Shown one piece after another: positions 1 to 38,840 of a stretch of 38,840 bases of DNA. The notes beneath the pieces are model-generated. The model did not search any database. It saw only the letters and a program-made list of their open reading frames with translations, and had not been told where the DNA came from. The DNA comes from a bacterium (lineage in GTDB: Bacteria; Patescibacteriota; Saccharimonadia; Saccharimonadales; OMJO01). Positions within the stretch are counted from its first letter, which is position 1. Every line of letters begins with the position of its first letter. Both the position numbers and the translations under genes were made by a program. The stretch is taken from assembly GCA_900299395.1 (NCBI GenBank), contig OMJO01000018.1, forward strand, positions 1 through 38,840. The letters run 5' to 3'.

Positions 1-432
1 GGCCAACGTTTTCATCCAGCTTAAATTACGCAGAGCATCGTAAGAATTTACCACCAAGGCATGCGGGTCGAGAATAACTTTATGAAGCCCCTGGTAGAGG
101 CCGATTAATATTATGAGCTGAAGGATCAAAACACCGATCGAGCCAAATGGGCTGATTTGCCGCTCCTTGTATAGCTCCATGAGCATCATGGACTCTTTTT
201 GCCTATCTCCTTTTGCCGCGGCTTTGATGCGCTTTATCTCGGGCTGCATCTCTCTCATGGCCTTTGCTTGATGTAACTGCTTCTTCACAAGCGGCCACAT
301 GAGGAACCGTATAAGTACAGTGAACAATATAATCGCTAAACCGAAGTTGTGCCCTGGTAGAACTGCATAAATAAGAACGAGTAGATTAAAAATCGGCTTT
401 ACGATAAGCACTTGAAAAACTGATGCAAACAT
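1..432 (-). CDS. yidC: Membrane protein insertase YidC/Oxa1 family (C-terminal part only, runs off window start)
   Basis: Open minus-strand frame from ATG at 432 reads MFASVFQVLIVKPIFNLLVLIYAVLPGHNFGLAIILFTVLIRFLMWPLVKKQLHQAKAMREMQPEIKRIK..., typical YidC core; adjacent to rnpA/rpmH. Confidence 0.9.
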   Translation of the reverse strand, partial: MFASVFQVLIVKPIFNLLVLIYAVLPGHNFGLAIILFTVLIRFLMWPLVKKQLHQAKAMREMQPEIKRIKAAAKGDRQKESMMLMELYKERQISPFGSIGVLILQLIILIGLYQGLHKVILDPHALVVNSYDALRNLSWMKTLA

Positions 433-468
433 ACTTACTCCTGATGATTTCTTTTTATGATAGCAGAT

Positions 469-834
469 TTACTCTTGTTTTGATTGTGGTCGTGTTGTGT
501 TATCGACTTGAGCCAACATTTCTTGCAGCTGTTTTTCTAATTCATTTATAGGCATAGCCGCAAGCTGCTCTGAAAAGACCGTTATCACTACGTCTACATT
601 AAATGTATCGTTAGTGGCGGTACGAACTACTTCATATATACGTCGCCGGATGCGATTGCGGACAACGGCAGACTTACTGACTTTCTTGCTCACAACGACT
701 GCCACCCTATACGGTTTACCTGGTCTTGTCGGCAAAACTTTCAGCGCACAGTAATTATTTCTAATGGTCTCACCTTTGGCATAAACGACACGCAAACTGT
801 TGCGTCCATGAAAGCGATGTTTACGTCCAATCAT
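469..834 (-). CDS. rnpA: Ribonuclease P protein component
   Basis: 121 aa; KKVSKSAVVRNRIRRRIYE signature; position between yidC and rpmH. Confidence 0.93.
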   Translation of the reverse strand: MIGRKHRFHGRNSLRVVYAKGETIRNNYCALKVLPTRPGKPYRVAVVVSKKVSKSAVVRNRIRRRIYEVVRTATNDTFNVDVVITVFSEQLAAMPINELEKQLQEMLAQVDNTTRPQSKQE

Positions 835-861
835 TATGAGTCCAGCGGCAATAAACTTCCG

Positions 862-999
862 TTAGGCTGAAAGTCGAGCGCGGCCTTTAATGCGGCGGCG
901 TTTTAAAACAGCTCGTCCAGCACGTGAAGCCATGCGCTTCATAAAACCGTGTTCACGAGAACGTTGGCGCTTTTTGGGTTGGTAAGTGCGTTTTGGCAC
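862..999 (-). CDS. rpmH: 50S ribosomal protein L34 (GTG start)
   Basis: Read from sequence: (V/M)[44 protein letters not shown]; not in ORF track because short and GTG-started. Confidence 0.93.
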
Positions 1000-1009
1000 G
1001 TTATTCTCC

Positions 1010-1255
1010 TATGTTAGTTGACCGTTATGTTGTGTTTCATACGGACGTGAAATTAACAATGATTACCCACTAATTATACTAACTTTTCCACATTATTGGA
1101 AGTTGTTTCCACAGATTAACAGATGGGGTTTTGTGCTGTGTAAAAACCTGCCTCTGGTTTGCTGATTTTCTACGAACTGCCAACAAATAACAAAATTAAG
1201 GTTGTGGAAAACTCCCTTTTTTAGGTATATTAACCTACACGAAGGAGTAAGGGGT
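1010..1255. other. Putative oriC segment upstream of dnaA with DnaA-box-like motifs
   Basis: TTTTCCACA 1084-1092, GTTTCCACA 1105-1113, TGTGGAAAA (reverse box) 1203-1211; between rpmH and dnaA. Confidence 0.6.
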
Positions 1256-2629
1256 ATGCAGGATAACCTGTGGCAGGCGGTTTTGGGAGAGATTGAAGTC
1301 TCGGTCTCGAGAGCAAGCTATATCACGTGGTTTAAAAACACTCGACTTCTGAAGTATAAAGACGAGGCTCTGACCATTGGTGTCCCTAATGTCTTTATTA
1401 AGCAACAATTAGAGGGTAAATATAACCAACTGATTGTTGACACTCTAGCTAAAAACGGCGTAAAACCTGAGCGCGTTGAGTACAAGATACATTCTTCCGT
1501 TATTCCCAAGAAGAGCCCGGAAATGCAGGAAACAGCTAGTGCACACCCTCAAACATCCTCAGAATCCACCAAAGCCACTAGGCTGTCTACAACTACCCTA
1601 ACGCACACATACAGACAAGGCCTTAACGAGCGATATACATTTGAAAATTTTATTGTGGGGTCTGGCAATGAACTCGCCTATGCGGCATGCCAAGCCATAG
1701 CGCAGAATCCCGGTAGTCGCTACAATCCATTGTTTGTTTACGGTGGTGTTGGTATCGGCAAAACACACCTGATCCAAGCTGTGGGAAATGCTATATTAGC
1801 AAACAATCCGAAAGCTCATATTGTATACGTGTCGACTGAGCAATTCGTACAAGAATTCCTCGATGCCATACGTTTTAAAAAGAACACTGATTTTGCTGGT
1901 TATTACCGTGGCGCAGATGTATTGATTGTCGACGATATTCAGTTTATTGCTGGTAAAGAAAAAACTCAGGAGGAATTCTTTCACACTTTCAATGCGCTCC
2001 ATCAAGCAAATAAACAAATTATTATTAGTAGCGATAAACCACCTCGCGACATCCCAACATTAGAAGAGCGACTCCGTAGTCGATTTGCTTGGGGAATGAG
2101 TATCGACATGCAGAATCCCGATTTCGAAACGAGGTGCGCAATTATCCAAACTAAAGCTATCTCGCACAATATAGATCTACCACCTCCTGTTGTTGAATAT
2201 CTTGCGAACCTGGTGCAGACAAATATTCGTGAACTTGAGGGCGCACTAAATCAATTGCTCGCGTTTTGTGAGATGCGCGCACTATCTCCTGATATTCAGC
2301 TGGCTACAAGCTTACTCGGTAGCGCCAAGATGCGGCCAAAACATCTAAACTCAAAACAAATCATTGAACGTACCGCCAAACACTTTCAGATAGGTATTGA
2401 TGAACTCCTCGGACCTAAGCGAGATAAAGATATTGTTGTACCGCGTCAGATTGCTATGTATATGCTGCGCAGTGAACTTCATTTGAGTTTTCCTAAAATC
2501 GCTCGTGAATTGGGCAGAAAAGATCATACCACAGCCATTCATTCTGTTGAAAAAATAGAAAAAGAAGTGGGGTTTGATACTGAAATTCGTGAGGCCATAA
2601 ACCAAATCAAGGAGCGTTTGTATGCGTAA
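1256..2629 (+). CDS. dnaA: Chromosomal replication initiator protein DnaA
   Basis: NPLFVYGGVGIGKTHLIQAVGN Walker A, VLIVDDIQFIAGKEKTQEEFFHTFN, C-terminal DHTTAIHSVEKIE; ATG 1256 preceded by GAAGGAG (ORF track start 1202 is probably too early). Confidence 0.95.
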   Translation: MQDNLWQAVLGEIEVSVSRASYITWFKNTRLLKYKDEALTIGVPNVFIKQQLEGKYNQLIVDTLAKNGVKPERVEYKIHSSVIPKKSPEMQETASAHPQTSSESTKATRLSTTTLTHTYRQGLNERYTFENFIVGSGNELAYAACQAIAQNPGSRYNPLFVYGGVGIGKTHLIQAVGNAILANNPKAHIVYVSTEQFVQEFLDAIRFKKNTDFAGYYRGADVLIVDDIQFIAGKEKTQEEFFHTFNALHQANKQIIISSDKPPRDIPTLEERLRSRFAWGMSIDMQNPDFETRCAIIQTKAISHNIDLPPPVVEYLANLVQTNIRELEGALNQLLAFCEMRALSPDIQLATSLLGSAKMRPKHLNSKQIIERTAKHFQIGIDELLGPKRDKDIVVPRQIAMYMLRSELHLSFPKIARELGRKDHTTAIHSVEKIEKEVGFDTEIREAINQIKERLYA

Positions 2630-2875
2630 AACGAGTGGAAAAGTTCAGGAAAACATCCTGTTTGGTCTGTGTGTAAGTATTCGGTTTATCCGCAGCTATT
2701 TTACTAAACTCAAAACACTGCCGGTTTTTGCCCAGTTTGTACACAAAAGTTGTTCGTTTTTACACCGCCTTTTTACACACAAAATTTCAGATAATTTATC
2801 TGTTAGTTGCTTATTTTCCACACAATTAACACACCCTATTACTATAAAAACTATCTATATATAAAAGGAGTATTT
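2630..2875. other. dnaA-dnaN intergenic region with further DnaA-box-like motifs (possible second oriC half)
   Basis: TTTTCCACA at 2814-2822 plus degenerate TTTGTACACA and TTTTTACACA; AT-rich; no convincing gene. Confidence 0.45.
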
Positions 2876-3967
2876 ATGAAGCTGCATGTGACACAAGAGA
2901 ATCTTCAAAAAGCACTAAATAGTGTATCTAGGGTTGCAACAGGCAGGGGTACACTACCTATTCTTTCCAACGTACTGCTCAAAATAGTTGGTAACCGTCT
3001 TAGCATAGCTGCAACTAATCTAGATATAGCGATCACCCATTTTATCGGTGCAAAAGTTGAAGCAGAAGGATCAATTACTGTGCCTGCCCGCCTCATGCAA
3101 GATTTTATAAGCAGCCTTCCATCTGGTGTTATTGACTTAGATTTGCAAGATAATAAACTACACATACGCACTGAAAAATACGAGTCAACAATAAACGGAG
3201 TTTCTGCCGAAGAATACCCCGTTATGCCAGCTATCACAAATGGAAAAGAACTTTCTATTGATGCAAAAGTATTAAAAAACGGACTTCAACAGGTGTTAGT
3301 AGCAGCGTCAGTTGATGAGTCACGCCCAGTACTAACTGGTGTTTATATTCATACTCACGAAGGAAAGTTGTTTCTTGTTGCCACAGACAGTTACAGGCTT
3401 GCGGAAAAAGAACTCAATAAAACCCAAGAAGATGTTTCCATGCTACTACCTGCCTCGGCCTTACAAGACTTGCTTCGAGTCTTAAGCGACGCAGATGGAA
3501 CAGTGGATATTATTCATGACGATCAGCAAGCATTATTTAGGGTGGCAGACGTAGAGCTTGTTACTCGACAGATTGATGGTAAATATCCCGATTACCGAAA
3601 ACTAATTCCAAGCAAGTTTGAATTACAGGCCACCTTGAGTAAAGCCGAGTTCATAAACATCACTAAAGTGTCTAGCTTGTTTGCTCGTGAAAGCGCCGGT
3701 AGTATAACTATTCATCTCGACGAAAAAGAACAGCAGGTCAGCATACGATCTATCGCTTCTCAATTAGGTGAAAACGTCGCCAGCGCTACTGCAAAAGTTG
3801 AAGCAGAAGGCACCATCACACTTAACTCGCGGTACGTGCTTGATGCACTACAATGTTTACAAGGCGAAGAGGTAGTTTTCTCTTTCAATGGTAAGCTCGA
3901 CCCATGCGTCATTAAAGATACTAAAAACAAAGATTATATACACGTGATTATGCCGCTAAAGAGCTAA
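2876..3967 (+). CDS. dnaN: DNA polymerase III beta sliding clamp
   Basis: MKLHVTQENLQKALNSVSRVATGRGTLPILSNVLL...; AAAAGGAG before ATG 2876; adjacent to dnaA. Confidence 0.94.
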   Translation: MKLHVTQENLQKALNSVSRVATGRGTLPILSNVLLKIVGNRLSIAATNLDIAITHFIGAKVEAEGSITVPARLMQDFISSLPSGVIDLDLQDNKLHIRTEKYESTINGVSAEEYPVMPAITNGKELSIDAKVLKNGLQQVLVAASVDESRPVLTGVYIHTHEGKLFLVATDSYRLAEKELNKTQEDVSMLLPASALQDLLRVLSDADGTVDIIHDDQQALFRVADVELVTRQIDGKYPDYRKLIPSKFELQATLSKAEFINITKVSSLFARESAGSITIHLDEKEQQVSIRSIASQLGENVASATAKVEAEGTITLNSRYVLDALQCLQGEEVVFSFNGKLDPCVIKDTKNKDYIHVIMPLKS

Positions 3968-3984
3968 GCGTCTACAATAGAGGT

Positions 3985-5058
3985 ATGATAACAAGCCTAA
4001 GGCTACAAAATTTTCGAACCTATATTGATGATACCTTCGAGTTTAATCCCGGGGTTACTATTATCGTTGGACCCAATGCAAGTGGAAAAACAAACCTACT
4101 AGAAGCGGTCTATGTCATGGCAAGAGGAACATCCTTTCGTGTTAAAGATGTAGACCTGATACATCACAATGCTCCTTGGTGTCGCCTTGACGCCGAGGTT
4201 GATTCCGGCGCAAGGGCTATTAAACTAAAGCGATCTGAAAATGGACTAGCCGACAAGCAGGTAATAATTAATACAGAAAAATTTTCTCGTTTTCCGTCAA
4301 GCAAGACATATCCTGTCGTCCTATTTGAACCAAACCATCTGCAGTTGTTCCACCTCGGGCCCGAAGCAAGAAGAGACTATGTTGATGATTTGGCCGAACA
4401 GTTGTTCTCTGGTTACGCACAGACAAGGTCTCACTATAAGCGAGTTTTGGCTCAGCGCAACAAACTTCTCAAACTAAACCCGAAAGATATCCATCAACAG
4501 ATGTTCGTGTGGAATATCAGATTAAGTGAATTGGGTGGTCGTATTGCCGGTATACGAAATGAAACCATAGAGGAGATCAATAAAAACCTTACCGAATTAT
4601 ACGGGCAGCTATCCCATGCAAAGAAAAGTGTGACAGGAAGATATATATCAACAATCCCCATCGATCAGTATAGTAGCCAGTTGCTTCATCGGCTTGAGTC
4701 TGATGTGCCGCGCGAGATTCAACGGGGGTACACTTTGTATGGTCCTCATAGAGATGATTTTATTGTGGAGTTAGGGGATCATGACGCCCAAGAAACTGCT
4801 TCACGGGGTGAAATCAGAACCATACTACTTGCCCTCAAAATATTAGAACTAGGCTTGATAGAAAAAAAGACCGGCAAAACACCATTATTACTACTGGATG
4901 ATGTGTTTAGTGAGCTTGATGGCGTTCGGCGGCAGGCGCTTACGGAAGTGATAGCGAAACACCAGACTTTCATCACAACAACCGATGCCGACATTGTCGT
5001 CCAGCACTTCCTTGATCGGTGCTCGATTATTCCGCTTGGCAGTAAAATCTCAGCGTAG
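3985..5058 (+). CDS. recF: DNA replication/repair protein RecF
   Basis: MITSLRLQNFRTYIDDTFEFNPGVTIIVGPNASGKTNLLEAVY, ...RGEIRTILLALKILE...LLLDDVFSELD. Confidence 0.93.
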   Translation: MITSLRLQNFRTYIDDTFEFNPGVTIIVGPNASGKTNLLEAVYVMARGTSFRVKDVDLIHHNAPWCRLDAEVDSGARAIKLKRSENGLADKQVIINTEKFSRFPSSKTYPVVLFEPNHLQLFHLGPEARRDYVDDLAEQLFSGYAQTRSHYKRVLAQRNKLLKLNPKDIHQQMFVWNIRLSELGGRIAGIRNETIEEINKNLTELYGQLSHAKKSVTGRYISTIPIDQYSSQLLHRLESDVPREIQRGYTLYGPHRDDFIVELGDHDAQETASRGEIRTILLALKILELGLIEKKTGKTPLLLLDDVFSELDGVRRQALTEVIAKHQTFITTTDADIVVQHFLDRCSIIPLGSKISA

Positions 5059-6582
5059 AAAATTGGTGATGGTGTAGCCTTGGGGAGGCAAACTCAGTTT
5101 AGTAAGTTCTTGCTGAATGTCATTATTCACTTGCCGTTTTGTGGCAGGGTCGTAGTCTAGTTCGCCCGTAGCATTGGGTACCAATGCACCATAGTTTGGC
5201 GATAGGTAGATGTAGCTCCGATATACAGAAACATCATTAAGCGCTTGCGATTCGGCGAGGGCTGTAATCTTTTTATCAAGCTCATTACTTGTGTCTGCGG
5301 TGGCAGGATTGATAGCGAGCGCTATTTTTTTGCCATTCTCATTCGTGAGCGTCAACACATAACCATCAGCAGTTTTTTCTGCATCATTGAGTGAGTATGA
5401 GCCGTATCGATACTCTGCAAACCCTTCACCGTTTTTTAGATCTATCCTCAAACTATCCCCTTTTCTCACTGCTACCACTTCCTGGCCCAATGACAAAACA
5501 CTGACGACGTTATTAATATGCAGTGTTTTTTTAAGCTCGCCTGAGTCAATAGCAAACACAGACAAGCCGGTGCTATCAACGGCGCAGATATACTCACTAC
5601 AGAAACTCACTTTTTGGTAATCGTTCTTTGAGCTAAAGTGCACAGTCTCTGGAGAACTAACAATAATCTCACTTCCAGGCTTGGTGTTATTGGTAGGCTG
5701 CTTGCCATAGAGAAACACTGTTTTGTTATCTTTGGCATCCGAAGTGAGCAGGATTAAGCCCTTGCTCTTTGGAGCTGGTTGAGTCATCTTACTTGCTTTA
5801 CCTGATAGGTTTGCCAATTGGAAGCTATCTCCTTCCCCTTGTGGCATAAACACGAGACTACCTTCTGAATACAAAAGACCGTATGTCATGTTTTCGTTAA
5901 GCTCACCTACGGGTATTCGCCGTGTAACTTTCAGATTGTCCCTAAGCACATACAGTATGTGGCTTACCTGTGCATCTTTGGCTTCCTCGCCCTCATCACC
6001 AACACTTAATTGAACAAGAGCGACAGTTCCTTCCTTAGTCTGGGCCATTCCTTCAATAAGCCCCCGTTCATTATTGCTTGCCACCATTTGTGTGTAGGTA
6101 GCTTGGGTGGCTGTAGCGGGTACGTGCTGGTTAATGGCGCCGAAATCTCCCCCGCAGTTGTATGAATATAACTTTCCCGAAATAAGTTGGAAACACGAGG
6201 CTGGGTTATTACCTACGAACGTTCTTTCTCTCTCTTTCTGCATTGGTAGAACAACAGATGTTGTGCCAAAAAAACCACCCGATCTAACGATCTTAAAACC
6301 GTTCATCTCGTCTTGTCTTGCCATGATCTCAAAGTTGCCACGCTTCACGAGCCGTTTGATAGAAGCGCCACCACTGACAGTTTGTGTCTTGTTAGACTTT
6401 TGATCAGTCAATACGTATTCGTACATGCCATCCTTGCCACCACTTGCTTCAATGGTAATGAATGACATTTGACTAACCCAATACAGGGCTCCCAATACGG
6501 CCACAAGGATTAGGCCGATGATCAATCGTCGTAAAAGGCGATTCGGCTGATTGAGCGTAGTATACGTGTTGTTATCTAGCAT
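5050..6582 (-). CDS. Single-pass membrane-anchored protein with large extracytoplasmic region; last gene of the T4SS-like operon
   Basis: 510 aa; N-terminal TM LLRRLIIGLILVAVLGALYWVSQ; 7 bp overlap with the upstream gene; converges with recF (9 bp overlap). Confidence 0.65.
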   Translation of the reverse strand: MLDNNTYTTLNQPNRLLRRLIIGLILVAVLGALYWVSQMSFITIEASGGKDGMYEYVLTDQKSNKTQTVSGGASIKRLVKRGNFEIMARQDEMNGFKIVRSGGFFGTTSVVLPMQKERERTFVGNNPASCFQLISGKLYSYNCGGDFGAINQHVPATATQATYTQMVASNNERGLIEGMAQTKEGTVALVQLSVGDEGEEAKDAQVSHILYVLRDNLKVTRRIPVGELNENMTYGLLYSEGSLVFMPQGEGDSFQLANLSGKASKMTQPAPKSKGLILLTSDAKDNKTVFLYGKQPTNNTKPGSEIIVSSPETVHFSSKNDYQKVSFCSEYICAVDSTGLSVFAIDSGELKKTLHINNVVSVLSLGQEVVAVRKGDSLRIDLKNGEGFAEYRYGSYSLNDAEKTADGYVLTLTNENGKKIALAINPATADTSNELDKKITALAESQALNDVSVYRSYIYLSPNYGALVPNATGELDYDPATKRQVNNDIQQELTKLSLPPQGYTITNFLR

Positions 6583-7877
6583 GATGCGGCACCTCCTCCT
6601 GAACCGCCCCCAGAACCTAAGCGAAGCAAAATATCACGAGCAAAATTCATGCGGTTTTGTATTTTTTCTGGTCCATCAGCTGAAATCTCGTAGTATTTGT
6701 GCCATATGAACGCCGCTTGGCCTGCGTCACTTTCCTGCTGGACTTTTGCCCAGTCGCCGCGGCCGGTTGCTTCTTTGTAGAGCCATTCCAACTGTGTGCC
6801 CATATCCCCATCTTTTGTGCTACGGCTGACGGCAAAATCGTGAAGTCCTTGTTGTCGACCTTTCGATGTCCACTGTGCCAACCCATACCCAGTGCTTCCG
6901 TCTATTCTCATGGTATCGTCGAGGCTAGAGGGTTTGCCCGCGACAGACGTTTCACCTCGTGAATTCGTGCCACCATACTGAACACGGCGTGGCTCAAAAC
7001 CCGACTCCGCCTGCAGGTTACCCATGATACCTGCTGCTTGCGGCGGTGTTAGTCCTTTTGATATCAAAAAGTTCCAAACCTTTTCAGCGTTATCCTTGCC
7101 CGCCAGAAGTGTGCAGCCACAACCGCCACCGCCACCCTTGCCACTAACTGCGTCAATGATGGCCGATGAAAGTTGTGGATAGGCGCCATGCACAAAGTCG
7201 CTGCTGCCAGGAATCGGCAAACCAGGCTGAATATTTAACGGGTCCTTATCGGCCCCAAAGATTGCCTTATAGCGGCTAATAACGGTATAGCCTTGTGACT
7301 GGGCGTTGTCGTAAATTACTTTATTGCGCGCACTCCAGGTAGCTGCGGTGTTCGCTCTCGTAGCACCGATGTCCACCCAGTAATACTTTGCATTTGGTGC
7401 GATAGCCTTGAGTTTCGTCATGAGGCTAACAAGATTTTGATTGAATGGATCATCAGTTGGGTTGGTGCCAAGCACTATAACTATAGTTCCGGCTCCACTA
7501 ATGACTGTTCTGTCACCATCTACAGCATTGAGGGCGCTTGTGCGCACTTCTGTGCCAGGCTGCGTAATTGAACGTCCGCTGTCGTGGTTCACAAAACTGG
7601 TACCCCCCACAGCAGTCTGCAGCTTACCCTCGATTCCATCACCACTGAGCCCTGTGCTAATGGAGTCACCGATTACATATGAGTTAGCACCGCCCTTTTG
7701 CCCCGTGCCAACATCACAGGTTGAACCGCTATGATCATTTGTCTTGTAGTGGACACTGTTGCGGTAAATGGATTCCAGATCAAGATCTGACAGTGCAGAT
7801 ACGAGTGGCGCGCTCACGCAAAGCAGTACAAAGTAGGAAACAGAAACAAGCCTCAGTAATTTTCCTATGTTTCTCAT
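6576..7877 (-). CDS. Secreted SGNH-hydrolase-like domain fused to phage-tail-lysozyme-like domain
   Basis: Signal-peptide-like N-terminus; SGNH blocks GDSISTG / VLGTNPT / DFVHG; then NAEKVWNFLISKGLTPPQAAGIMGNLQAESGFEP...STGYGLAQWTSKGR typical of phage-tail lysozymes; ATG at 7877 forms ATGA overlap with the upstream stop. Confidence 0.75.
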   Translation of the reverse strand: MRNIGKLLRLVSVSYFVLLCVSAPLVSALSDLDLESIYRNSVHYKTNDHSGSTCDVGTGQKGGANSYVIGDSISTGLSGDGIEGKLQTAVGGTSFVNHDSGRSITQPGTEVRTSALNAVDGDRTVISGAGTIVIVLGTNPTDDPFNQNLVSLMTKLKAIAPNAKYYWVDIGATRANTAATWSARNKVIYDNAQSQGYTVISRYKAIFGADKDPLNIQPGLPIPGSSDFVHGAYPQLSSAIIDAVSGKGGGGGCGCTLLAGKDNAEKVWNFLISKGLTPPQAAGIMGNLQAESGFEPRRVQYGGTNSRGETSVAGKPSSLDDTMRIDGSTGYGLAQWTSKGRQQGLHDFAVSRSTKDGDMGTQLEWLYKEATGRGDWAKVQQESDAGQAAFIWHKYYEISADGPEKIQNRMNFARDILLRLGSGGGSGGGAASC

Positions 7878-10800
7878 TGTCCTGTCCCACATCTGCTTGG
7901 TGTATCAAGTGGATCCCAGTGCCAGGATTCGTTTGAATACTGTTTAATGTGATAGGTCTCGGCGTTGTTGTACAGCCATGTCCAAACAGGGCTTGAGGGG
8001 TCACGGGCACGGCCGGAGCAACTGGTTGAACTGGTCCCTTTGAGGTGTGTTCCACTGAAGTCGATAGCTAATCCCATCTGGTGTGGGGAGTACCCAGGTC
8101 GCGCAACAAAACTACCATCACAAGTGCCACCACAAAGGTCGGTCTGGTGGGCATTAGTCCTAAAGGAGCTTTCGGCGTGTAAGCCAACGCCTGCTGCGTT
8201 TGCAGCTTGCACAAGTGCAAACCAGGCCCCAGACACGCGCGAGTTTACCAGTGCCTGACCATTAGCCCCCTCGACGTACCATTTGCCCCCGGGCTGACTT
8301 TCTTCACTTGAACTTTTGAGGTTAGGAAGTGCACACAAGCGAATCATAACCTTAACCCCGTCATGATAGCCTTCCTGAGGCTGGGCGATAGGCGTGGTAC
8401 CATACGCGCACGGTACATTGGTAGAATCCGCAAACATGTCTCCTACAATATCTGTGCCTGTGTTTCCGGTGCTCGGTCCACTGCCGCCCGTTGGGGTTCC
8501 CAGTTCTTCGGCAGGAAGTAGGCTATCGTCAAAAATAGCTCCTGCACTACCCACTGCGGCATCTAATAATAGACATGGGTTTTCGCTGTTGTGTACATCC
8601 ATTCCTGTATCTGGATCAATGCTCACATCGTTTGCCCAGTCTTTATTTTTCTGGGCACAATAGCTTTCCGTCAACGTCGATGGGTCGGTATTGACTGCAG
8701 CACCATTGGGGTCGTAGCCGTATTGCGGAATACCAAACGGGTCATCCTGGCTAGCGGCGGCGACTCGGTTTGTGCCAAACATACTAAACATTTTTGAAAA
8801 CGGGTTAATAAGGCCAGCGAATGAATGTTGTATGGCGGCAGTCTGACTTATAGGCATGGCCATGGCAAGCTGCGACACCATCGAATACGAGCTGTTTGTA
8901 TCAAACATACGAGCAAAAAATGGTTGTGACTGGAATTTCATTTTACGCTGGGCTTCCTGTTCGGACTGAATCTGCATAACGGTTGCGGTGGATAGTCGTT
9001 TACCCCCTAGTCCATATTGGGCGTAGCTTGACCCCGCGGCATCTGCTCCACCGGCCAACATATTAAAGCTACGAGCACCACTCATGTTGTCGGATATAGG
9101 TGATGGGATAAAGTAGGTGGCGACGGCCGTAAAGACTTCCTGGGCTTTTGCTCCCATCCATTCCTTCAATGGATCGAGAATGAATCCAAATGGTTTGAGT
9201 AGGAGGTCAATCGCACTGCCAGCTAGACCCTGGGCTTTGTCCCATACCCAGCCAGCTGAGTTATTCCATTGGTCGGCAAGGAATTTTAGTGGTGCCAGAG
9301 GGCCATTATTGAACAGATTAGATAATTCGGTGAGGAAGTTACTGACCAATAAACTTTCCTCGGGACAGATTAACTTTCCGACAGGGATAAGGCTACCATT
9401 GTCACAGGTGTAGTGCCCCGCTTCACTCGCTGGCGCAGCGGCAAACGCACTGGGCAAGAGTGAATCAAATGCTGTTTTCTGTGATGAACTGCCCATGAGA
9501 TTACTGTAGAGGGGGCTGTTCTCGGCCGATTCACCGTTTTTTGTATTATTCCCTAGCATGTTCACAAAAGATCCAGTCAAATCGGCTGTGGTATCGCCTG
9601 CCTTCTGCTCATCAGCGTGAGATCGGGCCAACATATAGTAACTAACCATCGCTGTCGAATTGAGCACAAATGCCCAGCGTTTAATCTTTGGTCCGGCACT
9701 GGCTGTTGTCTCTATAATGTTTGCAATGGTATGTATCCAACCAACGACGGGTACTGTTTTAGAGGCCGCATCGGCAATTTCTTTATTCAGAACAGTTTCA
9801 ATAATGTAGTTCATTAGCCCATTCTCGGATATTTTTATTGAGGCATCCGCTATTTTTTGGACAGTATCCTCGGTATATTGTTGGCCGCGCTTTTCCAGAT
9901 AATCACGGACCTGTTGCTCAAGTTTGTCTCGACGCTCATTGTCGTTACCGTCTGCCGAAGAGGGGGCATCATTACAGCCGCTCGACACAATACAAGAAAA
10001 AGCAAAGCCTAACATATCACTATGTGGCTCCACGACTCGACGAATAACCTGTAGCTTCGCTGCCTCTTGTTTTTTGTCTGCCCAGTCCGCTATTTTGTCT
10101 CTTCCATCGCACGCAAACATACAGCGTTTGATGCCATACTTTCGTTCGAGCAAATGGCCCACCTTGAAGCGGTACATTACCCGTCTAAACTTTGTCTCTC
10201 CATCCAATGCCTCAGTAATCTTGGCGCGTATGGTTGCCCGAGATGCCTGCGGCATATCATTGATATCAAAAATTGGTATTTGGCCAGGGGCCGACTTTAG
10301 TACGGCTTCACCAACCCCCGGAGCTTTTAGATAATAGTTTGTGCCTCGCTTTTCAAACTCAATGCCGTATTTGGTGGCGAGCTTATTCTCTAATTTGTCC
10401 TCACGCCACGCGCGGAACAATTTCTCCACCTTCCCTTCACCGACAATGTTGTCGACACAGTCTTTATTGATACGGGTGCTTGTACAACCAGGTTTGTTCA
10501 TGGCAGTCAGGACGTGTTCACTGACATACTTTTGTAAAAGCTTCTGTGTGTATTTCTCGACTGCTGATTCGGAGGTGGAAAAGAATTTGTTTTGCAGGTT
10601 CTCAACAATATGCACCAGTTTTAACGGTATTAGCGACATCATAATCGTGACGATAATACTAACAACACCGGCTGTAATGCCCCCACCTAAGAGTACTCGC
10701 CTGCGGTTTAGGCCATTAAGGGTGGACTCGAAACGTCGAATACCAGTTGCTTCTTCTTGTTTGAAGCCTGGCCCAATTTGGTCTAGGGCGTTATCTAGTT

Positions 10801-11002
10801 GGCTGGCTTCGGTGGAGTCACCCTTTGAGTTTGGGCTTTCAGCACCTTCCTGTTCTGCCGACTGCAGGGCATCAGAATCCATTGCCGGCGCACTATAATC
10901 ACGCTCAAGATCAGCTATTTCCTTTGCGCGATCATCATCGGACATATCCAAGTCGTCATAGGAGCCTGGTTTTTTGACTTTTTCTTCGTCATAGACAGCC
11001 AC
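7874..11002 (-). CDS. Large membrane protein with C-terminal VanY-type D-alanyl-D-alanine carboxypeptidase domain, T4SS-associated
   Basis: 1042 aa; TM RVLLGGGITAGVVSIIVTIMMSLIPL; C-terminal SPHQMGLAIDFSGTH and ESWHWDP match the LAS/VanY SxHxxGxAxD...HW zinc-site pattern. Confidence 0.75.
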   Translation of the reverse strand: MAVYDEEKVKKPGSYDDLDMSDDDRAKEIADLERDYSAPAMDSDALQSAEQEGAESPNSKGDSTEASQLDNALDQIGPGFKQEEATGIRRFESTLNGLNRRRVLLGGGITAGVVSIIVTIMMSLIPLKLVHIVENLQNKFFSTSESAVEKYTQKLLQKYVSEHVLTAMNKPGCTSTRINKDCVDNIVGEGKVEKLFRAWREDKLENKLATKYGIEFEKRGTNYYLKAPGVGEAVLKSAPGQIPIFDINDMPQASRATIRAKITEALDGETKFRRVMYRFKVGHLLERKYGIKRCMFACDGRDKIADWADKKQEAAKLQVIRRVVEPHSDMLGFAFSCIVSSGCNDAPSSADGNDNERRDKLEQQVRDYLEKRGQQYTEDTVQKIADASIKISENGLMNYIIETVLNKEIADAASKTVPVVGWIHTIANIIETTASAGPKIKRWAFVLNSTAMVSYYMLARSHADEQKAGDTTADLTGSFVNMLGNNTKNGESAENSPLYSNLMGSSSQKTAFDSLLPSAFAAAPASEAGHYTCDNGSLIPVGKLICPEESLLVSNFLTELSNLFNNGPLAPLKFLADQWNNSAGWVWDKAQGLAGSAIDLLLKPFGFILDPLKEWMGAKAQEVFTAVATYFIPSPISDNMSGARSFNMLAGGADAAGSSYAQYGLGGKRLSTATVMQIQSEQEAQRKMKFQSQPFFARMFDTNSSYSMVSQLAMAMPISQTAAIQHSFAGLINPFSKMFSMFGTNRVAAASQDDPFGIPQYGYDPNGAAVNTDPSTLTESYCAQKNKDWANDVSIDPDTGMDVHNSENPCLLLDAAVGSAGAIFDDSLLPAEELGTPTGGSGPSTGNTGTDIVGDMFADSTNVPCAYGTTPIAQPQEGYHDGVKVMIRLCALPNLKSSSEESQPGGKWYVEGANGQALVNSRVSGAWFALVQAANAAGVGLHAESSFRTNAHQTDLCGGTCDGSFVARPGYSPHQMGLAIDFSGTHLKGTSSTSCSGRARDPSSPVWTWLYNNAETYHIKQYSNESWHWDPLDTPSRCGTGQ

Positions 11003-11014
11003 GTTCAGCTATCC

Positions 11015-12934
11015 TCATCTCCCCGGGGTGAGCCGGTTAGTTAGGTCTATGGTGCCCTGCGGCTGCGCCACGCCACCTTGCTGGATTTGCTGAACTTGCT
11101 GTGGGTTGGTAGTGATAAGCTGCATTTCGCTCGGGCTGGCAGTAACTTGAATGTGTACATGGTTTTGCCCGGCAAAGAACAAGCCTTGGCCGACCGGGAA
11201 CTGGCTCAAACGCTTCTTTTCCTCACTGGTAAGTTTGAAAACATCTGCCAGCACATCAACGGCAGAAGAAGATTGCTTAAGGAGAATTTGCATGCTGGCG
11301 TTAGCCACGATCGCCCGGCCCATACGGCTACCCATAAAGTCCTCGACATCCTGAGTGATGGTAGTAATGCCAAGGTTGTATTTACGGGCGCGTTTAGCCA
11401 GGCTGAAGAGGAAGTTGGCAGAGTCTTCATACTTCATGAGCTGCCAGGCTTCGTCCACCACCAGAATACGCTTCTTTTGGTCGCTCTTTGTCTTGTTCCA
11501 GATGAAGTTCAGTACGATGTACATGGCTACCGGGCGAAGTTCGTCCTCGAGGTCGCGTACGTTAAAGACCACCAACGGATTGTTGATGTCGATGTTACTT
11601 TGCTGCGAGAAGATGCCGGCGAATGTCCCAGAGGTATATTTGCGGAGTCTTTGAGCTAGTTGCGGACCGGTGCCACCCATATGCAGCAGTGTGTCGTACA
11701 GGTCGTTGATTGTCGGCGGTGGTGATTTATGGGTGAGGGGGTCATTCGTGATACCCGCCTTGGCGTAGGTTTCGATAAGTGCAGCGTCAAGATCTGCCTC
11801 TTCGACTGGCGTGAGCGCCGGAGCAATGATGCCCGCTTGTCCACCACTCGCAGCCATCTGGGCTTGTGCGCCACCCATCATCAAACGAAGTAGCCCGTGG
11901 AGCGTAATGAGGTTACTGCGCAATGCGTTGTCCGCTTCTTCGGTGTCTACAACCTGTGGTAGATCAAACGGGTTGATGCGCGTGTTGGAGTTTAGGCTTA
12001 GGCGTACATACGCACCACCAACGGCATCTGCCATGCGTTGGTACTCATTCTCGGGGTCGATAATGAATATCTCGGTACCAAACATGAGGCTACGAAGGGC
12101 CTCGAGTTTAACCGTGAATGATTTACCGGCACCAGACTTAGCAAACACCACCGAGTTGCCGTTTTCTAGACTAAACCGGTCAAAAATAACGAGCCCAGAG
12201 TTATGCATGTTGATGCCGTACAAGATGCCATTGTCCTGGCTGAGGTCTGCCGAGGTAAATGGGAAGCTCGTGCTAAGGGCACCGGTGTTCATGTTGCGTC
12301 GGATTTGCAGCTGGTCGCTAAATTGTGGAACGGTGCTGTTGAGTCCTTGTTCTTGCTGAGAGGTAGCCGGCTTAGAGTAGACCAACTGTTGACCTAGCAT
12401 AGACTCAACTTTGTGTGCAATAAACTCAAGCTCATCCGTGGAAGAGGCGTAGATAGTAAAGTACAAACCAAAACGGAAAAATCGTTCCTCTCCGACTTGT
12501 AGCTTGTCGCGCATTTCTTCAGCGTCAATGATCGCTGCCTGCTTACCTGGGTCACGCACTCGGCCTTTTTCTGCGTCTATTTGAATGCCAGCTTCGAGTT
12601 GACCCACCTTTTTGCGCAGGTTTTCTAAAACAACCTGGCTCTCCACAGGGTAGATAAACATAGATAAGTCCATCACTTCATCGATGTTAACCATGCTACT
12701 CAGCCAGCCGGTAAATACCTGCCGCGGATAGCCGTAGACGTAGTATGTCCGTGCGTAACGTGTGCCAATCTGGAAATGAGTGCCAGAAAACTCAATTGAA
12801 CTCGGCGAGATAAAGTCACGGAGTGCGGTGATACCCTTTTGGAAGGCGAGATTTACTTCTTGCTGCTCGCGTATTTGCTGCTGTTGGGCAAGTGCTACTG
12901 GATCAAGTTGTTCTTTCTTCTTGCGGCCTATCAT
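11015..12934 (-). CDS. virB4: VirB4/TraC-like type IV secretion ATPase
   Basis: Walker A FAKSGAGKSFTVKLEALRS, IIDPENEYQRMADAVGG, Walker B RILVVDEAWQLMKYEDSANFLFSLAKRARKYNLGITTITQDVEDF. Confidence 0.88.
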   Translation of the reverse strand: MIGRKKKEQLDPVALAQQQQIREQQEVNLAFQKGITALRDFISPSSIEFSGTHFQIGTRYARTYYVYGYPRQVFTGWLSSMVNIDEVMDLSMFIYPVESQVVLENLRKKVGQLEAGIQIDAEKGRVRDPGKQAAIIDAEEMRDKLQVGEERFFRFGLYFTIYASSTDELEFIAHKVESMLGQQLVYSKPATSQQEQGLNSTVPQFSDQLQIRRNMNTGALSTSFPFTSADLSQDNGILYGINMHNSGLVIFDRFSLENGNSVVFAKSGAGKSFTVKLEALRSLMFGTEIFIIDPENEYQRMADAVGGAYVRLSLNSNTRINPFDLPQVVDTEEADNALRSNLITLHGLLRLMMGGAQAQMAASGGQAGIIAPALTPVEEADLDAALIETYAKAGITNDPLTHKSPPPTINDLYDTLLHMGGTGPQLAQRLRKYTSGTFAGIFSQQSNIDINNPLVVFNVRDLEDELRPVAMYIVLNFIWNKTKSDQKKRILVVDEAWQLMKYEDSANFLFSLAKRARKYNLGITTITQDVEDFMGSRMGRAIVANASMQILLKQSSSAVDVLADVFKLTSEEKKRLSQFPVGQGLFFAGQNHVHIQVTASPSEMQLITTNPQQVQQIQQGGVAQPQGTIDLTNRLTPGR

Positions 12935-13878
12935 CGTAGTTCCTTGTCGAGATTAGGCTGCGGAGCGGCGCCTTGACCCTTGGTGATAACAGGAGCGGTC
13001 AAATCGTCGAAGTTCTTGAGTTGCTGGCGGGTCGCTGTATCGGGATTGTAGGTGTCGTAGTAGAGCTCAATAAGTTCTTGCGTATCGAGCGGTAAACCCT
13101 GAATATCGCATTGTAGCAAACCAGCAAGCACAGCTTGTACGCGGTTTCGAAGCTCGTCTTTGGCTTTCACAAGGTCACCTTCATTGATGGTGACGTGCTG
13201 TTCCTTGCTCTGAAATAGATCCATGAGCCCCGTAAAAAAGCTCTTACTTGATACAAGTGCCTGCTTGGTCTCGGAAAGCGGGGAATATGGTATAACCAGG
13301 TAGAATCTTTTATCCATGATGTTTGTTTGGAGTGACAGATTGTCGATGTAACCAATGTAGTCTTCCATAAGTAATGCAAGCAACATGTTGTCGTGCTCGG
13401 AGCGAATCTTGTCGAGCTTTTCTATGTATGGGCGCAAGTCAACCTTTTGAGATCGTATGAATATCTGGATATCAAAATACAAGGAGTTCAGGAAGCCTTG
13501 ATATGCTGCTTCAACTGCTTCTCGCTCCTGAGGACTCATTAGGTCGAAGTTGATGGATTTGACCATGACGACCGATCGGAAGGACCCGTCGTTCATGATG
13601 ACAATTCCATCGCGAATCTCGGCAATTTGTAGCGTGTTTTGGGTGCTGTTCGGGTTGCTTCGTGCTCCTTTGACTGGCACGGCGCTGGCAGGTGAAACAG
13701 CAGCTTGCATACCTGGCTGTTGGGGAAATGGTGCCGGGGGCGCCGGCATTTGGGTAGCGGCTACTGCTGGCTGAGCGCCGTATGAGCCATATGGATTAGG
13801 GGCTGTGGGCTGCAGCGGAACAGCCGCAGGATTATTCTGCGGAATGTTTGGTAATTGGTTGTTCGCGTTTGGATTCAT
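12931..13878 (-). CDS. TraC/VirB4 N-terminal-domain-like protein (no ATPase motif)
   Basis: IVIMNDGSFRSVVMVKSINFDLMSPQEREAVEAAYQGFLNSLYFDIQIFIRSQ resembles VirB4/TraC N-domains; ATGA overlap with virB4; Pro/Gln-rich N-terminus. Confidence 0.6.
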   Translation of the reverse strand: MNPNANNQLPNIPQNNPAAVPLQPTAPNPYGSYGAQPAVAATQMPAPPAPFPQQPGMQAAVSPASAVPVKGARSNPNSTQNTLQIAEIRDGIVIMNDGSFRSVVMVKSINFDLMSPQEREAVEAAYQGFLNSLYFDIQIFIRSQKVDLRPYIEKLDKIRSEHDNMLLALLMEDYIGYIDNLSLQTNIMDKRFYLVIPYSPLSETKQALVSSKSFFTGLMDLFQSKEQHVTINEGDLVKAKDELRNRVQAVLAGLLQCDIQGLPLDTQELIELYYDTYNPDTATRQQLKNFDDLTAPVITKGQGAAPQPNLDKELR

Positions 13879-13916
13879 GCAGTAACTAACCCACCCTCTA
13901 GGTGATGACCATCAGA

Positions 13917-15029
13917 CTAATGTAGCTTTACGACTACTTCATCTTGTGGTGGCTCCGTGTCTCGCATTTTGTCTGCTTGGCGAGCGATTGTGGCCACGTT
14001 CAGGTCGTCATTATTTGCAAGGTTAAGTATAGCAGGATCAGGGGTTGGTGTCGAAGGTGATTGTGCTTTTGGTGGTACGTTTTTTGATGGCTTATGGTGG
14101 TGTTTCGACCGAAGGGATGAGGATACTGGCTCAACAACTCGTAAGTGATAGTTGGTGGGGTCTGGGTCATCCTCCTGTTCGTGGATCTTTTTTAGGAATG
14201 CTTGTTCGTCGGCAGCAGTGATTGGGGCGGCTGGAACAGTTGGCTGGGTGTACTCGGTGGCTCCGGGAGCGATCACTGAGGGGCTGGCAAATGCCGCTGT
14301 GCCAGGTGCGGTTGGCTGTGGAGCAGAGTTCATAAACCAATAATTGGCTGGGGTTTGTGCGGCTTGGCCAGTTGCAGCTTGCTGCATACGGGAAAAAGCT
14401 TCTTTGCGATGTGCCTGTGTCGAGGCGGCAATCATTTCATTGAAATGCTGCGCAGTCGGGCTGCTCTTTTCATCCAATACGTCATCCATGGGTGTAACGT
14501 CATAGTTAGGCACATCCTGAGGTATGGTGGTTGGGTCAATCAGTCGGTCTGAATCTGCTTGGTCAAGCACGTAAGAGGGCTGACTAAAGAGGTTGACGCT
14601 TACATTCTTGATTGCCCAGCCGCGACTATCGATAGTGTTAGCCAGGGCCTGCAGACGACTTTTTACCTCGGTCTGGCTTAATCCGTTAGTGAGCTGTTTT
14701 TCGATACGTTTTGGTGCAGTTATAGTCACAAGATCTTTCATGCCACTTTGATCCCAGATGCGTCGGCGGGGCTTCAAAAAGAACCGAACCTTCGCCAGCA
14801 GCCATATTTCCGTTGGCTGGTCTTTGCCCCATGGAAACGCGAGAAAGCCACTAAATAGTATGATTGGCGAAAACACAGCAGCAATGACCCAAGTGCCTTT
14901 AGTCAGGCCCAAAATGCTTATGTAAAGCCCCACTGCTGTAACCGCACCGTAGATAAACTGTTTAAGGGTCAAAGGGCCCAGGAATTTATCCTCGGCTTCG
15001 ATGTCCTGGAGTACCTTATATGTTGCCAT
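13917..15029 (-). CDS. PrgI family T4SS inner-membrane protein with long C-terminal tail
   Basis: MATYKVLQDIEAEDKFLGPLTLKQFIYGAVTAVGLYISILGLTKGTWVIAAVFSPIILFSGFLAFPWGKDQPTEIWLLAKVRFFLKPRRRIWDQSG. Confidence 0.75.
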   Translation of the reverse strand: MATYKVLQDIEAEDKFLGPLTLKQFIYGAVTAVGLYISILGLTKGTWVIAAVFSPIILFSGFLAFPWGKDQPTEIWLLAKVRFFLKPRRRIWDQSGMKDLVTITAPKRIEKQLTNGLSQTEVKSRLQALANTIDSRGWAIKNVSVNLFSQPSYVLDQADSDRLIDPTTIPQDVPNYDVTPMDDVLDEKSSPTAQHFNEMIAASTQAHRKEAFSRMQQAATGQAAQTPANYWFMNSAPQPTAPGTAAFASPSVIAPGATEYTQPTVPAAPITAADEQAFLKKIHEQEDDPDPTNYHLRVVEPVSSSLRSKHHHKPSKNVPPKAQSPSTPTPDPAILNLANNDDLNVATIARQADKMRDTEPPQDEVVVKLH

Positions 15030-15037
15030 AAACAGCC

Positions 15038-18000
15038 TTACCTATCCCGTCTGTTAAGGCTTTGTTCTGGGACGCCAGTGCCAGGCTCACTACCAGGGGC
15101 TTTGTACTCTCCGGCGAACATATCAGCGACTTGTACAAAAGCATTGGCCTCTTCCATAACACGTCCTGGTGCACCAGCGCCAATTGCTCTGCCGCCTCCA
15201 CCCGTTCGTGTAGTGCCACCAGTCGCCCCTGCCGCACCACGGATTGGTACCTCAACCTCAGTGCCGTAGTCATCGGTTACTACAGGAGCAGGAATGGGTG
15301 CGCCACCTTCCCCGGCCGGTATTACCGAGCCACCACCAAATGAGGCGGATTTTGTAGCATGCGCGATTCGGCTTGCACGCTGCAGTATCTCCGCAGCCCT
15401 GTCTCGAGATTCATCGAGTGCTTGCTTTCTGGCGGCCCTCCAAGCATCTTCTCCGGCTTTATCCGCCGCAAACTCACCTCGTTGAGGTAATGCGACCCCT
15501 GTAATGTCACCATCAACAATCTGCTTCGCTTTACGGACCTCTTCAGACATGCTGGTCCATGTATCAGCATTTTGCATGAGCATCTGGTAGTTGCCCTGCT
15601 TCTCGTCTATTTCTCGCATGAGGGTTAGGCCGTCTAGCTCCATACCCTTACCGGCGCCCTTCCAGCCGTAGTGTTTCCATTGGCGGTTTGCGTTTTGCTT
15701 CTGGAAACCGGCACCTTTCCATACGCCTTGCGCTTGCTTGTCATTCATGGCGAAGCCGCCTGATCCTTCACCTAGGCCACCGTCAACAAGCCGGCCGTAG
15801 TTGCTAACCAGGTAATCTTGTTCTTCTTGGGTGGCGGCTTTGTCCATTTCGTGACCAAGTGACCACTGCAGGGCCATCTGGTTGCCACCCCACCTAGAAT
15901 GTGCCGCGTCGACGGACGCCTCCTTTACCCAAGCACCACCTAGTGTACGGAATTCACGAGCCCCGGTTTCCTTATCTATCCTCCAGTGTTTACCCTCACC
16001 GTCAGCTTGGGCGAGTGCCCATGCTTTGTTGACGGTCAGTGCCCGTTGTTCGGTATCATCACCATTATTGTTCTGTAGATCTTGTAACTTATTCTCAGCT
16101 TCGCGTTGGGCAGCAATGGCTTCTTCGAGGTTATAGCCACCCACGCGGGCACGTGCAAACCGCGCAGCTGCTCCCCGGATCCCACGCTGAGATGCTGCGG
16201 TTTCAAGTCCACGGTACTGACGATCACGAGCAGACAGAGTGCGGGCTCTCCAGTCTTTCTTTGCGTACTCTTTGCGTTTTTCAAACATGCCGTTGAGCTT
16301 ACCGGCGCCACCAGTTATTGCGGCGTGGATACTACCAATAGCGCCTCCGGCGAACTTGAAGGCAAACGGAATCATGAGTAGGGGCAAGAACTGCAATACA
16401 AAGGCGACCACGGCTGCTAGAACATTATTGATCTGCCCATCAACGCCTGCGACACCGTTAGCCTTCAGGATAGTAACCGACATGATGTCGGCAATTGCGA
16501 AGATAATAATGACAATTGGGTAAACCAGTAGTGTTTTAAAGAGGAGTTCCCACCACTTTTTAAAGTACCGCTCGGTATTTGGTAAACAGTAAAGCGCAAA
16601 GGCAAACGGACTAATGATGATCAGGAACAATATGAGACCGCGCCGAATAACAAGGGTCACAAACACTCCAATAATGCTGAGAATAACAGGAAGAAGAGTG
16701 AGTAAACCAACAAACAGCCCTGCCTGAATGGCTGCACCACCACCAAGGACAAGAGCGCCAAGCACCCCTGCAATACCGGATGCGCCAAGCATGAGTCCTA
16801 ATACCCCCAGCCCAATACCCCCAAGTGACTGGCCAATACTCAGATGGAAGCCCGTGCCTATACTACTCCTAATCGGCGAGATCATCAGCTGTCCGATACC
16901 CTTGCCAACGATGTTAGTGACGTCCACCATAAAGGCAACAATGTATACGGATAGGTTGATCAAGATGGCTGCCGTCAGGATGCGCGGCAGTACCTTTTTG
17001 GCAGTGTAGGCATCAATGAGTCCACCGCCGATTGTCTGTCCGAAAACAATGACGATCATCGCTATTACCAACAGCACGTTACCGTAGATGCGGAAGCCCG
17101 ACCATATTTGATAGGTAGGGTCGCTACTATCGGTACTCACGGGGGATGACTGCAGGAACGGGGTAATAAACTCGTTAAACAGCCAGTCCGAGAGGTCGGC
17201 AATGCCATTAAAGACTGGGCAGAGGATCCACGATAATGGGTTGTTCCAGTTTTTTTCACACGTTACGTTTTGGTCGCCACTGCCAGTGTTGCCAACGCCG
17301 GGAGTGCCGCCACCCGCACCTGGTGTTTTGGTGGCGTTTGCAACAGAACCCAGAGGGTAAGACTTGGCGGCCACTTTGCTGTTACTGCTGTCGTAATCAA
17401 CATTTTGCTCTTGCGAGGGCCGCGTACCCCAGAGCTCGCAGCTATTTGGGAAAACAGGCTGCAATATGTCATGGTCGGGGTTGGTTATGTCACTTAGCCC
17501 ATCTCGCCCATTTTGCTTGTTGTCCTCCATACGATAAATTTTGTGCGACGTAAAGTCAGTGCTGGCAATAATGTAATCACCGCAACCACCTCCTGATGTC
17601 CTCACAAAGAGCTGTTTGCTTTGGCTTGCAACACGCGTTTGAGCAAAAATCCAGCCACTATCACCATCTACGCGCCGGATAGTTTGGCTATCGAGCCACT
17701 CATACCATATGTCGACATTACCTTTAGCTATGTGGGTTGATTGAGCTAATACGAGTGGGTCAATCTGAGTGTTTCTACATTGTCCAACCCCACCGGGCTT
17801 GTAGTCGATGTCAACGGAGTATGGGGTTATCTTGCCGTTTACGAAGTCGGCACCAATGTTGTAGGAAGCATAGAAACTAACATGACCATAACAATCACTG
17901 CCTTGAACTGCATAATCGGGCTCCTTGTCGCCGATGTTTTGATCAAAAAACGTGTATTTTGTGCCACCTATTGTCACTTCTAAATGAGCGTGGTCAATAA

Positions 18001-18142
18001 AATTGTAAGAGGCTTTCTTAATATCGTCCTCAGATGATGGGGCAGCAGCGGCTACTTTCTGGGGGTGGAATAAACTAAAAGTCAGGGTGCTCAAAAACAC
18101 CAAGACGCCAACCACCAGAATCAATCGTTTGCGAGCATTCAT
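15038..18142 (-). CDS. VirB6/TrbL-like polytopic membrane protein with signal peptide and long hydrophilic C-terminus
   Basis: Signal-peptide-like N-terminus; many hydrophobic segments between roughly aa 350 and 630 (e.g. IYGNVLLVIAMIVIVFGQTIGGG, LVIRRGLILFLIIISPFAFALYCLPNTERYFKKWWELL); first gene of the minus-strand T4SS-like operon. Confidence 0.7.
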   Translation of the reverse strand: MNARKRLILVVGVLVFLSTLTFSLFHPQKVAAAAPSSEDDIKKASYNFIDHAHLEVTIGGTKYTFFDQNIGDKEPDYAVQGSDCYGHVSFYASYNIGADFVNGKITPYSVDIDYKPGGVGQCRNTQIDPLVLAQSTHIAKGNVDIWYEWLDSQTIRRVDGDSGWIFAQTRVASQSKQLFVRTSGGGCGDYIIASTDFTSHKIYRMEDNKQNGRDGLSDITNPDHDILQPVFPNSCELWGTRPSQEQNVDYDSSNSKVAAKSYPLGSVANATKTPGAGGGTPGVGNTGSGDQNVTCEKNWNNPLSWILCPVFNGIADLSDWLFNEFITPFLQSSPVSTDSSDPTYQIWSGFRIYGNVLLVIAMIVIVFGQTIGGGLIDAYTAKKVLPRILTAAILINLSVYIVAFMVDVTNIVGKGIGQLMISPIRSSIGTGFHLSIGQSLGGIGLGVLGLMLGASGIAGVLGALVLGGGAAIQAGLFVGLLTLLPVILSIIGVFVTLVIRRGLILFLIIISPFAFALYCLPNTERYFKKWWELLFKTLLVYPIVIIIFAIADIMSVTILKANGVAGVDGQINNVLAAVVAFVLQFLPLLMIPFAFKFAGGAIGSIHAAITGGAGKLNGMFEKRKEYAKKDWRARTLSARDRQYRGLETAASQRGIRGAAARFARARVGGYNLEEAIAAQREAENKLQDLQNNNGDDTEQRALTVNKAWALAQADGEGKHWRIDKETGAREFRTLGGAWVKEASVDAAHSRWGGNQMALQWSLGHEMDKAATQEEQDYLVSNYGRLVDGGLGEGSGGFAMNDKQAQGVWKGAGFQKQNANRQWKHYGWKGAGKGMELDGLTLMREIDEKQGNYQMLMQNADTWTSMSEEVRKAKQIVDGDITGVALPQRGEFAADKAGEDAWRAARKQALDESRDRAAEILQRASRIAHATKSASFGGGSVIPAGEGGAPIPAPVVTDDYGTEVEVPIRGAAGATGGTTRTGGGGRAIGAGAPGRVMEEANAFVQVADMFAGEYKAPGSEPGTGVPEQSLNRRDR

Positions 18143-18275
18143 TCTTCCCTTAAATGTAGCATAAAATACGCCTTTCTACACCATACAACTTACGCTTATG
18201 TTGTGCACAGGGAACATATCTGTTCAATTCGGGTGAATTTGTGTATGATGAAAGTAACGTATTGGATCATACATT

Positions 18276-19052
18276 ATGGTAAAAACATCAAAACTTACGC
18301 AAAAGATACTCATCGCCCTCTCATTTTTGCTGGGACTATTTATTGTAGGCATGCCCCTCTCTGCTGCTGCTATACCCGGTCGCGATGATTACAGTAAGAA
18401 CTTTTTATATAAGCCGGATCCAAAATGTCTGACTGGGTCAAAAGGAGCAGACTTTAATGTGGTGCACGGCCGCAATGATATGACGGTGTACGCTTGTATT
18501 CGTGTCCGTGGTGATAACGTCGGCTATTCTATAAGCCCTTTGCCCCCACCCAACCAAGTAATGCAAAACAATGCGTGCGGCGAGACGTTCATGAGTGGCT
18601 CAAGTGTTGAGGAGTACACCGTGAATGGTGGTGGATTTGGACTGCTTTGTGTCATTGTGACAGATTCCACCAAGTGGGACATGACCGACTACAAAACACA
18701 GAACGAGAATCGCACAGGTAGTTATGTAACTGGTGATGCTCAAGGAAGTGGCGATACATGTGGCGAGGGTGATAGTGCTGTTCACACCTCCATCAACATC
18801 GGGTGTCGTGGGCAAGGAAATGGCATCTTGGATCTTACCTTCGCGCTGATTCGATTCCTCTCCATCGGAGTTGGCATCGTGGTGATAGGGTCAATTGTGG
18901 TGGCGGGCATTCAGTACACAGCGTCGCGGGGAGACCCCAGCGCTACTGCCAAGGCTTTGGCGCGGATTAACTCGACGGTGATCGCTCTCATCATTTACAT
19001 CTTTAGCTATGCTATATTGAACTGGCTTATTCCAGCGGGGATATTCAAATGA
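18276..19052 (+). CDS. TrbC/VirB2-like two-TM protein with N-terminal Cys-containing ectodomain
   Basis: Signal peptide, ~150 aa ectodomain with six Cys, then FALIRFLSIGVGIVVIGSIVVAGIQYTASRGDPSATAKALARINSTVIALIIYIFSYAILNWL. Confidence 0.65.
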   Translation: MVKTSKLTQKILIALSFLLGLFIVGMPLSAAAIPGRDDYSKNFLYKPDPKCLTGSKGADFNVVHGRNDMTVYACIRVRGDNVGYSISPLPPPNQVMQNNACGETFMSGSSVEEYTVNGGGFGLLCVIVTDSTKWDMTDYKTQNENRTGSYVTGDAQGSGDTCGEGDSAVHTSINIGCRGQGNGILDLTFALIRFLSIGVGIVVIGSIVVAGIQYTASRGDPSATAKALARINSTVIALIIYIFSYAILNWLIPAGIFK

Positions 19053-19438
19053 TGGATTTCTTATATCGATTTGCGGCAAGTTGTGGGGGTGGCAATCTTC
19101 TTGGCTTCCCTTCTTGGTACAAGTATCTTCCTGGCACTACCGAAATGGCCAAGGACGGTTCAGGTGTAGATATAGGTACGGTCTGCACACCAAAGATCCA
19201 GTCAATTAATGACGTATGGCTCATTGTGGCTGCTGTTGTTGAGATTTTGCTTCGTGTTGCTGCACTCGCCGCTATCGCGCTGATTGTATGGGGTGGCATC
19301 CAATTTGTGATGAGCCAAGGAGAACCCGATAAAGCTGCCAAAGCCAGGTCAACTGTTATCAATGCGATCGTTGGTCTTGTGATTGCCGTAACGGCAACAG
19401 TATTAGTTTCGTTTGTAGCAGGACAATTTAAGCCATGA
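19049..19438 (+). CDS. TrbC/VirB2-like pilin-type protein
   Basis: LRVAALAAIALIVWGGIQFVMSQGEPDKAAKARSTVINAIVGLVIAVTATVLVSF; ATGA overlap with the preceding gene. Confidence 0.65.
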   Translation: MMDFLYRFAASCGGGNLLGFPSWYKYLPGTTEMAKDGSGVDIGTVCTPKIQSINDVWLIVAAVVEILLRVAALAAIALIVWGGIQFVMSQGEPDKAAKARSTVINAIVGLVIAVTATVLVSFVAGQFKP

Positions 19439-19761
19439 GTTTATTCTTGATCACCCATACGCTCGCTGCTGTCGTCCAGAATTGTGACCCAAATCAAGCA
19501 GATGACGGTTCTTGTCAAACAATTTTCCCGGCCATTAAGGGCACGCCAGATAACGTGAAGATTGCCTTGCAGATTGTTTTTGGGGTGATCGCAGTCGTGA
19601 CTGTCATATATATCGTTCTGGCGGCCATTCGTTATCAGATGAGCCTTGGTGATCCTGGCGCCACCGCCAAACTGCGGAACGCCATCATTTATGCAGCTAT
19701 TGGCTTGGTGATTGCACTGAGTGCGGAGATTATTGTTAGTTTTGCGCTAGGGAGGGTTTAA
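19435..19761 (+). CDS. TrbC/VirB2-like pilin-type protein
   Basis: IVFGVIAVVTVIYIVLAAIRYQMSLGDPGATAKLRNAIIYAAIGLVIALSAEIIVSF; ATGA overlap. Confidence 0.65.
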   Translation: MSLFLITHTLAAVVQNCDPNQADDGSCQTIFPAIKGTPDNVKIALQIVFGVIAVVTVIYIVLAAIRYQMSLGDPGATAKLRNAIIYAAIGLVIALSAEIIVSFALGRV

Positions 19762-19762
19762 G

Positions 19763-20161
19763 ATGCTCAAACGACTTATTGTTGTCATGTTGTTGGTCGC
19801 GACCTTGCTTCCGCTTAGCGTGCCCTCTCGGGTACGAGCCGTCGATGTTATTGATCCGGTTTGCACCAACCCAAACGCCGTCGAAAAACCAAAGATATGT
19901 AATGATAATCAGCCAAATGCTCCAGAGAATCCGATCGTTGGCCCCAATGGCATCCTAACCAAAGTTGTTAATATTCTGTCGCTTATCGCAGGTATACTCG
20001 CTGTTTTTACCATTATCATTGGGGGTGTCAAAATGATTGTCAGTAACGGCGATAGTAATAGTGTTGCTTCTGCCAAACGTACGGTGTTATATGCCGTCAT
20101 TAGTCTGGCTATTGTGGCGTTTGCCCAAGTTGGCGTTTATTTCATATTGAACAAATTATAA
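19763..20161 (+). CDS. TrbC/VirB2-like pilin-type protein
   Basis: Signal peptide; ILSLIAGILAVFTIIIGGVKMIVSNGDSNSVASAKRTVLYAVISLAIVAFAQVGVYFI. Confidence 0.7.
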   Translation: MLKRLIVVMLLVATLLPLSVPSRVRAVDVIDPVCTNPNAVEKPKICNDNQPNAPENPIVGPNGILTKVVNILSLIAGILAVFTIIIGGVKMIVSNGDSNSVASAKRTVLYAVISLAIVAFAQVGVYFILNKL

Positions 20162-20175
20162 GAAAAGGAGAGCAT

Positions 20176-20607
20176 ATGCGCATACGTCTATGGATTACCG
20201 CAGTTACCGTGCTTGTTTTGTCGCTGTTAATAGCAGCACCAGCACGTACATCTGCGCTGTTTGAAAATGCCAAGGACGAGGCCTGTAATGGTATTAACTT
20301 GGACACTGGTACTGCTGGATGTTCGGATACAAAAGGCAGTGTTAATGGTATTCTCGCTACGGTAATAAATATCTTTTCACTCGTAGTGGGGATAATAGCT
20401 GTAATTATGATCATTATCGGTGGTCTAAAGTATGTGACGTCCCAAGGAGACAGTAGTGCCATATCGGGTGCCAAGAATACCGTGATTTATGCAGTGGTCG
20501 GTCTTGTGATTGTGGCGTTTGCCCAATTCATAGTTCGTTTTACGCTTAACAAGACAAAACCATTGCCCCAATGTTCTGCTGGCCAAACACAGAACTGCAC
20601 GCCCTAG
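20176..20607 (+). CDS. TrbC/VirB2-like pilin-type protein
   Basis: Signal peptide; VINIFSLVVGIIAVIMIIIGGLKYVTSQGDSSAISGAKNTVIYAVVGLVIVAFAQFIVRF; AAAAGGAG RBS. Confidence 0.72.
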   Translation: MRIRLWITAVTVLVLSLLIAAPARTSALFENAKDEACNGINLDTGTAGCSDTKGSVNGILATVINIFSLVVGIIAVIMIIIGGLKYVTSQGDSSAISGAKNTVIYAVVGLVIVAFAQFIVRFTLNKTKPLPQCSAGQTQNCTP

Positions 20608-20620
20608 ATAAAACAGGTTA

Positions 20621-20650
20621 TTGAAATTCGTGAAACCTTTATGGTATAAG
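20621..20650 (+). promoter_or_regulatory. Putative sigma70-type promoter for the last pilin-like gene
   Basis: TTGAAA 20621-20626, 18 nt spacer, TATAAG 20645-20650. Confidence 0.5.
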
Positions 20651-20681
20651 TAAGTCAGCATATAGATAAGAAAGGATAATC

Positions 20682-21098
20682 ATGATCCAAACACTAAAAA
20701 AATTCATCGCTAAGCTTTCGATTGCGACATTGCTCGTTGTGCCTGTTTTTGCACCAGCAATTGCGCACGCAGCAGATGTAAACGGTAGCCTTTGTGAAGG
20801 GGCAAACCTTCAAGTAGACGCCAAAGACTGTAACCAGAATGGCGACCCAAAGCAGAAAGTAAACGACCTGCTGACAACAGTCATCAACATCTTCTCACTT
20901 ATCGTGGGTATTATTGCAGTTGTTATGATCATCATCGGTGGTCTGAAGTACATTACTTCTGGCGGTGAATCGTCTAACATCACCGGTGCCAAGAACACCA
21001 TTCTCTACGCCGTTATTGGCCTAGTGGTGGTTGCGCTGGCGCAGTTTATCGTTCGTTTCGTACTCGTGAAAGTTACTCAAAGCGGCAACGGCAATTAG
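20682..21098 (+). CDS. TrbC/VirB2-like pilin-type protein (candidate major subunit)
   Basis: Signal peptide ending AIAHA-A; VINIFSLIVGIIAVVMIIIGGLKYITSGGESSNITGAKNTILYAVIGLVVVALAQFIVRF; own promoter and terminator. Confidence 0.72.
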   Translation: MIQTLKKFIAKLSIATLLVVPVFAPAIAHAADVNGSLCEGANLQVDAKDCNQNGDPKQKVNDLLTTVINIFSLIVGIIAVVMIIIGGLKYITSGGESSNITGAKNTILYAVIGLVVVALAQFIVRFVLVKVTQSGNGN

Positions 21099-21113
21099 AT
21101 ATCGTTAGCCAAA

Positions 21114-21147
21114 ATAAAAAACCCGCGGGTTTCGCGGGTTTTTTATT
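21114..21147 (+). terminator. Rho-independent terminator after the pilin-like array
   Basis: AAAAAACCCGCGGGTTTCGCGGGTTTTTT: GC stem AACCCGCG/CGCGGGTT followed by T tract. Confidence 0.88.
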
Positions 21148-21162
21148 TGTGCGCAGATGTAT

Positions 21163-21642
21163 CTATAAGACCTGGATCTTCTTAACGCTGTCTTGTTTCA
21201 TCTTGGTGAAGCTAATGGTCAGAACTCCATCTTTCAGAACGGCTTCGATCTCATCTTCCTTTACAGGAACAGGTAAAGCTAAGCTTCGTGAAAACTCACC
21301 CCAGTAACATTCCTGTACAAAGTAGTTCTCTACATCCTCTTCGTTGCCTGCAGATAAGGTGCCTCGGATGCTCAGCGTGTTGTCCGCGATGCTTACATCA
21401 AGATCATTCTTGTTAACGCCTGCAGTGCGAGCTTTAACAACCAATTTCTCTTTGGTTTCATATACGTCCACTGCCAATTGTCCTGGGACTGCTTCTTCTT
21501 CATCCCATTCATCGGTAGGCTCAGCGGCTACTGCCGGTGCGTCTCCGTCGTTTGCTGGTGCTAAATCGTCGTCCTCACCCAAGAAAGCGGCTGTTAGCTC
21601 GTCTTCCATCAACAGATCTTCGTCACGGCTTCTACGTGCCAT
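21163..21642 (-). CDS. Hsp20/alpha-crystallin family small heat shock protein
   Basis: LAVDVYETKEKLVVKARTAGVNKNDLDVSIADNTLSIRGTL...GEFSRSLALPVPVKEDEIEAVLKDGVLTISF; GGAGGG RBS. Confidence 0.9.
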   Translation of the reverse strand: MARRSRDEDLLMEDELTAAFLGEDDDLAPANDGDAPAVAAEPTDEWDEEEAVPGQLAVDVYETKEKLVVKARTAGVNKNDLDVSIADNTLSIRGTLSAGNEEDVENYFVQECYWGEFSRSLALPVPVKEDEIEAVLKDGVLTISFTKMKQDSVKKIQVL

Positions 21643-21771
21643 TTGTTGTTACCCTCCGAATTGCTATGTTTTCAAAAGATTTGCAATTTTTGTTATTGAT
21701 TAGTATAGCTTAGAGTACACAAGAGGCGCAACCGCCCATGTGGATATTTACAACACAATAATCACAACAAG

Positions 21772-22187
21772 ATGATTTTAGAGAAACTAATTGGCACCAT
21801 TGCACCACACCAGTGTATTCGTTGTGGTAGTGAAGGTAGCGTTGTCTGTGCTTGGTGTCTTTCAGACATACGCGTACCAGTGCCACCACGGTGCTATCGA
21901 TGCAAAACTCTCACGCGAGACTTTCGTGTATTTTCAAAATGCAAACGAAGCAGTGCTCTGCGTCATGTATGGGTTGCGACTGTCTATGACGGATTGGCTA
22001 AAAACGTAATTCGTACGTTTAAGTTTGACCGGGCGCAGAGTACGGCTGGCATCATTGCTGCCCAAATGACCGATATTCTGCCGCAGCTGCATAGTGAAAC
22101 TGTAATTGTACCCGTATCATCTGCCACGAGTCGGATTCGGCAGCGGCAAGATCGGTGAGTGCTGTTGTGTTTGCCCAAAAAACCTAA
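21772..22187 (+). pseudogene. comF: comF family gene with internal deletion/frameshift
   Basis: First 128 codons match ComF (CIRCG...CAWCL, WVATVYDGLAKNVIRTFKFDRA, VIVPVSSATSRIRQR) then TGA; the next frame reads ARSVSAVVFAQKT* (stop 22185-22187), which resembles a ComF C-terminus; the phosphoribosyltransferase core in between is missing. Confidence 0.7.
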
Positions 22188-22230
22188 TTTGGTGGAACAG
22201 GGCGGTTACTGCTATAATCACCCCTGTTAC

Positions 22231-22320
22231 GGAAGGGTGTCCGAGCGGTTTAAGGAACTGGTCTTGAAAACCAGCGTGCCGGAAACGGTACCGTGGGTTC
22301 GAATCCCACCCCTTCCGCCA
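22231..22320 (+). tRNA. tRNA-Ser(TGA), CCA encoded
   Basis: GGAAGGG...CTGGT CTTGAAA ACCAG...long variable arm...GGTTCGAATCC...CCTTCCGCCA. Confidence 0.94.
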
Positions 22321-22352
22321 TAACGGAACTACCGTTACAATACCTTGGCCGA

Positions 22353-22445
22353 GGAGAGGTACCCAAGTGGCTGAAGGGGACGGTTTGCTAAATCGTTAGG
22401 GGGGAGAAATCTCCCGCGAGGGTTCGAATCCCTCTCTCTCCGCCA
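22353..22445 (+). tRNA. tRNA-Ser(GCT), CCA encoded
   Basis: GGAGAGG...ACGGT TTGCTAA ATCGT...long variable arm...GGTTCGAATCC...TCTCTCCGCCA. Confidence 0.93.
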
Positions 22446-22482
22446 AAAAAATAGACGTACAGCAGTGTAGGTCTATTTTTTT
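22445..22482 (+). terminator. Terminator downstream of the tRNA-Ser pair
   Basis: AAAAAAATAGAC...GTCTATTTTTTTA inverted repeat. Confidence 0.7.
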
Positions 22483-22530
22483 ATGCAGGTCATTTTGTTT
22501 TGCACCCAGCACTACTGGTACAATACGCTT

Positions 22531-23130
22531 ATGCAATCAGGACAAAGTGAGCCGCAAAAACCAGAAGCTGGTTGGGTGTTTCGCCCGGGCGCTGACGCCG
22601 CCGCGCCGAGCGCAACTGCACGGGCTTATACAGAAAAAACCATGGAGCAGCAGTCGGTGAAAGCTACAGGGGGCAGCAGCGTATCGTGGACAGCGCAAGA
22701 ATTTGTGGAACATGATCGAAGCGCTAGCTGGTACCTTATATTGGGTATTGGCGCGGTAGTTTTGGCCGGTATTGTGCTGGTGCTGACTGGCGACAAAATC
22801 ACGGTCGGCATGATCCTTATTGTCGCGTTGATATTTGGAAGCTTTGCCCGCAAGAAACCTCGTACCCTCGATTACAGTCTAGATAATGAAGGAATTACAC
22901 TAGGGAGTAAAAAATACTCGTACAATCTCTTTAAGTCATTCTCTGTCAACGAAGAAGGACCGCTGCACTCACTGATACTCATGCCACTCAAGCGTTTTAT
23001 GCCACTAATTAGCGTGTATTACCCGAGCGACAACGAAGAAAAGATCTTACAAAAGATAGCGAACTTTCTGCCGTTCGAGGAACACAAACAGGATTTTGTC
23101 GATAAAATGATGAACAAAATTCGCTTCTAA
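22531..23130 (+). CDS. Conserved-type membrane protein of unknown function (two central TM segments)
   Basis: 199 aa from ATG 22531; YLILGIGAVVLAGIVLVLTGDKITVGMILIVALIFGSFA then soluble C-terminus; TACAAT 6 nt upstream of ATG. Confidence 0.65.
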   Translation: MQSGQSEPQKPEAGWVFRPGADAAAPSATARAYTEKTMEQQSVKATGGSSVSWTAQEFVEHDRSASWYLILGIGAVVLAGIVLVLTGDKITVGMILIVALIFGSFARKKPRTLDYSLDNEGITLGSKKYSYNLFKSFSVNEEGPLHSLILMPLKRFMPLISVYYPSDNEEKILQKIANFLPFEEHKQDFVDKMMNKIRF

Positions 23131-23136
23131 ATCATT

Positions 23137-23559
23137 AGCGAAGATAACCAACCGTCGTGCCGCCCGCGCTGACACCTTTAGCCACGGTGCGAAAGGGAGC
23201 AGCCAAGGTGCCCGGGTTGGCATCGCTGCCGTTTGTAGCTACATACTTTACATCTGCAGGATGGTTTGGGTCTGGTATGGCATACGCAGTGCCATAGTCA
23301 GAATGTCGATAGTTTCATACGGGCCATTCCCGGCCCTGGCGGCAGTAAACCGAACATAACTGTTATTCGACGCAGTCGGGTCTCCAGTAATTTTTGCAGC
23401 GTTTCCGCTAAGCGTACCGTTCTCGGCCTCGACGCTTACCGAGACCGTCGCTGCTCGCGTTAGTAAAAGCGCAATCGTGCCACATATCGCAAAGAGAACT
23501 ACAAATGTTGCGACAGTAGTAGGTGTATTTTTGAAAGTTTTACGGAGCTTTTTTATCAT
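23137..23559 (-). pseudogene. Remnant of a secreted CBM6/35-like plus right-handed beta-helix protein, frameshifted and truncated
   Basis: Frame 1: signal/TM then VSVEAENGTLSGNAAKITGDPTASNNSYVRFTA; after ~23300 a different frame reads YGTAYAIPDPNHPADVKYVATNGSDANPGTLAAPFRTVAKGVSAGGTTVGYLR*. Confidence 0.65.
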
Positions 23560-23673
23560 AAAAGACTACTTGTGGAACTGAACGAAGCGTACACCTTGAG
23601 AATCGCATTCCGCTACTGCTTTGTCAATAACGTATCAACTATATAAATAGCCTAAGAGAAGACAAATTCGTAT

Positions 23674-23889
23674 CTATTGTTGCTCGCTTATCATCGTGTC
23701 ATTTTGCAGAGAATTTGGTGCAGGTGGTGTCGCGGCTTTTGTGATTAAAAGCGCAATCGTGCCAAAAATAGCAAACATTATCGTAAATATTAGAATTCGT
23801 ACTGTCGGATTACTGATAAAATCATGTAGCCGACGAGATGGCTGACCAATATTTTTCACTGTATTACCCTCATTTGTTATTGTGAGCAT
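23674..23889 (-). CDS. Short single-TM protein sharing its leader with the neighbouring pseudogene (possible second remnant)
   Basis: ATG 23889; ILIFTIMFAIFGTIALLITKAATPPAPN vs ATFVVLFAICGTIALLLTRAATVSVS in 23248-23559. Confidence 0.4.
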   Translation of the reverse strand: MLTITNEGNTVKNIGQPSRRLHDFISNPTVRILIFTIMFAIFGTIALLITKAATPPAPNSLQNDTMISEQQ

Positions 23890-23924
23890 CGCATTCCCGC
23901 CGAAGATTGTCAATCTATAAAGCA

Positions 23925-23953
23925 TTGACAAAAATAAACATAAGTGTTAAAAT
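23925..23953 (+). promoter_or_regulatory. Consensus sigma70-type promoter upstream of the GC-rich small secreted ORF
   Basis: TTGACA 23925-23930, 17 nt spacer, TAAAAT 23948-23953. Confidence 0.7.
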
Positions 23954-24001
23954 AATCCCCTCTTCCATTGAGATGGAACGAGTCACACAAGGAACCTTCC
24001 C

Positions 24002-24247
24002 ATGAACAAGCTCCTGCGTACCATCGTCGTCGCCCTCGGCCTCGGCGCGTTCACCCTCACCCCTGCCCTCGTGGCGCCGGCTTCGGCCGCGGAGGTGAAC
24101 TTCGGTCACTGCATCAGCAGCATCGACCCCAGCCTCAAGCCCTACCAGGCCCCCGGCCAGAACGGCACCGGCCCGCTCACCATCGTGAACGGCAAGGTCC
24201 ACATCCCCGGCGGCTTCAACGGCGCCCAGGGCTGCGCGAAGAGCTAG
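24002..24247 (+). CDS. Small secreted protein with atypically GC-rich codons
   Basis: MNKLLRTIVVALGLGAFTLTPALVAPASAAEVNFGHCISSIDPSLKPYQAPGQNGTGPLTIVNGKVHIPGGFNGAQGCAKS; AAGGAA RBS; 77 of 81 codons end in G or C by my count. Confidence 0.75.
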   Translation: MNKLLRTIVVALGLGAFTLTPALVAPASAAEVNFGHCISSIDPSLKPYQAPGQNGTGPLTIVNGKVHIPGGFNGAQGCAKS

Positions 24248-24322
24248 CGCACGCACCACCCTTTCCGAATCCGGAATCATGGTGGTCGCTGTCGACTATC
24301 ACCGAGGTTCGGAACCTTGTTC

Positions 24323-24405
24323 GCCGCGGAGATGTGGAGAGTGACGTGGATGACCCCCTTATCGGTCAACCCTTCACTCTCCACTCTCTCGCGGCTTTTT
24401 CTTTT
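24323..24405 (+). terminator. Long-stem terminator-like hairpin after the small secreted ORF
   Basis: GCCGCG-GAGA-(t)-GTGGAGAGTGA ... TCACTCTCCAC-TCTC-(t)-CGCGGC followed by TTTTTCTTTT; about 21 bp with two single-nt bulges. Confidence 0.7.
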
Positions 24406-24416
24406 GTAAGAGGGAT

Positions 24417-24464
24417 TGTACCAAGTAAAAAAGCCGTCTCAAGACGGCTCCTTTACTTGGTACA
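24417..24464 (-). terminator. Near-perfect 48-nt hairpin at the 3' end of tRNA-Arg, sharing the tRNA 3' terminus
   Basis: TGTACCAAGTAAA-AA-AGCCGTCT-CA-AGACGGCT-CC-TTTACTTGGTACA. Confidence 0.65.
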
Positions 24465-24534
24465 CCCGACAGGATTCGAACCTACGACCTTCGGCTCCGC
24501 AAGCCGACGCTCTATCCAGCTGAGCTACGGGTGC
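24458..24534 (-). tRNA. tRNA-Arg(GCG), CCA encoded
   Basis: GCACCCGTAGCTCAGCTGGATAGAGCGTCGGCTTGCGGAGCCGAAGGTCGTAGGTTCGAATCCTGTCGGGTGTACCA; loop TTGCGGA. Confidence 0.92.
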
Positions 24535-24621
24535 TCAATAACAGGGGTTATTCTAACACCTTGAGTCATGTATTACCAGTGTTAAATAGGAGGGCTTATC
24601 TGTTAGAATATCGTAGGTTGC

Positions 24622-24712
24622 GGAAGGGTGCAGGAGTGGTTGAACTGGCTTGTCTCGAAAACAAGTGTGCCGTTATGCGGTACCGAGGGTTCGAATCCCT
24701 CCCCTTCCGCCA
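24622..24712 (+). tRNA. tRNA-Ser(CGA), CCA encoded
   Basis: GGAAGGG...CTTGT CTCGAAA ACAAG...long variable arm...GGTTCGAATCC...CCTTCCGCCA. Confidence 0.93.
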
Positions 24713-24720
24713 TTATTTCG

Positions 24721-25803
24721 TTATTGTGCGTTGTTTTGTGTCGTCGGCTGCGCTTCTGTCATCGGTTTCGTAGATTTCCAGATAAACCGTAATGCAACTA
24801 GTATAGCAATGCCGCTCACGATGTACCCGATGGTAAATAAGAGTAGTTTTCCAACGTATTGCCCAAGTAATGAATCGGTAGCAGCAAGGAACGATTTTTG
24901 AAATTCGCTGGCCTGCAACGTTTTACCAATACTGCCCGTAGACGACAAGCTACGTCGTAGGAGCCACCCTAACAAAAACGCTATCAGCCCGAGAGTTGCT
25001 CCCACAGTGATCAGTGACACGCCTACGCTTCGTATGCCTTTGCGCCTAGCTTGCACAAAAACAAGGCCCAAACCTGATAAAAGCGCGAGCATGGTAAAGA
25101 CCCACGGTGTGCTTTTAGACAGTCGATAGGCCTTTGGTGCCTGATTCAGCTTATCAAAACTATTCTGTCCCTCGGAATCCTTGGGCAAACTTTGGGCCGA
25201 TAGCACCGTTTGTGGCAGGAAATCTTTATTATTAGTCATCTGGGTTCGGATTTTTTGTTGTTCCGCTGCAATATCAAGGCCTGCTGGGCGGCAAGGGATA
25301 GTAAATGCATCGATCGTGGTTCCTTGTAGTGCCAGAAGTTGTGCTTTGGTACAAACGGGCAGACCACTCACACGTTTGCCGGCAGCATCAACAACACTAT
25401 CTATGAATGCTTGCTTTGCTGGGCCAATGTCGACCTGAAAATCGGGTTGAGCACTTTTTCCATCCAGCCAGTTATAGGTGCCACCAATAATTTGTTCAGA
25501 TGATGTTTCCAAGAATGCTGGAGAAAAAGCCGACTTGGCAGCTTGCTGTACGACCGGGTTGTCGATCGATAGTTCAGTGCCCGTAGAATTTTCAGCGCCT
25601 TTTTTGGCTTGGTTCAGAACTTCATCAACAGCAGTTCCGTACACGTTACTATTTTTCAATGCGTTTTTTATATTAGTCGGTGTACCAAAAACGGCTAGTA
25701 CCGCCAACGACAATGCGACACTAAATAGTGAGAGCTTCAACAATCCTGAACACAACCACACCAGCAATCTTTGCGCGACATTCATAAGCGTATTGTACGA
25801 CAT
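24721..25803 (-). CDS. Multi-TM membrane protein of unknown function with extracytoplasmic domain
   Basis: Start likely ATG 25803 or 25785 (ORF track start overlaps the HIT gene); TM segments WLCSGLLKLSLFSVALSLAVLAVF, WVFTMLALLSGLGLVFV, GVSLITVGATLGLIAFLLGWLL, FTIGYIVSGIAILVALRFIW. Confidence 0.6.
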   Translation of the reverse strand: MSYNTLMNVAQRLLVWLCSGLLKLSLFSVALSLAVLAVFGTPTNIKNALKNSNVYGTAVDEVLNQAKKGAENSTGTELSIDNPVVQQAAKSAFSPAFLETSSEQIIGGTYNWLDGKSAQPDFQVDIGPAKQAFIDSVVDAAGKRVSGLPVCTKAQLLALQGTTIDAFTIPCRPAGLDIAAEQQKIRTQMTNNKDFLPQTVLSAQSLPKDSEGQNSFDKLNQAPKAYRLSKSTPWVFTMLALLSGLGLVFVQARRKGIRSVGVSLITVGATLGLIAFLLGWLLRRSLSSTGSIGKTLQASEFQKSFLAATDSLLGQYVGKLLLFTIGYIVSGIAILVALRFIWKSTKPMTEAQPTTQNNAQ

Positions 25804-25852
25804 AATGTTGCTATGCCTTGCATGATTACAAGGACCTTGCCACACTACATGC

Positions 25853-26248
25853 ATGGAAGACAGTATTTTTACCAAAATTATCAAAGGCGAGATTCCATGC
25901 CACAAAATATATGAAGACGAGCACACCTTTGCTTTCCTTGATATTTATCCCATTCAGCCCGGAATGACGTTAGTCGTGACTAAGCACCAGGTTGAAGACT
26001 TTACCCAACTTTCCGCAGAAGAACTCTCAGTACTCATGACGACTGTCCAAAGAGTTGCCAAGCGACTCAAGCAAGTATTTCCTGACAAAAAGCGCATTGG
26101 CGTGCAAATCGAAGGCCTCGATGTTCCCCACGTGCATGTGAAAGTCTTCCCCATCGATACGGGCGCCGAATTCCGAGCTGCACAAGATACTAGCAAAGAT
26201 CCCGACCATGCCGCCTTGGCAGAGATGGCCAAGCGCATCGCGTTTTGA
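25853..26248 (+). CDS. HIT (histidine triad) family protein
   Basis: DSIFTKIIKGEIPCHKIYEDEHTFAFLDIYPIQPGMTLVVTKHQ...DVPHVHVKVFP. Confidence 0.92.
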   Translation: MEDSIFTKIIKGEIPCHKIYEDEHTFAFLDIYPIQPGMTLVVTKHQVEDFTQLSAEELSVLMTTVQRVAKRLKQVFPDKKRIGVQIEGLDVPHVHVKVFPIDTGAEFRAAQDTSKDPDHAALAEMAKRIAF

Positions 26249-26265
26249 CGTGCTAGTATAAAGAT

Positions 26266-26445
26266 ATGTTTTCAAATGCACTCATTGCTTTCTTAGTCGC
26301 CATTAGTGGAGGCACCTGGATCTACAGCAAGCTCATGAAGCAGACTGGTAACAATACCAAAAACTCGATTATTGGTGCCGCTATTAGTGCGGGCGTCATT
26401 TTTCTCGTGGTGGTGACGCTTGTCGGGATGGTTTCGCATCGCTAG
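26266..26445 (+). CDS. Small two-TM membrane protein
   Basis: Read from sequence: MFSNALIAFLVAISGGTWIYSKLMKQTGNNTKNSIIGAAISAGVIFLVVVTLVGMVSHR*; below track length cutoff. Confidence 0.6.
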   Translation: MFSNALIAFLVAISGGTWIYSKLMKQTGNNTKNSIIGAAISAGVIFLVVVTLVGMVSHR

Positions 26446-26498
26446 AACTAGCCATTTAGTGCTAGTTTCGTTTTGATTTTCACCGTAAAATTAGTACG

Positions 26499-27356
26499 AT
26501 GGTACCAATGGACGAGGTAAGTTTAGGACGACGCTTACAAAATGCGCGGAAGCAGGCAGGTTTGACACAACAGGAGCTGTGCCAAAAAGCAGACCTGAGC
26601 TATTCGACGTTGGCCAAGATAGAGCGCGGCGCTATCAAGGCACCCTCAATATTCACCATACAGAGCATTGCTACTGCACTTGGGGTGAGTCTGACCGATC
26701 TTATGGGAGACATTGGCCAGAAACCGGCGGTGAATGCCAAGAAACGCTCGAAAAGCGGCGTACGGTTTGTGTACTTCGACATCAACGGTTGTTTGGTGCG
26801 GTTTTTTCACCGAGCATTTACCAAAATTGCAGAAGAAACTGGCGCCCCTGCTGACATAATTGAATCGACTTTCTGGCACTACAATGACGCAGTCTGCCGG
26901 GGTGAGATGACACTCGAGGAATTTGATCAAATATTTGCCCAACACATAGGAGCGCCGCAGATAGATTGGCAACATTACTATCTGGAGGCAATCGATCCGA
27001 TTACCGAGATGGACGAGCTGCTGCGGTGGGCGGCTGAGAATTATTATGTGGGGCTGCTGAGCAACATTATGCCGGGGTTCATTGAGGCTATGCGCGCTCG
27101 TGAAATTCTGCCAAATGTCGACTACGCGGCAATCGTGGACTCTTCAACAGTAGGGGCGATTAAGCCTGAGCCAGAAATTTACACCATCGCGCAAGAAAAA
27201 GCTGGCGTATCTCCTTCCGAGATACTGCTGGTCGATGATTCTCGTGCTAACCTCATGGCCGCCGAAAAGATGGGTTGGCATGTCCTTTGGTTTGATGATT
27301 ACCGACCAGAAGAATCTGCCGTCAATATTCGTAACGTGTTAGAACCGGAGGCCTAG
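26499..27356 (+). CDS. XRE-type HTH regulator fused to HAD-superfamily hydrolase-like domain
   Basis: HTH: LGRRLQNARKQAGLTQQELCQKADLSYSTLAKIERGAIKAPSIFTIQSIATALGV; HAD: RFVYFDINGCLV ... LLSNIMPGF ... AIKPEPEIY ... ILLVDDSRANLMAAEKMGW. Confidence 0.87.
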   Translation: MVPMDEVSLGRRLQNARKQAGLTQQELCQKADLSYSTLAKIERGAIKAPSIFTIQSIATALGVSLTDLMGDIGQKPAVNAKKRSKSGVRFVYFDINGCLVRFFHRAFTKIAEETGAPADIIESTFWHYNDAVCRGEMTLEEFDQIFAQHIGAPQIDWQHYYLEAIDPITEMDELLRWAAENYYVGLLSNIMPGFIEAMRAREILPNVDYAAIVDSSTVGAIKPEPEIYTIAQEKAGVSPSEILLVDDSRANLMAAEKMGWHVLWFDDYRPEESAVNIRNVLEPEA

Positions 27357-29920
27357 CCAGCAAAACGCTGGTATTCAGCTTCCAGTTTTTCTAAGAGTGC
27401 CCGTGCGGTCTCCAGTTGTTGCTTACTCTGTTCAACGATTTCTTTCGGTGCATTTTGGACGTAGGACTTGTTGCCCAAGCGGGTCTCAAGCTGTTTGACG
27501 GCCTTCCCCTGCTCTGCACGTTTAGTGTCGAGCTGTTTCAAGAAATCCTTGGCAGTTTGCGCATCGACATCAAGCCATGCTTTGTGTTTTGTGCTGGTGA
27601 GGTTGAGGCCACTACCGGCCTGGACCGATGACACCCCATCAAGCCTTGTGAGAGACTGTATGAGCTTGGCGTAGCGGTCGATGAAGGTATCTTCAGTGTG
27701 GTACAGGTTTAAATTACGTCGTTTGATGCTTGCCTGGATGTATCGTATCTCTTCGACGATGGCTTTTACTTCTTCGAACTCTTTGGCGAGGTCGTAGGAG
27801 TCGTTGTTGGCCTTTGGCCATTCGCTGGTAATAAGCAGTGCATTCTCGTTGTCACCACTTAGCGTTTGCCAAATCGTCTCTGTTACAAATGGCGCAAAGG
27901 GGTGCGCGAGTTTCAGAATAGTTTCGAGTCCATAGTTGAGCACTGATTGGTTAGGCTCAAGTTTTGAAGCCTCGATGTACCAGTCGGCAAAGTCATCCCA
28001 TAGCAAATGGTAAATAGAATCAAAAGCTTCAGCGAACCGGTAATTGTTCAAATCCTCACTAACATCTCTGATAGAACGTTGTAATTTACTCAATAGCCAT
28101 TCATCGGCAGCTGTTTTGGGCTTAGGTTTTTGACCAAAAGCAAAGCTGTCCCCTACCTTATCTTCGATAAACCGCGCGACGTTCCATAGCTTGTTACAGA
28201 AATTACGAGCGTCTTCTACTTTGCGCGTATCATAACCACGGTTGATGGCGGGAGCACGGCTGGCTATAACGCCCATCCGTAATGCGTCCGATCCATAGAG
28301 GGATATGACAGGTTGCGGGTCGACGACATTGCCAATAGACTTACTCATTTTTGATCCGTCTTCGGCCAGCACGTAGCCGTGCACGTATACTTCTTTGAAT
28401 GGCACCTTCCCTGTCACGTATACGCCGAGCATAATCATACGACAGACCCATTGGTAGAGTATTTCCCCACCTGTTTCCATCAGACTGAGGGGGTAGAAAT
28501 CCTTGAAGGCTTCACCTTCTGGAAAGTCGAGCGTAACAAAGGGCCACTGACCACTAGAGAACCACGTGTCGAATACATCTGGGTCACGGTGGTAGGTCTT
28601 GTTGTTCACTTTGATAATTTCTTGGTCAACCTGTTCATCGTAAATCCAGTCGTCAGGGTCATTGATATTCTGAAATGCCGGAATTGGTATACCCCAAGCG
28701 ATCTGTCGACTTATGTTCCAGTCTCGTATGTTTTTGAGGTAGGCAATGCACTGTTCCAATTTGGCGGCCGGATAAAACGTGATTTCCCCTGCTCTGAGCG
28801 CCTTAATGGCAGCTGTAGCCAGCGGTTTCATATCAACAAACCATTGATCGCGTAGCAGTGGTTGGATGACGTTACCACACTTGTAACAGTGCCCGACACT
28901 GTGGGTATAGTCTTCTGTTTTGGTCAAAAAGCCCAATTCTTCCAGATCCTCCACTACGAGCTGGCGGGCAGTCATCACGTCTTTGCCGCGATATTCTTCG
29001 GGCACATGCTCGGTCATTTTGCCTTCGTGGTCGATAACAGATATAAAGGGCAGATCATGGCGTGCGGCCATCTCGTAGTCGTTTGGGTCGTGGGCAGGCG
29101 TTACTTTGACGGCTCCTGTACCAAATTCCATTTCAACAAATTCATCAGCAATAATCGGAATGTCACGATTTGTCAGGGGTAAACGCACGGTTTTACCAAT
29201 AAGACTGGTATAGCGTTTATCTTTCGGGTTTACGGCGACAGCCGTATCACCCAACAGAGTTTCTGGTCGAGTGGTGGCGACCGTAATGGTAGCGCTACCA
29301 TCAGTAAGTGGGTATTTGATGTGCCATAAATGCCCCGACACTTCTTTGTAGACGACCTCGATATCAGAGAACGATGTACCGTGGAACGTACAGAAGTTTA
29401 CCAGACGTTCACCTCTGTAAATGAGCTTGTCATCCCACATCTTCTTAAACGTTCCGTAAGCAGTTTTAACCACTTTTTCATCAAGGGTAAACGTAAAGCG
29501 TTCCCAGTCACAACTCACGCCCATTGCTCGCATTTGTACACCAAAATTGGTCTTGTTGAGCTGCACAAAGTCCCATACCTGTTTGTATAACTCCTCTCGA
29601 GTGAAATCAAAACGAGTTTTACCCTCTGCGTTGAGCTTCTTTTCGTAGACAACCCATGTTTCAAAACCGGCATGATCGGCACCGGGTAGCAGAAGCGTCG
29701 CCTTCCCTGTCATGCGATGGTAGCGAGCAGCAATGTCTTCTAGTGCCGCAGTGAGCTCGTAGCCAATATGAAGGTTAGCATTGGCATTTGGCGGCGGCAT
29801 GACGATGCTGTAGGTGCCTTCCCCGCCCCTGTTTTTGGGCACAAAAGCTTTACTACGCTCCCAGAGGGCATAAATGTCTTTTTCATATTTGTCTGGTTCG
29901 TAAGCTTTCGAAAGTTTCAA
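27353..29920 (-). CDS. valS: Valyl-tRNA synthetase (TTG start)
   Basis: PPPNANANLHIGYEL, LLPGADHAGFET, TTRPETLLGDTAVAVNP, DGSKMSKSIGNVVDP, C-terminal coiled coil; AGGGAAGAG upstream of TTG. Confidence 0.92.
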   Translation of the reverse strand: MKLSKAYEPDKYEKDIYALWERSKAFVPKNRGGEGTYSIVMPPPNANANLHIGYELTAALEDIAARYHRMTGKATLLLPGADHAGFETWVVYEKKLNAEGKTRFDFTREELYKQVWDFVQLNKTNFGVQMRAMGVSCDWERFTFTLDEKVVKTAYGTFKKMWDDKLIYRGERLVNFCTFHGTSFSDIEVVYKEVSGHLWHIKYPLTDGSATITVATTRPETLLGDTAVAVNPKDKRYTSLIGKTVRLPLTNRDIPIIADEFVEMEFGTGAVKVTPAHDPNDYEMAARHDLPFISVIDHEGKMTEHVPEEYRGKDVMTARQLVVEDLEELGFLTKTEDYTHSVGHCYKCGNVIQPLLRDQWFVDMKPLATAAIKALRAGEITFYPAAKLEQCIAYLKNIRDWNISRQIAWGIPIPAFQNINDPDDWIYDEQVDQEIIKVNNKTYHRDPDVFDTWFSSGQWPFVTLDFPEGEAFKDFYPLSLMETGGEILYQWVCRMIMLGVYVTGKVPFKEVYVHGYVLAEDGSKMSKSIGNVVDPQPVISLYGSDALRMGVIASRAPAINRGYDTRKVEDARNFCNKLWNVARFIEDKVGDSFAFGQKPKPKTAADEWLLSKLQRSIRDVSEDLNNYRFAEAFDSIYHLLWDDFADWYIEASKLEPNQSVLNYGLETILKLAHPFAPFVTETIWQTLSGDNENALLITSEWPKANNDSYDLAKEFEEVKAIVEEIRYIQASIKRRNLNLYHTEDTFIDRYAKLIQSLTRLDGVSSVQAGSGLNLTSTKHKAWLDVDAQTAKDFLKQLDTKRAEQGKAVKQLETRLGNKSYVQNAPKEIVEQSKQQLETARALLEKLEAEYQRFAG

Positions 29921-29990
29921 TGTCTACTCTTCCCTGCCAGTAATCACACTTATCATATCACCTCTGATACTACACTGCCAATCATCTGTT

Positions 29991-30039
29991 ATTTTTCATG
30001 TGAAAAATACAAAAAATACACAAGATTTTCATATGAAAA
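29991..30039. promoter_or_regulatory. Two AT-rich palindromes (operator-like) in the valS / 30202 divergent intergenic region
   Basis: ATTTTTCA-TG-TGAAAAAT 29991-30008 and TTTTCATATGAAAA 30026-30039. Confidence 0.5.
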
Positions 30040-30163
30040 CCCTCTGTACTTCCCTTCACCGATTACCTTTGTTCCCAACGTGCGGCCGGCATGGGCTTGC
30101 TGGCGGTACCGTCTGTTTGTTTTACTCCCCAAGCATAAGCTATTTTTAACAGGGGGTGCAATA

Positions 30164-30192
30164 TTGACAAAACACAAGCAAATTGGTATGAT
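30164..30192 (+). promoter_or_regulatory. Near-consensus promoter giving a predicted leaderless transcript of 30202
   Basis: TTGACA 30164-30169, 17 nt spacer, TGG-extended TATGAT 30187-30192; ATG at 30202. Confidence 0.7.
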
Positions 30193-30201
30193 AATCAGAC
30201 G

Positions 30202-30780
30202 ATGGCCTCTACAGAAATTCAGTCGAAGCAAGAACACGAGCCAGAAGGTTTGCCAGTAGTTCGTGTCCGTTCGACTGGAGAGTGGGCAGGCTTTGAGACG
30301 GGGTACGTACTCCAAGCTATTACTGAAGAAGTTGAAAAAATCAAAGCTGCGCGCGGATTGGCAACCGAGGAAGTATTGGTGAGTGGGGTAGACGCTTCAA
30401 CCCTCGAAGCCGATGGTGGATTTCAAGGACGTAAACAGCGGGTCATTAACGCTGTCCCTCTTGGTGAATTACCGGCAATCATGACTCACACCAATGGCGA
30501 CGGTAGGGCAGATACCCGCAACCCGTGGAGCTTTGCGACGGAAGGTACCGGAGACCCAGGCCTTGTCCTGCTGGATAGGCGACAACTTATGCACGCCGAA
30601 GACCATCCTGATTTTAGAGCTCACTATGAACAGGGTGCACCGCTGCCCGAAGACTTGGATGATAGTCGTCCCGACGACATGTGGGTTACGCCAGATGATG
30701 GTCCGCTTGATGCACCACAAAATCACGCGGTTGTTGCAGTATTGCACTTTGAAAGCAACCAGCCAGACGGCCCGTATTAG
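30202..30780 (+). CDS. Soluble acidic protein of unknown function
   Basis: 192 aa ORF with a near-consensus promoter; no family recognised. Confidence 0.6.
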   Translation: MASTEIQSKQEHEPEGLPVVRVRSTGEWAGFETGYVLQAITEEVEKIKAARGLATEEVLVSGVDASTLEADGGFQGRKQRVINAVPLGELPAIMTHTNGDGRADTRNPWSFATEGTGDPGLVLLDRRQLMHAEDHPDFRAHYEQGAPLPEDLDDSRPDDMWVTPDDGPLDAPQNHAVVAVLHFESNQPDGPY

Positions 30781-30781
30781 G

Positions 30782-31843
30782 TTACATCGATAAGTTTGGG
30801 GCGATCTCAAGAGAGTAGGGGTCGGCCATAGGCTGTTTGTGTATTGCTTTAAAGCAACCAAGGGTGGCGACCATAGCACCATTATCAGTACATAGCTTGG
30901 GGTCGGTGTAGGTTGGCGTAAGTGGCAAGCGTTGAGACAGCTGCTTGCGCAACTCCTGGCTACTGGCAACACCACCACCGACGATAAAACTCTTCGGCTG
31001 AAATTCTTCACAAGCCAGGATGGCTTTATCGACGATTGTTTCTATAGCGATGCGTTGGAACGTGGCAGCAATGTCAGCCTTCTGGGCTTCAGAGAGCAGC
31101 TCTGACAGCTTACTAGACGGAAAGTCGAGAGATTGGCCGGTTTCTGCCTGAGCCAGCCTTAAAACGGCTGTTTTGAGCCCGGAGAAGCTGAAGTCATACT
31201 TACCAGTCATGTTGGCTTTCGGCAACGTATATGCACGATCGTTACCTTTGGGTGCTAAAGCGGCAATACTCGGGCCACCGGGGTAGGGAAGTCCAATAAG
31301 CTTAGCGACTTTATCAAACGCTTCACCGATAGCATCGTCTTGTGTCTGCCCAAGGAGTTTGTAGCCAAAGTGATCTTTGAAAAATACCAACTGACTATGC
31401 CCACCACTGACGATAAGACCCAGTAAAGGAAAATTAGGCTGTGCAGCCGGCAGGTGGTACCCAGACAGTGAGGTCTGGGTGAGGAAACTTGCGTACAAAT
31501 GCGCTTCAACGTGATTGATAGCGTACAGGGGTTTTTTCTTGGTGATGGCCAGTGTTCGAGCCGCCAAGACGCCGACTAAGAGGCTTCCGCCGAGCCCAGC
31601 ACCATATGTAACGGCAATGCCATCAATGTCATCCCACGTACAGCGTGCCTCTGTTAAAGCCTGCGTAATCACAGGGTTGATGAATCCAATATGACTTCTA
31701 GCGGCAATCTCTGGGACAACGCCTCCATACTGGACATGTTGGTCCATACTACTGGCAACTGCGTTTGAGAGCAGAGTGGTGCCGTTCTCGACCACCGCTG
31801 CTGCAGTCTCATCACAACTCGTTTCGATTCCGATGATTTTCAC
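30782..31843 (-). CDS. tsaD: tRNA N6-adenosine threonylcarbamoyltransferase TsaD (GTG start)
   Basis: VKIIGIETSCDETAAAVVENGTTLLSNAVASSMDQHVQYGGVVPEIAARSHI, NHVEAHLYASFL, GGGVASSQELRKQL, CTDNGAMVA. Confidence 0.93.
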   Translation of the reverse strand: MKIIGIETSCDETAAAVVENGTTLLSNAVASSMDQHVQYGGVVPEIAARSHIGFINPVITQALTEARCTWDDIDGIAVTYGAGLGGSLLVGVLAARTLAITKKKPLYAINHVEAHLYASFLTQTSLSGYHLPAAQPNFPLLGLIVSGGHSQLVFFKDHFGYKLLGQTQDDAIGEAFDKVAKLIGLPYPGGPSIAALAPKGNDRAYTLPKANMTGKYDFSFSGLKTAVLRLAQAETGQSLDFPSSKLSELLSEAQKADIAATFQRIAIETIVDKAILACEEFQPKSFIVGGGVASSQELRKQLSQRLPLTPTYTDPKLCTDNGAMVATLGCFKAIHKQPMADPYSLEIAPNLSM

Positions 31844-31885
31844 CTGAATATCATACCAATCTGTCTGTAAAAGCACACCTGCGAC

Positions 31886-31914
31886 TTGCAAAGCACAAGC
31901 ATTTATGCTACAAT
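31886..31914 (+). promoter_or_regulatory. Putative promoter of the 31939 gene
   Basis: TTGCAA 31886-31891, 17 nt spacer, TGC-extended TACAAT 31909-31914. Confidence 0.55.
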
Positions 31915-31938
31915 TCTAGCGATAAATCAAAAACCAAC

Positions 31939-32901
31939 ATGGACACACAAACCGTACCTTCACCAGACACAACAGAGCAGCTTGCTGTGCAGGCGCAAGA
32001 TCAAATCATGCAGCCAGTTGCCGAAGATGCAGCTACCGAGCGCACTATAACTGTGGATGGCCAGGAGTACCAAACTAACTTGCCGGACGGGGTGCAGTTG
32101 ATCACTGATGGTGGGTCTGCACGGTATCTCGATCTCGAGCAAAAACCTCTATTACCAGGGGATTTCGACGCATTGCAGCCGGGCACATATTTTATACGCG
32201 GCGAACGGGAAAAGATGGATGACTTCAAGCCCGAACCCGAGATGGTTCCAGTCGAGCGTCACATTGAGGTGAAGGAAAGCGAGTTTGGCAAAACGATTAG
32301 TAGAGAGTCGCTCGGCGAACGTTGGAGTATCGAGCCGGACGCAGCAGAACTTATGCAGACGCTGGGATATGAAGTAGTGCAGACAGAACATGGCCCTCGG
32401 ATCAGCGGTGCTCCAACCCCTGAAACAGTTAAGGCTGCAGCTGGTTTGGCCGGGGTAGATATACGTTTCTTTGATGATGTTGAAACTATCCAAGGTTCTG
32501 ATTATTTGCAAACAATTGCCGAGGGGCAGTATCCGGCATCGACTAAATCTGAAATAATGTACAAGCACGATATCGAAGATGACCACCTGACCACCATGGT
32601 CCTGGGTGGTGAGCCACTCAAACAAGCCTTGGTAGTAGTTGCACAAAATGCCTTAGAAAAAGGCGGTGACCTGGTAGATGACACTGCCATGGGTATTGAC
32701 ACATTTACCGCCACCATACGAGGTGTAATATCAACACATCATGAGCTGCTTGGTGAAGCGTACGGCCTAGAAATGGGTCGACGGACAGTTATACAGGCTG
32801 GTGAGAGGATAGGCATCCCCCCAGAAGAAACGTTGAAGATCTTGGAACAAGCGCAGGGTGCTGCTCGGGCTCTGCACATGAACGTCAAAGAACTACATTA
32901 A
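31939..32901 (+). CDS. Soluble acidic protein of unknown function
   Basis: 320 aa ORF, good coding character, own promoter; no family recognised. Confidence 0.6.
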   Translation: MDTQTVPSPDTTEQLAVQAQDQIMQPVAEDAATERTITVDGQEYQTNLPDGVQLITDGGSARYLDLEQKPLLPGDFDALQPGTYFIRGEREKMDDFKPEPEMVPVERHIEVKESEFGKTISRESLGERWSIEPDAAELMQTLGYEVVQTEHGPRISGAPTPETVKAAAGLAGVDIRFFDDVETIQGSDYLQTIAEGQYPASTKSEIMYKHDIEDDHLTTMVLGGEPLKQALVVVAQNALEKGGDLVDDTAMGIDTFTATIRGVISTHHELLGEAYGLEMGRRTVIQAGERIGIPPEETLKILEQAQGAARALHMNVKELH

Positions 32902-32972
32902 AGCACAACTACATTGACAATTTAACAATTTTCTGCTAGTATAATGCAGTAAAGACCACTAAATAAAAAACA

Positions 32973-34994
32973 ATGATTGAATCACAACCAGGCCTTAACC
33001 CAGTAGAACTTGCACCCGGCGCTCCCATTCCTAATCCTGAGATGCCAATGGTACGAGTTGGTAAGAATGTGACCCGACAGGCTGAGATTGGAGATGTGAT
33101 GCATCTGACCGAGAACGGCCCACTTACTGATGAGAGCTTGACATTAATCGATAGAACTCTCGACTATGTTGAACGATACGGCATACCTCCGTCACGAGCG
33201 AATGGTAATGGTCGTTCTAGCGATGCTGAGCACGGTACACTTTCGCTTGATCAGCTGCGAACAATTCGGGAGAGGCTTATTGGCTCACTTGATGTTATGC
33301 GGACGCCTCCTGATACGGAAGAGGTAGAGTTAGCTGGAGGTCGTACACGTGTTGTTGATCACGGCAGTAAGATAAAATATCATCCCACTCGACACCGAGA
33401 CGACGGCAGAACGTTTACAAATCCTCGTGTACAGAATGAGGATGGTAAAGAGCTAAACCCTGACCTAGTTGGTGATATTTTTGATAAAACGTCCGAAGAT
33501 CACTGGTTGCTTGATGAGGACGATGAGACCTTTTTGCGTCGTGTTCTTAGGGCATCTGATCTAAAAACTGTACGTCCTGAGAAGAAGCCACCCAAGCAGT
33601 CTGCGCGCAAAGATCCTGATAATCCAACTCTTAAAGAGCGGGTTTTATATCGAAAAACGTGGGATCACGAGCCAACGCCTCGCGGACCGCGCCCACCTGA
33701 ATCACAAGAACTACAAGACCGTCGTTTGACCAAGTCCGAGATTGCTCGTCTTCGTGAGTGGTATCGACGAGACCCTCGCAACAAAATTGGGGAGCATGCG
33801 GCAGTACTGACGCCTGATCAGTCAATTTTGGCGGCAGCCAAGGCATATGCATCTGGACGACTTCGTCTTCACGAAGAGATATTGGAAAGTCGTCGAGCGC
33901 CACAGCCTCCAGCTGAAGACGTCGAGAGCCACGGTCCGTTTGATTTGACCGATGAGGTAACTGAAGTAACTACTGCTGCTGATGGCACAACCGAAATCGG
34001 AGGTGTCGACATGGATGCTATCCAAAGCCAGTTTGACCTTAGTGTGAGGCAAAAACGGGCAGCATTGGAAGGCCGCCGTAGTCAATACACACGCGAAGCC
34101 GTTGGCCGCGCCGAAAGCGAAGCTCGACGCCATGCACGGGCTGCCGCTGATAGGGTAGCGGCTGATATTCAAGCTCGTTTTGACGCAGCCTATGATGGCT
34201 ATTATGATGAAGAAATTGATCGACGTGGACCTAATGCAACCCGTGAGGCAGCCAGGGTGGCCCGACGTCGCACGGAGCACGACCCCGCTATTGCGCGACT
34301 GCTAGCAGGACGTGATGATCGAGTGCGCGAAGCACACGATCGTGCCTATGAAACGCACCGTCGTACACTGACGGACCCCACTCGTATCGAGGGTATTGTA
34401 CAAACGCGCGTAGATGACGAACTTGCCCGCCACCGTCGCGACCTTGAAGCCAAACCACGGTACGCCGTGATGCAAGAAGAGCGGGCGCGTATTGAAGCTG
34501 AGCGTATTGAACGCGAGCGCAATGAGCAACTGGCTATATTGGAGGCTGAGGAAGGTATCCGTACCGACTTCTATGACACTGCGCTTGAAGAAGAGCTAGA
34601 TGCATTGGAAGCAACTCGACCGTTACGCGTTGCCTCACGAGCTTTGTGGTTAAACGCTGATCCGTCACGCATGGCGATCATCGATGCAGAAATCCACGCT
34701 GAGGCTGAGCTCCGAGCGCGGGCTCGGGTAACAGCGGAGGTTCGTGCCAGCCGTGAAGCTATGGATTACTCTGAAGAGGAAATGGATCGCGTTTTACCAG
34801 ACACCGTTACACCTCGTATGGTTGATGATTTTCATGATGCTGAAGCGGAGTATGGCGTTGCCTTGATCGATGGTAATAACGAGATGGTCGCTGAAGCTGG
34901 CTATCTGATGCATGACATTGCTACACGACTAGAAGCCAAGACAGGTGACACCTCGTTGCTGGAAATTTGGGAACGCGAGTACAGTACCACATAA
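32973..34994 (+). CDS. Large Arg/Glu/Ala-rich, helix-predicted cytoplasmic protein of unknown function
   Basis: 673 aa; long charged segments (ARRHARAAADRVAADIQARFD..., ERARIEAERIERERNEQLAILEAEEG); no signal peptide/TM; TATAAT upstream. Confidence 0.62.
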   Translation: MIESQPGLNPVELAPGAPIPNPEMPMVRVGKNVTRQAEIGDVMHLTENGPLTDESLTLIDRTLDYVERYGIPPSRANGNGRSSDAEHGTLSLDQLRTIRERLIGSLDVMRTPPDTEEVELAGGRTRVVDHGSKIKYHPTRHRDDGRTFTNPRVQNEDGKELNPDLVGDIFDKTSEDHWLLDEDDETFLRRVLRASDLKTVRPEKKPPKQSARKDPDNPTLKERVLYRKTWDHEPTPRGPRPPESQELQDRRLTKSEIARLREWYRRDPRNKIGEHAAVLTPDQSILAAAKAYASGRLRLHEEILESRRAPQPPAEDVESHGPFDLTDEVTEVTTAADGTTEIGGVDMDAIQSQFDLSVRQKRAALEGRRSQYTREAVGRAESEARRHARAAADRVAADIQARFDAAYDGYYDEEIDRRGPNATREAARVARRRTEHDPAIARLLAGRDDRVREAHDRAYETHRRTLTDPTRIEGIVQTRVDDELARHRRDLEAKPRYAVMQEERARIEAERIERERNEQLAILEAEEGIRTDFYDTALEEELDALEATRPLRVASRALWLNADPSRMAIIDAEIHAEAELRARARVTAEVRASREAMDYSEEEMDRVLPDTVTPRMVDDFHDAEAEYGVALIDGNNEMVAEAGYLMHDIATRLEAKTGDTSLLEIWEREYSTT

Positions 34995-35001
34995 GATATT
35001 T

Positions 35002-35020
35002 ACCCGTATAATGTACGGGT
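35002..35020 (+). promoter_or_regulatory. Inverted repeat spanning the predicted -10 element immediately before the Mur ligase start codon
   Basis: ACCCGTA TAATG TACGGGT directly abutting ATG 35021; TATAAT 35007-35012. Confidence 0.55.
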
Positions 35021-36379
35021 ATGGGAATACGCACAATCGTAAAAGCGGTTATACCGACCGGCTTGTTTAAGAAAGTTGAACCACTGGGCCACCTAGGTGA
35101 GGCGGTGATCATTAATGCTATCAATGGCTTTCCACTACGGGGGCTGAAAGTTATTGGGGTTACTGGGACCAATGGCAAGACCAGCACTAGTTTTCTCATC
35201 CACCGAATGCTGCAGAATTCTGGCATCAAAACAGGTTTAATGACGACCGTTGCCTACGGTGTCGGTGATGATATTAAGCCCCAAGTGGCACATATGACCA
35301 GTGTTGGAGTGGCGCAGCTGATGCGTCGAGTCAAAGAGATGAAAGCGCAGGGCATGGAATGGCTGGTGCTAGAAACGACGAGCCATGCATTGGCGCAGCA
35401 CCGCGTGTGGGGCGTGCCGTATTCGGTGGCCGTTATGACGAATATCACACATGAACACCTAGATTATCACGGTACCTTTGAGCGATACCGCGACGCTAAA
35501 AAGATGCTATTTACGCAGACAAATCGTAACCGCCGCGGGTTACGTGTGGGGGTGATAAATGCTGAAGACCCGAGCGCTGAGCTCTTTGCTAAGGCTGTGG
35601 CGCATCCAGTACTGTACGGTCTCAAGAGTGGTGATTTGCAAGCAAAGGACATGAAACTGACGCCTTCTGGTAGTACCTATACCGCGGTGGTAGGTGATGA
35701 GTCTTATGCCATTACCTGCAACTTGCCGGGTAGTTTTAACGTAGCCAATTCTTTAGCGGCCGTGGCCGTGGGGCGTGCCGTTGGGTTGAGCAAGCAGCAA
35801 ATAGAGCAGGGCATTGCAGCACTATCAGGAGTGGAAGGGCGTATGGATGCCATCAATGAGGGGCAAGATTTTGATGTCATTGTGGACTATGCGCACACCC
35901 CAGACAGCTTCGAAAAGCTGTTTAAAGACATGCGGCCAGTGGTCAAAGGGAAGCTAATCGTGCTGTTTGGTTCAGCAGGCCGCCGTGATGAAGCAAAACG
36001 TGCGGTACAGGGTGAACTGGCAGGCACCTATGCCGATGAAGTGGTTGTGTGTGAAGAAGACGACCGTGACATGGACGGACAGGAAATTATGGATCAGATT
36101 GCTGCTGGTGCGGAGAAAGCCGGTAAGCAGCGTGAAAAGAATCTCTTTTTGGTCCACGACCGAGACAAAGCTATCCAGTTTGCCGTTGACCGCGCTCAGA
36201 AAGGCGACACCTTATTGCTGCTGGGTAAGGGGCACGAAAAAGACATACTGAGGAACGGGCCAAAGGCGGCCGAGATGCGACATCTTCAGCAGGACGATCA
36301 TAACCCCGACCGCGTTATTGAAATCCCTTGGAATGAGATAGAGGTTGCGAGAGCAGCCGTTAAGAAACGGCTCAATTAG
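35021..36379 (+). CDS. MurE-like Mur ligase family protein
   Basis: VIGVTGTNGKTSTSFLIHRML, ETTSHALAQHRVWGV, MTNITHEHLDYHGTFERYRDAKKMLF, DYAHTPDSFEKLF, VLFGSAGRRDEAKR, LLLGKGHE. Confidence 0.88.
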   Translation: MGIRTIVKAVIPTGLFKKVEPLGHLGEAVIINAINGFPLRGLKVIGVTGTNGKTSTSFLIHRMLQNSGIKTGLMTTVAYGVGDDIKPQVAHMTSVGVAQLMRRVKEMKAQGMEWLVLETTSHALAQHRVWGVPYSVAVMTNITHEHLDYHGTFERYRDAKKMLFTQTNRNRRGLRVGVINAEDPSAELFAKAVAHPVLYGLKSGDLQAKDMKLTPSGSTYTAVVGDESYAITCNLPGSFNVANSLAAVAVGRAVGLSKQQIEQGIAALSGVEGRMDAINEGQDFDVIVDYAHTPDSFEKLFKDMRPVVKGKLIVLFGSAGRRDEAKRAVQGELAGTYADEVVVCEEDDRDMDGQEIMDQIAAGAEKAGKQREKNLFLVHDRDKAIQFAVDRAQKGDTLLLLGKGHEKDILRNGPKAAEMRHLQQDDHNPDRVIEIPWNEIEVARAAVKKRLN

Positions 36380-37155
36380 TCTTCTTCTCGGCCTTCAAGG
36401 GTGGCTCGAGCGTCACGTGCGCCGGCTACGATGCGGTCAAAATCATCTTTTTCCAGTTCACCAAAGCTGCGACGGAGTTCAATATATTCCTTCGGTGATA
36501 ACTTACCAGCCTGGTGAATGTTTGGTCGTCCACCGACTGTCCGACTGTTATAGCCACGGCGTTTCATGTTAGCCTCAAGCTCAAAGTCATTCTTTGCTTG
36601 GTCACGGTCGGAGTAGGTTACTATTTCATCAATACCGCCGTCTTCATTATGCACACGCTTACGGTCACTTTTCTGTAATCCGGTTGGTTCAGCACCGAAG
36701 CGTAGGCCATTGTGTCGGAGGAAATCACTTAGTAGTACACTATACACTTTCATCTTGTCTGGCTGGTCAAGGTAGGCAAATGATGGCACGTCAAACCCAC
36801 GATTATGCAATCGCTCCGTAAGGATACCAAAGCCGGCCATCATGTGTTCATATGAGTTCGAGAATTCGCGCCAGCTGTGATTACCAATCTGTACTTCATC
36901 AAAAATTCGTTCATCGATCTCGCCTTCATGACCAAATGTGCCGTTCAGTGCGGCGATACCACTTATGACACCTGTCATAACATGGCGCGCCTCGTCGGAT
37001 GTAACTTCCGCAATGAGCTGTTGGTCTTCGTTACGGTGGTTACCCTGATAGGAAGCATGACCGTCACGGTAATGCTCTCGCGCAGCCTGTACGTACGCTT
37101 CGGCTTGTTCGAGGTTTTGGAAGTGATTTGTTTCTGGTGTTTGTGTTTCGGACAT
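36376..37155 (-). CDS. Soluble protein of unknown function
   Basis: 259 aa from ATG 37155 (MSETQTPETNHFQNLEQAEAYVQAAREHYRDG...); TTGCAA-17-TACAAT promoter ending 7 nt before ATG. Confidence 0.6.
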   Translation of the reverse strand: MSETQTPETNHFQNLEQAEAYVQAAREHYRDGHASYQGNHRNEDQQLIAEVTSDEARHVMTGVISGIAALNGTFGHEGEIDERIFDEVQIGNHSWREFSNSYEHMMAGFGILTERLHNRGFDVPSFAYLDQPDKMKVYSVLLSDFLRHNGLRFGAEPTGLQKSDRKRVHNEDGGIDEIVTYSDRDQAKNDFELEANMKRRGYNSRTVGGRPNIHQAGKLSPKEYIELRRSFGELEKDDFDRIVAGARDARATLEGREED

Positions 37156-37203
37156 TACGCTAATTGTAGCACAAAATGCCAAAAATTGCAAGTACCTGGT
37201 GTG

Positions 37204-37368
37204 TTATACTGTTTCGTCAGTTGCTGTTTCTGCGGTCGTTGGCAGGGGTGCTTGATCGGCAGCTTCTGGTACGGGTTCAATGACAATCTCGGGGTTAATG
37301 CCACGCCAAAAAGCTGCCATCATATCTCTGGCCTGTTCTGCACGCGCTGCTCCCTGAGGCGATTCCAT
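37204..37368 (-). CDS. Small acidic protein
   Basis: MESPQGAARAEQARDMMAAFWRGINPEIVIEPVPEAADQAPLPTTAETATDETV*; TATAAT 6 nt upstream of ATG; not in ORF track. Confidence 0.5.
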   Translation of the reverse strand: MESPQGAARAEQARDMMAAFWRGINPEIVIEPVPEAADQAPLPTTAETATDETV

Positions 37369-37412
37369 AGTGATATTATATCACATTTATCCCTGTTGGA
37401 AAGCAGCGGCAA

Positions 37413-38282
37413 CTATTCGTTATCAAGAGTGAGTGTGGTGCAACGAATGTAGCCACCACCCTTACCGAGCTCACTGACTTCTGGGGTGATAGTCTTGAGT
37501 CCTTCGGCCTCGATGGCTTTTTGGAGCTGTGGCGCCCTAGAGCTCATAATGACGGTTTCGCCCGTGGACACCAGGTTACAGGCGAATCCTTCCTTTGCTT
37601 CTTTTACCGAAATGCGGATCTTTTTGAGGGGTAATGCCTCGATTGTTTTACGACTTTCGGGCAAGAATGCCTCCGGACAGTAGGCAATCAGGTCAGGCCG
37701 TAAGACTGACAGGGCGAGGTCGATGTCGTAGTAGTAGCTGTCGGGCCACCCAGTAACTTTGTTCGTAATCGTTGGCCCAAAGCCCCACAGTGCACGTTTT
37801 GGCACGGTCTGTAAGCTTATAATTTGGTACCCAAGAATTTTACTGATCTGTTCGTGTGCTTCCTTGTCTGTGCGGTATTGGCTACCAGTAAATACATAAT
37901 TGCCACAGGGCAGGGCATCACCCTGTCCGCTAAAGCGTAAACCCTCTGGCAAGCGAACAATTGTCTTGCCGAGGTTCTTTAAAACTTGTTCAGCGTACGG
38001 TGTCTCGGCCTGGCGTTTGTTAGGTAATGACGAAAGAAGGGCTGTGTTGCCACGGCACAGTGCCCAGTTAGCCGTATAGACGCCGTCTTGGCAGTCTTTT
38101 GGGGCAGGTACCTGGATAACTGATACGCTGGCACTTTCCAGTGCTTGTTTAATGCTGGCGTGTTCGGCTTTGGCTTTCTCTATATCAACCGGAATACGAT
38201 CATCCATGTACGCATTGATAGCGTATTGGTCGCTAAAGTAGTCGGCGCCGGACATGAGAACAGTTTTGTTGATGATAGGCAT
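37413..38282 (-). CDS. Amidinotransferase / arginine deiminase-DDAH superfamily protein
   Basis: GVYTANWALCRGNTALLSSLPNKRQAET, GQGDALPCGNYVF, FACNLVSTGETVIMSS, C-terminal GKGGGYIRCTTLTL with putative catalytic Cys. Confidence 0.75.
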   Translation of the reverse strand: MPIINKTVLMSGADYFSDQYAINAYMDDRIPVDIEKAKAEHASIKQALESASVSVIQVPAPKDCQDGVYTANWALCRGNTALLSSLPNKRQAETPYAEQVLKNLGKTIVRLPEGLRFSGQGDALPCGNYVFTGSQYRTDKEAHEQISKILGYQIISLQTVPKRALWGFGPTITNKVTGWPDSYYYDIDLALSVLRPDLIAYCPEAFLPESRKTIEALPLKKIRISVKEAKEGFACNLVSTGETVIMSSRAPQLQKAIEAEGLKTITPEVSELGKGGGYIRCTTLTLDNE

Positions 38283-38361
38283 ATTTATTTCCTAGAAAAC
38301 TTAGCATTATTGTACACGCCTGTGGGTAAAAAGTCTGAGGTAAGGTAGTGGATAACTGGTC

Positions 38362-38389
38362 TTGATTTTCGGCGCAACAGGGGTATAAT
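38362..38389 (+). promoter_or_regulatory. Putative promoter upstream of the terminal GC-rich ORF
   Basis: TTGATT 38362-38367, 16 nt spacer, TATAAT 38384-38389. Confidence 0.55.
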
Positions 38390-38497
38390 TAAACTCAAAT
38401 TTGAACAAACAACGTTTTTATTGTTTGGTTAAATTTTCTTGCGTACTGGAGTTTGGTAACAAATTCGTACGCATGTACGTTGAGATTGTGGTATACA

Positions 38498-38548
38498 CCT
38501 TGGAAGAAACGAGTGGCGGTTCAAAACGGCTTCTGGTTTCTTCCAGGG
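38498..38548 (+). promoter_or_regulatory. Strong hairpin in the leader of the terminal ORF
   Basis: CCTTGGAAGAAAC (38498-38510) pairs with GTTTCTTCCAGGG (38536-38548): 13 bp, one G.U; 25 nt loop. Confidence 0.6.
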
Positions 38549-38603
38549 TGGAAGATATATCGGCGCGCAGCGCGTACCGACGAAGGACACCAAGGGAGGT
38601 CGC

Positions 38604-38840
38604 ATGACAACTCCAGCACCTACGATGCTCCGCTCCGGCGGAACATCACCCGTCACCGGCAGGACCGAACGCCAGATCGAAGAGGCTTACATGGCTCTCG
38701 AGCGGCGCTTGACCGACGACGACATCGCCGCAGTGCTGCTGCCGGTGAAGGACACCAAGACCACGCGCACCGAGCGTGTGGGAACGGCCCGGTACAAGGC
38801 TGGTTCCAAGCGGGCCCGCATCGCGGAGCTCAGCGACGAC
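38604..38840 (+). CDS. GC-rich ORF of unknown function, truncated by window end
   Basis: GGGAGGT RBS then ATG 38604: MTTPAPTMLRSGGTSPVTGRTERQIEEAYMALERRLTDDDIAAVLLPVKDTKTTRTERVGTARYKAGSKRARIAELSDD..., open to end. Confidence 0.6.
   Translation, partial: MTTPAPTMLRSGGTSPVTGRTERQIEEAYMALERRLTDDDIAAVLLPVKDTKTTRTERVGTARYKAGSKRARIAELSDD

Follow-up and report, generated by a model that had tools for sequence, protein, structure and literature searches.

What is the purpose of a T4SS that lies beside the chromosomal origin of an ultrasmall bacterium, carries peptidoglycan enzymes in its own operon, and is accompanied in the window by neither a coupling protein nor a relaxase? Here, the window is the whole 38,840-nucleotide stretch of the Saccharimonadales contig OMJO01000018.1 that was analysed, and the locus occupies its positions 5050-21098. 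All 13 ORFs that the initial annotation had placed in this region were recovered at the same coordinates in the ORF listing of the window, together with their tight spacing and their divergence from the pilin genes. The features are listed below.

1202..5058, plus strand, dnaA-dnaN-recF, the chromosomal anchor, convergent with the operon (ORFs)
5050..6582, minus strand, membrane-anchored beta-sandwich and beta-propeller protein, 510 aa, as predicted by AF2 and Foldseek
6576..7892, minus strand, slot-2 protein, predicted secreted, with an SGNH esterase-like N-terminal half and Phage_lysozyme2 (PF18013, 117.2 bits, cut-off 28.2)
7874..11002, minus strand, slot-1 protein (slot 1 being the gene directly after virB4) with a C-terminal VanY (M15) peptidase domain (PF02557, 43.7 bits, cut-off 25)
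11015..12934, minus strand, VirB4 ATPase (NF045971, CD1110-family, 357.7 bits, cut-off 325)
12931..13878, minus strand, TrsD-like protein, the split N-terminal half of VirB4 (NF045975, NF041427, fusion in a relative)
13917..15029, minus strand, PrgI/VirB3-like membrane protein with a long C-terminal extension (PF12666, 38.5 bits, cut-off 27)
15038..18142, minus strand, VirB6-like polytopic membrane protein, 1034 aa (TM scan, profile comparison)
18276..19052, plus strand, T4SS pilin 1, 258 aa, with a long N-terminal ectodomain (PF18895, 26.6 bits, at the cut-off)
19049..19438, plus strand, T4SS pilin 2 (PF18895, 41.0 bits)
19435..19761, plus strand, T4SS pilin 3 (PF18895, 39.5 bits)
19763..20161, plus strand, T4SS pilin 4 (PF18895, 40.3 bits)
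20176..20607, plus strand, T4SS pilin 5 (PF18895, 43.2 bits)
20682..21098, plus strand, T4SS pilin 6 (PF18895, 53.0 bits; TrbC/VirB2, 30.4 bits, cut-off 27.9)

The minus-strand operon (5050-18142) encodes the VirB6-like protein, PrgI/VirB3, TrsD, VirB4, the VanY membrane protein, the SGNH-lysozyme protein, and the anchored beta-propeller protein. Its intergenic spacing in coordinate order is -7, -19, +12, -4, +38, and +8 bp, and that of the pilin array is -4, -4, +1, +14, and +74 bp; the two are separated by a divergent gap of 133 bp. The ATGA overlap described at 12931-12934 is exact. A second, at 7874-7877, requires the lysozyme gene to begin at its second Met (7877), the start with the better signal peptide; taken from its longest ORF, the gene would overlap its neighbor by 19 bp instead. 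A promoter/terminator scan of the divergent gap yielded, for promoters, no signal above chance, and an Rfam scan found only tRNAs. The arrangement is not due to chance, because the same order is found again in dozens of independent contigs from Saccharibacteria.

VirB4 also matches P-loop_TraG (95.9 bits), has intact Walker A and B motifs (265, 490), and is 65-89% identical in relatives; its best plasmid homologs, from Bacillota and Actinomycetota, are approximately 37% identical. Judged by sequence, it is kin to the VirB4 of monoderm conjugation systems and MPF_FATA-like. The neighboring protein had been labeled TraC-N-like, which we correct to TrsD. It represents the N-terminal half of VirB4, here encoded as a separate protein, because the two match consecutive parts of the NF045975 model (TrsD 99-247, VirB4 285-893) and because a relative's second T4SS has a single 733-aa ORF (L105:8582-10780) that comprises TrsD and VirB4 fused; the TrsD match to NF041427 (27.8 bits) is below the curated cut-off of 200. 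The VirB6-like protein has a signal and an extracytoplasmic N-terminal region, TM segments at approximately 358-603 by hydrophobicity scan, and a long cytoplasmic C-terminal region, and it has no Pfam match of its own. In hhalign, a profile of 23 homologs aligned with the VirB6/TrbL-type protein that this second T4SS encodes (probability 95.8, E 7.7e-9), and the L104 counterpart of that protein matches Pfam TrbL/VirB6 at 20.4 bits, below the cut-off; the VirB6 assignment is thus one of distant similarity. A PDB profile search with this protein returned only spurious matches to influenza HA2, which were disregarded. The six proteins described as TrbC/VirB2-like all match T4SS_pilin (PF18895) at or over its cut-off of 26.6 bits (26.6 to 53). 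The VirB2, VirB3, and VirB4 assignments are therefore borne out by family matches, and that of VirB6 by profile comparison.

The slot-1 protein has one TM helix (109-127), a mostly helical extracytoplasmic body of approximately 800 residues, and intact VanY motifs, SxHxxGxAxD (972) and ExWH (1025); an AF2 model of the body of moderate confidence (pLDDT 69) gave no significant Foldseek match in the PDB. The slot-2 lysozyme retains its catalytic Glu, and its N-terminal half contains the SGNH blocks GDS (75), GTN (142), and DxxH (232-235). This putative SGNH assignment comes from the motifs; same-slot homologs have Pfam GDSL matches. The last protein, previously described simply as membrane-anchored, has no family match in Pfam or NCBIfam. 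Its anchor was upheld and its architecture refined: the AlphaFold2 model (17 homologs; mean pLDDT 85, pTM 0.80) predicts a beta-sandwich and a beta-propeller together with a single TM helix, and Foldseek returned chiefly propellers as its top matches, among them the clathrin terminal domain (NTD) and BamB. The confident propeller model rules out VirB8, VirB9, or VirB10 identity. No operon protein scanned matched VirB7, VirB9, or VirB10 of the outer-membrane core in Pfam or NCBIfam, and the propeller protein is the sole unassigned one, in agreement with the monoderm-type T4SS originally proposed.

Synteny beside recF was surveyed in 80 named Saccharibacteria contigs (loci), and the same order recurs across them: recF, wall cassette, virB4-trsD-prgI-virB6, pilin array, and hsp20. 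The downstream recF was reached in 54 loci, and most of the others end at a contig edge. Among the rearranged loci, L085 and L094 have no wall cassette between virB4 and recF, the cassette has moved upstream in L093, and virB6 has moved behind virB4 in L076, L082, L083, and L095. Conservation in these loci was 85 for VirB4, 69 for DnaA, 68 for TrsD, 62 for DnaN, 49 for RecF, and 43 for PrgI; the VanY protein, the lysin, and the propeller protein showed approximately 25-31% identity where they could be aligned at all. Because the loci had been chosen by VirB4 similarity and are biased for its conservation, the comparison was repeated on 61 genomes of the order sampled by kinship rather than by VirB4. 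VirB4 was present in 53 of these 61, and in all 43 genomes compared its conservation (median 85%) exceeded that of DnaA (median 69%). The initial annotation had placed the locus next to oriC, where dnaA-dnaN-recF adjoins it, and of the 37 genomes in which virB4 and dnaA share a contig, 36 have a spacing of 5.7-11 kb between them; the locus is therefore a fixed chromosomal one and not an integrative conjugative element (ICE). The sole exception is G034, in which virB4 is 189 kb from dnaA (C2:259983, C2:450950).

This system is a known one. Wang et al. (2023, Cell, PMC10633639) reported that the T4SS cluster of Southlakia epibionticum (SEML1_0006-0019) is essential, including its pilins, and that it is without a recognizable coupling protein or relaxase; they suggested that it may not serve DNA transport. 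The S. epibionticum ML1 cluster resembles the window in its position near the chromosome start by locus number, its six VirB2-like pilins, its PrgI, VirB4, TrsD, and VirB6, and its peptidase and lysozyme genes downstream of virB4. The likeness to this other species is drawn from the published description, and the essentiality shown there is one we infer for the window. In a phylum-wide survey, Quinonero-Coronel et al. (2025, PMC12102498) described Patescibacteria T4SSs that are often near dnaA, with TrsD, pilin arrays, oriC proximity, and rare relaxases (103 of 3,035 genomes), and stated that the T4CP homolog of S. epibionticum is not essential, unlike its T4SS. Their Patescibacteria clade shares with the window the VirB4/TrsD/PrgI/VirB6/VirB2 arrays, the mostly absent relaxase, and the place near dnaA. 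A 2025 review (PMC12857230) treats the Patescibacteria T4SS as a recent addition to the T4SS superfamily that may form pili, and the role of the essential T4SS for episymbionts has been called completely unknown (PMC11665869). The MPF_FATA systems (pGO1 TrsC-TrsD-TrsE-TrsG, CTn2 CD419, and CD1110-family ICEs) have the same PrgI/TrsC-TrsD-VirB4 order, a lytic enzyme near virB4, and no outer-membrane core, but unlike the window they are mobile, lack a pilin array, and carry VirD4 and a relaxase. The window locus is thus the Patescibacteria T4SS, rediscovered correctly, and the literature already contained both the system and the suggestion of a role other than conjugation (PMC10633639, PMC12102498). 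The overall interpretation was partly supported: the type of T4SS and its locus stood, and the coupling protein and TraC-N statements were corrected.

The wall-enzyme cassette is a different matter. In the published survey, VirB1-type enzymes were not highly associated with VirB4 outside Paceibacteria (PMC12102498), whereas in Saccharimonadales a two-gene cassette is nearly universal beside virB4 and is spread over many enzyme families, a spread that a search for VirB1, TrsG, and CD419 would overlook. Slot 1 (46 proteins) carries various C-termini on a common body: VanY in 12, M23 in four, M14 in two, Amidase_2 in two, and GDSL in one. M15-like motifs occur in 22, and several proteins stop after the body. 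In slot 2, Phage_lysozyme2 is found in 31 of 57 proteins, in varying mixes with GDSL esterase, C39-like, M23, SLT, glucosaminidase, CHAP, NlpC/P60, GH3, Amidase_3, VanY, beta-lactamase-like, and PlyCA/ELLD domains. When 30 slot-2 proteins were scanned singly, one or more wall-active or esterase/peptidase domains turned up in 29, and with the window there are approximately 25 architectures in 31 genomes. On a quick tree of these 31 genomes (VirB4, TrsD, DnaA, DnaN, and RecF), slot-2 architecture changes 28 times, a count inflated by Pfam misses scored as absences and based on mechanically called ORFs; for C39, M23, and SLT, the number of changes equals the number of occurrences. We found no account of rapid module turnover next to a near-invariant motor in the literature searched, and the combination, in one operon, of a VirB4 conserved above DnaA with turnover of the wall enzymes is apparently new.

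It is established T4SS biology that VirB4 drives assembly of the VirB2 pilus through VirB3 and VirB6. We propose, with a probability of roughly two in three, that the locus is a vertically inherited, oriC-linked Saccharibacteria T4SS that serves as a host-contact apparatus, with a wall-breaching cassette refitted in each lineage, most likely to the wall of the host. The two-part ATPase (TrsD and VirB4) would dock via PrgI/VirB3 onto the VirB6 channel and power the building of a VirB2-type pilus out of the products of the six-pilin array. After export, the slot-1 and slot-2 proteins would cleave peptidoglycan at the point of contact between the apparatus and a wall, and the propeller protein may be an anchored extracellular scaffold. 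The whole would serve contact with, and breaching of, a bacterial host envelope rather than plasmid conjugation; its cargo and the direction of transport are matters on which we infer rather than observe.

A near-invariant motor and fast-changing wall enzymes in one operon suggest that the partner that varies is the host envelope, the cassette probably being refitted by domain exchange in each lineage to match the host wall. Lytic enzymes generally show fast domain turnover, and the turnover of the cassette could also reflect phage lysins or changes in the bacterium's own wall. An unlikely but serious alternative is a VirB1-type role in assembly: the enzymes would make an opening for the T4SS in the epibiont's own peptidoglycan, the host wall being irrelevant. 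Gram-positive conjugative T4SSs do carry such enzymes (TrsG, CD419; PMC12102498), and some relatives have a compact second T4SS in which a single M23 enzyme takes this position, flanked by virB4 and virD4. For that task a single dedicated enzyme would do, whereas here each of two genes encodes as many as three wall-active domains, and their combination has been re-assembled in nearly every species despite the frozen motor. These observations speak against that alternative, and action on host rather than own peptidoglycan is the predicted role. We advance more tentatively, and hold as somewhat doubtful, the further idea that the cassette is species-specific and modular, a swappable peptidase on an anchored body plus a multi-domain lysin, and evolves to the host peptidoglycan while the motor is held near-constant; a parallel would be phages, whose tail tips and lysins are exchanged while the tail machine stays the same. 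The cassette is a candidate for host specificity and for the means by which ultrasmall bacteria reach through a Gram-positive wall. If it does track the host wall, hosts could be predicted from genomes. Module turnover beside the frozen motor is the part worth following up.

The compact second T4SS occurs in a minority of genomes, at 5627-13318 of L104 (G016 C37) and 5721-12683 of L105 (G019 C5), and comprises a pilin, VirB6, PrgI, TrsD, VirB4, an M23 peptidase, and an adjacent VirD4. It shares pilin, VirB6, PrgI, TrsD, VirB4, and a wall peptidase with the window, with a VirB4 34-39% identical to that of the window, but differs in its patchy presence, its single pilin (plus one fused to VirB6), its restriction to M23, and its adjacent VirD4. 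The VirB6 of L104 has a pilin-like N-terminus, and the L105 system lies next to a Shedu gene and to genes resembling those of type I restriction.

The claim that there is no coupling protein holds for the window and fails genome-wide, as the same genome encodes two VirD4-like ATPases, both unlinked from the T4SS. One, at C28:14974-17409 (L002, L102), is an 870-aa soluble protein beside gltX that matches TrwB_AAD_bind, T4SS-DNA_transf, and TraG-D_C over cut-off; the other, at G000 C12:52443-54629 (L103), is a 955-aa protein beside gyrB with an N-terminal TM segment and Pfam matches just below cut-off. It is possible that such an unlinked ATPase acts in trans with the window T4SS, and possible in turn that the T4SS transports substrates, including DNA. 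On this basis, a DNA-handling T4SS, for conjugation or for uptake of host DNA as a source of nucleotides, would use one of the two unlinked ATPases as its coupling protein. The family is present in 60 of 61 relatives, the second compact T4SS has a related VirD4 directly beside virB4, and T4SSs have been suggested to take up DNA (PMC11665869). We nevertheless consider this improbable, given the fixed chromosomal position, the rarity of relaxases in Patescibacteria and dispensability of the T4CP noted above (PMC12102498), and the MOBP relaxase (PF03432), which was found in none of 61 genomes, the window's own genome being 89% complete; the absence of a relaxase from the window had been claimed from the start.

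That the locus is a degenerate or resident ICE lying near oriC by chance is so improbable that we dismiss it: VirB4, TrsD, and PrgI do have homologs among the conjugation genes of monoderms, but the position relative to dnaA and recF is the same across families, no MOBP relaxase and no disrupted genes were found, and the motor is under stronger constraint than DnaA. Neither the variable position nor the patchy presence of a mobile element was seen, and the module does not include a coupling protein; fixed synteny and the missing MOBP relaxase rule out an ICE or plasmid conjugation module, and the initial annotation had likewise proposed that this is not a conjugation module.

Three other features of the window lie outside the locus. 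The comF gene at 21772-22158 is truncated or degenerate, encoding only 128 aa where relatives mostly have approximately 200-275 aa and continue with RGYDQA, and two tRNA-Ser genes follow it directly. A short GC-rich stretch at 23968-24300 (69% vs approximately 48% GC) encodes a small secreted cysteine-containing peptide of approximately 80 aa. Arginine catabolism matters in Saccharibacteria, and the protein encoded at 37413-38282 is, from a reading of its sequence, a predicted dimethylarginine dimethylaminohydrolase/amidinotransferase look-alike.

Follow-up and report, generated by a model that had tools for sequence, protein, structure and literature searches.

Within the window (the whole stretch of 38,840 nt that was analysed, contig C18 of a 705 kb genome that is 89% complete), a T4SS operon carries in its wall-enzyme slot a gene for a predicted secreted protein, in which an SGNH hydrolase domain is joined to a phage-tail-type lysozyme. 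Peptidoglycan O-acetylation shields bacteria from lysozymes. We give about even odds (roughly 0.5) to the reading that this protein is the VirB1-type wall enzyme of the Saccharimonadia T4SS with an added esterase, the SGNH half stripping the acetyl groups that would block the muramidase. In the mechanism that we infer, the protein would, to judge from its N-terminus, be exported by Sec. Through Ser77–His235–Asp232 and Asn144, the SGNH half would cleave O-acetyl esters by hydrolysis, most likely those at C-6 of peptidoglycan MurNAc, and the tethered gp13-type muramidase (Glu296) would then cut the MurNAc–GlcNAc bond that the acetyl group otherwise blocks. Together with the VanY carboxypeptidase of the neighbouring protein, this would make a hole in the peptidoglycan layer at the secretion site. 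The layer needing de-acetylation would most likely be the wall of the bacterium carrying the epibiont.

The features of the locus are listed in Table 1. A preliminary description of this DNA had placed the gene at positions 6576–7877, inside a secretion operon, and both its limits and its setting agree with what is found. The longest form of the ORF (6576–7892, - strand) begins with an ATG at 7892 and encodes 438 aa; residue numbers follow this form. The ATG at 7877 is preferred as the start because it overlaps the stop codon of the upstream gene as ATGA, and at its 3' end the gene overlaps the downstream gene by 7 nt. All of the motifs quoted in that description are present (GDSIS, LGTNPT, DFVH, GKGGGGGCGC, GIMGNLQAESGFEP and GYGLAQW, the last at aa 335–341). 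Relatives in the same slot share the hydrophobic N-terminal segment, and many have a similar '..YYDP..C' segment at the position of the Cys59 segment. The NCBIfam scan found no family matching the SGNH–lysozyme protein. An AlphaFold model of the full protein from a single sequence had a pLDDT of 34 and was not used.

Table 1. Features of the SGNH–lysozyme gene, its T4SS operon and the second copy in the same genome (positions in the window unless a locus is named; residues in the 438-aa form)
Feature	Positions	Strand	Basis or remark
SGNH + phage-tail-type lysozyme ORF, complete, putatively secreted	6576..7877	-	433 aa from ATG at 7877
Probable Sec signal peptide (MRNIGKLLRLVSVSYFVLLCVSAPLVSA)	7794..7877	-	sequence inspection; hydrophobic N-terminal segment of slot relatives
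Short N-terminal segment with Cys59 (SDLDLESIYRNSVHYK...C)	7695..7793	-	alignment of slot relatives
SGNH/GDSL hydrolase domain	7143..7694	-	aa 67–250; held-out profile, AlphaFold, Foldseek
Block I GDS, predicted nucleophile Ser77	7662..7670	-	block alignment
Block II S105-G106-R107	7572..7580	-	Ser105 where OatA transferases have Val/Ile
Block III GTN, predicted oxyanion Asn144	7461..7469	-	block alignment
Block V DFVH, Asp232/His235	7188..7199	-	block alignment
Gly/Cys linker (GKGGGGGCGCTL)	7107..7142	-	motif GKGGGGGCGC at aa 251–260
Phage_lysozyme2 (gp13-type muramidase) domain	6618..7106	-	aa 263–425; Pfam and profile matches
Predicted catalytic Glu296	7005..7007	-	aligned with gp13 Glu45; motif GIMGNLQAESGFEP
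P510, membrane protein downstream of the wall enzyme	5050..6582	-	
Slot A neighbour, 1042-aa membrane protein	7874..11002	-	C-terminal VanY carboxypeptidase domain
VirB4-type ATPase	11015..12934	-	CD1110 family, above NCBIfam cut-off
VirB4 N-terminal part, TrsD-like	12931..13878	-	
PrgI-family protein	13917..15029	-	
Large VirB6-like membrane protein	15038..18142	-	weak TrbL/VirB6 match; position conserved
Six T4SS_pilin (PF18895) genes	18276..21098	+	array divergent from the operon
Second SGNH–lysozyme protein, same genome	L033 7138–9639 (G000:C7, ~9137–11638)		829 aa; away from the T4SS

The Pfam scan of the window protein gave no match to the SGNH half at E<1, Lipase_GDSL_2 included. Neither the SGNH sequence by itself nor a profile of its four-member subfamily gave more than chance matches in the PDB, so that the link to SGNH proteins becomes visible only with the wider family. 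A profile built from other Saccharimonadia SGNH domains, with the subfamily of the window protein left out, matches aa 67–250 with 101 bits, against 3.5 bits or less for 200 shuffles of the sequence. Lipase_GDSL_2 matches 18 of 21 family members at E<1, several of which exceed the curated cut-off. The best PDB match of the family profile is the catalytic domain of Staphylococcus aureus OatA (9e-19), followed by other GDSL proteins, PatB and Streptococcus pneumoniae OatA. An AlphaFold model of the SGNH half, made from an input of three sequences (pLDDT 74.9, pTM 0.78), has as its top Foldseek matches a GDSL lipase, OafB, PatB and TesA (TM about 0.6), and matches Ape1 weakly. On this profile and model evidence the N-terminal half (aa ~67–250) is an SGNH domain.

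Blocks I (GDS), II (Gly), III (GxN) and V (DxxH) follow one another in the SGNH order. Of 32 SGNH domains, 31 retain the nucleophile Ser and the Asn of Block III, and 29 retain the His of Block V; the domain at locus L005 has lost the His. In a GH3–lysozyme protein (L108, 11197–14217), the SGNH domain lacks both Ser and Asn (GDDI, LGTY), and the genome has an AT3 acyltransferase. This domain is probably a decaying or non-catalytic copy.

The other half of the protein matches PF18013 Phage_lysozyme2 at aa 267–421 (8.2e-34; 117 bits against a gathering score of 28.2), and a profile of 26 lysozyme relatives matches phi29 gp13 over nearly its full length (5.6e-26). By family, this half is a gp13-type muramidase. 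Glu45 of gp13 is the suggested catalytic residue (PMC10394673), and its counterpart, Glu296, is invariant in the lysozyme relatives (26/26). The SGNH fold and the lysozyme-like domain of the preliminary description stand, and neither of the two outcomes that it had set against its own reading, absence of an SGNH fold and loss of catalytic residues across orthologues, is seen.

At the start of the window, dnaA, dnaN and a RecF/SMC-N-like gene lie on the + strand. Genes on the - strand run in the order VirB6-like protein, PrgI, VirB4 N-terminal part, VirB4, 1042-aa VanY protein, SGNH–lysozyme protein and P510. The operon is the Patescibacterial T4SS of PMC12102498, and it is the ground for assigning the genome to Saccharimonadia. 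P510 has no significant Pfam or NCBIfam match; in many T4SS loci it is kept directly after the wall enzyme. In part of the group this T4SS is located near dnaA, and in Southlakia epibionticum the homologues of the peptidase and the lysozyme, which follow virB4 directly downstream, are reported to be essential (PMC12102498); the T4SS itself is essential for the epibiotic growth of this organism (PMC10633639). Of the features that mark VirB1-like proteins, the window protein has location in a T4SS operon, a signal-like N-terminus (by inspection) and a glycan-cleaving domain (PF18013). In pMRC01, a Lactococcus conjugative plasmid, trsD, a VirB4-like gene, one further gene and a phage tail tip lysozyme gene are found in the same order as here. 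By position, this identifies the lysozyme protein as the VirB1-type component.

The pairing of an SGNH domain with a peptidoglycan-cutting enzyme, first remarked upon for this gene, recurs in related genomes. The T4SS operon order is retained in the 39 related loci that were compared, and dnaN lies within the examined stretch in 34. In these loci the pair of genes that follows VirB4 makes up two adjacent slots with varying modules. SGNH is present in 28 loci and lysozyme in 27, with both in 16 and in a single ORF in 14, although these frequencies are not population estimates because the 39 loci were selected for holding SGNH or lysozyme. The SGNH step appears to be optional, since 11 of the 39 have lysozyme without SGNH. 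SGNH is also found with SLT transglycosylase (L097, L101, L113), glucosaminidase (L121), M23 (L097, L105, L115) and VanY. Other slot modules are GH3 (L098, L108, L117), amidase_3 (L093, L098), NlpC/P60 (L093) and C39 (L116). The SGNH domain mostly precedes the lysozyme, but follows it in L098 and L107, and lies on the neighbouring protein in L093 and L104.

The second SGNH–lysozyme pair in the same genome is 60% (SGNH) and 79% (lysozyme) identical to that of the window protein, and has LysM in front. A VanY/M15-like motif (SSDHYKGEAVDLAID...HIHVSF) lies ahead of this pair. The strongest evidence for an action of the SGNH domain on the wall is that the pair stays together and accompanies peptidoglycan enzymes. 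The repeated mixing of the same parts in relatives suggests a purpose-built tool for passing protected bacterial walls. A broader proposal is that the two genes form a shuffling toolkit, fitted to the wall chemistry that each host presents, in which one module serves specifically for de-O-acetylation and gives epibionts an answer to O-acetylated peptidoglycan; this is tentative, and we rate its chances as somewhat short of even. As one slot takes different wall enzymes across genera, the prediction is that module content tracks host wall chemistry.

Neither the SGNH–lysozyme protein nor the 89%-complete genome contains AT3 (PF01757), and a search of the same genome for MBOAT found none; at this level of completeness, an AT3 or MBOAT gene could sit in a gap. 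Among 100 relative genomes, AT3 is above the cut-off in 12 and MBOAT in one (G076). Where a T4SS–SGNH gene has been checked, AT3 occurs only in genome G093, the source of the degenerate L108 domain without Ser and Asn; this statement does not extend to G065, which has AT3 and an SGNH hit of unchecked context. In genome G031, a weak SGNH match away from the T4SS (C1:194698–196357) lies less than 300 bases from an AT3 acyltransferase gene, and the T4SS wall slot contains lysozyme and no SGNH. The match and its neighbour may be a true OatA-like pair.

If the SGNH half of the window protein is an esterase, its target would be a foreign wall, as the cell, so far as an incomplete genome can tell, seems unable to O-acetylate its own. 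The alternative that survives best is that the protein serves solely to open the peptidoglycan of the epibiont itself for assembly of the T4SS channel and pilus, like PrgK and TraG in Gram-positive conjugation, with the SGNH domain trimming esters of the cell's own wall or acting as a structural or binding module. The gene order equals that of a Firmicute conjugative plasmid, and VirB1 proteins are described as opening the wall locally while the T4SS is put together (PMC12102498). The genome also encodes peptidoglycan synthesis (five Mur ligase matches, with MurE within the window), which makes opening of its own wall possible. However, with no AT3 or MBOAT found, this wall should be free of acetyl groups to remove, and the conservation of the catalytic residues speaks against an SGNH domain with a structural role only. 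A role confined to the epibiont's own wall is considered unlikely.

Searching the genome contigs with the SGNH–lysozyme protein as single query gave two loci only, one of them in a betaproteobacterial MAG, and 10 of 196 genomes drawn across the phylum match, mostly from the same order. A search of viral contigs found no relatives of the full-length protein or of the SGNH subfamily; with the lysozyme half as query, it found 44 distant relatives. The phage (378 records) and plasmid (39) matches listed are to the lysozyme half only, and none covers 80% of the query. The betaproteobacterial locus (L031, 5839–7263) encodes a tandem SGNH–SGNH protein, 53% identical to the window SGNH domain and its closest homologue outside the class. 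Its neighbours are two AlgX-family genes and a gene with a polysaccharide-deacetylase domain. Its presence in this MAG may be due to gene transfer or to an error of binning.

Because this closest outside homologue adjoins two AlgX-type genes, the SGNH substrate might be another polysaccharide. More generally, it could be a host-wall ester other than O-acetyl-MurNAc, such as a mycolate ester or an acetyl or acyl group carried by arabinogalactan, teichoic acid or capsule, and many glycan esters do serve as substrates of SGNH enzymes (PMC9487903). Such a substrate is nevertheless improbable, as the OatA domains, which are specific to peptidoglycan, are the best relatives by sequence among solved structures, and the partner modules at related loci are peptidoglycan enzymes.

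The same resemblance to OatA, the top solved match, raises the question of direction, since the SGNH half could be an O-acetyltransferase that protects the epibiont's own wall from its secreted lysozyme. OatA obtains acetyl from its own AT3 domain. No such membrane domain was found in the genome, and the only checked T4SS–SGNH genome with AT3 has a degenerate SGNH domain. A Val or Ile at Block II position 5 of OatA promotes transfer, and replacement in SpOatA (V460A/G) reduces transferase activity 5- to 10-fold and slightly increases esterase activity (PMC5697884). Both the window protein and its paralogue in the same genome have Ser at this position. Val or Ile is found in 12 of 31 scorable relatives, so the family is not uniformly esterase-like. 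For the window protein, the lack of an AT3 or MBOAT partner, together with Ser105, favours an esterase, a preference that applies to this protein rather than to the family; a protective transferase here is very improbable. That the N-terminal half is no SGNH domain, its matches being due to chance or misreading, can be dismissed as next to impossible in spite of the silence of Pfam (E<1) and of the narrower PDB searches, given the held-out profile score against shuffles, the Foldseek matches to SGNH structures and the presence of all four blocks in the correct order.

Two family assignments were rejected. The window protein is not a plain OatA, as it has no AT3 membrane domain and has Ser105 in place of Val/Ile. 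The inserted beta-sandwich of Ape comprises residues 104–221 (PMC6174289); the SGNH domain here is contiguous, at about 185 aa, with no insert of that size, and is not of the Ape type.

Comparison with known systems reveals parallels for each part. The VirB1-like hydrolases of Gram-positive conjugation (PrgK, pIP501 TraG and TgaA) are likewise secreted (as is predicted here), multidomain and encoded in a T4SS operon, and pMRC01 has a phage tail tip lysozyme gene that is alike in lysozyme family and gene order. In known two-domain VirB1-like hydrolases, a CHAP-type peptidase accompanies the lytic glycosidase (PMC12102498). In the window protein, an SGNH partner replaces this peptidase, and a peptidase is found on the neighbouring protein. 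The SGNH domains of OatA (S. aureus 6vjp/6wn9, S. pneumoniae 5ufy/5ug1) are the closest solved sequence relatives and have the same block layout, including GRS/GRQ and LGTN, whereas the window protein lacks AT3, has Ser at Block II position 5 and is fused to a lysozyme. Ape1-type O-acetylesterases share the SGNH fold (a weak Foldseek match) and the proposed reaction, but the beta-sandwich insert is absent here and Ape itself is not fused to a muramidase. phi29 gp13 and the phage tail tip lysozymes (PF18013) share the lysozyme fold family and the catalytic Glu; gp13 has a C-terminal M23-like domain and acts at the phage tail tip, whereas here there is an N-terminal SGNH domain instead.

Each of the parts is already known by itself: lysozymes linked to a T4SS, acetylesterases of the SGNH type, and OatA domains. 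What appears to be new is a VirB1-type hydrolase with an added putative esterase. The SEML1_0006–0019 cluster of Southlakia epibionticum, also a T4SS with a pilin array, is essential on its host; the main texts (PMC10633639, PMC12102498) make no mention of an SGNH module or of shuffling. The literature search revealed no paper linking SGNH or O-acetylation to the Saccharibacterial T4SS, and no description of an SGNH domain in its wall slot; the structure-based annotations in the supplements of the Southlakia paper may already name the domain. SGNH hydrolases appear solely as lipid enzymes in PMC6031116.

These results bear on how Patescibacteria breach or connect to the host wall, in a group of which a single strain has been tested and proved to need its T4SS. 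The predicted esterase–muramidase fusion is a concrete, assayable part with named residues. If the reading is correct, a muramidase with a built-in de-acetylase would be a useful reagent for lysozyme-resistant walls.

Other genes in the window were also noted. A 673-aa, highly charged, Arg/Glu-rich protein (32973–34994, + strand), with no match in Pfam or NCBIfam, is encoded directly upstream of the MurE-like ligase. An XRE-type helix-turn-helix and a HAD-family hydrolase are combined in a single ORF (26499–27356, + strand). A dimethylargininase/arginine dihydrolase-like protein (37413–38282, - strand) is possibly related to arginine use, which has been reported to be important in Saccharibacteria.

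Follow-up and report, generated by a model that had tools for sequence, protein, structure and literature searches.

Position-specific orthology of a six-gene pilin array in Saccharibacteria points to a division of labour among its subunits

We report that six consecutive VirB2-like pilin genes of a Saccharibacteria T4SS locus occupy positions, here called slots 1 to 6, that are orthologous and ordered across a bacterial order. The array (18276-21098, from the first start to the last stop) lies in a window of 38,840 nucleotides, the whole stretch of DNA analysed, and is a further example of a published array type; what is new is position-specific orthology as a test of what the copies are. The fixed order, a predicted promoter ahead of slot 6 and fusions of neighbouring slots suggest that the subunits share out the work instead of being interchangeable variants, probably within a heteromeric pilus or channel in which slot 6 would supply the abundant subunit and slots 1-4 a coupled minor set. 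Position-specific orthology turns the notion of many pilins, perhaps for host variation, into testable roles (an abundant slot, a tip slot, coupled-base slots) in a machine that at least one cultured Saccharibacterium cannot do without in its epibiotic growth.

Introduction

VirB2/TrbC conjugative systems usually have one pilin gene and a homopolymeric pilus. The original prediction for this window invoked that rule, which holds for most conjugative systems. Patescibacteria depart from it: according to PMC12102498, 383 of their assemblies hold 441 VirB2 arrays of 2-11 pilins each, with an average identity of 25%; their T4SS genes are often near dnaA, and the arrays have been suggested to serve host versatility by analogy with Bartonella and Anaplasma. 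In Southlakia epibionticum the T4SS is essential, as is a series of its predicted pilins (PMC10633639), and a review describes six pilins that are structurally conserved and divergent in sequence (PMC12857230). In PMC12102498 and PMC10633639 we found no account of position-specific orthology, a slot-6 promoter or fusions, and a literature search on slot orthology and the major pilin of the array returned only PMC12102498, PMC12857230 and a Rickettsia paper.

As far as the available descriptions of published Patescibacteria arrays go, we found no difference between them and the array analysed here. Those of PMC12102498, of S. epibionticum (PMC10633639) and the 'Sec secreted array' of TM7x belong to the same PF18895 family and have several divergent copies, six in S. 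epibionticum as in this window; like the present array, they cluster with VirB4, PrgI/VirB3, VirB6 and TrsD, mostly without a relaxase and often near dnaA.

Materials and methods

Pilins were called with an iterated profile in 50 loci from relatives within the order and labelled by position. Position profiles were built from 29 arrays of six, leaving out the tested genome, and the margins given for the source array in Table 1 likewise refer to profiles built without its own genome. For the hold-out, 80 loci were found via VirB4 and analysed with frozen profiles, giving pilins in 38 loci new to the analysis. Codon bias was compared within loci, and selection in four same-genus pairs, two of which were unsaturated at silent sites.

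Results

As first noticed from the sequence, six consecutive plus-strand genes share a two-helix core and diverge at their N-termini, and all six match PF18895 (T4SS_pilin; Table 1). The core consists of two hydrophobic helices flanking a basic loop (G-[ILVF]-[KQR]-[YFM]...S.G[DE]...AK/AR). Genes 2-6 score 41, 39.5, 40.3, 43.2 and 53 bits against the curated cut-off of 26.6; gene 1 scores exactly 26.6 bits as a protein and 25.7 bits in the genome scan. Beyond these six genes, no PF18895 match (E<=10) was found in the whole 705-kb, 38-contig assembly. For TrbC/VirB2 (PF04956, cut-off 27.9), gene 6 passes with 30.4 bits, gene 5 lies just under the cut-off with 25.5 bits (E 1.6e-5) and genes 1-4 do not pass. 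All six also match the Mbov_0395-family pilin-like protein of mycoplasma ICEs (NF045849) at 18-33 bits, below its cut-off of 40 (best E 2.9e-8, slot 3), and are not members of that equivalog. The mycoplasma ICE T4SS and the present one are both monoderm, and these sequence matches hint that monoderm T4SSs may possess pilins not borrowed from diderms but their own.

Table 1. Features of the pilin array and of the adjoining T4SS cluster, in window coordinates
Feature	Coordinates	Strand	Evidence
Slot-1 pilin-like protein, 258 aa	18276..19052	+	PF18895 E 6e-6; slot-1 profile top by 58 bits
Slot-2 pilin-like protein, 129 aa	19049..19438	+	PF18895 E 2e-10; slot-2 profile top by 44 bits
Slot-3 pilin-like protein, 108 aa, short N-terminus	19435..19761	+	PF18895 E 6e-10; slot-3 profile top by 12.5 bits
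Slot-4 pilin-like protein, 132 aa	19763..20161	+	PF18895 E 3e-10; slot-4 profile top by 33 bits
Slot-5 pilin-like protein, 143 aa	20176..20607	+	PF18895 E 4e-11; slot-5 profile top by 10.6 bits
Predicted slot-6 promoter	20621..20650	+	TTGAAA - 18 nt - TATAAG, extended -10 (TGGTATAA at 20642-20649); scored 10/12
Slot-6 pilin-like protein, 138 aa	20682..21098	+	PF18895 E 4e-14; TrbC E 4.5e-7; slot-6 profile top by 22.5 bits
Possible Rho-independent terminator after slot 6 (tentative)	21120..21145	+	AACCCGCG-GGTTT-CGCGGGTT, then T-rich; found by eye, not listed by scanner
VirB6-like membrane protein, 1034 aa	15038..18142	-	Weak TrbL/VirB6 match E 0.7; nine hydrophobic segments
PrgI/VirB3-like protein	13917..15029	-	PF12666 PrgI E 1.7e-9
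TrsD-like protein, N-terminal VirB4-type domain	12931..13878	-	NCBIfam TrsD E 1.9e-6, VirB4_plasma E 1.6e-6, both far under cut-offs
VirB4-type ATPase	11015..12934	-	PF19044 P-loop_TraG E 2.7e-27
Large protein with C-terminal VanY peptidase domain, cluster member	7874..11002	-	PF02557 E 2.9e-11
Phage_lysozyme2-domain protein	6576..7892	-	PF18013 E 8e-34

The array stands head to head with a minus-strand T4SS cluster, 133 bp from virB6; the cluster runs from 18142 down to 5050, includes one protein without a match and lies next to dnaA/dnaN (DnaA, DnaN and a RecF/SMC-like ATPase are encoded at 1202-5058). These neighbours are MPF-FATA-like, VirB4 and PrgI/VirB3 being recognised by match, TrsD below cut-off, and VirB6 by a weak match and topology alone. 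The VirB6-like orthologue is opposite in strand to the array in every relative of the order where it is within reach, and the VirB4-type ATPase is 65-88% identical in 14 relatives and 73-89% identical to genes in records mostly named Candidatus Saccharibacteria, which identifies the source as a Saccharibacterium. The Phage_lysozyme2-domain protein is a possible VirB1-like wall hydrolase. No match to the relaxase families PF03432 and PF01076, the two searched, was obtained in the ~89%-complete assembly (E<=10), which agrees with the published view that this machine is probably not a conjugation system. No coupling protein was recognised within the cluster; a HerA/TrwB-like ATPase encoded away from it, on a different contig (L086 7-2445; G000 contig C28 near 16468), passes the cut-offs of the coupling-protein Pfams PF10412, PF12696 and PF02534. 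The T4SS is chromosomal and apparently non-conjugative.

Two side observations concern the same cluster. The VirB4 function is apparently divided between the TrsD-like N-domain protein and the separate ATPase protein. The VirB6-like proteins of two near-identical relatives, L046 (5520-8285) and L085 (9354-12122), can hardly be aligned over their C-terminal ~270 residues, while elsewhere they are 74-100% identical per 50 columns and slots 1-3 of the two pilin arrays are all but identical, silent sites included; this suggests local recombination or a fast-changing tail.

The profile of a pilin's own position scored best for 161 of 174 pilins when the genome tested was left out (chance, 1 in 6), and the misses fell largely in arrays with shifted or truncated positions. 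Most of the 50 order relatives keep the order 1-2-3-4-5-6, and a copy beyond the six almost always belongs to slot 6. Among the 38 hold-out loci, 21 read exactly 1-2-3-4-5-6, four carry an additional slot 6 and three deviate slightly, the 1-6 order thus holding, extra slot 6 included, in 25 of 28 further arrays; the remaining 10 loci contain the first one to three slots only. In all 38, pilins and virB4 are on opposite strands. The same six genes, not single-copy orthologues, recur in relatives, and copy number, which the original prediction proposed to compare, is nearly fixed.

A FastTree phylogeny of 286 cores shows 35 slot-label changes, versus 175-189 with labels shuffled within arrays, a test that is not independent of the leave-one-out profiles because its slot labels are profile-assigned. 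Genome labels change 248 out of 285 times on the same tree, the paralogues of one genome failing to cluster together. Each of slots 1-4 has a near-clean clade; a single clade holds slots 5 and 6, which are not cleanly separated, with a likeness of 0.52 between slots 5 and 6 within a genome and of 0.49 for slot 6 between genomes.

PF18895 proteins occur in nearly all of 148 genomes drawn from the phylum. Slot-profile margins are small and scrambled in 20 arrays from other classes, on which ground we rejected the idea that the slots are older than the class. In the one locus that came from a different order within the class, slot 1 is retained and, less clearly, slots 5/6. The six-slot set looks to have been fixed in the ancestor of the order, and perhaps of the class.

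Junctions 1-2, 2-3 and 3-4 overlap or abut, typically as ATGA, in 85, 78 and 98% of arrays (slot 2 overlaps slot 1, and slot 3 slot 2, by 4 bp in the source array), and the median gap is 12 bp at junction 4-5 and 73.5 bp at junction 5-6. We predict from conserved sequence that slot 6 has a promoter of its own: the extended -10 TGNTATAA is present in 31 of 45 gaps before slot 6, mostly 27-48 bp ahead of the start codon; the expectation from dinucleotide shuffles is 2.4%. It recurs in 16 of 25 hold-out 5-6 gaps, and all 39 regions upstream of slot 1 lack it. A consensus promoter scan of the array returned nothing above shuffles; the slot-6 promoter came from cross-genome comparison, and is absent from the scanner's list because the scanner demands T as the last -10 base.

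Use of C-ending Phe/Tyr/Ile/Asn codons is highest in the array for slot 6 (0.516, with 0.34-0.39 in slots 1-5), and the slot-6 bias exceeds that of the rest of its own locus in 38 of 46 loci (p 1e-8). It exceeds that of VirB4 only slightly (by 0.049; 15 of 25 loci), so the bias would point to higher, not extreme, expression. These features make slot 6 a candidate major pilin.

Some relatives encode two slots in a single ORF: slots 2+3 in five loci (L050, L054, L062, L077, L109), slots 3+4 in two (L048, L052) and slots 1+2 in four hold-out loci (L120, L124, L131, L144). Fused slots are always neighbours and in order, and among the loci examined we saw no 4+5 or 5+6 fusion. The fusions, some of which could be assembly errors, support a fixed-ratio complex of slots 1-4 without proving one, because the overlapping first three junctions ease chance fusion.

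The two-helix hairpin is present in all six slots, with a positive loop net charge throughout, and identity between genomes is 38-59% for hairpins and 16-24% for ectodomains. By hydropathy alone, a signal-like segment precedes the core in 95-100% of proteins of slots 1, 4, 5 and 6 (98-100% for slots 4-6), in 64% of slot 2 and in 17% of slot 3. A cysteine pair stands shortly before the hairpin in slots 4 (42/43), 5 (39/45) and 6 (64/68), and the source proteins of slots 4 and 5 each have a signal helix and two such cysteines. Slot-3 proteins are short and for the most part have neither signal segment nor cysteine. Across relatives the ectodomain is longest and most variable in slot 1, whose proteins end in a C-terminal P-(G/A)-G motif; in the source protein a signal helix, a Cys-containing ectodomain of ~150 aa and a C-terminal hairpin with this conserved ending follow one another, and we regard slot 1 as a candidate tip or adaptor subunit. 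The long slot-1 ectodomains that were scanned contain no Pfam domain at cut-off besides the pilin core. An extreme case is a slot-1 protein of 714 aa in one relative (L047 11647-13791), whose long ectodomain has no Pfam match.

AlphaFold models slot 6 as a signal helix and a helical hairpin (56-92/97-135) with only moderate confidence (mean pLDDT 77.6, pTM 0.50), and slot 1 with a confident hairpin (183-251) and an ectodomain mostly below pLDDT 50. A Foldseek search of the slot-6 model against the PDB gave no significant match (best E 1.5; archaeal conjugation pilus 8dfu E 5.1); a two-helix hairpin is too generic for such a search. In the pair L043/L067, slots 2, 4, 5 and 6 have a dN/dS of about 0.06-0.23 and slot 3 a dN of zero; the comparison between relatives that had been proposed thus gives dN well below dS where dS is unsaturated, that is, purifying selection where measurable.

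Discussion

As to expression levels, filament assembly, tip and base assignments and substrate, we infer the following model. The products of the six genes would be six distinct and long-separated VirB2-like subunits of the Saccharibacteria chromosomal T4SS, each sitting in the membrane as a helical hairpin with its N-terminal part extracytoplasmic. Slots 1-4, together with slot 5, would share a coupled message that yields similarly low amounts of each, and would act as the minor-subunit set of base, adaptor or tip, slot 1 being the likeliest tip or host-contact subunit given its large variable ectodomain. Slot 6, made in excess from its own promoter, would be the major subunit of a pilus, a short one, or of a channel, with VirB4 as its power source and VirB6 as its anchor, for use on the host cell. 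The essential pilins of S. epibionticum (PMC10633639) speak for this model; the moderate AlphaFold confidence for slot 6, the lack of a significant PDB match, the incomplete separation of slots 5 and 6 and the small excess of slot-6 codon bias over VirB4 speak against it. Of the two interpretations first proposed, a combinatorial or hierarchical pilus and pilin switching, the hierarchical one gains indirect support from six orthologous, ordered and non-interchangeable slots, a slot 6 that is codon-biased and, by prediction, separately promoted, and adjacent-slot fusions.

Tentatively, this division of labour may go further, to an obligately heteromeric VirB2-type pilus or channel whose six orthologous subunits have fixed places. 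The genes would then follow each other as the subunits are assembled, slot 1 supplying the tip or cap, slots 2-4 the adaptor or base and slot 6 the shaft, and this arrangement would predate the diversification of the order; we regard this as possible rather than probable. If true, it would be a design for which we found no description among T4SS pili in PMC12102498, PMC10633639 and PMC12857230.

Alternatively, the hairpin proteins might make up a translocation channel or platform of the T4SS that is embedded in the membrane, with subunits in unequal amounts and no extracellular filament. A channel without any filament would fit the same data as a pilus: Gram-positive T4SSs are generally without pili (PMC10633639), it is the hairpin core that is conserved while ectodomains vary, and fusions of adjacent slots suit a ring of fixed stoichiometry. 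We nevertheless consider it rather unlikely, since the similarity to PF18895 and TrbC/VirB2 and a separately promoted, codon-biased slot 6 would better suit a polymerised major subunit. Like the conjugative VirB2/TrbC pilins, the proteins analysed here are small and secreted, with two hydrophobic helices and a basic loop, and PF04956 is matched by gene 6 and, just under its cut-off, by gene 5; they differ in being of six kinds, one with a large ectodomain.

Much less probable is that the array is a bank of interchangeable pilins expressed alternately for antigenic or host-range variation, a role proposed for virB2 arrays in Bartonella and Anaplasma and, in PMC12102498, suggested for those of Patescibacteria. 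The N-termini are indeed divergent (16-24% identity between genomes versus 38-59% for hairpins), and the virB2/trwL arrays of those genera, cited in the same source, are likewise tandem VirB2 paralogues of a host-interaction T4SS; those arrays are read as variation, whereas the present one consists of ordered orthologues across a bacterial order. The slots are not recent duplicates, purifying selection acts where measurable, and the overlap of slots 1-4 makes it unlikely that slots are switched singly. We found neither recent lineage-specific copies nor silent cassettes, the copies being order-wide orthologues with no further ones in the assembly. With a single array, paralogues that do not cluster by genome, nearly fixed copy number and dN well below dS where dS is unsaturated, the switching half of the original prediction is left unsupported, and we rejected it on slot orthology, gene overlap and the absence of silent copies. 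Least credible of all is a gene-dosage array of functionally equivalent pilins diverging neutrally, for although some genomes have additional copies of slot 6 that suggest dosage or recent duplication, slot-specific signatures are kept (the Cys pair of slots 4-6, none in most slot-3 proteins, the C-terminal P-G-G of slot 1) and six recognisable ordered slots would not survive neutral divergence.

Other features of the window

Downstream of the array, a 128-aa ORF at 21772-22158 has a weak double zinc ribbon match (PF18912, under cut-off) and looks like a ComF-type protein reduced to its N-terminal half; it is possibly truncated. Two small minus-strand ORFs (23248-23559 and 23674-23931) have a near-identical hydrophobic segment (FAICGTIALLLTRAAT / FAIFGTIALLITKAAT) resembling duplicated signal or anchor ends of surface proteins. 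The ORF at 37413-38282 encodes a dimethylarginine dimethylaminohydrolase-like protein (PF19420, E 8e-11), possibly of arginine-related metabolism.

What the first reader, a model, noticed from the sequence alone, without database searches (positions are those of the whole stretch)
23925..24405. Self-contained GC-rich cassette encoding an 81-aa secreted protein
Seen: an AT-rich consensus promoter (TTGACA-17-TAAAAT), RBS, then an ORF in which only 4 of 81 codons end in A/T (CGT, CCT, GCT, GGT), very unlike neighbours, followed by a ~21-bp-stem terminator. The protein has an actinobacterial-looking signal peptide (…APASA-A) and a ~52-aa mature part with two Cys. Inference: possible acquisition from an actinobacterial host and a candidate secreted effector, bacteriocin-like peptide or host mimic.
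Basis: partly seen in the sequence, partly recalled or inferred. Interest (0 to 1): 0.75.

Follow-up and report, generated by a model that had tools for sequence, protein, structure and literature searches.

The report
Recently acquired GC-rich secreted mini-protein gene
A tiny parasitic-type bacterium (Saccharibacteria) carries a foreign-looking, GC-rich gene for a small secreted protein with two cysteines; the gene is real, belongs to a new and very rare protein family, and is the most extreme of about nine GC-rich genes in this genome that look like recent imports, but its donor and its function are not shown.

Summary
ORF 24002-24247 lies behind an 11-of-12 sigma-70-like promoter and ahead of a strong hairpin and T-run. 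Four of 80 codons after the ATG end in A/T; 43 +- 4 are expected from this genome's usage. Ribosomal and EF-Tu genes are not GC-rich at third positions, so high expression does not explain it. The frame is a real protein: one homologue exists in another Saccharibacteria family (Prado157 MAG), 49% identical over the mature part, both cysteines kept, GC3 0.45. No other homologue turned up in about 400 genomes of the order, 395 of the class and 294 of the phylum, nor in phages, plasmids, viral contigs, Pfam, NCBIfam or PHROGs. The cassette is not a lone oddity: 397 kb of its genome holds about eight more ORFs with GC3 0.68-0.88, one at the window's right end. Codon choice fits high-GC Actinobacteria best among 11 sets, by a modest margin. 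Best reading: a recent lateral acquisition of a Sec-exported, probably disulfide-closed mini-protein acting outside the cell, plausibly at the host interface. The actinobacterial donor is likely but unproven; effector, bacteriocin or mimic function is untested.

The parts
23925..23953 (+). sigma-70-like promoter, TTGACA-17-TAAAAT with TG before the -10; lies in AT-rich (33-38% GC) sequence
23963..23978 (+). small leader hairpin TTCCAT-TGAG-ATGGAA in the predicted 5' leader
   Evidence: sequence and fold
23989..23993 (+). Shine-Dalgarno-like AAGGA, 8 nt before ATG
   Evidence: sequence
24002..24247 (+). ORF of 81 aa, GC3 0.951, secreted mini-protein of a new two-member family
   Evidence: homologue
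24002..24088 (+). predicted Sec signal peptide, 29 aa ending APASA
   Evidence: read by eye from the sequence; type I signal peptidase present in the genome
24089..24244 (+). predicted mature protein, 52 aa, conserved motifs NFGxCxSxI, APGQxxTGP, PGGFxGxxGCxK; Cys37 and Cys78 conserved
   Evidence: alignment
24248..24322 (+). GC-rich, structured 3' stretch between stop codon and terminator
24323..24405 (+). long hairpin (22-nt arms, imperfect) and T-rich tail, intrinsic-terminator-like
23674..23931 (-). neighbouring short ORF with Saccharibacteria-type membrane anchor (FGTIALLITKAAT), probable truncated surface-protein gene
23248..23559 (-). second short anchor ORF; shares a 47-nt, 81% identical direct repeat with the first
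24458..24534 (-). tRNA-Arg(gcg) whose 3' end and own terminator face the cassette
38604..38840 (+). another GC-rich ORF (GC3 0.78, open at the contig end); not part of the cassette, same compositional class

Best explanation
A recent lateral acquisition from a high-GC bacterium, most likely an actinobacterium and possibly the epibiont's own host, of a single gene for a small secreted protein. It now lies next to tRNA-Arg(gcg) behind a strong AT-rich promoter that reads like recipient sequence and ends in its own hairpin terminator. The 81-aa product is exported by Sec, cut after ASA by type I signal peptidase, and its two cysteines (37 and 78) are joined, with the genome's VKOR homologue as the likely oxidant, to give a roughly 52-aa one-disulfide mini-protein released at or near the cell surface. 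It acts outside the cell, most probably at the contact with the host bacterium. Shown: the ORF, its composition, homology in a second Saccharibacteria family, rarity, other GC-rich ORFs in the genome, presence of VKOR and signal peptidase. Inferred: transfer, donor, export, disulfide, place of action.
For: GC3 0.951 versus 0.463 +- 0.052; 4 A/T-ending codons versus 43 +- 4 expected; ribosomal, EF-Tu and EF-G genes at GC3 0.34-0.48, so not translational selection. Of 11 GC-rich codon tables the three best are high-GC actinobacterial sets, and own usage is about 47 nats worse. Homologue in G084/Prado157, 49% identity over the mature part, E 1.8e-11, GC3 0.45, own downstream hairpin. Absent from all other genomes searched. 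About eight further ORFs with GC3 0.68-0.88 in 397 kb of the same genome, one with a weak LPXTG-anchor match and one a fatty acid desaturase. VKOR and signal peptidase I present. A route exists: Saccharibacteria are naturally competent and grow on Actinobacteria (PMC10633639); some of their predicted phages are also targeted by actinobacterial spacers (PMC10746230).
Against: No donor gene found. The GTDB scans used exact short peptides, so only close relatives would appear; Actinobacteria could not be searched by profile. The codon margin over Thermus and Alphaproteobacteria is only 4-12 nats and may partly reflect overall GC. The mini-protein has no known fold; the AlphaFold model was useless (pLDDT 45). 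No evidence of expression or secretion.
Confidence: 0.5

Rival explanations
1. Recent acquisition from a high-GC source that is not the actinobacterial host: a phage, a plasmid, or another high-GC bacterium of the habitat; the gene may be passing cargo without a role in host contact.
For: Thermus and alphaproteobacterial codon tables are not far behind. Other GC-rich ORFs in the genome have no clear actinobacterial match; the desaturase's best plasmid hits are Burkholderiales at 37-39% identity.
Against: No match in phage, plasmid or viral collections for the cassette or, where tested, for other GC-rich ORFs. A diverged homologue with near-native third-position composition shows that the gene has been kept at least once.
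Confidence: 0.27
2. A native Saccharibacteria accessory gene family, spread within the phylum, whose copy here came from an unsampled high-GC Saccharibacteria lineage.
For: The only homologue found is in Saccharibacteria.
Against: Present in 2 of roughly 400 order genomes. Loci sampled from relatives that contain GC islands have a median GC of about 0.43-0.52, so a 69% GC source within the group is not in evidence.
Confidence: 0.13
3. Assembly or binning chimera: actinobacterial DNA wrongly joined into the contig.
For: Reads are not available; the genome is a 38-contig draft and two other GC-rich ORFs lie at contig ends.
Against: A single 0.4-kb insert with native sequence on both sides is an unusual form for a chimera; several other GC-rich ORFs also lie inside contigs with native flanks; the estimated contamination is 0.01; a homologue exists in another Saccharibacteria genome.
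Confidence: 0.05
4. A bacteriocin-like antimicrobial peptide.
For: Small, apparently secreted, two conserved cysteines.
Against: No immunity, modification, protease or dedicated export gene beside it: the neighbours are truncated anchor ORFs and tRNAs; ordinary Sec-type signal peptide; no family match.
Confidence: 0.05

Closest known systems
Homologue in Patescibacteria bacterium isolate Prado157 (JALOQO010000030.1; G084:C21:6929-7108, minus strand)
   Same: 49% identical mature part, both cysteines, NFGxC, APGQxxTGP and PGGFxGxxGC motifs, ends just after the last Cys, single gene with its own downstream hairpin
   Different: GC3 0.45 in a 36% GC contig; neighbours are YtxH-like and other unrelated genes, no tRNA beside it; its signal peptide is cut by the contig end
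Chaplins and other small two-cysteine secreted proteins of Actinobacteria (recalled from memory, not searched)
   Same: short, Sec-secreted, two cysteines, GC-rich coding
   Different: cysteine spacing is about 40 residues here against a short loop in chaplins; no profile match in Pfam or NCBIfam
Other GC-rich ORFs of the same genome (C3 LPXTG-type surface protein, C7, C8, C15 desaturase, C19, window right end)
   Same: GC3 0.68-0.88 in a 0.47 background, mostly single genes, several apparently membrane or envelope proteins
   Different: no sequence similarity noted; lower GC3; their upstream promoter matches are weaker (5-8 of 12, except the window-end ORF at 10)

Membership tests
Horizontally acquired gene | composition far outside the recipient's range | tested here: met
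Horizontally acquired gene | patchy distribution among relatives | tested here: met
   1 homologue in about 400 order, 395 class and 294 phylum genomes, overlapping samples
Horizontally acquired gene | tree or best hit placing it inside a donor clade | not testable with these tools
   no donor homologue found; Actinobacteria could not be profile-searched ('of' accepts only G handles)
Actinobacterial origin | codon choice best explained by actinobacterial usage | tested here: inconclusive
   three high-GC actinobacterial sets rank first, margin 4-8 nats over Thermus; Arthrobacter and Mycobacterium sets rank mid to low
Secreted protein (Sec/SPase I) | n-, h- and c-region with AxA site; peptidase in genome | tested here: inconclusive
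   read by eye; SPase I PF10502 present; no predictor run
Bacteriocin | adjacent immunity/export/modification genes or known family | tested here: not met
Mobile gene cassette / integrative element | recombination site, flanking repeats or integrase | tested here: not met
   no direct repeat between the tRNA end and the far side, no integrase in the interval

The most novel reading that the evidence does not exclude
This and the other GC-rich ORFs were taken up from the epibiont's own actinobacterial host, and the cassette is a host-type secreted mini-protein put under a strong epibiont promoter and used at the contact surface: host-to-epibiont gene theft turned back on the host.
Probability: 0.2. 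Interest if true: 0.65.

Novelty: new member of a known kind. Interest (0 to 1): 0.4.

Why it matters
Hosts of most environmental Saccharibacteria are unknown. A set of recent, unameliorated GC-rich imports in one genome is a record of who the cell exchanges DNA with, so tracing these genes to donors could name the host. The mini-protein itself is a compact candidate for an extracellular factor, in a lineage where few secreted proteins have been tested.

Tried and rejected
Translational selection as the cause of GC3: rejected, ribosomal and EF-Tu genes are at 0.34-0.48. Weak profile hits in G538, G382, G079 and G064: rejected, they overlap other open frames or have stops. DNA-level hits in plasmids and phages: short chance matches of GC-rich sequence. 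AlphaFold2 with two sequences: pLDDT 45, not used for a fold search. I first read the relatives' synteny as a clean 1.1-kb insertion between the 215-aa gene and tRNA-Arg; withdrawn, because in most relatives tRNA-Arg lies on the same strand as that gene whereas here it is on the opposite strand, so the region is rearranged and insertion borders cannot be fixed. The tRNA-Arg hotspot idea: only a few of about 40 loci carry GC-rich islands nearby, too few. A plasmid of a plant pathogen (pCM1) was fetched for a codon table and then left out of the analysis.

Full report
What is there. At 23925-24405 there is a promoter (TTGACA-17-TAAAAT, TG before the -10), a short leader with a small hairpin, AAGGA 8 nt before ATG 24002, an 81-codon ORF to 24247, and a structured GC-rich 3' stretch ending in a hairpin with 22-nt arms and a T-rich tail. 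The 3' stretch folds 6.9 standard deviations better than shuffles. The promoter's 11/12 score is matched upstream of only 2 of 143 native ORFs.

Is the ORF real? Other frames in this GC-rich stretch are also open (198 aa on +, 121 aa on -), so an open frame alone is weak evidence. Three things single out the 81-aa frame: its GC by codon position is 0.62/0.51/0.95, the pattern of a true high-GC gene, while the others lack it; it has a ribosome-binding site; and its translation has a homologue in G084, 49% identical over residues 28-80, E 1.8e-11. The homologue sits at a contig end with its signal peptide cut, ends just after the second cysteine, and is followed by its own hairpin. It keeps both cysteines and the motifs NFGxCxSxI, APGQxxTGP and PGGFxGxxGCxK although its GC3 is 0.45. 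Conservation of the protein across such different codon composition means selection on the protein.

Is the composition anomalous? GC3 is 0.951; 146 ORFs of at least 100 aa from the first 160 kb sampled average 0.463, sd 0.052, maximum 0.595. Ribosomal proteins, EF-Tu and EF-G lie at 0.34-0.48, so codon optimisation for expression does not explain it. Drawing codons for the same protein from own usage gave 43 +- 4 A/T-ending codons and never fewer than 23 in 20,000 trials; 4 are observed.

It is not alone. With 397 kb of the genome sampled (397 ORFs of at least 80 aa), a separate group of ORFs appears at GC3 0.68-0.88: C19 122 aa, C3 419 aa (weak LPXTG-anchor match), C8 120 and 122 aa, C7 285 and 134 aa, C15 248 aa (fatty acid desaturase) and 263 aa (M50 peptidase), plus 79+ aa at the window's own right end. 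The next ORF below is at 0.63. The window-end ORF was not found in 395 other order genomes. So the cassette is the most extreme of about nine probable recent imports. In other Saccharibacteria, G016 has a comparable GC-rich ORF (GC3 0.92) about 1.4 kb from tRNA-Arg, and G035 has GC-rich recombinase-like ORFs beside tRNA-Ser.

Where from? Scored for synonymous codon choice against 11 GC-rich reference sets taken from plasmid-collection records, the cassette fits Kitasatospora, Nocardia and Curtobacterium best (-51.7, -52.5, -55.4), then Thermus (-59.7), Sinorhizobium and Azospirillum (about -62); its own genome scores -99.3. This favours an actinobacterium, but modestly: two actinobacterial sets with lower GC rank low, so overall GC contributes. 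The sets come from plasmids or large replicons and were gene-called by script. No donor sequence was found. The limits are real: the GTDB scans look for exact short peptides and reach only close relatives; phage and plasmid tblastn was negative; the profile could be run only on Patescibacteria. A route is established by others: Saccharibacteria are naturally competent and grow on Actinobacteria (PMC10633639), and some of their predicted phages are also targeted by actinobacterial CRISPR spacers (PMC10746230). A patescibacterial T4SS related to monoderm conjugation machinery is described (PMC12102498); the window has a T4SS-pilin match at 18276-19052.

Context. The cassette lies between two short minus-strand ORFs with the Saccharibacteria-type anchor motif (23248-23559, 23674-23931), which share a 47-nt repeat and look like truncated surface-protein genes, and tRNA-Arg(gcg). 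In relatives a homologue of the 215-aa gene (22483-23130) lies close to tRNA-Arg, but usually with tRNA-Arg on that gene's strand rather than facing it. The interval is therefore rearranged and specific to this lineage among those compared, and I do not claim an exact insertion site. No flanking repeat or integrase marks it as a mobile unit.

How it probably works. The N-terminus reads as a Sec signal peptide with an ASA-A cut site, giving a 52-residue protein with cysteines at mature positions 8 and 49, so a disulfide would close almost the whole chain. The genome encodes type I signal peptidase and VKOR. That it acts outside the cell follows from export; that it acts on the host is inference from the epibiotic lifestyle. 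A bacteriocin is less likely because nothing that would confer immunity or process it lies nearby. No structure could be predicted.

Verdict. A real, probably recently acquired gene for a secreted mini-protein of a new, very rare family: an interesting lead, ordinary in kind (lateral transfer of an accessory gene), with donor and function open.

Noticed in passing
window 38604-38840 (+), contig end: Second GC-rich ORF in the window (GC3 0.78, MTTPAPTML...), behind an AT-rich leader with TTGATT-16-TATAAT about 215 nt upstream of its ATG; not found in 395 other order genomes, no phage match.
   Followed up: partly
L314:10765-12024 (-) (G000:C3): GC-rich (GC3 0.86) 419-aa secreted-looking protein with a weak LPXTG cell-wall anchor match in the same genome; no plasmid match.
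   Followed up: partly
L317:11791-13222 (G000:C7), L318:984-1346 and 5029-5397 (G000:C8), L323:4827-5618 and 17214-17960 (G000:C15), L326:8819-9187 (G000:C19): Further ORFs with GC3 0.68-0.88, including a fatty acid desaturase and an M50 peptidase; probable recent imports.
   Followed up: partly
L044:4191-4610 and 5776-5800 (G016:C1): GC-rich single ORF (123-139 aa, GC3 about 0.9) near tRNA-Arg(gcg) in another Saccharibacteria family, and an apparent partial duplicate of the tRNA-Arg 3' end about 190 bp from the real one, as an attachment-site duplication would leave.
   Followed up: no
L297:263-2296 and 8741-11077 (G035:C5): GC-rich islands (0.64-0.65 against 0.52) abutting tRNA-Ser genes; one ORF reads like a serine recombinase (VLYLRVSTSRQ), suggesting tRNA-targeted integrative elements in Saccharibacteria.
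   Followed up: no
window 23447-23493 and 23729-23775: 47-nt direct repeat, 81% identical, shared by the two short anchor ORFs: likely tandem remnants of surface-protein genes.
   Followed up: partly
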